A DNA stretch of 32,286 nucleotides from Nitrospiria bacterium (GTDB lineage Bacteria > Nitrospirota > Nitrospiria > DASWJH01). A program made the translations under genes and the position numbers. Below are positions 1 through 32,286 of this stretch, in pieces. Under the pieces are notes generated by a model. That model did no database searches, was not told the origin of the DNA, and saw nothing but the letters and a program-made list of their open reading frames with translations. The DNA lies in contig DASWJH010000019.1 of assembly GCA_036397255.1 (NCBI GenBank), positions 1 to 32,286 of the forward strand, in the 5' to 3' direction. The stretch's first letter is position 1, and each line of letters begins with the position of its first letter.

Positions 1-140
1 GGGAATGACGAACTGGATTTTGCAGGAACCTCTAATACTTCAAAGGCTTCAACCACAGAATGACTTTGCCTTGACCCTTGCCCTGTATGGACCTTAAACA
101 CTTTTTAACAATTTTTACCCACTCGATTACACGAAGACCC
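1..140 (+). repeat. Left arm of 140-bp inverted repeat
   Basis: Positions 1-140 are the reverse complement of 15219-15358, with mismatches only at positions 69 and 129 (138/140 identical). The outer end begins GGGAATGACG, a motif shared with the hairpin repeat at 15427-15450. The repeat may continue to the left of the window. No ORF or transposase lies in the arm. It frames the cytochrome/propeller locus together with the right arm. Confidence 0.95.
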
Positions 141-489
141 AATTTTTGAAATAAATTAGGAAATAAATTTCTTAAAAAAATCTTTATTTTTCTCTCCAGA
201 AACGAATATTTTTTATAGAAGATATACGAGATGTTTTAAAATAAACTAAATTAAAAAATTTCAAAACGACAATATTACTATATTTTGACTAGGGTTAGAC
301 TAACAAAAAGTGTATAACACGTGGGTAGTGGGGAAAGAACCATCGGTTAAGGAGCTGAAATTGCAGTATTTTCAACGAAATAGAGAAAATTTGATTTGAT
401 TTGAGTCACCTTTTTTGTTGAACAATAATAAACATCCTTGATCTATTCCAAAATAAATTTATTCCCTGATATCGAATAGGATTTCTGAA
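141..489. other. AT-rich intergenic region upstream of the accessory locus
   Basis: No credible gene lies in this very AT-rich stretch. It holds two short dyads close together, GTTAGACTAAC at 294-304 and GTGTATAACAC at 310-320, which could be operators but are short enough to arise by chance. A possible promoter for the first gene is listed separately. Confidence 0.5.
401..429 (+). promoter_or_regulatory. Possible sigma70-type promoter for the first operon
   Basis: TTGAGT (401-406) is followed after 17 bp by AATAAT (424-429), close to the -35/-10 consensus. It lies about 60 bp before the first gene. The surrounding DNA is AT-rich, so chance matches are likely. Confidence 0.3.
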
Positions 490-1215
490 ATGCCGCTTTT
501 GGGAAAAAAAGAAATCACTCTTCTTCTTTTAATAACAGGGATATTTTTTTGTTTTCCGGACCATTCTTACACAAGCCAAAGCGGATTTGAGTGGACCCTT
601 CGCGCAACCGGCCTTCAACAGGGCCATGCTTTTGCCATCTTTGAGCATCCAGAAATCACAGAACGGAAATGGGTTGGGGTAGGAGAGAGTATTAATGGGA
701 GCCAAGTAGTCCGGGTCGAACGGTTCCGGGTTATTTTAGATACCCCAAGGGGAAGGAGCATTCTTTCTCTGGGAGGGAATGAAGGACAAGGATTTCCTCC
801 ATTGGTGGAATCCCCAAGGGATGGGTATGAGCATGGAACCGACCTGAATGCTCTCCTGAACGAAAAAATCATGGGCTTGGTGAACCAGCCCATATTGATT
901 CCTGAGGATGTCCGGGGAAGGCTTGTGAAAAGTTTGAAAGAAAGTTTTGATGCCGGACAGATGGTTCCGGGTGAGGCCACCCTGGTCATTGGAGGAGGAG
1001 AGGAATGGGTTCCGGGAATTAAAACCAAGGTGGATTTTCCAATAATTGGGATTGAGAAGGAAGACCAGATTATCCTGATTAATGGAATGGTTCCTGATCT
1101 GGATGGGAAAAAATGGAAGAATGTTCTTGGCGTGATCCAGGACGCAAAATTACTGATTTTTGCCTTTATACGTGGGGAAGAGATTTTTTCAGAGGTTTTT
1201 GAAGTTAATGATTAA
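490..1215 (+). CDS. Exported GspC/PDZ-like protein
   Basis: This 241-residue protein has a hydrophobic N-terminal segment (about residues 8-22) consistent with a signal peptide or anchor. Residues about 36-95 (ATGLQQGHAFAIFEH onwards, with VGVGESI and VERFRVILDT) resemble the periplasmic homology region of type II secretion protein C: a small beta-domain whose strands carry bulky hydrophobics and an R-V-I-L-D turn. The C-terminal 55 residues (GIEKEDQIILINGMVPDLDG) look like the second half of a PDZ domain with its GD-x-I-x-x-x-NG signature. No other secretion gene is nearby, so it is more likely a stand-alone scaffold for the locus than a working GspC. AGGA sits about 9 nt before the ATG. It is separated by 37 nt from the next gene. 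The family assignment rests on pattern reading only. Confidence 0.5.
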   Translation: MPLLGKKEITLLLLITGIFFCFPDHSYTSQSGFEWTLRATGLQQGHAFAIFEHPEITERKWVGVGESINGSQVVRVERFRVILDTPRGRSILSLGGNEGQGFPPLVESPRDGYEHGTDLNALLNEKIMGLVNQPILIPEDVRGRLVKSLKESFDAGQMVPGEATLVIGGGEEWVPGIKTKVDFPIIGIEKEDQIILINGMVPDLDGKKWKNVLGVIQDAKLLIFAFIRGEEIFSEVFEVND

Positions 1216-1252
1216 TTCTTTTTGGGAAAACGAAGGGTAATGGAGGCCTGTT

Positions 1253-1606
1253 ATGAATCGGTTTATAATTTTGGTTTTGGTCCTTTTTTTTATGGGGGGT
1301 TTTTCCCCGGGCATGGGTCATTCTGAAACGGCCAATGAAATTGAGGTTCGAAAGTCCGTTTCATCCGGAACGATTTTTCTTGTAGATGAGATTGGGCATT
1401 ATGTGATGATTCAAAAGGAAAATGGAAAGAGGGTTTCTCTGGAGCTAACCGGGGAGACGGAAGTTACACTAGATGGGAAGACGCTCTCTTTGGAGAATTT
1501 GGGTTCCCTCAAAAAAGGGTACACTGCCACGGCTGAGCATTTTACCAATGACGCAGGAATGCAGCGAACCATGTGGCTAAAGGTAGGGAAAGGGATGGCC
1601 CAATGA
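1253..1606 (+). CDS. Small exported beta-rich protein of unknown function
   Basis: This 117-residue protein starts with a clear signal peptide (about residues 1-23, cleavage near GHSE). The mature part is about 90 residues and reads as a short beta-barrel: a strand-turn-strand GTIFLVDEIGHYVMIQ, a charged hairpin, then TEVTLDGKTLSLENL and an alternating C-terminal strand. This resembles DUF5666-like small domains, but I do not recognise the family firmly. A GGAGG ribosome-binding site lies 8 nt upstream of the ATG. The stop codon overlaps the next start (ATGA), so it is probably translationally coupled to the large cytochrome mosaic. Confidence 0.7.
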   Translation: MNRFIILVLVLFFMGGFSPGMGHSETANEIEVRKSVSSGTIFLVDEIGHYVMIQKENGKRVSLELTGETEVTLDGKTLSLENLGSLKKGYTATAEHFTNDAGMQRTMWLKVGKGMAQ

Positions 1607-4600
1607 GTTATTTATTGAACAATAAAAGATTATTATTCTTTTCGGTTTTAATAGGGTCCAGCTTCTTTTTGATTTTAGGGTTTCCAAAATTAAGCCTTGC
1701 AAATCACACGGCTGCGGGTGCCTTTGCAGAAGACCCGGCCATCGATGGGTGTAATCACTGTCATAATTTGACGATTACCGGAGGCAATGCGGGTGGGAGT
1801 AGTCGGCGTGCGGCCTTCTCCCCGGCAAATGGGGGTGGTTTTGATCCCCATGCCCGACGAAATAGCTGGAGTGGAACCGTTAGTTTTATGCTCAGTAAGG
1901 GTTCTCCTTCGTCTACCGCTGCAACGGCCTATTTAAATACTTGGTATTCTTTAAGCACAACGTGTCCTTCGGGGACTCCGGAAGGGCAAAGCTGTGCCTT
2001 CGATCCGGACCCTCCCACCCAGCCTATGAATGTAATCAGTACACCCGATGTCTCTGGAACCCGAATTACATTGACATGGGATCCATCGACAGATAACCGA
2101 GCGGTAACCGGATATAATATTTATCGGGATTTAGGGGGAACTCCCACCGGGACCTCCACAACAACAACTTTTCTAGATTCAGGCCTTACCCCCGAAACCA
2201 CCTATACCTATGAAATAGAGGCTTTTGATGCTGCAGGAAACCTTTCCCCCAAATCCACACCTCTAAATGTGACAACCGCTGCGCTCCCCCAGGATACGGA
2301 CCCCCCTTCTCAACCGGATGGCGTTGGAGGATTTACCGATACAACCGGTACGAAAGTTTTTCTTTTCTGGAATGCATCCACCGATAATGTAGGGGTGACC
2401 AGTTATAATATCTACCGGAATGGAGATCCGACACCCGTGGGAAACAACACCACCACAACATTTTTAGATTCAGGCATTGTCCCATCAACCCTGTATAGCT
2501 ATGAAATCGAAGCAATGGATGCCGCGGATAATTTTTCTCCGAAGTCCTCACCGGCATTTCAAATTGCAACCAGTACAGGTCCCATTGATGTGGGGTTAAT
2601 TTGCGACATTCCTGAAGGGGTGACCAACTTTGTGGTTTCTCCTAACTTTAGCAATGACGGATCTATTTTTGTGGCAACAGGGGCAAATAGAGCTTACAAA
2701 TGCCAATTTGATGGAAATAACTGGAATAAGACACAAATCTGGCCTGCCGGGGCCAACCCTCCGCCTCCTTTCTGGACCGAGGTGGTTGAAATAGGCATTT
2801 CTCCGACTTATGCCAATGACAGTACTTTATTTGCCACAACCCGATACTATTTTTACAAATCCACCGATGGTGGAACCACCTGGAATGGGACCAGTATGGC
2901 CTGTGGCATCACTGGTTGGAATACGGAATCGGTTGCGGTTTCCCCCAATTTTGCAACGGATGGCGTTGTTTGGGCGGGGACCTGGCGGGATGGAAGCCTA
3001 CAAACCGATGGGGCCTACCTCTATAAGTGGTACCAGCAGTTTTTTGGATTATGCTGGGGCATTAGGATCGATTTAAATGGGCCCGATGGTTCTGGATTTT
3101 CAAGTATCGCCATAGATCCTAACAATGCAAATAATGTTTATGCCGGTGTAACGGGTGGTGGACAAGAAGGGGTGTGGGGTACTACCGATGGATTGAATTT
3201 TGGGGGAGCCCCGGTTCTTTCCGGGCTTCCCGTTGTGGATGTGACCGTGGCATCTGATGGAACGGTCTTCGCGGTTGGTGATTCGGATCTGGTTTATCGT
3301 TCCACAGACCAGGGAGCTAACTGGAATAGCTATACTGCAGCGGATCCCGGTCATTCGATCCAAAACATTGATGCGAGCCCATCCTATTCTTCAGATGGAA
3401 ATGTTCTTTTATGTACTTCAGCAGCTCCGGGATCGGGAACACATGGATTGAGAAAGTCCGAGGATGGAGGACAAACCTGGGAAGGTGTGGCGTTCCATGA
3501 GGGTTCTTGTACCGATGTCCATTACCATCCCAATTATCCAGCCTCCCCCATTGCTTTTGCCAGCGATACCGAGGGGGTCTATCAAATTCTATTGGCAACC
3601 CCAGTTATCGATAACGATATCGACGGCTGGGATTCGGCAAACGACTGTAACGGTAATGATCCAACCATCTATCCAGGGGCAATTGAGATTCCTGATGATG
3701 GAATTGATCAAGATTGCGATGGAAAGGACCTTAGTATCCTTCCTGGGGGAATCCTAACCAACATATCCACAAGAGGTTTTGTTGGGGCCGGGGCCAATGT
3801 AATGATTGGGGGGTTCATTATTGAAGGGGGAAGCCCAAAAACGATTTTGATCAGAGCCCAAGGCCCAAGCCTGGTGGATTTCGGTGTATCGGGGGCAATG
3901 GCTAATCCGACGATGCAGCTTTTCTCGGGTTCTACTGTGATTGCGCAGAATAATGATTGGCAGAATACAGATCCGTTGTGCGCGGCCCCTGTGGTCTCTT
4001 GTGGGGGATCAGCAGAGATCATCACAACAGGGCTAGATCCCTGCACAGCGGCAACAACGGGATGTACGTTGGATTCAGCGATATACGTCACATTACCTCC
4101 CGGGGCTTATACCGCGATTGTAAGTGGAGTGGGGGGAACGGGGGTTGGATTGGTTGGGGTATTTGAGGTATCTACAGGCGCCTCAATTCTGACCAATATT
4201 TCAACACGAGGATTTGTTGGGACGGGAGCCAACGTTCAAATTGCGGGATTTATTATTGGAGGAACTGATCCCAAAACGCTTTTAGTGCGTGCCCAAGGCC
4301 CAAGCCTGGTGGATTTCGGTGTATCGGGGGCAATGGCTAATCCGACGATGCAGCTTTTCTCGGGATCTACTGTGATTGCGCAGAATAATGATTGGCAGAG
4401 TACAGATCCGTTGTGCGCGGCCCCTACGGTTTCTTGTGGAGGATCGGCAGAGATCATTGCAACCGGGTTAGACCCCTGCACAGCAGCGACAACGGGATGT
4501 ACGTTGGATTCGGCAATATACGTCACATTACCTCCCGGCGCTTATACCGCGATTGTGAGTGGAGTGGGAGGAACAGGAGTTGGATTGGTGGGGGTATTTG

Positions 4601-4611
4601 ATTTGGATTAG
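1603..4611 (+). CDS. Exported mosaic protein: haem c, two FnIII, BNR propeller, MopE-like motif, duplicated C-terminal domain
   Basis: The start is ATG 1603, overlapping the previous stop as ATGA; an upstream in-frame start at 1573 would give an implausible charged leader. The 1002 residues read in order: signal peptide (1-34); one haem c motif CNHCH (50-54); two fibronectin type III domains (about 137-226 and 234-324); a region with Asp-box/BNR repeats (STDGGTTW, STDQGANW, SEDGGQTW; about 330-665), probably a beta-propeller; an Asp-rich segment (about 669-708, NDCNGNDPTIYPGAIEIPDD then DGIDQDCDG) matching the MopE putative metal-binding pattern; and two tandem copies of a roughly 145-residue domain (about 717-1002) with RAQGPSLVDFGVSG and LPPGAYTAIVSG. 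That last domain is a secreted repeat type common in environmental bacteria. A terminator follows at 4679. The role is inferred to be surface-exposed redox or metal binding; the partner is unknown. Confidence 0.85.
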   Translation: MSYLLNNKRLLFFSVLIGSSFFLILGFPKLSLANHTAAGAFAEDPAIDGCNHCHNLTITGGNAGGSSRRAAFSPANGGGFDPHARRNSWSGTVSFMLSKGSPSSTAATAYLNTWYSLSTTCPSGTPEGQSCAFDPDPPTQPMNVISTPDVSGTRITLTWDPSTDNRAVTGYNIYRDLGGTPTGTSTTTTFLDSGLTPETTYTYEIEAFDAAGNLSPKSTPLNVTTAALPQDTDPPSQPDGVGGFTDTTGTKVFLFWNASTDNVGVTSYNIYRNGDPTPVGNNTTTTFLDSGIVPSTLYSYEIEAMDAADNFSPKSSPAFQIATSTGPIDVGLICDIPEGVTNFVVSPNFSNDGSIFVATGANRAYKCQFDGNNWNKTQIWPAGANPPPPFWTEVVEIGISPTYANDSTLFATTRYYFYKSTDGGTTWNGTSMACGITGWNTESVAVSPNFATDGVVWAGTWRDGSLQTDGAYLYKWYQQFFGLCWGIRIDLNGPDGSGFSSIAIDPNNANNVYAGVTGGGQEGVWGTTDGLNFGGAPVLSGLPVVDVTVASDGTVFAVGDSDLVYRSTDQGANWNSYTAADPGHSIQNIDASPSYSSDGNVLLCTSAAPGSGTHGLRKSEDGGQTWEGVAFHEGSCTDVHYHPNYPASPIAFASDTEGVYQILLATPVIDNDIDGWDSANDCNGNDPTIYPGAIEIPDDGIDQDCDGKDLSILPGGILTNISTRGFVGAGANVMIGGFIIEGGSPKTILIRAQGPSLVDFGVSGAMANPTMQLFSGSTVIAQNNDWQNTDPLCAAPVVSCGGSAEIITTGLDPCTAATTGCTLDSAIYVTLPPGAYTAIVSGVGGTGVGLVGVFEVSTGASILTNISTRGFVGTGANVQIAGFIIGGTDPKTLLVRAQGPSLVDFGVSGAMANPTMQLFSGSTVIAQNNDWQSTDPLCAAPTVSCGGSAEIIATGLDPCTAATTGCTLDSAIYVTLPPGAYTAIVSGVGGTGVGLVGVFDLD
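3751..4185 (+). repeat. 435-bp tandem repeat, copy 1 (in-frame domain duplication)
   Basis: Copy 1 of an in-frame 145-codon duplication inside the mosaic cytochrome gene. Against copy 2 (offset 435), the first roughly 105 bp differ at about 30 positions. Positions 3856 to about 3987 match at all but two. The remainder is about 90% identical. Confidence 0.93.
4186..4608 (+). repeat. 435-bp tandem repeat, copy 2
   Basis: Second copy of the 145-codon unit, ending at the stop codon of the gene. It encodes the same ILTNISTRGFVG start and AIVSGVGGTGVGLVGVF end as copy 1. The near-identical core lies at about 4291-4422. Confidence 0.93.
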
Positions 4612-4678
4612 TTGAAGGAAAAAAATTTAAGTTTTTAATAAAATGATCTAAAACAATAAGAGGTACGTTTAGGAGAAT

Positions 4679-4707
4679 ACCGTGTTTTTTCATAACACGG
4701 TTTTTTT
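4679..4707 (+). terminator. Rho-independent terminator
   Basis: An 8-bp perfect stem ACCGTGTT (4679-4686) / AACACGGT (4694-4701) with a 7-nt loop is followed by a T tract. It lies about 70 bp after the mosaic cytochrome stop and closes the first three-gene transcription unit. Confidence 0.85.
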
Positions 4708-4827
4708 ATTTTTTAAATTAATAAAATAATATTTCTATGATGTAATAGAGAACACTGGCTTAATAAAATATAATTTTAAGTTAGGTTAAAGATAGATTCT
4801 TAAATTTAAAGGCTTAAGGTCCTTTTT

Positions 4828-6468
4828 ATGAACCTTAAATGGAAAAAATTTCTAAAAGGGGTTTTAATTATATTTTTTATGGGATTTGCTCAAACCGTTG
4901 TCGGAATGGAACCCCCACCAATAAGGGTAAAGAAGCTTTGTGGGCAGTGTCACTCCACGATGATTAACGATGATTGCATTTCAGGTCATTGCGATAAAAA
5001 ACCTTTAATCCATTCGGAGGCAAGGGATTGGCTTCAGTCAGTGGAATATATGGTTAGGGTGTTTGGCTGCAAAATGACCCCAGATGAACAAAAAAATGTT
5101 GTGGCTTATTTAGAAAAAAATTATCCTGGTAAGGTTTATCCTTTAACCTGGACGAAAGTGTTTACTGCGGATCAGAAAAGCGGATGGAATGTGGTCTCGT
5201 TAAAGGAATGGAAAGGCCATCTTTACATGGGAACCGAGGGAGGGGGGAGAATTTTTCGGTCTGGGAACGGTCTTGAATGGAAGGAAGTGGCGGCCACCGG
5301 CCACGATAAAGTTTATGGGCTGATTCCCTTTAAAGAGTATCTCTATGCGGGAACGTTTGATCCCGAACCACAAATTTGGAGGAGTTCCGATGGACAGACC
5401 TGGAAACAGGTAGGCCTTCTTCCCTTCCAACAAAAGGGGGTCACGGCATTTGGGGTTTTTAATGGGAATCTTTACGCGGGAACCGCTGCTTCTGAGATTT
5501 ACAGGTCAAAGGATGGTAAGGAATGGGAGCGGGTTGTTGCTTTAAAAAATAAGGTTCAGCCTTCCTGGTCCCTTTGGATCCGTTTCATAACTATATTTAA
5601 AGGGGTGATGTTTGTTGGGTTGGAAGGGGGGGAGATGTATTCCTCGGAAGACGGCCTATCCTGGTCCCAGGTTCTCCTTTCTTTAGATGGCGGAACCGGT
5701 CTAAGGGGTGCAGGAGTTTTTAATCAAGAACTTTTCGTGGGGACGACCAATACCGGAGAAATTTGGAATACCGGTGATGGAAAAAAGTGGAAAAAAGTTT
5801 TTTCCCCCGAGACTAAAAAAGGGTATGTGGCTTCTATGGTGGTTTTTAACCATGCTTTATATGCCAGTATCAATCGTTTGATTGTTCGTACAATGGACGG
5901 GTTGCATTGGGAAGAGGTGGGGGAAGTCGGATTTAAAACAGTTGAAGCCATGACCAATTTTAAAAATTTCCTGTATTTGGGAATCGATAGTCCACCGGAA
6001 GCTCAAATTTTTCGGACCTCGGGTCTTTCCCCTAGCCAGCGTTTAGTTCCTTTTGAGGAAGTAACCAAACTAGGATCGGTCCAGGGAAGTTTAAAGGATC
6101 TTCATACAGGGTTTTTTCTTTACCAAACCCTGGAGGAGAGTCCCATTGAGGAAACAAGCGGGTTGGATCATGTATGGAAATTTAGAAATCCGGGAGGAAA
6201 ACGCTTTCTCCTTGTGATTCGCGGATACCACCCAAAAACAACTGTGGGGGAGGAATTTGTTTTTTCCTATTCGGTGGATAATCGGGAATATAAAGAAATG
6301 TTTTCGCTCAAAGCTACCCGTGAAGATTGGAATTATCAGTTCTTTGAATTGCCTAAACTTCAAAAAGGCAACATTTTTATAAGGGTTAGAGATGCAAACA
6401 GAAACAATGAACCTCCCCTTAAAAATAAAATTTTAATAGATCACCTTTATATTTTAGTGGAAGGGTAA
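4828..6468 (+). CDS. Exported N-terminal cytochrome c plus Asp-box propeller protein
   Basis: This 546-residue protein has a signal peptide (1-26). A mono-haem cytochrome domain follows (about 30-103), with CGQCH at 38-42, then RDWLQSVEYM and MTPDEQKNVVAYLEKNYP. That second half matches the C-terminal cytochrome domains of the three propeller proteins downstream, here moved to the N-terminus. Residues about 108-400 hold six blade-like repeats of the form S-x-DG-x-x-W-x-x-V (RSSDGQTWKQV, RSKDGKEWERV, SSEDGLSWSQV), indicating a beta-propeller. The last 130 residues look like a beta-sandwich, perhaps a carbohydrate- or protein-binding module. Three extra cysteines (50, 55, 81) surround the haem domain. 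AAGG lies about 9 nt before the ATG, and a TATAAT box at 4769-4774 could be a -10 element. Confidence 0.82.
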   Translation: MNLKWKKFLKGVLIIFFMGFAQTVVGMEPPPIRVKKLCGQCHSTMINDDCISGHCDKKPLIHSEARDWLQSVEYMVRVFGCKMTPDEQKNVVAYLEKNYPGKVYPLTWTKVFTADQKSGWNVVSLKEWKGHLYMGTEGGGRIFRSGNGLEWKEVAATGHDKVYGLIPFKEYLYAGTFDPEPQIWRSSDGQTWKQVGLLPFQQKGVTAFGVFNGNLYAGTAASEIYRSKDGKEWERVVALKNKVQPSWSLWIRFITIFKGVMFVGLEGGEMYSSEDGLSWSQVLLSLDGGTGLRGAGVFNQELFVGTTNTGEIWNTGDGKKWKKVFSPETKKGYVASMVVFNHALYASINRLIVRTMDGLHWEEVGEVGFKTVEAMTNFKNFLYLGIDSPPEAQIFRTSGLSPSQRLVPFEEVTKLGSVQGSLKDLHTGFFLYQTLEESPIEETSGLDHVWKFRNPGGKRFLLVIRGYHPKTTVGEEFVFSYSVDNREYKEMFSLKATREDWNYQFFELPKLQKGNIFIRVRDANRNNEPPLKNKILIDHLYILVEG

Positions 6469-6499
6469 CATGGTTTTTTTTCCTAAAACCTTTAAGGGG

Positions 6500-6529
6500 T
6501 TGACAAGGTTTATATTAAGATGCTAGGAA
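6500..6529 (+). promoter_or_regulatory. Possible promoter before the dihaem gene
   Basis: A perfect TTGACA (6500-6505) is followed after 18 bp by TAGGAA (6524-6529), preceded by TGC, which would serve as an extended -10. It lies in the roughly 118-bp gap between the two cytochrome genes. The weak -10 lowers confidence. Confidence 0.4.
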
Positions 6530-6586
6530 AAGTTTAAGGGAGTGTATGATTATTTAAAACCCTTTTAATTTTTGATCAGGTTTTTT

Positions 6587-8467
6587 ATGCCTTTTTTCTT
6601 TAAGCATTTTGGAAAAAGATTTTTTCAAGTAGCCATTTTTCTTTTAATAATCAATGGCGTTTATTCTTTTTCCTTTGGTTTTCCCTTGGTTAAGGATGGA
6701 AAAATTGATTTGGAGGTCCTTTCTCAGGTCCGTTCTATCATGGAAAACCGCTATGGGAAGGAATACGCTAGACTTTTTTTTAAAGCATTTGAAAAAACCC
6801 ATGAAACAGGGAAAGATCTGTTTCGTGTTATGCCCAACTGTTTTGTCAACCAAAGACTCATGCACTTTTCGGGAAATGCCCTTTCGATCACCTTTCGGCC
6901 TACGGAAACCAATACCTGCCGGTTTTGTCATCAACCGAATATAGATGGTGTATTCGATGATGCCTTTCGACAAAAAGTCTGGCCTCAAACCACCCATAAT
7001 ATTAATCCCTGGCTAAATGTTTTTGACCCCACTTGGCTGGACAGCATTGTTCCCCCGGCTTCAATTCCCACAAAGGTATCCGATTATATGGGGGTTGACA
7101 ATCTTGCTGAGGCTATTAAAAGAAGCGGATTGGATCTTAAAAACCCTATGGCTGATTTTCAAACCATCCAAAAAGGAAAGGGTCATGGGCCATTCAAGTA
7201 TTTTCCCGATCTAGATCCTTCAACCGTTAATCCCAGAAACGGATGGGCGAATAATGGGTGGCGGGCCTTTAAGTGGAAACCCTTGCCCTTTACCTATCCG
7301 GGAGCATTGGGGGGTTGGAAAGAAATTTTTATCCGGCTCCCATTGAGATTTCGGTTAGATGAAAACGGAACGTTGAGTCAAACCATTTATGATCGAAACC
7401 TTGAAAATGTGGAAAGGGCCATTAAGGGAGAGGACACTTCAAAATATTATCAAGGAAAAGCATCGGATCAAGAAATCCGAATATATCATTTTCCACAAGG
7501 GACCGAATTTATCTTGGCGATCTATTACCTTGACCCTATTTTTGGAAAAGCGGCTCGAATACAGGATTACCGGTATATGGTCAAGTCCGTTTCAGATGAA
7601 GATATTATGGTTTCCAAAAAAGAGGATTTAATTCTGGGGAGTCCCTCGGGGCTTCCAGATCCACAATCGGAATATGAAAAAACGTTGGAAAAAATTTCTG
7701 GAGGGCCCAAAAATCCCTACGGTGTAATTTATGCCCATGCGGGATGGGATTTGCTCTCTTTTCTGGAAGGGGATGTGGAATCCGGAAAATTGCGTCCCTC
7801 CATCCGGGAGGAAAACCAATTCTGCATCGGATGTCATAGCGCCAGTATCGGTGTGGTGAGAGATGGTGTTTGGAGTCTTCAAAGGAAACTTCCTGGACCC
7901 GAGGGATGGCAACTTCAGGATTTTAAGGGAATCAAGGATTATAAGAATCCTTTTTCTGAAAAAGGAGATTTTTATGAATGGATTACCGAGGCCAGAATGA
8001 GCAACCTTTCTTTATTTCCCTATGTTAACAACGATCAAATGGACCTTGTAGGGGGACTTCCCCTGGGAGGGCATGATCATGCTTTATTATTGTACCGGAA
8101 ATATTATCAAATTGTTAAAACCCAAACCCATATGTTGGGAAGGTTTCCCTCGGCCAGTACGGTTCCTCCAGTGGTTTTTGAAAAAGTGGTGAATCAACCC
8201 CATAAACCTTTAAGGGGTTCCCAAAACAGTTACGTGGTTTCGAAAAGGGTCACCGATCTTGATTTTTCCCATTGGCACACCGCTGAGGAGGCCCGGACCC
8301 TAAGTGAGAAGGAGATTGATAAAATCCTTGATCGAATGAGAAAAGGGGTTATTCAAGGAACCTATACGGCCTACCGCCGACAAGAATTGATAGAACGTTT
8401 GGAGGAAGCCAAGCGGGGACTTCGGCCTTCTTTACAGTCCATCGGGAAAAGTAAATTACAACCATGA
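6587..8467 (+). CDS. Large exported dihaem cytochrome c protein of unrecognised family
   Basis: I chose ATG 6587 (626 residues) because AGG lies 6 nt before it; an in-frame TTG at 6572 has no ribosome-binding site. A signal peptide covers about residues 1-31. Two haem c motifs are visible, CRFCH (111-115) and CIGCH (413-417), about 300 residues apart. The region between is rich in W, Y, P and N. That spacing is wider than in the classic dihaem peroxidases (CcpA/MauG type). Possible distal ligands include GGHDHALLLY and the FSHWHTAEEA segment near the C-terminus. The stop overlaps the start of the PD40 propeller gene (ATGA), which indicates co-translation. It could be the enzymatic member of the locus, but no catalytic family is recognised. 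Confidence 0.8.
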   Translation: MPFFFKHFGKRFFQVAIFLLIINGVYSFSFGFPLVKDGKIDLEVLSQVRSIMENRYGKEYARLFFKAFEKTHETGKDLFRVMPNCFVNQRLMHFSGNALSITFRPTETNTCRFCHQPNIDGVFDDAFRQKVWPQTTHNINPWLNVFDPTWLDSIVPPASIPTKVSDYMGVDNLAEAIKRSGLDLKNPMADFQTIQKGKGHGPFKYFPDLDPSTVNPRNGWANNGWRAFKWKPLPFTYPGALGGWKEIFIRLPLRFRLDENGTLSQTIYDRNLENVERAIKGEDTSKYYQGKASDQEIRIYHFPQGTEFILAIYYLDPIFGKAARIQDYRYMVKSVSDEDIMVSKKEDLILGSPSGLPDPQSEYEKTLEKISGGPKNPYGVIYAHAGWDLLSFLEGDVESGKLRPSIREENQFCIGCHSASIGVVRDGVWSLQRKLPGPEGWQLQDFKGIKDYKNPFSEKGDFYEWITEARMSNLSLFPYVNNDQMDLVGGLPLGGHDHALLLYRKYYQIVKTQTHMLGRFPSASTVPPVVFEKVVNQPHKPLRGSQNSYVVSKRVTDLDFSHWHTAEEARTLSEKEIDKILDRMRKGVIQGTYTAYRRQELIERLEEAKRGLRPSLQSIGKSKLQP

Positions 8468-9714
8468 AATGGTTTATTGGGGTCTTTTCTCTAATTGTTT
8501 TTTTTCTCCCTACAAGCAAGGTTTGTTCCGAGGTCGTCCAATTTCAGCAAATCTCTTTTACCACTTTGTGTGAGAACTTCCAGCCTTCCATCAGTGGAAA
8601 TGGAAAAAAAGTAGTTTTTCTTTCCGACTGTGACATTGTGTTGGGGTCTAACATTGACCAAAATTATGAGGTTTTTCTTTATGATTTGGATAAAAAGACT
8701 TTTTATCAGATCACAAAAACGGAAGGGCAGGGAAAAAATAACCAACCCAGCATCAATTATGATGGGAATTATGTAACTTTTAGGTCTTCCGCTGATCTTG
8801 TGCCAGAAAAAAATGCGGATGGAAACTCTGAGATTTTCCTGTATCACACAAACACTCATCATTTGGATCAAATCACCCATTCCATTTCTCCTTCAATCAA
8901 TAGTCATCCTATTATCAGTAAGAATGCCCGTTTTTTAGTTTTTCTCTCCTCCTCTAAATTAGGAGGCGAAGAGGAAGATCCTGAAAGCCCCCAAGTATTT
9001 ATCTATGAACGGGAGAGAAAAAGTTTTTCCCCATTAACCAACCCGGTTCTTTCTCCTTCCTTTGGGTCCCTAAAGAATCATCGTGAAACCCATCGGGTAG
9101 GGTTAAGCAAAGACGGGACAAAAGTTCTCATTGCGACTTCATTCCCCCATACCCAAGATGAGCCCTTAAAGAGGAGCAGGTTAAGTTTAACGTTATATGA
9201 TTTGAATACGAAAGAGGCCTTTTCAATAAACCCGCCTGAAAACTTGGGGAACTTTGGGCATATTCATTTCCCTCCCTCTTTGAACGGAGATGGGTCAAGG
9301 GGCGTTTTCCTGGTCAATCAGGGTCAACCCGTTTTGGATGAAAAGAAAGGAGGGGACCAAAAATTGTTTCTGGTTGAGATCGGCTCCTCAAAATGGGCCT
9401 CTTTGATTGAACCAAAGAATTGTCGTATCCATAACCCCAACCTTTCTGGGGATGGGAGCAAAGTCGGATTTTCATCCGATTGCGATTTTTTGGGGGAAAA
9501 TGAAGATTCCGGGCATCCCAATATGGAAATTTTCACCTTTAATACGAGAACCAAAAAGATAAGGCAGGTAACCCACACCATCCGGGATTTTAACCATACG
9601 CCATCCATGGATGACTCGGGTTCCAGAATGGCTTTCGGGTCCGACCGTGATATCCATGAGGGAAGTAACCTGGATGAAAATTCTGAAATCTTTATCGCCG
9701 TTTTTAATCCCTAA
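8464..9714 (+). CDS. Exported TolB/PD40-type seven-blade propeller protein
   Basis: This 416-residue protein has a signal peptide (1-22). Seven PD40-like repeats of the type P-S-[IL]-S-x-[DN]-G-x-x-V-x-F-x-S can be counted: QPSISGNGKKVVFLSD, QPSINYDGNYVTFRSS, HPIISKNARFLVFLSS, then versions with LSKDGTKVLIATS, LNGDGSRGVFLVN, LSGDGSKVGFSSD and MDDSGSRMAFGSD. This predicts a closed seven-blade propeller filling the whole mature protein. The family includes TolB, but no TolB N-terminal domain or pal/tolA context is present. No haem motif is visible. It overlaps the dihaem gene by 4 nt and is probably a binding or docking partner. Confidence 0.85.
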   Translation: MKWFIGVFSLIVFFLPTSKVCSEVVQFQQISFTTLCENFQPSISGNGKKVVFLSDCDIVLGSNIDQNYEVFLYDLDKKTFYQITKTEGQGKNNQPSINYDGNYVTFRSSADLVPEKNADGNSEIFLYHTNTHHLDQITHSISPSINSHPIISKNARFLVFLSSSKLGGEEEDPESPQVFIYERERKSFSPLTNPVLSPSFGSLKNHRETHRVGLSKDGTKVLIATSFPHTQDEPLKRSRLSLTLYDLNTKEAFSINPPENLGNFGHIHFPPSLNGDGSRGVFLVNQGQPVLDEKKGGDQKLFLVEIGSSKWASLIEPKNCRIHNPNLSGDGSKVGFSSDCDFLGENEDSGHPNMEIFTFNTRTKKIRQVTHTIRDFNHTPSMDDSGSRMAFGSDRDIHEGSNLDENSEIFIAVFNP

Positions 9715-9746
9715 ACAACAGTGGATTGGGTTTTAAAAAACCTTTA

Positions 9747-11069
9747 ATGAGCTATTCCGTTAAATCAAAAGAAGTATTAATCCTAACCTTTCTTGCGGCC
9801 TTTGTGGGGATTTCGGGGAGTTTTCATTTTTTGGCAGAGGCCAAGTCCGGATCTGAACGGGGAACCGGATTGGGGGCCTCCCAAATTGTGTTTGACCCCC
9901 AAAATCCCAAGAACATTTATGTATCCAGTACGTTTTACGGGGTCTATACAAGTAAAGATGAAGGGAAGACATGGGAACAGAAAATGAGGGGAATGGGAGC
10001 ATCTGATTATTACACCATTGCGGTTTATCCAAAAGATCCCCGAATTTTATTGATTGGGGCTGCAGGTGGTGGAATTTATAAAAGCAAGGATAGTGCCGAC
10101 ACCTGGGAGCCCGCAAACAATGGCCTAACGGATACGTCGGTCTATGATATTGTATTTGATCCGGTGGATTCCTCCATTGTGTATGCCCTTACCCTTCGGG
10201 AGATTTTTGTCAGTCAGAATCTGGGAAACTCGTGGGCCCCACTGTTCATAGAAAACCCCCGGGTAATGGACCCTACGTTTCATCGCCGCTTATTGATATA
10301 CCCCGGGAAAACCCGGCGTTTTGTGGTTGGGACCGGGGAGCATGGATACCAAAGGATGGAAGGGGGTAAAAAATGGGAATTGTTCGGGGATGACCTGAGC
10401 GGTTTAAGGGTGACTGCTTTCGGATCTTCTGCTTCTTTTAAAGAATTGTATATGGGAGCAAGACGGGGAGAAGGTTTATACCTTAGCAGGGATGGGGGAA
10501 AATCATGGGGTTTGATAGGGGACGGGTTAAAAGAGGTCTGGGTGAACCGCATTGCAGTTGACCCCTTTGACCCTCATATCATCTATCTGGCAACCAATAA
10601 TAAGGGAATGTTAAAAAGCAGTGATGAAGGGAAAACCTGGAAATCGATTAACAATGGGCTATCAGAGATCGGTGTTAAAGCTCTTGGCGTTCATCCAGAG
10701 ATAAAAGGATTTTTAATTATTGCCACCTATAATCAAGGGATTTTTACATCAGAAAATCAAGGGAAAAACTGGACCCATCGAAAGGTTCCCGGATTCCCTA
10801 CCTGGGATCAGTTGAGGGGATCTTTAACCCGAAACCCCCCGTCTAAAGAGGTACCCCCTCCACCCACTTCTTTTTCCAAATGTCAAACTTGCCACGCATG
10901 GACGGATCCCATTTTAAACGGGCAAAAAAATCAAACCTTTTGGCGGACTTTTCCTTCCAGGCGGGATTGGACTGCGACCCTGGAGCGAATGAAAACCACG
11001 GCCCAGCTGTCGGCCTCTGAAGAAATTGAGATTTTGGACTATTTGAATACGTATTATGGTTTGAAATAA
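9747..11069 (+). CDS. Propeller-cytochrome fusion A (BNR propeller plus C-terminal haem c)
   Basis: ATG 9747 gives 440 residues and a normal signal peptide (about 1-33); an in-frame TTG at 9726 is also possible, and neither has a strong ribosome-binding site. Residues about 40-360 contain six Asp-box motifs (SKDEGKTW, SKDSADTW, SQNLGNSW, SRDGGKSW, SSDEGKTW, SENQGKNW), as in sortilin- or YCF48-type propellers. A proline-rich linker leads to a 62-residue cytochrome domain with CQTCH (379-383), the shared HAWTDPIL stretch, RRDWTATLERM and a closing EIEILDYLNTYYG helix. The Met in ERM is a candidate sixth haem ligand. It is full-length homologous to the genes at 12516 and 13880. Confidence 0.87.
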   Translation: MSYSVKSKEVLILTFLAAFVGISGSFHFLAEAKSGSERGTGLGASQIVFDPQNPKNIYVSSTFYGVYTSKDEGKTWEQKMRGMGASDYYTIAVYPKDPRILLIGAAGGGIYKSKDSADTWEPANNGLTDTSVYDIVFDPVDSSIVYALTLREIFVSQNLGNSWAPLFIENPRVMDPTFHRRLLIYPGKTRRFVVGTGEHGYQRMEGGKKWELFGDDLSGLRVTAFGSSASFKELYMGARRGEGLYLSRDGGKSWGLIGDGLKEVWVNRIAVDPFDPHIIYLATNNKGMLKSSDEGKTWKSINNGLSEIGVKALGVHPEIKGFLIIATYNQGIFTSENQGKNWTHRKVPGFPTWDQLRGSLTRNPPSKEVPPPPTSFSKCQTCHAWTDPILNGQKNQTFWRTFPSRRDWTATLERMKTTAQLSASEEIEILDYLNTYYGLK

Positions 11070-11166
11070 ACGTTTTTTTTTGAAATTTCCAATAATTCGG
11101 TGGAAGTTTTTATGAAAAAACCGGAGTCAAAAAATCTTTATAGAACTATTTTGTTTTCACAATGTA

Positions 11167-11195
11167 TTGACTTACCCCCTTTTGGTTTTTATATT
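11167..11195 (+). promoter_or_regulatory. Strong-looking sigma70-type promoter
   Basis: TTGACT (11167-11172), a 17-bp spacer and TATATT (11190-11195) form a good promoter in the gap after fusion A. The expected start of transcription (about 11202) falls at the ATG of the FG-GAP gene, which would make the message leaderless. The TTG of the -35 box is also an in-frame alternative start codon. Confidence 0.5.
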
Positions 11196-11202
11196 TAGAG
11201 CC

Positions 11203-12519
11203 ATGGGATGGCTTAAGAAATACAATCATTGCTCTGTTTATTTCCTCCTTTTTTCGGTTTTTTTCTTTACAAACGTTACTTTAAGCTGGGGATATCCACT
11301 TTGGGAGAAGAACCGGTCGGATATGCCAGTTTTTAAAGACAAAAGATGTTTTCCGACCAATCTAGTTGCAACGGATCTCAATGGGGATGGATTAGCGGAT
11401 TTGGCGGTTACAGGGTTTTGTAATCGGTTTGCGGTTTTTTTCTCTGATCCCAAAAATCCGGGAAATTTTAAACCCCCAAAAGAAATTAAGGTTCCCACAT
11501 CGGCCATCGGAATGGCCGTATTTCATTCGGAGGGAAGCCGATTTCCGTTTATTGTCGTTTCCAATTGTGCCAATCCTGATTCAATCCCTCAAAAACCACT
11601 TCTCCATATCGTATCGATGGAAACCTTTAAAGTAATTAATACCATGCCATCGGGAGGAAAGGCCCCTGATGATATTGCCATTGCAGATTTTAACGGAGAT
11701 GGATTGAACGATTTTGCCGTGGGCCATTGGAAAGAAGGCGTCCTATCAGTTTTATTAGGGAAAAAAAAGGGAGGAGGGTTTATCTCTCCCCAAAAAAACT
11801 CTCCCCAATATATATCTATCGGGGATGAGCATTGGCAAGTGGAAGCTCGGGATTTTGATAATGACCAGAAAATGGATATTGCTTCAGTGGTATGGACTTT
11901 TAAAAACGGGGAGGCTAGAAAAGCCGATCTTTTAATCCTCCCTGGTAATGGGAAGGGAGGGTTTTCGTCTTCCCGTGCTAAAACCTTTCCATTGGATCGT
12001 GAGGCCAGATCTTTTTCGGTTGCCGATTTCGACCGTGATGGGTTTGAAGACATTGCGGTGGCCAATCCCGGGTCCGGTTTAAAAGGGGATGGTAGCATCT
12101 CCTTCCTTTTTGGAAAGAAAGGTGGACATTTTGATCACCGTTTATTTCCTCCCCTTGCTCGTAAAGAATCGGACATAGGGGGAGCCACCGGAGGTCTCTT
12201 GGCTCCACAAGGGATTGCCACCGCTGACCTGGACGGGGATGGGGCCTTTGACCTTGTTACGGCAAGCCGGCCGGTGAATCAGAACGGGCGGGTAATTATT
12301 TTGTACAACAACGGAAAGGGGGATTTTTCTTTTGCCAGATCCCAGATTCTCCAACTTGGACGAAAGGAAATTGTTTCCAATTTAAGTTTTGAACCTTTAA
12401 TTATCACCGATCTTAACCAAGATGGCGCTCCTGATATTGCCGTAGCGAACACCAATGCCAATACCGTTTCCATTTTTTTTAATCCTTTGGTTAAAAAAGA
12501 AGAAGGTATCAACCGTTGA
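11203..12519 (+). CDS. Exported FG-GAP/VCBS repeat protein
   Basis: I prefer ATG 11203 (438 residues); an in-frame TTG at 11167 lies in a promoter-like element. A signal peptide covers about residues 1-30. At least six calcium-binding FG-GAP loops of the D-x-[ND]-x-DG-x-x-D type are visible: DLNGDGLADLAV, DFNGDGLNDFAV, DFDNDQKMDIAS, DFDRDGFEDIAV, DLDGDGAFDLVT and DLNQDGAPDIAV. They are regularly spaced, as expected for an integrin-alpha-like propeller. There is no haem motif. It sits between propeller-cytochrome copies A and B and overlaps B by 4 nt. The probable role is a calcium-stabilised extracellular binding scaffold. Confidence 0.87.
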   Translation: MGWLKKYNHCSVYFLLFSVFFFTNVTLSWGYPLWEKNRSDMPVFKDKRCFPTNLVATDLNGDGLADLAVTGFCNRFAVFFSDPKNPGNFKPPKEIKVPTSAIGMAVFHSEGSRFPFIVVSNCANPDSIPQKPLLHIVSMETFKVINTMPSGGKAPDDIAIADFNGDGLNDFAVGHWKEGVLSVLLGKKKGGGFISPQKNSPQYISIGDEHWQVEARDFDNDQKMDIASVVWTFKNGEARKADLLILPGNGKGGFSSSRAKTFPLDREARSFSVADFDRDGFEDIAVANPGSGLKGDGSISFLFGKKGGHFDHRLFPPLARKESDIGGATGGLLAPQGIATADLDGDGAFDLVTASRPVNQNGRVIILYNNGKGDFSFARSQILQLGRKEIVSNLSFEPLIITDLNQDGAPDIAVANTNANTVSIFFNPLVKKEEGINR

Positions 12520-13883
12520 AAAAAATTTCCTCAAAAAAAATGGTGGTTTTATTGAGTGTGTTTTTAATCTTGGTGGTGGTTAGCCTATTAATTTTAGTGG
12601 GTCTTCCCGGATTTACATCCATTCTCGAACCATTACGGGCCGCCCTTCATCGAAGGATGGCCAGGGAGCCCCTTCAGATTTCTCAAATCGTTATCAATTA
12701 TAAAAATCCAGAAATTGTTTACGCATCCAGCCATTTTTATGGGATGTGGAAAAGTACTGACGGGGGAAAAACATGGAAGCTGGCTATTAATGGGCTTGGA
12801 ACTTCAGATGTCTATTCAATGGCCATTCATCCCCGAAAGCCCGAAATTCTTTTTGCTGCCACGCCGGGTGGGGGGATTTATCGAAGTGCGGATAGCGGAT
12901 CCAATTGGGTGGAGGTCAGTGAGGGACTGACGGATACCCATATGGAAGACGTGGTTTTTGATCCCATTGATCCCGATATCATGTATGCAGCCACTCTGAG
13001 AGAGGTCTTTAAAAGTGAAAACGGGGGTTTGTCGTGGAAACCGGCTTTTAAGAAAAACCGGAAAGTCGCCCCCGAATTCTATGTTCGAAATCTCCTTGTA
13101 TTGCGCTCTTCTCCTTCGGCGAAATCCGTATTTTTAATGGGGACACCTAATGGAGGTTACAGAAGGATAGAGGGAGGCTCCGAATGGGAGCCGCTTAGGG
13201 AAAAGGTGGATGGGGCTAAATTGACGGCTTTTGCATATGACCCAAGAATAAAGACATTGTATGGAGGGGCGATTTCGGGAAAAGGGATTTATAAAAGCAC
13301 AGATGAAGGAAATTCATGGAACCTGATGGAAACTCCTCCCATGCGCTGGGTTCATCGCATCGTATTAAATCCCCGTAATCCCATGAACATTTTCATTGGG
13401 ACCCGCGCAAAGGGTGTATTTAGAAGTTCCGATGGGGGGCGGACCTGGGAGGAAAAGAATAACGGTCTTACCCATAATGTGATAAAGGGTCTTGCCATTG
13501 ACCCGACCAACCCATTGAAGCTCTATGCAGGAACCCCAGGTATGATTGCCACCTCCAAGGATGGGGGAGAGTCCTGGCGTCTTGTCCAAATGGACCCACC
13601 CAGTTATCATGCAGTGGTGAGTTTCCTGATCCCTATTCAAAAAGCTTCACAAAATATACCTTCCCCTCCGCTGGTTTGGAAAGAAAAATGTAATGAATGT
13701 CATGGTTGGACTGATCCCGTCCTGAATTATTATCCCACCTCTTATTGGAGAATTTCTCCAACCCCCCGTGATTGGAAAGAGACCATGGACCGGATGGCTG
13801 GTAAGGGAAGAAATCCCATGACACCGGAAGAAAAAGCCTCCATTTATGGTTACCTCAATAATTTCTTTGGTCCAAGATCGTGA
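12516..13883 (+). CDS. Propeller-cytochrome fusion B
   Basis: TTG 12516 overlaps the upstream stop (TTGA) and has AGAAGG about 9 nt before it; ATG 12540 is the alternative. The 455 residues start with a long hydrophobic segment (about 10-32) without an obvious cleavage site, so it may be a membrane anchor rather than a cleaved signal. Six Asp boxes follow (STDGGKTW, SADSGSNW, SENGGLSW, STDEGNSW, SSDGGRTW, SKDGGESW). A proline-containing linker precedes the C-terminal cytochrome: CNECH (392-396), HGWTDPVL, PTPRDWKETMDRM and a final helix. It is homologous to copies A and C along its length. It overlaps copy C by 4 nt. Confidence 0.87.
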   Translation: MKKISSKKMVVLLSVFLILVVVSLLILVGLPGFTSILEPLRAALHRRMAREPLQISQIVINYKNPEIVYASSHFYGMWKSTDGGKTWKLAINGLGTSDVYSMAIHPRKPEILFAATPGGGIYRSADSGSNWVEVSEGLTDTHMEDVVFDPIDPDIMYAATLREVFKSENGGLSWKPAFKKNRKVAPEFYVRNLLVLRSSPSAKSVFLMGTPNGGYRRIEGGSEWEPLREKVDGAKLTAFAYDPRIKTLYGGAISGKGIYKSTDEGNSWNLMETPPMRWVHRIVLNPRNPMNIFIGTRAKGVFRSSDGGRTWEEKNNGLTHNVIKGLAIDPTNPLKLYAGTPGMIATSKDGGESWRLVQMDPPSYHAVVSFLIPIQKASQNIPSPPLVWKEKCNECHGWTDPVLNYYPTSYWRISPTPRDWKETMDRMAGKGRNPMTPEEKASIYGYLNNFFGPRS

Positions 13884-15202
13884 AGATATTCTATGCTGCC
13901 TGGCTGGTCTGTTCAATAGTGGTATTTTCTATTGTAGCGGCCGAAGAAAAAAAGGAAATTCTGCCTTTTATTCATAACAGTGGCATTATTGTCCATCCTG
14001 AAAATTCGTCGGTTGTGTATGCATCGTTTTGGATTTATGGGGTATACAAGAGTACCGATTTTGGACAGACCTGGACCTCCATGAACCGAGGGTTTAAAAA
14101 TCCAAGTGTATATACAATGAAAATGGACCCTCTCAACCCAGAGGTTTTAATGGCGGGAACCCATGCAGGCGGAATTTATAGGACCAATAACGGGGGGAAG
14201 AGTTGGTTTGAAATTAACACCGGACTTACCAATACAACCATTTTGGATTTGGTGTTTGATCTTAAAGACTCAAAACGGATCTATGCTTTGACCAGCCTTG
14301 GACTTTTCTTGAGTGAAAATGGAGGGGACCAATGGGGTTTGCTTCCGGGGGGCATCCCCGGCCCGGTCCCCGATCAGCAAATGACCCTTTTAATGGTTCC
14401 TCCAAATAGATCCCGGCCCGGGTTTCTTTTGCTTCAGAATGGAGGGAATCTTTTTCGAAGGCAGGGAGATTTTTCGTTGGAAAAGGGTTTCTCTTCTTTT
14501 TGGTCCAAACCTTTACTGAAAGAGGTTACGCGAGTTAGAGCCCTGCCTTTGGCCTACGATTCAAAAACTGGTACCCTTTATTCTGGAACACGAAAGGGTT
14601 TTATGAAGAGTTTAAATGATGGAAAAACATGGAATCCTCTTTCGCCGGAAATTACAAATGCCAATTGGCTTGTGGTCCACCCCAAAAAGCCCGAGTTTCT
14701 CTACCTTGGAACCGATGGGAAAGGGATGTTTAAAACGGTTGACGGGGGAAATCATTATCAAGCCATTAATAAGGGAATTGAGGGTCCAACCAGCAGGAAA
14801 ATCTTTGGGTTGGCCATCGACCCCAAAAATGGGGAACGCCTCTATGCAGCCTCTCATTCCATCGGCCTTTTTATAACCCAAAACGGAGGAGAGCGGTGGC
14901 GTTCCCCAAAGGATTTTCCAATTCCCGGCCTCTCTTATATTTCTGCCCAATCGAAGGAGTATGTGATCAAAGCAAAGACCCAGGCCCAGCCTCCTCCTCC
15001 GGATTTTAAGATTCATTGCAATGGGTGTCATGGGTGGACGGACCCGGCACTGGATTTTAAAAATAGGGCGGTTTGGCGGGCGGCCCCCACCCCAAGAGAT
15101 TGGAAAAACACAGTTGATCGAATGGGTACCCTTGCCGGTATTCAGGATCCCCAAAAAAAAGTGATTACCCTATACCTCAATACCCAATTTGGTATTCCTT
15201 AG
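13880..15202 (+). CDS. Propeller-cytochrome fusion C
   Basis: GTG 13880 overlaps the stop of copy B (GTGA), giving a 440-residue protein with a signal peptide (about 1-21). Asp boxes are recognisable at six positions but are more degenerate than in A and B (STDFGQTW, TNNGGKSW, SENGGDQW, SLNDGKTW, TVDGGNHY, TQNGGERW). The C-terminal 61 residues form the cytochrome domain: CNGCH (380-384), HGWTDPALD, PTPRDWKNTVDRM and ITLYLNTQFG. It is the last gene of the locus. Its stop lies 17 nt before the right inverted-repeat arm, and no clear terminator follows. Confidence 0.87.
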   Translation: MKIFYAAWLVCSIVVFSIVAAEEKKEILPFIHNSGIIVHPENSSVVYASFWIYGVYKSTDFGQTWTSMNRGFKNPSVYTMKMDPLNPEVLMAGTHAGGIYRTNNGGKSWFEINTGLTNTTILDLVFDLKDSKRIYALTSLGLFLSENGGDQWGLLPGGIPGPVPDQQMTLLMVPPNRSRPGFLLLQNGGNLFRRQGDFSLEKGFSSFWSKPLLKEVTRVRALPLAYDSKTGTLYSGTRKGFMKSLNDGKTWNPLSPEITNANWLVVHPKKPEFLYLGTDGKGMFKTVDGGNHYQAINKGIEGPTSRKIFGLAIDPKNGERLYAASHSIGLFITQNGGERWRSPKDFPIPGLSYISAQSKEYVIKAKTQAQPPPPDFKIHCNGCHGWTDPALDFKNRAVWRAAPTPRDWKNTVDRMGTLAGIQDPQKKVITLYLNTQFGIP

Positions 15203-15218
15203 GATGGTTTTTAAAAGA

Positions 15219-15358
15219 GGGTCTTCGTGAAATCGAGTGGGTAAAAATTGTTAAAAAGTGTTTAAGGTCCATACAGGGCAAGGGTCAAGTCAAAGTCATT
15301 CTGTGGTTGAAGCCTTTGAAGTATTAGAGGTTCCTGCAAAATCCAGTTCGTCATTCCC
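15219..15358 (-). repeat. Right arm of 140-bp inverted repeat
   Basis: This is the reverse complement of positions 1-140 at 138/140 bases. Its outer end (15358) adjoins the hairpin cluster and its inner end lies just after the last propeller-cytochrome gene. The two arms enclose about 15.1 kb. Confidence 0.95.
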
Positions 15359-15377
15359 GAATGTTTTTATCGGGCCC

Positions 15378-15391
15378 GCCTGCCGGCAGGC
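15378..15391. repeat. 14-bp perfect palindrome
   Basis: GCCTGCCGGCAGGC is a perfect palindrome, followed by a further CAGG. It is typical of GC-rich intergenic repeats and stands out in this AT-rich spacer. Confidence 0.8.
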
Positions 15392-15426
15392 AGGAATCCA
15401 AGATTCAAAAAATTAACACCTTCTGG

Positions 15427-15446
15427 ATTCCCGCTTTCGCGGGAAT
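15427..15446. repeat. dRS3-like hairpin repeat
   Basis: ATTCCCGC / GCGGGAAT forms an 8-bp stem with a TTTC loop, followed by GACGG. It fits the ATTCCC-N8-GGGAAT pattern described as dRS3 in Neisseria, and similar units are scattered in many environmental genomes. The GGGAATGACG end is shared with the outer ends of the 140-bp arms. Confidence 0.85.
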
Positions 15447-15489
15447 GACGGGAAGGGCCTGGATTTCCGCTTTCCCCTGCCTGCAAGTG

Positions 15490-15506
15490 CCCGCCGGACA
15501 GGCGGG
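15490..15506. repeat. GC-rich hairpin
   Basis: CCCGCC (15490-15495) pairs with GGCGGG (15501-15506) across a 5-nt loop. It is the third hairpin of the repeat island. It is followed by TAATGAC and an ACCCACTC motif that echoes the interior of the 140-bp arms. Confidence 0.75.
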
Positions 15507-15650
15507 TAATGACAAAATTTACCCACTCACTTCCAGGATGAGCCCAAAAATAATATAACTTTAAGGAGGGGCTTTGTCAAACCACAGGACCCAAAAAACT
15601 TTTTTTTTCAAAAGGTTATTTAAGTCTTGGGTTTTTAACCTTAAAATTTC

Positions 15651-15680
15651 TTGACAAAGGTAAGCAAAAAAGGTTACAAA
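15651..15680 (+). promoter_or_regulatory. Probable promoter of the BamC-like gene
   Basis: A perfect TTGACA (15651-15656) is followed after 18 bp by TACAAA (15675-15680). It lies about 70 bp upstream of the gene at 15751. Confidence 0.5.
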
Positions 15681-15750
15681 AATTTAAGATAATTCAAAAT
15701 TAAATGGTTAAAAGTTAGGGTGTTTTAATTTAAGGGAGGCTTCATTTAAA

Positions 15751-16224
15751 ATGAAAAGATTCAGTTGGCTACTTGCTTTTCTAATCATAACAATGGTTTC
15801 TCAAGGTTTTGTTTTCGGACAGGAAAAGGAACCGGTTGCTCCTATTCCTTTACCCTCAAAAGCCTATTCCGCCAAACTTCCTGTGATCTGGGAAAAAGTA
15901 ATGGAAACCCTGAAGAAAAATGATATTCCTATTGCCAGTAGCGATCAGGACGGTTGGAAAATCACCACTCAAACCAAGAGATACTTCCGAATTTTATCGG
16001 CAAATTTTCCGCCGATCCAAAAAGATTACAGGGATACCTATGTCCTAACCTTCCAAAAAAAAGAAGGTAATTCAACTGTCCTCCAAATAAACAGAAAATT
16101 TGAAGTCCATGATAAAAAATCCAACCAATGGGTGGAAGGGGATCCTAAAGTCGAAAAAGAGGGTTTAAGCGAAGAGGGGATCTTTCAAGAAGTGGAATTA
16201 CTCATTGCAGGAGTACCGAGTTAA
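15751..16224 (+). CDS. Small exported BamC-like protein
   Basis: This 157-residue protein has a signal peptide (about 1-24, ending FVFGQ). No lipobox cysteine is visible, so it is probably not a lipoprotein. The mature part has the layout of a BamC/NlpB-type helix-grip domain: a helix LPVIWEKVMETLKKNDIPI, a strand with DQDGWKITTQTK, then YVLTFQKKEGNSTVLQINRK and a C-terminal helix EEGIFQEVELLIAG. The match is at fold-pattern level only. A strong AGGGAGG ribosome-binding site lies about 12 nt before the ATG. The gene stands alone, outside the inverted repeat, and converges on rplQ with 42 bp between stops. Confidence 0.75.
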   Translation: MKRFSWLLAFLIITMVSQGFVFGQEKEPVAPIPLPSKAYSAKLPVIWEKVMETLKKNDIPIASSDQDGWKITTQTKRYFRILSANFPPIQKDYRDTYVLTFQKKEGNSTVLQINRKFEVHDKKSNQWVEGDPKVEKEGLSEEGIFQEVELLIAGVPS

Positions 16225-16266
16225 CAATGTTTTAATAGAACAGGCACAACAGATTTAAACAGGAAT

Positions 16267-16671
16267 TTAGTTTGTACCTTCCTTTTTCCCAATCTTTTTT
16301 TGGGGTTCTGCCTCTTTCTGGCCAACCATCTCCACAATCGCCATTCGGGCAGCGTCTCCAAACCTTTGCCTGGTTTTAATGATTCGGGTATATCCTCCAT
16401 TTCGGGAAGAAAATCTTGGAGAAATTTCATTAAAAAGTTTTGAAATTACCTGTCGGTCACTCACATATTTCAAAACCAACCTCCTCGCGTTCAAGTCGCC
16501 CCGCTTTCCTAATGTAATCATCCGCTCGGCTAATGGCCGGAACTCTTTGGCTTTTGCTTCGGTGGTTTCAATTTTCTCATGAGCAAGAAACGATGTTAAA
16601 AGGCTCCTAAGGAGAGCCCTCCTGTGGGAGGAATTCCGCCCTAATTGGCGTCCTGCTTTCCGATGTCTCAC
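16267..16671 (-). CDS. rplQ: 50S ribosomal protein L17
   Basis: L17 sits at the exit of the large-subunit peptide tunnel. The 134 residues begin with the signature [20 protein letters not shown] and include the usual [16 protein letters not shown] segment. A charged C-terminal tail ([16 protein letters not shown]) makes it slightly longer than the commonest forms. The start is GTG with AGGGA about 8 nt upstream. It is the last gene of the ribosomal cluster, 23 nt after rpoA, and no hairpin terminator is evident in the 42 bp before the convergent gene. Confidence 0.97.
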
Positions 16672-16694
16672 GAAATCATTCCCTTTCTAATTTT

Positions 16695-17705
16695 TTATTC
16701 ACTGGGTTCATCTTCTTTCTCATTATCCACCCCCTTGGAGACGGATTCAAGCTTCATTCCCAATGACAAACCCATTTCCGATAGTATTTCTTTAATTTCA
16801 TTTAGGGACTTTCGGCCGAAATTTTTTGTTTTTAACATTTCATTCTCGGAACGATTAACCAGATCAGAAATGGTTTTAATATTTGCATTCTTTAAGCAAT
16901 TTGCTGCGCGGACGGAAAGTTCCAGTTCATTTACACTTCTTAAGAGATTCTTATTAAATTTTTCTTTAACATCATCCAGTTTGGGTTCAATGAGTTCTGC
17001 AGTTTCCTCAAAGTTTATAAACAACGCGAGATGATCTTTTAAAATTTTTGCTGCAAAAGCAAGGGCATCATCGGGCCTTACACTGCCATCGGTCCAAATT
17101 TCGAGGATGAGTTTATCGTAATCGGTTACACGACCGACCCTCGCATTTTCAACATAAAAGTTGATTCTTTTTATAGGAGAAAAGATAGAATCCACAGGAA
17201 TGGTTCCAATAGACATGCCCTCCTCTTTGTTCCTTTCAGCGGGAACATACCCCCGACCAATTTTTACATTCATTTCAACGTTTAAACTGCTGTCTTTGTC
17301 TAAAGTTGCAATAGGGAGATCAGGTGTTAAGATTTCTACATCTGCATCATGAATGATATCTTTGGCTCTAACCTCACAGGGTCCATTTTTCTTTAAATAG
17401 ATTGTCTTTGGTCGGTCTGAATGTAGTTTAACCCTAAGACTTTTTAGGTTAAGAATGATATCAGTAATATCTTCCTTTACCCCCGGAAGGGTTGAGAATT
17501 CATGAAGAACCCCTTCAATTTTAATTGAAGTTATTGCCGCCCCCGCAATGGATGACAAAAGAACCCTCCGAAGGGAATTTCCAACGGTGGTCCCAAAACC
17601 CCGTTCAAAGGGCTCGGCAAAAAACTTCCCATAAGTATTCGTTATTTCACTGGTTTCAAAATCGAGTTTTTTAGGAATTTGAAAATCTTTTGTTCTTATA
17701 ATCAT
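16695..17705 (-). CDS. rpoA: DNA-directed RNA polymerase subunit alpha
   Basis: This subunit dimerises to scaffold RNA polymerase assembly and reads UP elements through its C-terminal domain. The 336 residues show the assembly motif [20 protein letters not shown] (about 32-51) and [21 protein letters not shown]. The alpha-CTD has [19 protein letters not shown] and a helix-hairpin-helix at [19 protein letters not shown] precedes the ATG by 6 nt. The last 20 residues are acidic and variable. It lies between rpsD and rplQ, the standard alpha-operon position. Confidence 0.99.
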
Positions 17706-17779
17706 ACATTTCCCCCATTAATAAGGAAAGGTTAAAGGCCATCAGTTTAGGGTTTAATTTTTAAACGCAGAATAAACCT

Positions 17780-18406
17780 TTATCGGGAATATAATTCAAC
17801 AACCAATTGTTCGTTCACCGGAAGCTCGATCTCTTCTTTGGAAGGTACATTTAAAAATAGGCCTGAAAATTCAGTTTTATTAAGTTCAAGCCATGGGGAA
17901 ATTCCCCTATTTTCTACCCCCAACAAAGAAGCCTTTATTCTTTCCAAATTTTTACTTTTCTCCTTTACTTGAATCCGATCACCCTCTTTTAAAAGAAAAG
18001 AAGGGATATCCACTTTTTTCCCATTCACCAAAAAATGCCCATGGTTAATTAAACCCCGAGCCTCTCCTCGTGAGGAAGCAAAACCGATTCGGTAAACTGC
18101 ACTATCCAGGCGTCGTTCTAATAACTGGAGGAGATTATCTCCTGTAATTCCCTTTATTCGCTCGGCACGGTGAAAATACCCTCGAAATTGCCTCTCCAGC
18201 AATCCGTAAATTCTCTTTAACTTTTGTTTTTCTCTGAGCTGCTTCTGGTATTCCGAAACCTTCTGGCGTCCTTGTCCATGTTGCCCTGGGGGTTGATCTC
18301 GACGTTCAATCCCACACTTCTCGGTGAAACACCGCGCCCCTTTTAAAAAAAGCTTTGCCCCTTCCCTCCGGCAGAGCCGGCATAGGGGTCCAACGTATCT
18401 TGCCAA
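17780..18406 (-). CDS. rpsD: 30S ribosomal protein S4, zinc-binding form
   Basis: S4 is a primary 16S rRNA binder that nucleates the small-subunit body, and in some bacteria represses the alpha operon. The 208 residues begin with CRLC (9-12) plus C26 and C31, the cysteine set of the zinc-containing S4 form. The S4 RNA-binding domain is at [20 protein letters not shown] and [18 protein letters not shown]. The start is TTG, supported by GGAGG 6 nt upstream. It sits 73 nt after rpsK. Confidence 0.98.
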
Positions 18407-18479
18407 TTAAAACCTCCATTCCATATAATTTATTTTTTCCGTTTAAATGCCCTACTCAAAAAAGAGTTAAAGGTCATGC

Positions 18480-18866
18480 TTAGACCCTCCTCCTTTTGGG
18501 GGGTCTGCACCCGTTATGAGGAACCGGGGTAACATCTTTAATTAAATTAACCTTCAAACCGGTCCCTTGAAGAGCCCTAATAGCGGATTCGCGCCCCGAC
18601 CCGGGCCCCTTAACATAAACATCCACTTGCCTCATTCCATTTTCCATGGCCTTTTTTGCAGCAGTTTCCCCAGCCTTCTGGGCGGCAAAGGGGGTACTTT
18701 TGCGTGATCCTTTAAACCCTTGATTGCCTGCACTGGACCAAACCACCACATTTCCAGCCATATCTGTAATGCTAATTATCGTGTTATTAAAGGAAGCCAG
18801 TATATGAGCCACACCGGATTGAACATTCTTTTTTTCTTTTTTCTTAGTACCTTTTTTATTTACCAT
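18480..18866 (-). CDS. rpsK: 30S ribosomal protein S11
   Basis: S11 forms part of the small-subunit platform beside the mRNA exit. The 128 residues carry [18 protein letters not shown], the [18 protein letters not shown] block and the C-terminal [18 protein letters not shown] tail. A lysine-rich 15-residue leader ([11 protein letters not shown]) precedes the conserved core. GGAG lies about 10 nt before the ATG. The 125-bp gap to rpsM is the second longest in the cluster and has only a weak AT palindrome. Confidence 0.98.
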
Positions 18867-18991
18867 GGTTTTGCAACTCCAATTGTGATCAAGGATAAAA
18901 CCTACTAAATTTATTTAGTTTTTTGTTTTGCCTGATCCCTCTTATTTAGAATGAACCCTTTCTTTAAAAAGAGGGGGAAATCAGAAATTCC

Positions 18992-19366
18992 TTACGTTTT
19001 TTTGGGTTTTGCTCCAATTGCTCGACGAGGCCCTTTTCTTGTCCGTGCATTGGTTTTCGTTCTTTGGCCTCTCAATGGAAGACCCCGACGATGCCTTAAT
19101 CCCCGGTAACTCCCAATATCCATTAAACGTTTAATACTCATGGAAATCTCTCGCCGAAGATCTCCCTCTATTTTAAAATCCCGTTCAATGATTTCACGGA
19201 GTTTTACTGCTTCAGCTTCACTCAAATTCTTTACCCGAGTATTGGGATCAACCCCGGCATTTTTTATTATTTTTTTGGATGAGGACGGGCCAATTCCAAA
19301 TAAATACGTCAATCCAACCTCAACCCTTTTATCTCTAGGAAGATCTATTCCACCGATACGAGCCAT
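18992..19366 (-). CDS. rpsM: 30S ribosomal protein S13
   Basis: S13 lies in the small-subunit head and contacts the P-site tRNA and the inter-subunit bridges. The 124 residues start [20 protein letters not shown] and contain [13 protein letters not shown] and the C-terminal [20 protein letters not shown] motif. A lysine-rich tail ([10 protein letters not shown]) follows. It follows rpmJ by 18 nt, as in the standard infA-rpmJ-rpsM order. Confidence 0.98.
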
Positions 19367-19384
19367 TGAAACCTCATTAAGAAA

Positions 19385-19498
19385 CTAACCTTGCCGTTGT
19401 TTATGTTTCGGGTTAATACAAATCACCCGCAACACCCCTCGTCTTTTAATAATCTTACATTTAGCACAAATGGTTTTCATTGAAGATCGAACTTTCAT
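19385..19498 (-). CDS. rpmJ: 50S ribosomal protein L36, zinc-ribbon form
   Basis: This 37-residue gene reads [20 protein letters not shown] and ends [10 protein letters not shown] with a TAG stop. C11, C14, C27 and H32 form the zinc ribbon of the metal-containing L36 type. It lies in the conserved slot between infA (43 nt upstream) and rpsM (18 nt downstream). L36 stabilises the 23S rRNA core near the L7/L12 stalk base. Confidence 0.97.
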
Positions 19499-19541
19499 TG
19501 TCCTAAAACCACCTTTTCCTTTTAAAGAAAAACGTCAGTGT

Positions 19542-19760
19542 TTATTTAAAACGGTAGGTAATTCTCCCCCGTGTTAAATCATAGGGAGAAAGCTCCACTG
19601 TTACTTTATCTCCCGGTAAAATTTTTATAAAATGCATTCTCATTTTTCCTGAAATGTGGGCTAACACCCTATGCCCATTTTCCAATTCCACCCGAAACAT
19701 CGCATTGGGTAATGTTTCCATGATTGTTCCTTCCACTTCAACAACATCTTCTTTGGACAT
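19542..19760 (-). CDS. infA: Translation initiation factor IF-1
   Basis: IF-1 is a single S1-type OB fold that occupies the ribosomal A site during initiation. The 72 residues match the usual size, beginning [20 protein letters not shown] and including [19 protein letters not shown] and a closing [12 protein letters not shown]. It follows map by 12 nt and precedes rpmJ, as in many bacterial spc/alpha junctions. Confidence 0.98.
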
Positions 19761-19772
19761 ACCCCCTCGATC

Positions 19773-20519
19773 CTAAATCTCTGTTAAAATCTTGGCCCCA
19801 AACTCCGTCAAAGCAATGGTATGCTCAAAATGGGCAGACAAACTTCCATCTTCGGTGACCACAGTCCATTGGTCTTCCAAAACCTTAACATGATAAGTCC
19901 CTGCATTCACCATGGGTTCTACAGCTAACACCATTCCGATTTTTAACCGAGGTCCGGAATCTGGTTTTCCAAAATTAGGAACCTGGGGTTCCTCATGAAG
20001 GCTTCTTCCAATCCCATGGCCAACAAAATCCCTCACCACGGAAAAACCAGATTTTTCCACACAGGTTTGTATTGCATGGGAAACATCCGAAAGCCTTCCC
20101 TCATTGCGAATTTGCTGGATCCCTTCGTAAAGAGATTGACGGGTAACATCCATTAACCGCTGAACCTCCTGATTGACCCCGCCTACCGGAAGGGTCATGG
20201 CTGAATCACCAAAATATCCCTCCCAAATGGCCCCCAAGTCTAATCCAATAATATCACCGTCTTTTAATACACGTCTCGATGGAATCCCATGAACCACTTG
20301 ATCATTGACCGAGACACAGAGCGTAGAAGGAAAACCACGGTAACCCTTAAAGGCTGGTGTACCTCCTAAATTTTTAATTTTCTCTTCGGCCACCCTATCC
20401 AGATCTAGGGTGGTCACACCGGGGGCTACCATTTCCTTAAGGGTAAGCAGAACCTCTGCAACTATTTTTGATGCAGAAGTCATCTTTTCAATCTCGTCAC
20501 CCGATTTCAGAATGATCAT
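19773..20519 (-). CDS. map: Methionine aminopeptidase, type I
   Basis: This enzyme removes the N-terminal methionine from nascent proteins in the cytoplasm. The 248 residues contain the full dimetal site at positions equivalent to the E. coli enzyme: D94, D105, H168, E201 and E232, plus the substrate-binding H78. Motifs include VNDQVVHGIP, GDIIGLDLGA and FVGHGIGRSLHEEPQVPNFG. There is no N-terminal extension, so it is the short type Ia form. The ATG overlaps the adk stop by 4 nt, so the two are probably co-translated. Confidence 0.98.
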   Translation of the reverse strand: MIILKSGDEIEKMTSASKIVAEVLLTLKEMVAPGVTTLDLDRVAEEKIKNLGGTPAFKGYRGFPSTLCVSVNDQVVHGIPSRRVLKDGDIIGLDLGAIWEGYFGDSAMTLPVGGVNQEVQRLMDVTRQSLYEGIQQIRNEGRLSDVSHAIQTCVEKSGFSVVRDFVGHGIGRSLHEEPQVPNFGKPDSGPRLKIGMVLAVEPMVNAGTYHVKVLEDQWTVVTEDGSLSAHFEHTIALTEFGAKILTEI

Positions 20520-21169
20520 ACTTTTTTCTTTGATAGAAACCCCAAAACATTTTGGAAAACCGTCGGGATATCTCCGGAGCTTTCAATTTCAGTTAAAAGG
20601 CCAAGCTTCTGATAAAAATGAACCAACGGTTGGGTTTGGGTTTTATACACCTGCAATCGTTTCTGTATGGTTTCGGGATGATCATCTTCCCGATGAATCA
20701 ATGGCCCCCCGCAAAGATCGCAACGATTTTCTTCCTTGGGGGGATTATATTTTGTGTGGTATACCGCAGTACAGGTTGAACAGGATCTACGGCCCGAAAG
20801 TCGTTGGATTAAAATCTCTTCATCTAAAACAAAATGAACCACCCGATCCAACCCCCATCCAAACCCCAACAACATTTTGGACAATGCCTCTGCTTGAGGA
20901 ACTGTCCTCGGGAAACCATCTAAAAGGAAGCCCTTTTGGCTATCAGGCTTTTTTAAGCGGTCCCGGATTATTCCAATAACCACCTCATCCGGAACCAGAG
21001 CCCCCCGTTCCATATAGGACTTGGCTTCTTTCCCTAACGGGGTTTTCTCCCTAACCGCTTCCCTTAAAATATCTCCGGTTGAAATTTTCAAAACTCCAAA
21101 ATGTTCTGATAGATTCTGAGCTTGGGTCCCTTTTCCAATTCCAGGAGGTCCCAACAAAACCAACCTCAA
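20516..21169 (-). CDS. adk: Adenylate kinase with zinc-binding LID
   Basis: Adk interconverts ATP plus AMP with two ADP. The 217 residues begin MRLVLLGPPGIGKGTQA, whose GPPGIGKGT is the P-loop. The NMP-binding ISTGDILREAV and the FLLDGFPRTVPQAEAL motif follow. The LID carries CSTC-X16-CDLC, a four-cysteine zinc site. The start is TTG, fixed by a strong AGGAGG 6 nt upstream. It lies 119 bp downstream of secY, where a new ribosome-binding site but no clear promoter is seen. Confidence 0.98.
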   Translation of the reverse strand: MRLVLLGPPGIGKGTQAQNLSEHFGVLKISTGDILREAVREKTPLGKEAKSYMERGALVPDEVVIGIIRDRLKKPDSQKGFLLDGFPRTVPQAEALSKMLLGFGWGLDRVVHFVLDEEILIQRLSGRRSCSTCTAVYHTKYNPPKEENRCDLCGGPLIHREDDHPETIQKRLQVYKTQTQPLVHFYQKLGLLTEIESSGDIPTVFQNVLGFLSKKKV

Positions 21170-21288
21170 ATCAAACCTCCTTTAGGAAAACTCAAACAAA
21201 CCCCAATTAGGTCTACCGAAGCTAAACCCTCCCCTAAAATTGCGTTGGTTTTCTTTCTCAGCATAATATTCCGATCATAGAAAAATCC

Positions 21289-22602
21289 CTAACCACTTCT
21301 TCCTTTTATTTTTCCTTTTTTCATAAAACCCTCATAATTTCGAGTCAGCATATGAGATTCAATTTGTTGCGCGGTATCTAGTCCCACCCCAACTACAATA
21401 AGCAGGGATGTTCCTCCAAAAAAGAACGGAACCCCCATTTTATAGATCAAAATCTCCGGGATGACACAGACAATTGCTAGATAAATGGACCCAGCAAATG
21501 TAATCCGGGTCAAAACCCGATAAATATAATCAGAGGTCCTTTGGCCGGGGCGAATCCCCGGAATAAAGCCACCATATTTCTTCATATTATCAGCCATATC
21601 AACGGGATTTAAAACAACCGCGGTATAGAAAAAACAGAAAAATACAATTAAACTCACATAGAGAGTCGTATAAAAAATAGACCCCGGTGCAAGGCTATTT
21701 CCTATAGCTTGAACCCATGGAATAGGGGTAAACCCTGCAATAGTCGCAGGAAAGGCAATTATGGAGGAAGCAAAAATAGGTGGAATAACCCCTGCTGTGT
21801 TAATTTTTAAAGGGATATGGGTATTTTGGCCTCCATACACTTTTCTCCCCACAACTCGTTTCGCATATTGGACGGGAACCCGGCGGCGTGCACTTTCCAA
21901 AAATACGATCGCCGCTACTACAATAACCATCATAATGGCCAAAATAATGATGAAAAGCAGAGATAGCTCACCAATTTCATATTTTTTATAGGTATTGATC
22001 AGAGCCGCTGGAAGAGCGGCCACAATCCCTGCAAAAATGATTAAGGAAATACCGTTTCCAATTCCACGTTCTGTTATTTGCTCTCCCAACCACATAATAA
22101 AAGCGGTTCCAGCGGTCAAGGTAATCATTGTCATCAAACGGAAGGGCCAACCCGGTTCCTGGACAAAGGCACCATTTTGCATTCCTTCCAGCCCAAAACC
22201 AATCCCGATTCCCTGAATCAAACTAATGCCAATGGTGCTAAACCGCGTATATTGAATAATTTTTTTTCGTCCCCTCTCACCCTCCTTGGCTAATTTTCCC
22301 AATGTGGGAATCACCACAGTTAAAAGCTGAAGGATAATCGAAGCACTGATATAAGGCATGATTCCCAATGCAAAAACAGTTAATCGGGAAAGAGCCCCCC
22401 CCGAAAAAATATCTAAAAAACCAAGGAGCGCTCCCCCTTGGCTTTTTAAAAAATCGCTTAGCGCATCATTATTAATTCCTGGAGTTGGGACATGCGCGCC
22501 AATCCGATAGACGGCCAACATGGCAATTGTGAAAAGGATTCTAGTCTTAAGCTCCGGAATTTTAAAAATATTCTGGATGCTTGTTATAAACCTTTCTAAC
22601 AA
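21289..22602 (-). CDS. secY: Protein translocase subunit SecY
   Basis: SecY forms the inner-membrane protein-conducting channel with SecE and SecG. The 437 residues contain ten hydrophobic segments, the early [16 protein letters not shown] and [16 protein letters not shown] regions, the cytosolic [20 protein letters not shown] loop and the [12 protein letters not shown] segment. The start is TTG, one base after the rplO stop, with GAGGTGA upstream lying in the end of rplO. This is the pathway the exported proteins of the left half would use. Confidence 0.99.
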
Positions 22603-22603
22603 C

Positions 22604-23047
22604 CTAAATCACCTCTGCCTTGCCACCTACCGATATAATTTTCTCTTTTGCCTTTTCGCTAAAAGCATTGGCTTGAATCGTCAAAGGAACCTTTAATTCA
22701 CCCTCAGATAAAATCTTTATAGGGCTTCTCGCTTTACTTACCAACCCTTTTTCTTTAAGAAGTCCAATATTTACAACTGTGTTTTTTTGGAACCCATTCA
22801 ATTGTTCCAAATTGATAATCTGGAATTTCTTTTTAAAAATATTGACAAACCCCCTTTTAGGTAATCTCCGGCTGAGGGGCATTTGGCCCCCTTCAAAACC
22901 AGGACCCTTCACTCCACCCGAGCGGGCCTTCTGCCCTTTATGTCCTTTTGATGCGGTTTTCCCAGAACCCGAACCTGGCCCCCGGCCAACACGCCTTTTG
23001 GGCTTCTTCTTCGCCCCCCTTGAAGTTTTGAGGGAATTTAATTTCAT
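22604..23047 (-). CDS. rplO: 50S ribosomal protein L15
   Basis: L15 is a late-assembling protein of the large subunit. The 147 residues open with the glycine- and lysine-rich RNA-binding tail ([20 protein letters not shown] and [11 protein letters not shown]), then [17 protein letters not shown]. The C-terminal domain ends [18 protein letters not shown]. It follows rpmD by 41 nt and almost abuts secY. Confidence 0.98.
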
Positions 23048-23088
23048 TTTTTTTTGGTCCTCTTCCTTCGTTAATCCTTGTATTTAAA

Positions 23089-23277
23089 TTATTTTCCTTT
23101 TTGAACCGTTACCAAATGAACCACTTTTTTAACCATTCCCCGAATTTCGGGGGAATCAGGTCGCACTACGGTCTTATGAAGCTTTCTCAAACCCAAACCT
23201 TTTAATATTTCCTGCTGTGCCTTGGGCCGGCCGATTCCACTTCGCTCTAAGGTAATCGAAAGACTCTCTTTTTTCAT
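23089..23277 (-). CDS. rpmD: 50S ribosomal protein L30
   Basis: L30 is a small alpha-beta protein of the large subunit. The 62 residues contain [20 protein letters not shown] and [20 protein letters not shown], the conserved core. The ATG overlaps the rpsE stop by 4 nt. Length is normal for the bacterial form. Confidence 0.97.
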
Positions 23278-23789
23278 TCCTTTTTCCTCCCGTCTTCCCC
23301 TTCCGAATAACTCATTTCCCGCATCCTCAGTACATCTTCCCGACTCCTTAACCCCCTTAAGCCCGTTAAAGTGGCGCGAACTACATTAAAGGGATTGCCA
23401 CTTCCCAAGGATTTACTCAAAATATTTTGAATCCCGACAACTTCCATCACGGCACGAACCGGGCCACCGGCAATGATTCCAGTTCCTGGGGCAGCGGGCT
23501 TAAGAAGAACATTTTCTGCCCCAAAATGTCCCATGGTTTCATAGGGAATACTTGATTCTGTTAGTGCAATCCGAACAAGGTTTTTTTTGGCATGTTCAAT
23601 GGCTTTTTTAATCGCCTCTGGAACTTCATTGGCTTTTCCAATTCCCGACCCAACACACCCATGGCCATCCCCCACAACAACGAGGGCACTAAAGCTAAAT
23701 CTCCTTCCCCCTTTTACCACCTTAGCCACACGATTGATAAAGACCACTTTATCTTTTAGGGTTAACCCTTCTGGATTAATTCGTTCCAA
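23274..23789 (-). CDS. rpsE: 30S ribosomal protein S5
   Basis: S5 lines the mRNA entry channel and affects decoding accuracy. The 171 residues include [40 protein letters not shown] and [20 protein letters not shown], and end in a charged tail. The start is TTG, supported by GGAGGG about 4-5 nt upstream. It lies between rplR (57-nt gap) and rpmD (4-nt overlap). Confidence 0.98.
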
Positions 23790-23846
23790 AATCCCTCCTA
23801 TTGCAAATCAAACTTTTGGCGATATAAATTTTAGTTTTGGAAAACA

Positions 23847-24206
23847 TTAAAAAACCAGACCTCCTTCTCGTGCCCCTTCCGCTACCGCTTTAACCCGTCC
23901 ATGAAATAAATTGCCCCCACGGTCAAAAACCACTTTTTGAAATTTCAGGGTTAGAGCCCTTTCTGCTAAAAGCTTTCCCACTTTTTTGGCCGTTTCTATT
24001 GGGGAAAAACTCTTAAGATCTTCCCTCAAACTTTTTTCCATGGTGGACACACTGATCAAAGTACATCCTTTAATATCGTCAATGAGCTGGGAATACATAT
24101 GGCGATTACTTCTAAAAACAGACAATCTGGGCCTTTCATGGGTTCCCATGATTTTCTTCCTTACCCGTCTTCGCCGTTTATTTCTGGAAATTTCCTTTTC
24201 CTTCAT
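23847..24206 (-). CDS. rplR: 50S ribosomal protein L18
   Basis: L18 binds 5S rRNA and bridges it to the large subunit. I start it at ATG 24206 (119 residues) because GAGGTGA lies about 8 nt upstream; an in-frame GTG at 24218 lies within that site. The core has [20 protein letters not shown] and the C-terminal [20 protein letters not shown] followed by AREGGLVF. It follows rplF by about 26 nt. Confidence 0.97.
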
Positions 24207-24232
24207 CCCTGGCCTCACCTCACTTGAGCGCT

Positions 24233-24772
24233 TTATTTACCCGCCTTTTTTCCCTCTTTGGTCCGAACCTGTTCACCGGAATACCGGATCCCCTTCCCCT
24301 TATAGGGTTCTGGAGGCCTTAAACCCCGGATATTGGCTGCTATTTGTCCAACCTCTTGCTTATCAATCCCTTTAAGTTTAATGGTGGTTTGCTTTTCGAC
24401 CTTGGCTTCCACTCCCTTGGGAATATCAAACTCCACCGGATGGGAAAACCCAAGGTTTAACACTAATTTTCCCCCCTGAACCTGAGCTTTGTAACCCACC
24501 CCATTAATTTCTAATATTTTTTCATACCCTTCGGTGACTCCGAGAACCATATTGGCCAATTGGGATCGCACCAACCCATGAAAAGCCCTCCCCTCTCGGT
24601 CGTTACCTTTTTGGAGGACAAGGGCCCTTTGCTCCTTTAGTTCGACCTTTATCCGTGGGTCGACTTTAAAAAAGAGCTCTCCTTTTGGCCCCTTCACAAC
24701 AACTTTCTCGGGGGAAATCTTGAATTCTACTCCCTTGGGAATATCAATTGGTTTTCGTCCTACCTTTGACAT
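24233..24772 (-). CDS. rplF: 50S ribosomal protein L6
   Basis: L6 lies near the factor-binding centre of the large subunit. The 179 residues begin [17 protein letters not shown] and show two tandem alpha-beta domains. The signature [20 protein letters not shown] lies in the second. Length is typical. It follows rpsH by 18 nt. Confidence 0.98.
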
Positions 24773-24790
24773 AACGAATAAATCAGTCCT

Positions 24791-25192
24791 CTACCAAATA
24801 TGGCAAAGCACCTCACCCCCTATTTGCGATTTACGAGAATCTTTATCAGTCAACAACCCTTTTGAAGTAGAGAGAACCGCAACACCCACCCCTCGCCTTA
24901 CCCAGGGGATTTGTTCCTTCCCAACGTAATGTCGAAGTCCAGGGCGGCTCACCCGTCTTAAACCACTGATGACCTGTTGCTGTTCTTGGCCGATATATTT
25001 TAATTGTATTTGTATATTTTCAAAACCACTTTTCTGAGTTTTTTTCACCCCTCGAACATATCCTTCTTTTTCAAGGATTTTTGCAAGTCCAAATTTTAAT
25101 TTTGAAAAAGGAATATCCACTGCCTCATGCCGACGAAGGTTGGCATTTCGAATCCTCGTCAACATATCCGCAATGGGATCAGTCATTGACAT
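24791..25192 (-). CDS. rpsH: 30S ribosomal protein S8
   Basis: S8 is a primary 16S rRNA binder and, in E. coli, represses the spc operon. I start it at ATG 25192 (133 residues, MSMTDPIADMLTRIRNA), which has GGGGGA just upstream; an in-frame TTG at 25213 would add seven residues. The C-terminal rRNA-binding motif VAVLSTSKGLLTDKDSRK is intact. The final residues GEVLCHIW match the family end. Confidence 0.97.
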   Translation of the reverse strand: MSMTDPIADMLTRIRNANLRRHEAVDIPFSKLKFGLAKILEKEGYVRGVKKTQKSGFENIQIQLKYIGQEQQQVISGLRRVSRPGLRHYVGKEQIPWVRRGVGVAVLSTSKGLLTDKDSRKSQIGGEVLCHIW

Positions 25193-25225
25193 AGCATTTC
25201 CCCCACAAAGCAAACCCTCCCACTA

Positions 25226-25411
25226 TTACCAACTTGCCTTAATGACACCTGGAATTTCTCCTTTAAGACTTAAACTCCTAAAGCAGATTCGGCACATTGC
25301 AAATTTTCGCAAATAACCCCTCGGGCGACCACATACCTTACACCGGTTATATTGCCGGACCTTAAATTTGGGAACCCGGTTGGACTTTACGATTAATGAT
25401 GTTTTTGCCAC
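25226..25411 (-). CDS. rpsN: 30S ribosomal protein S14, zinc-binding type
   Basis: S14 sits in the small-subunit head. The 61-residue short form carries C24-X2-C27 and C40-X2-C43, the zinc ribbon of the type Z protein, and ends [11 protein letters not shown]. The start is GTG with AGGAG 5 nt upstream. It lies 9 nt after rplE. Confidence 0.98.
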
Positions 25412-25420
25412 TGTTCTCCT

Positions 25421-26014
25421 CTATCGATTTCTAAAAGGAATCCCTAAATTTTTCAATAAAGCTCTTGCTTCATGATCACTTTTTGCAGTGGTCACAATGG
25501 TAATATCCATACCGTGAGTCATTGCAATTTCATCATATTTAATTTCTGGAAAAATGAGCTGCTCCTTGATTCCAAGGGTAAAATTCCCTCTTCCATCAAA
25601 AGCCTTTTCAGAAACGCCTCGAAAATCCCGGATTCGGGGTAATGCCACATGGGTAAGACGATCAAAAAACTCATAAAGTCTTTGCCCACGTAAAGTCACT
25701 TTACATCCAATGGGCATTCCACTCCTCAACTTAAACCCTGCAATTGATTTTCTGGCCTTGGTCACAATGGGTCGTTGGCCTGTAATTTGGCCTAATTCTT
25801 TAACTGCACTATCTAAAAACTTAATATTCTGAATAGCTTCCCCCATTCCAATATTTACGATAATTTTTTCCATACGGGGAACTTGGAGTTTATTTTTATA
25901 CCCAAACTCTTTCATCAAAAGGGGAATCACCTCCTGATCATACTTGATTTTTACCCGGGGTTTTTCGCCATTTGATGTTTTTTTGCTTTTTGGAGTGGTT
26001 CGTTGACCTTTCAC
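25421..26014 (-). CDS. rplE: 50S ribosomal protein L5
   Basis: L5 binds 5S rRNA and contacts the P-site tRNA. I start it at GTG 26014 (197 residues), which has AAGGA 8 nt upstream and lies 4 nt after the rplX stop; the longest open frame (from 26074) would overlap rplX by 56 nt. The protein carries about 20 basic residues before the conserved [20 protein letters not shown], so it is longer than the usual 180. [13 protein letters not shown] and [11 protein letters not shown]-like endings confirm the family. Confidence 0.96.
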
Positions 26015-26018
26015 AAAA

Positions 26019-26360
26019 TCATCCTTTATCCAAAACCTCACCGCATTTCCGGCAACAGCGAAGCTTCTTTCCATCGGTGAGAATTTTCACAGAAAACCGT
26101 GTTGATTTATTACATTGAGGACATAACAGCATCACATTGGAAATTTGAATGGGTCCCTCCCGTTCCACGATTCCGCCTTGACGGTTTTTTTGTTGGGGTC
26201 GGGTATGACGTTTTATGATATTTAATTTTTCAACAACCACCCTTTGCTTTTTGGCCAAAACCTGCAACACCTTTCCGTTTTTTCCCCGATCTCGCCCGGT
26301 TATCACCCGAACCATATCCCCTTTTCGAATTCCGGTTCTGGAAATTGTTTTTCCATCCAT
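26019..26360 (-). CDS. rplX: 50S ribosomal protein L24 with C-terminal zinc ribbon
   Basis: L24 is an assembly initiator of the large subunit. The 113 residues contain the KOW motif ([20 protein letters not shown]) and [22 protein letters not shown]-terminal CPQC ... CRKC pair forms a probable zinc ribbon, found in many bacterial L24 proteins but absent from E. coli. It follows rplN by 42 nt. Confidence 0.97.
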
Positions 26361-26402
26361 TTTTTCTTTACACCCTTTTCACTTTCTTTATAAAATCTTT
26401 TT

Positions 26403-26771
26403 TCACAAAACCTCTGGGGCCAACGATACGATTTTCATAAATTTTTTCCACCGGAGTTCTCGAGCGACCGGGCCAAAAATTCGGGTTCCAATGGGCTCTC
26501 CCTCGGCATTGATTAATACAGCGGCATTCCGGTCAAATTTAATATAAGATCCATCTCCTCTTCGAACTTCCTTTGTGGTTCGGACAATCACCGCTTTCGC
26601 AACCTCCCCTTTTTTTACATTCCCATGAGGAATCGCTTCTTTGATGGCCACCACAATTACATCACCCAAAGAGGCATAACGCCTTTTTCCGCCACCCATT
26701 ATATGAAAACAGAGAACTTTTTTCGCCCCCGAATTATCGGCAACATCCAACACGGATTGAACTTGAATCAT
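26403..26771 (-). CDS. rplN: 50S ribosomal protein L14
   Basis: L14 lies at the subunit interface and contributes to bridge B8. The 122 residues, the usual length, begin [20 protein letters not shown] and include [15 protein letters not shown] and [20 protein letters not shown] followed by FGPVARELR. The 98-bp gap upstream to rpsQ holds no recognisable gene or hairpin. Confidence 0.98.
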
Positions 26772-26869
26772 TTAAATGCCTACACCCCGAAAGGTCCCTT
26801 TTTGTCACACGTTCCAGCTTCCAATTTAACAACCACTGTGTTTCGCTTTCCGTGGCCCATGGAATACCC

Positions 26870-27124
26870 TTAATCTTCAAGGGTTTTTGCTTTTTCCAAA
26901 ACTTTAATTACTTTCCAATTTTTATCTTTGCTCAAGGGCCTGCTCTCCATTACCAGAACCCGATCACCCACCTTGCATTCGTTTTTTTCATCGTGGGCTT
27001 TTAGCTTGGTCATTCGCTTTACAACCCTTTTAAATATCGAATGCTGAATTCGGCGAGAAATTTTTAAAACAATCGTTTTTTCCATTTTATCACTAACAAC
27101 ATCTCCGATTAAACTTCGCCGCAC
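26870..27124 (-). CDS. rpsQ: 30S ribosomal protein S17
   Basis: S17 is an early-assembling OB-fold protein of the small subunit. The 84 residues contain GDVVSDKMEKTIVLKISRR and HDEKNECKVGDRVLVMESRP with LSKDKNWKVIKVL. The start is GTG with GGGAGAAG upstream. It lies 25 nt after rpmC. Confidence 0.97.
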   Translation of the reverse strand: MRRSLIGDVVSDKMEKTIVLKISRRIQHSIFKRVVKRMTKLKAHDEKNECKVGDRVLVMESRPLSKDKNWKVIKVLEKAKTLED

Positions 27125-27149
27125 GGTTCTTCTCCCATTAAATATTTTT

Positions 27150-27368
27150 TTATTTTTCCCCTTCGGATTCTGAAGGCTTCATAACATCTCTAATTCGCCA
27201 GGTGGTCTTAACCCGAGCAATATCCCGCCTGACTTGTCTGATTCGGGCGGTACTTTCAATTCGGCCTGCAGTCAGTTGAAATTTAAGATTGAAAAGTTCT
27301 TTCTTTAAACCCTGTTCTTTAACAAGCAATTCCTCCTGACTGAGATCTTTCAATTCCTTCATCTCCAT
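27150..27368 (-). CDS. rpmC: 50S ribosomal protein L29
   Basis: L29 is a helical hairpin at the peptide exit tunnel, near the docking site of SRP and trigger factor. The 72 residues have the [20 protein letters not shown] and [20 protein letters not shown] signature. Its ATG shares one base with the rplP stop (TAATG), which implies coupled translation. Confidence 0.97.
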
Positions 27369-27781
27369 TAGCGCCCCCCCCGTTTCATAAATCTGGTTGA
27401 AATAGGAAGCTTGTAGGCCGCCAATTTAAAGGCTTCTTCTGCTACTTGTTCGGTTACCCCATCCATTTCATATAGTATTCTTCCCGGTTTCACCACGGCC
27501 ACCCAATGTTCGGGATTTCCTTTTCCTTTCCCCATACGGGTTTCCGCGGCTTTTCGCGTAATTGGTTTATCCGGGAAAATCCGAATCCATATTTTGCCCC
27601 CTCTTTTAACGAAACGGGTCATGGCAATTCGGGCAGCTTCTATCTGGCGGCTGGTAATCCATGCCGGCTCCAGAGCTTTCAAACCGAATTCGCCAAAACT
27701 CAATTCTGACCCTCTTTGGCTCAACCCCTTCATTCGGCCTTTTTGGCGTTTTCGATATTTAACCTTTTTAGGACTGAGCAT
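27368..27781 (-). CDS. rplP: 50S ribosomal protein L16
   Basis: L16 contacts the A-site tRNA and the peptidyl transferase centre. The 137 residues begin [20 protein letters not shown] and include [20 protein letters not shown] and [20 protein letters not shown]. The ATG overlaps the rpsC stop by one base (TGATG). Confidence 0.98.
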
Positions 27782-28440
27782 CAGCGCCTCTCTTCAATTT
27801 CGCCACCTTTTCCCGGGGGAAGAATTTCCCCTTTATAGATCCAAACCTTCACCCCAATCTGACCATAGGTGGTTCGGGCCTCGGCAAATCCGTAATCGAT
27901 ATCAGCCCGTAATGTGTGTAAAGGGACTCTCCCTTCACGATACCATTCGGTTCTAGCAATTTCTGAACCCGCTAATCTTCCCGAACAATTTACTTTTATA
28001 CCCTGAGCACCAAACCGAAGCGTTGAGGCAACACTCCGTTTCATTGCTCTTCGAAAGGTAACACGCTTTTCAAGCTGGAGGGCAATATTTTCGGCTACCA
28101 ATTGGGCATCCAATTCAGGTTTTTTTATCTCTTTAATATTGATAAAAATTTGTTTTTGGGTCAGCGCCTCCAATTCATTTTTCAATTTATCCACCTCAAC
28201 CCCTTTTCTTCCAATAATAATCCCAGGTCGTGCGGAAAAAATATCAACCTTGACTTGTTTTCCCGATCGCTCAATTTCAATTTTGGAAACGCTGGCATGG
28301 TACAACTTCTCTTTGACAATTCGACGAATATTTAAATCCTCATGAAGCAGAGTCGCATAATCCCGCTGTGCATACCAGCGAGAATTCCATGTTTTAATAT
28401 AACCTAGGCGATAGCCTATTGGATGTACTTTCTGTCCCAA
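27781..28440 (-). CDS. rpsC: 30S ribosomal protein S3
   Basis: S3 forms the mRNA entry pore with S4 and S5 and has helicase activity there. The 219 residues start [20 protein letters not shown]. The KH domain is visible at [20 protein letters not shown], and the C-terminal domain at [20 protein letters not shown] and [15 protein letters not shown]. The start is TTG with GGAGG 8 nt upstream. Confidence 0.98.
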
Positions 28441-28481
28441 AAGATTCCCTCCATCAAAAAACCTGGTTCAACATCACCAGG

Positions 28482-28850
28482 TTACCTTCCACGAGAAACG
28501 CTATCTTTCATTTTAGATTTCGGGGATACAACCAGGGTGATATGGCTGGTTCTTTTAAATATGGAATTGGCTCGTCCCATAGATCTGGGGCGAATTCGTT
28601 TAAGAGTGGTCCCTTGATCCACGAAAGCCTTACTGACCCATAAATCATCCACATCCCCAACTTTTTTCTGCTCCGCGTTAGCCACGGCAGAACGGAGCAA
28701 CTTTTCCACCAATCCAGAGGCATGGTTTGGTACAAACCGAAGAATGGTTAATGCTTCATCAACCCCTTTTCCACGAATCAAATCCACCACCAAACGGGCC
28801 TTTCTCGGGGTCACTCGAACAAATCGCAAGACAGCTTTTGCATCAACCAT
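28482..28850 (-). CDS. rplV: 50S ribosomal protein L22
   Basis: L22 lines the peptide exit tunnel. ATG 28850 gives 122 residues beginning [20 protein letters not shown], as expected for the family; an in-frame TTG at 28904 would add an unlikely hydrophobic leader. The tunnel hairpin region is at [20 protein letters not shown], followed by RTSHITLVV. It lies 41 nt before rpsC and 75 nt after rpsS. Confidence 0.97.
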
Positions 28851-28925
28851 TTTCTTTAAGACTCCGAATGTTTCTTTTAAATCGGTTATAAAAAAAAGTC
28901 TCAATCCCCATGAACGGACCTCTCT

Positions 28926-29213
28926 TTATTTCAAAGCCGTGGCTTTTTCCGTTTTTGCGGATCCATGGCCCTTGAAAAACCGAGTAGGGGAAAATTCCCC
29001 TAACTTATGTCCCACCATATTTTCGGTTATATAAACTGGAATAAACTTTTTACCATTATGAACTGCAAGGGTGTGCCCTATCATATCAGGAATGATGGTA
29101 GATCTTCGTGACCAAGTTTTAAAAACTTTTCTATCATTATCCTGATTGAGCCTTTCAATTTTCTTTAACAACTTTTCATCTACAAAGGGTCCTTTTTTAA
29201 CTGACCTAGGCAC
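28926..29213 (-). CDS. rpsS: 30S ribosomal protein S19
   Basis: S19 lies in the small-subunit head and partners S13. The 95 residues begin [20 protein letters not shown] and contain [20 protein letters not shown] and [19 protein letters not shown]. The start is GTG with GGAG 7 nt upstream. Confidence 0.98.
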
Positions 29214-29236
29214 TGATCTTCTCCTTCATTTCGGCC

Positions 29237-30064
29237 TTATCCCTTGCGCCGTTTAATAATAAACCGCTTTGTCCTCTTATTCTTTCGTGTTTTAAGTCCT
29301 TTGGTATGCATTCCCCAGGGAGAAACAGGATGAGGGTTTCCTTGCCCTGCCTTTCCCTCTCCTCCTCCATGAGGATGATCAACCGGATTCATTGCGACCC
29401 CCCGGACTTTGGGCCTTTTTCCGAGCCAACGCTTACGACCCGCCTTTCCAAGGGTTAAGTTTTCATGGTCAATATTTCCGACTTGACCGACAGTGGCCAT
29501 GCAATTTGCCTCTACCAAGCGTACTTCGCCTGAACCCAGTCTAACCTGAACATAGGCCCCCTCTTTAGCCATGAGCTGGGCAGACCCCCCAGCACTTCTG
29601 ACCAATTGCCCACCCTTTCCAGGCTTCAATTCAATGTTGTGAATGAGCGTTCCGAGAGGGATAAAGGCTAATGGAAGGGCGTTTCCTGTTTTCAATTCGG
29701 CATTATTACCGGACATGATTGAATCATTTACCTTAAGTCCTTCCGGCGCCAAAATATACCGTTTTTCTCCATCATGGTAATGAATCAAAGCCAAACGGGC
29801 GGTTCGATTAGGATCATATTCAATGGCGGCTACCCGCCCCGAAACACCCAATTTGTCCCTTTTAAAATCAATCAAACGGTAAGCCCTTTTATGCCCCCCA
29901 CCTCGATGGCGGAGGGTTATTTTTCCCCTTTGGTTTCTCCCCCCCGAAGAGGTTAAAGGAAAAACCAAAGATTTCTCAGGCTCGGTTTTGGTGATTTCCT
30001 CAAAACCCGAAACGGACTGGTTACGACGACCAGGCGAAGTGGGTTTATATTGTTTAATTCCCAT
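29237..30064 (-). CDS. rplB: 50S ribosomal protein L2
   Basis: L2 is required for subunit association and peptidyl transferase activity. The 275 residues are full length. They show [33 protein letters not shown] and the critical C-terminal [19 protein letters not shown], whose histidine lies near the peptidyl transferase centre. It lies 11 nt after rplW. Confidence 0.99.
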
Positions 30065-30075
30065 CCTAAATCCTT

Positions 30076-30372
30076 TTAAACTCCTTCAAAAAGTTCAAGT
30101 TTTTCGCCTTTCCTTAGGGAAACAATCGCCTTCTTCGAATCTGCCCGTTCCCCTTCAAATCGTCCAAGGCGCTTTTTCTTTCCGGATCTGTTCATCACAT
30201 TAACTTTCTGGACCTTCACCTCAAGGAGTTTTTCAACAGCCTTCCTAATTTGAACTTTATTAGCCTTGGGGTGCACAATAAATGAAATTTTATTTTCTTT
30301 TTCCTTTTGCCCTGTTCCCTTTTCCGTGATTAAAGGGCGAAGGATTACACCATAAATATCGTCTTTTTTCAT
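30076..30372 (-). CDS. rplW: 50S ribosomal protein L23
   Basis: L23 is the docking site at the exit tunnel for trigger factor and SRP. The 98 residues contain [40 protein letters not shown] and [20 protein letters not shown]. The ATG overlaps the rplD stop by 4 nt. Confidence 0.98.
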
Positions 30373-30998
30373 ATCCAGGCCCCTGCTAACACTTCAAAAT
30401 CCTCCTTTAAAACCACAAGATGATCAGACCCAACTAAATCATAAACATTTAATTCGTTCACCGTCATAACCAAAACATTCCCTAAATTTGCCGAGGCTTT
30501 TTCCAGTTGGTTTTTCCTTCCACTAGTGACCATTAGCACTTTCCCTGTTAACCCTAACTGCTTTAAAAGTTGAACCAATAGTTTGGTTTTTGGTTCCGGG
30601 AGATCAAAACTATCCATTACAGTCACTTTTCCATCAACAATTTTGGATCCTAGGCTGGAAGCAAGGGCCAGTCGCATCTTTTTCTTTGGAAAGGAGGTCA
30701 TGTAATTTCGCGGTTGGGGACCAAAAACAGTACCTCCCCCTTTCCAAATCGGGGATCGAGAAGATCCGGCTCGGGCTCGCCCAGTCCCCTTCTGGCGCCA
30801 GGGTTTCTTTCCCCCACCGCTGACCAACCCCTTGGTTTTGGTAGATGAGGTTCCTTGTCTTTTACTGGCAAGCTGCATTACCACGGCTTCATGAACGACC
30901 GATTGATTTCCCTCAAAATGCAGAAACCGATCATCCACGGGGACTTCCCCTAACTTTTCACCTTTTTGATTAATCACATCGATAGATGCCATTGACAT
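30369..30998 (-). CDS. rplD: 50S ribosomal protein L4
   Basis: L4 lines the exit tunnel and in E. coli represses the S10 operon; whether it does so here cannot be judged from this sequence. The 209 residues carry the extended loop SGGGKKPWRQKGTGRARAGS and SPIWKGGGTVFGPQPRNY. Two in-frame ATG codons lie 6 nt apart (30998 and 30992). It lies 12 nt after rplC and overlaps rplW. Confidence 0.98.
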   Translation of the reverse strand: MSMASIDVINQKGEKLGEVPVDDRFLHFEGNQSVVHEAVVMQLASKRQGTSSTKTKGLVSGGGKKPWRQKGTGRARAGSSRSPIWKGGGTVFGPQPRNYMTSFPKKKMRLALASSLGSKIVDGKVTVMDSFDLPEPKTKLLVQLLKQLGLTGKVLMVTSGRKNQLEKASANLGNVLVMTVNELNVYDLVGSDHLVVLKEDFEVLAGAWI

Positions 30999-31010
30999 TC
31001 TTTAAAATAA

Positions 31011-31640
31011 TTAAGAAACTTTTTTGGAGCGTTTGATTACTAAAAGAGTGCCTGGACTTCCAGGAACCGCTCCCTTGATCATTAAAATATTCTCATCAGG
31101 CTGAACTTGAATAATTTCAAGCTTTTCTATTGTTCTCTGAACATTCCCCATTTGACCCGGCAAACGTTTGTTTTTCATCACCCGAGAAGGGAAAGAGCTT
31201 GCCCCGATAGAACCCGGTTCCCGGTGAAACATGGAACCATGGGTGGCGGGACCTCCCGCAAAATGATGACGCTTCATGGCTCCCGCAAAGCCCTTCCCTC
31301 TTGATATACCAGTAACATCCACTAACTCGCCTTTTTTAAAAATATCCACTCGAATTTCCTGGCCCACTTGAGTCTCTGATTCATCCCCTTGGAATTCCTT
31401 TAAAAAACGGGCGGGGGAAACCCCTGCTTTCTTAAAATGCCCTAACATGCCTTTTGAGGTATTTTTCTCTTTTTTGGGTTTAAAAGAAAGCTGAAAGGCT
31501 TGATACCCATCTGGTTCTTGGCCTTTTTTTTGGACCACTTGGCAAGGCCCCGCTTCAATAACCGTTACAGGGACAATGCTTCCATCCTCCAGGTAAATTT
31601 GAGTCATTCCAATTTTCTCACCCATTAATCCTTGAATCAT
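31011..31640 (-). CDS. rplC: 50S ribosomal protein L3
   Basis: L3 is an assembly initiator with an extension towards the peptidyl transferase centre. The 209 residues begin [20 protein letters not shown], with the central loop [20 protein letters not shown] and [25 protein letters not shown] lies about 7 nt before the ATG. Confidence 0.98.
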
Positions 31641-31688
31641 CGCAAACCTTTCAATCCTTCTCCATCCATACGAAGATCATAAAATAAA

Positions 31689-32000
31689 TCAGAGTTTTAT
31701 TTCTACATCCACACCGGCAGAAAGATTTAGCTTCATCAATGCATCCACTGTTTCAGGTGTAGGGTCAAGTATATCAAGAAGCCTTTTATGGGTTCTGATT
31801 TCAAACTGTTCACGGGATTTTTTATCTACGTGAGGAGACCTTAATACCGTATAACGGTTAATTCTTGTAGGCAAAGGAATAGGTCCGGCCACTTTGGCCC
31901 CAGTCCTTCGAACGGTATCCACTATTTCAAGAACCGATTGGTCCAAAACTCTAAAATCATATCCCTTGAGTCTTATCCGAATTTTTTGGTTTTGATCCAC
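31689..32000 (-). CDS. rpsJ: 30S ribosomal protein S10
   Basis: S10 lies in the small-subunit head and, as NusE, also joins antitermination complexes. The 103 residues contain [20 protein letters not shown] and [20 protein letters not shown]. The start is GTG with AGGGG about 7 nt upstream. It is the first gene of the S10 unit and lies 57 nt after tuf. Confidence 0.98.
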
Positions 32001-32057
32001 CCTTTTCCCCTATCCGTTTTTTTTATCGGGAATGACACCGTCTTTCCCTTTCAGACC

Positions 32058-32286
32058 CTAATCCAGGACCTCGGTAATAACTCCTGCCCCCACGGTTCTT
32101 CCACCTTCCCGTATCGCAAATCGCAATTCCTTTGCCATCGCGATAGGAGTAATCAACTCTACCTCCAAACTCACATTATCCCCCGGCATCACCATCTCCA
32201 CTCCCTCCGCTAACTTCGCCACCCCCGTCACATCTGTCGTTCGAAAATAAAACTGCGGTCGATACCCATTGAAAAACGGTGTGTGC
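32058..32286 (-). CDS. tuf: Elongation factor Tu, C-terminal fragment (cut by window end)
   Basis: EF-Tu delivers aminoacyl-tRNA to the ribosome as a GTP complex. Only the last 75 codons and a TAG stop (32058-32060) lie in the window. They read [20 protein letters not shown], then [20 protein letters not shown] and [20 protein letters not shown], which is domain 3. The gene runs off the right edge and is not a pseudogene on this evidence. Confidence 0.97.

Follow-up and report, generated by a model that had tools for sequence, protein, structure and literature searches.

The window analysed here, a stretch of 32,286 nucleotides from a Nitrospiria bacterium, carries three related genes whose products were predicted to join a beta-propeller to a C-terminal mono-haem cytochrome, and the question raised by this locus is whether these products are subunits of one assembly, as the original prediction also suggested, and what such an assembly might do. 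All three open reading frames were confirmed, with the domains and motifs that had been proposed: each encodes a putatively exported protein with a hydrophobic N-terminus and an Asp-box propeller of about 310 residues, followed directly by a proline-rich linker and a haem tail of about 65 amino acids, and the tails share CxxCH-[AG]-WTDP, RDW and RM motifs. For copy 1 the start was placed at the ATG at 9747; the mechanical ORF start is a TTG at 9726. The locus extends beyond positions 9747-15202, with the genes at 1573 and 4828 bearing homologous N-terminal haem domains, and a gene for an FG-GAP propeller (11167-12519), absent from the original prediction, sits between copies 1 and 2. The genes and domains are:

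490 to 1215, + strand: GspC/T2SSC-like exported protein, a remote match (NCBIfam GspC_delta, E=9e-6)
1573 to 4611, + strand: NcytIg-type protein with an N-terminal mono-haem domain (CNHCH, RNSW, M), fn3, an Asp-box stretch and a MopE-type metal-binding motif (Pfam, haem-domain alignment)
4828 to 6468, + strand: NcytB-type protein with an N-terminal mono-haem domain, a propeller and an extra C-terminal domain (family of 10 sequences, alignment A7)
6572 to 8467, + strand: unnamed 631-aa exported protein with two CxxCH (ortholog at the same place in genome G016)
8464 to 9714, + strand: haem-free TolB/PD40-type propeller (Pfam PD40, E=2e-9; syntenic ortholog in G016)
9747 to 11069, + strand: Asp-box propeller-cytochrome copy 1 (Pfam Sortilin-Vps10, E = 8e-27)
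10863 to 11066, + strand: mono-haem tail of copy 1 (CQTCH at 10881)
11167 to 12519, + strand: haem-free FG-GAP propeller (Pfam FG-GAP_3, E=6e-33; its G016 ortholog is fused to the copy 1 ortholog)
12516 to 13883, + strand: Asp-box propeller-cytochrome copy 2 (Pfam Sortilin-Vps10, E = 1.7e-21; AF2 model)
13674 to 13877, + strand: mono-haem tail of copy 2 (CNECH at 13689)
13880 to 15202, + strand: Asp-box propeller-cytochrome copy 3 (Pfam Sortilin-Vps10, E = 1.3e-17)
14996 to 15199, + strand: mono-haem tail of copy 3 (CNGCH at 15017)

Because three gene pairs overlap by 4 bp (6572/8464, 11167/12516 and 12516/13880), the window genes likely form one operon-like transcription unit.

Six Asp boxes had been predicted for each propeller, and six matches to the pattern S/T-x-D/N-x-G-x-x-W/F/Y were indeed found in copies 2 and 3; copy 1 has five. 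The number of blades is most likely seven, since seven conserved tryptophans recur at a spacing of 43-50 residues (positions 87, 131, 174, 224, 268, 311 and 354 of ORF 12516), six of them near Asp boxes and the fourth blade lacking a canonical one. Searches of Pfam with copies 1-3 returned Sortilin-Vps10, BNR and PSII_BNR repeats for the propellers and only sub-threshold cytochrome matches for the tails. The description as sortilin-like thus holds as a Pfam label and no further: membership in Sortilin/Vps10 proper was rejected, as these proteins have seven blade tryptophans versus a 10-bladed propeller and lack the 10CC module. The AF2 model of copy 2, in which the pLDDT of the propeller is mostly above 90, found its best single-propeller structural relatives in the photosystem II assembly factor Ycf48, also a seven-bladed Asp-box propeller (TM-score up to 0.73 by Ycf48 length), and its best E-value in GH74 propellers, which are of the seven-bladed Asp-box kind with two propellers per chain, versus one here. 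Membership in Ycf48 was rejected by domain searches, structure comparison and conservation, and a GH74 glycosidase was rejected on the single propeller per chain and on the conserved acidic residues of the propeller, which lie only in Asp boxes. Neither Ycf48 nor GH74 proteins are known to carry a c-type haem domain.

In an alignment of 38 copies, the CxxCH, the Trp of RxW and the Met of RM were invariant in 37 or 38 copies, and the Met, the only invariant tail residue that is a candidate distal ligand, was kept in 38 of 38. The haem tail is the most conserved part, ahead of the propeller loops; in the propeller, conservation falls mostly on Gly, Trp and Asp-box residues, which are structural, and no conserved polar active site was found there. 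Such a pattern is what one would expect of a scaffold that holds an electron-carrying haem, more than of a propeller with an enzyme pocket. Modeling of the copy 2 tail alone by AF2 (pLDDT 77, pTM 0.66) yielded three helices, namely a helix ending in CxxCH (residues 12-21, with the motif at 17-21), a helix ending at Met and a C-terminal helix, which is the order of class I cytochrome c, and the putative distal Met lies before the C-terminal helix in both the sequence and the model. Foldseek recognised no solved cytochrome with the tail model, so it is the sequence profiles and the order of the helices that point to a cytochrome fold.

The proposal that these proteins do not belong to a named family was borne out, as neither Pfam nor NCBIfam contains a family covering the architecture, giving only generic Asp-box and sub-threshold cytochrome matches, and no paper describing it was found in the literature. 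The nearest named relative of the tail, as judged by profile comparison, is haem domain I of the alpha subunit of quinohaemoprotein amine dehydrogenase (QHNDH; TIGR03908, Pfam PF09098), which the tail profile matches across the CxxCH, WR, W..T..RM and the final YL helix. The tails reach 10-15 bits against an equivalog cut-off of 274 bits over the full length and are not members of that family; unlike QHNDH alpha, the tail proteins lack QHNDH beta-domains, have a propeller in cis and contain one haem per domain. A weak match of the same kind to SorB, the mono-haem cytochrome of sulfite dehydrogenase (NF052246), was obtained for 16 of 27 tails, and the full window proteins, at 10-19 bits versus a cut-off of 93 bits, are not members of this family either.

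Alignment of the five haem domains of the window revealed invariant C, C, H, W, M, Y and L residues. Profile-profile comparison gave a probability of 97.4% (E 1.5e-11) for NcytB versus the tails, 95.7% for the NcytIg haem domain (gene 1573) and, as the third figure among the three types, 94.4%, indicating that the tail, NcytB and NcytIg haem domains are homologous. The NcytB haem domains (window 4894-5150) contain two more invariant cysteines, as C-x4-C after the CxxCH, which likely form a disulfide.

The tail-profile search that had been recommended in the original prediction was carried out on the genome of origin and on a sample of other genomes, mostly draft assemblies. In the genome of origin, a degenerate DNA pattern of the tail matched the three window sites and one site on contig C93 (reversed control, 0 matches), and a profile of these four sequences recovered the window copies at about E = 1e-36, far beyond chance, and added a fifth, so that two further copies lie outside the window, both on C93. 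The profile matched 12 of 58 class relatives at E up to 0.01, mostly strongly and often several times per genome. Tails were found in 10/197 genomes of the class, belonging to families f1, f4, f5, f6 and f7, and in 7/396 genomes of the phylum, all within the same class (Nitrospiria). None of 41 genomes of other phyla that bear related propellers contained a tail, and the one match in 297 genomes of another phylum (titled Acidobacteria) was to a true QHNDH alpha (E = 6.4e-7). One scan of genome contigs, in which the Asp-box pattern dominated, returned only propeller relatives without haem tails.

In genomes of the sister family f2, the target sites of two Nitrospira FISH probes, Ntspa662 and Ntspa712, lie about 50 bases from each other, a spacing that agrees with the numbers of the probes and points to Nitrospiria as the class; the sequence of Ntspa662 was confirmed in the literature, and that used for Ntspa712 is presumably the probe sequence. 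The sampled f2 genomes lack the tail at an E-value of 1e-6, with one weak match in G030 (E 8e-4), and for this reason nitrite oxidation, known from Nitrospira, is an unlikely explanation for the tail.

The 38-sequence tree paired window copies 1, 2 and 3 with three different copies of G016, a genome from another family of the same class, with support values of 100/99, 99/94 and 100/100, and the orthologous trio stands in the same order in both genomes. A simple local triplication, as originally envisaged, is not compatible with this pairing, which indicates that the triplication is old and predates the split between the tail-carrying lineages of families f1 and f6. The remaining copies form four groups, designated alpha, beta, gamma and delta. 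Separate trees of propellers and tails, a comparison which had also been recommended, gave the same picture for the window type, the gamma group and two of the three pairs. With its roughly 65 columns the tail alignment did not separate alpha from beta, and an assembly gap truncates one G016 tail. No swapping of tails between propellers was seen in those parts of the tree that the short tail could resolve.

Fifteen loci from tail-positive genomes were examined, with domain types marked by profile. Cassettes recur in 10 genomes from five families and are composed of tail proteins, NcytB, haem-free propellers of the VWQD, FG-GAP or PD40 type, and a large surface-type protein with an N-terminal haem. 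The core order is a tail protein (beta), NcytB, a VWQD propeller and a tail protein (alpha) at loci L119, L121, L123 and L124, with variants at L125, L127 and L129; in a second arrangement, NcytIg lies beside one or two tail proteins (L124, L126 and L128). A beta copy directly precedes NcytB in all eight loci where this can be read, a ninth beta copy being at a contig end. The G016 locus (L118) mirrors the window, with NcytB, the 631-aa protein, PD40, copy 1 fused to FG-GAP, copy 2 and copy 3. The copy number and order of paralogues differ between cassettes.

Three natural gene fusions were identified. At L119:6101-8671 a tail protein and NcytB are encoded in one frame, with profile matches about 10 bases apart; at L117:984-4787, in the genome from which the window comes, a VWQD propeller, a tail protein and NcytB are joined; and at L118:7341-9875 the copy 1 ortholog is fused to FG-GAP. 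In the L119 and L117 fusions two haem domains come in succession, first the one at the C-terminus of the tail protein and then the one at the N-terminus of NcytB. Both the fusions and the conserved neighbours back the prediction that the proteins are subunits of one assembly.

Propeller-cytochrome fusion as such is already known in enzymes. In cytochrome cd1 and quinohaemoprotein alcohol dehydrogenases, a c-type cytochrome domain shares the chain with a beta-propeller, which is eight-bladed and binds haem d1 or PQQ; no Pfam matches of either kind were found in copies 1-3. What is new in the present proteins is that the partner is an Asp-box propeller, that one kind of haem domain stands at the N-terminus of some propellers and at the C-terminus of others, that the cassettes are conserved and that neighbouring genes are naturally fused.

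On the basis of these fusions, cassettes and homologies we consider it about an even chance that the conserved cassette to which the three genes belong encodes an exported assembly for electron transfer. In such an assembly the proteins would be moved through the inner membrane and acquire haem c on its far side; the propellers, given the structural nature of their conserved residues, may act as scaffolds or docking discs that bind one another or a surface; and the small haems, with putative His/Met ligation, might come near enough for electrons to pass from module to module. The clearest haem-to-haem step would be that between the beta copy, whose haem is C-terminal, and NcytB, whose haem is N-terminal; these two haem domains are successive in two fusions. 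The array would then be a multi-haem conductor made of mono-haem modules, connecting a pool of electrons in the periplasm to a donor or acceptor located at the outer membrane or outside it. We put forward only tentatively the more specific proposal of an undescribed extracellular or periplasmic electron conduit, built from interchangeable propeller discs with one N- or C-terminal haem each, in which a wire of mono-haem modules replaces a multi-haem cytochrome and which is confined to lineages of the class other than the Nitrospira family, with several paralogue sets in parallel.

It is conceivable, though again somewhat doubtful, that the cassette encodes a soluble oxidoreductase complex like hydrazine synthase (HZS) or QHNDH, with one catalytic subunit (in the window, 6572-8467), structural haem-free propellers, and propeller-cytochromes that carry electrons to or from the catalytic subunit; with the 631-aa protein as an enzyme, the array would be its electron relay and not a conductor. 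The plan of HZS comprises a propeller with haem, a haem-free seven-bladed propeller and a di-haem subunit (PMC12758564). The part inventory of the window cassette resembles this mix, and both the QHNDH-alpha-like haem domain and the position of gene 6572, kept between NcytB and PD40 in G016, point in the same direction. However, HZS alpha has a six-bladed propeller with its own haem sites, unlike the window proteins, no HZS chains were among the PDB matches of 12516, 6572 and 4828, and neither the 6572 product nor the propellers matched HZS or a notable solved oxidoreductase in sequence. The 6572 product has no Pfam family above threshold and no solved relative, and is 64% identical to its G016 ortholog (L118:4260-6131); its other relatives, at about 25% identity, occur only on Pseudoalteromonas megaplasmids, in an uninformative gene context, and the gene was seen only in window-type cassettes (the genome of origin and L118), the other cassettes being without it. 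The lack of a conserved polar active site in the propeller also argues against an enzyme of this kind.

A role in binding or adhesion at the cell surface, to carbohydrate, mineral or protein, with a haem that serves as a sensor of redox state or of O2/NO, or does no more than stabilise the fold, would agree with the common binding of sugars or peptides by Asp-box propellers, with GH74 and Ycf48 as the best structural matches, and with the fn3/Ig-like repeats and MopE motif of the NcytIg proteins. We regard it as unlikely, as conservation peaks in the haem tail and not in the propeller loops, the two successive haem domains of the fusions favour electron transfer, and the Met, found in every copy, would make the haem six-coordinate, as predicted for electron transfer and not for sensing. 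That the paralogues merely expanded side by side with no joint function is very improbable: their variable copy number and order would be expected, but the orthologous trio that two families share in conserved order, three fusions between neighbours and the constant beta-NcytB adjacency speak against it. An electron-transfer assembly is thus the preferred reading, ahead of a relay that serves an enzyme, for instance the 631-aa protein, and ahead of surface binding or sensing.

Should the parts indeed form one assembly, uncultured relatives of Nitrospira would possess a machine for respiratory or extracellular electron transfer, whose proteins are likely hidden in annotation under labels such as 'sialidase', 'sortilin' or 'Ycf48-like'. 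The natural fusions indicate which subunits probably touch, which makes the idea directly testable.

The neighbourhood of the cassettes was also inspected. No donor, acceptor or outer-membrane porin gene was constant across the cassettes examined. GspC-like proteins are encoded near cassettes at four loci (window 490-1215, L121:6626-7267, L123:3637-4434 and L129:3881-4657), and a profile of the L121, L123 and L129 relatives matched the window protein at E=3e-7 in a small search set. These neighbours hint at type II secretion, perhaps through a dedicated link, and secretion beyond the periplasm is possible; GspD was above cut-off in 10 of 11 genomes and is too common for a specific link. In G009 (L181), NcytB and NcytIg (6633-7919 and 8023-11973) occur without any tail protein and adjoin genes for a beta-barrel-like protein and an RND-like transporter; the NcytB gene, suspected to be broken, proved intact. 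In G010 (L129:15744-18737), one open frame near the cassette encodes a cbb3-type oxidase that combines COX1, FixO and cytochrome c domains. In the window itself, a ribosomal protein operon with rpoA, secY, adk and map (- strand, 16267-32000) adjoins the cassette at the other end of the contig.
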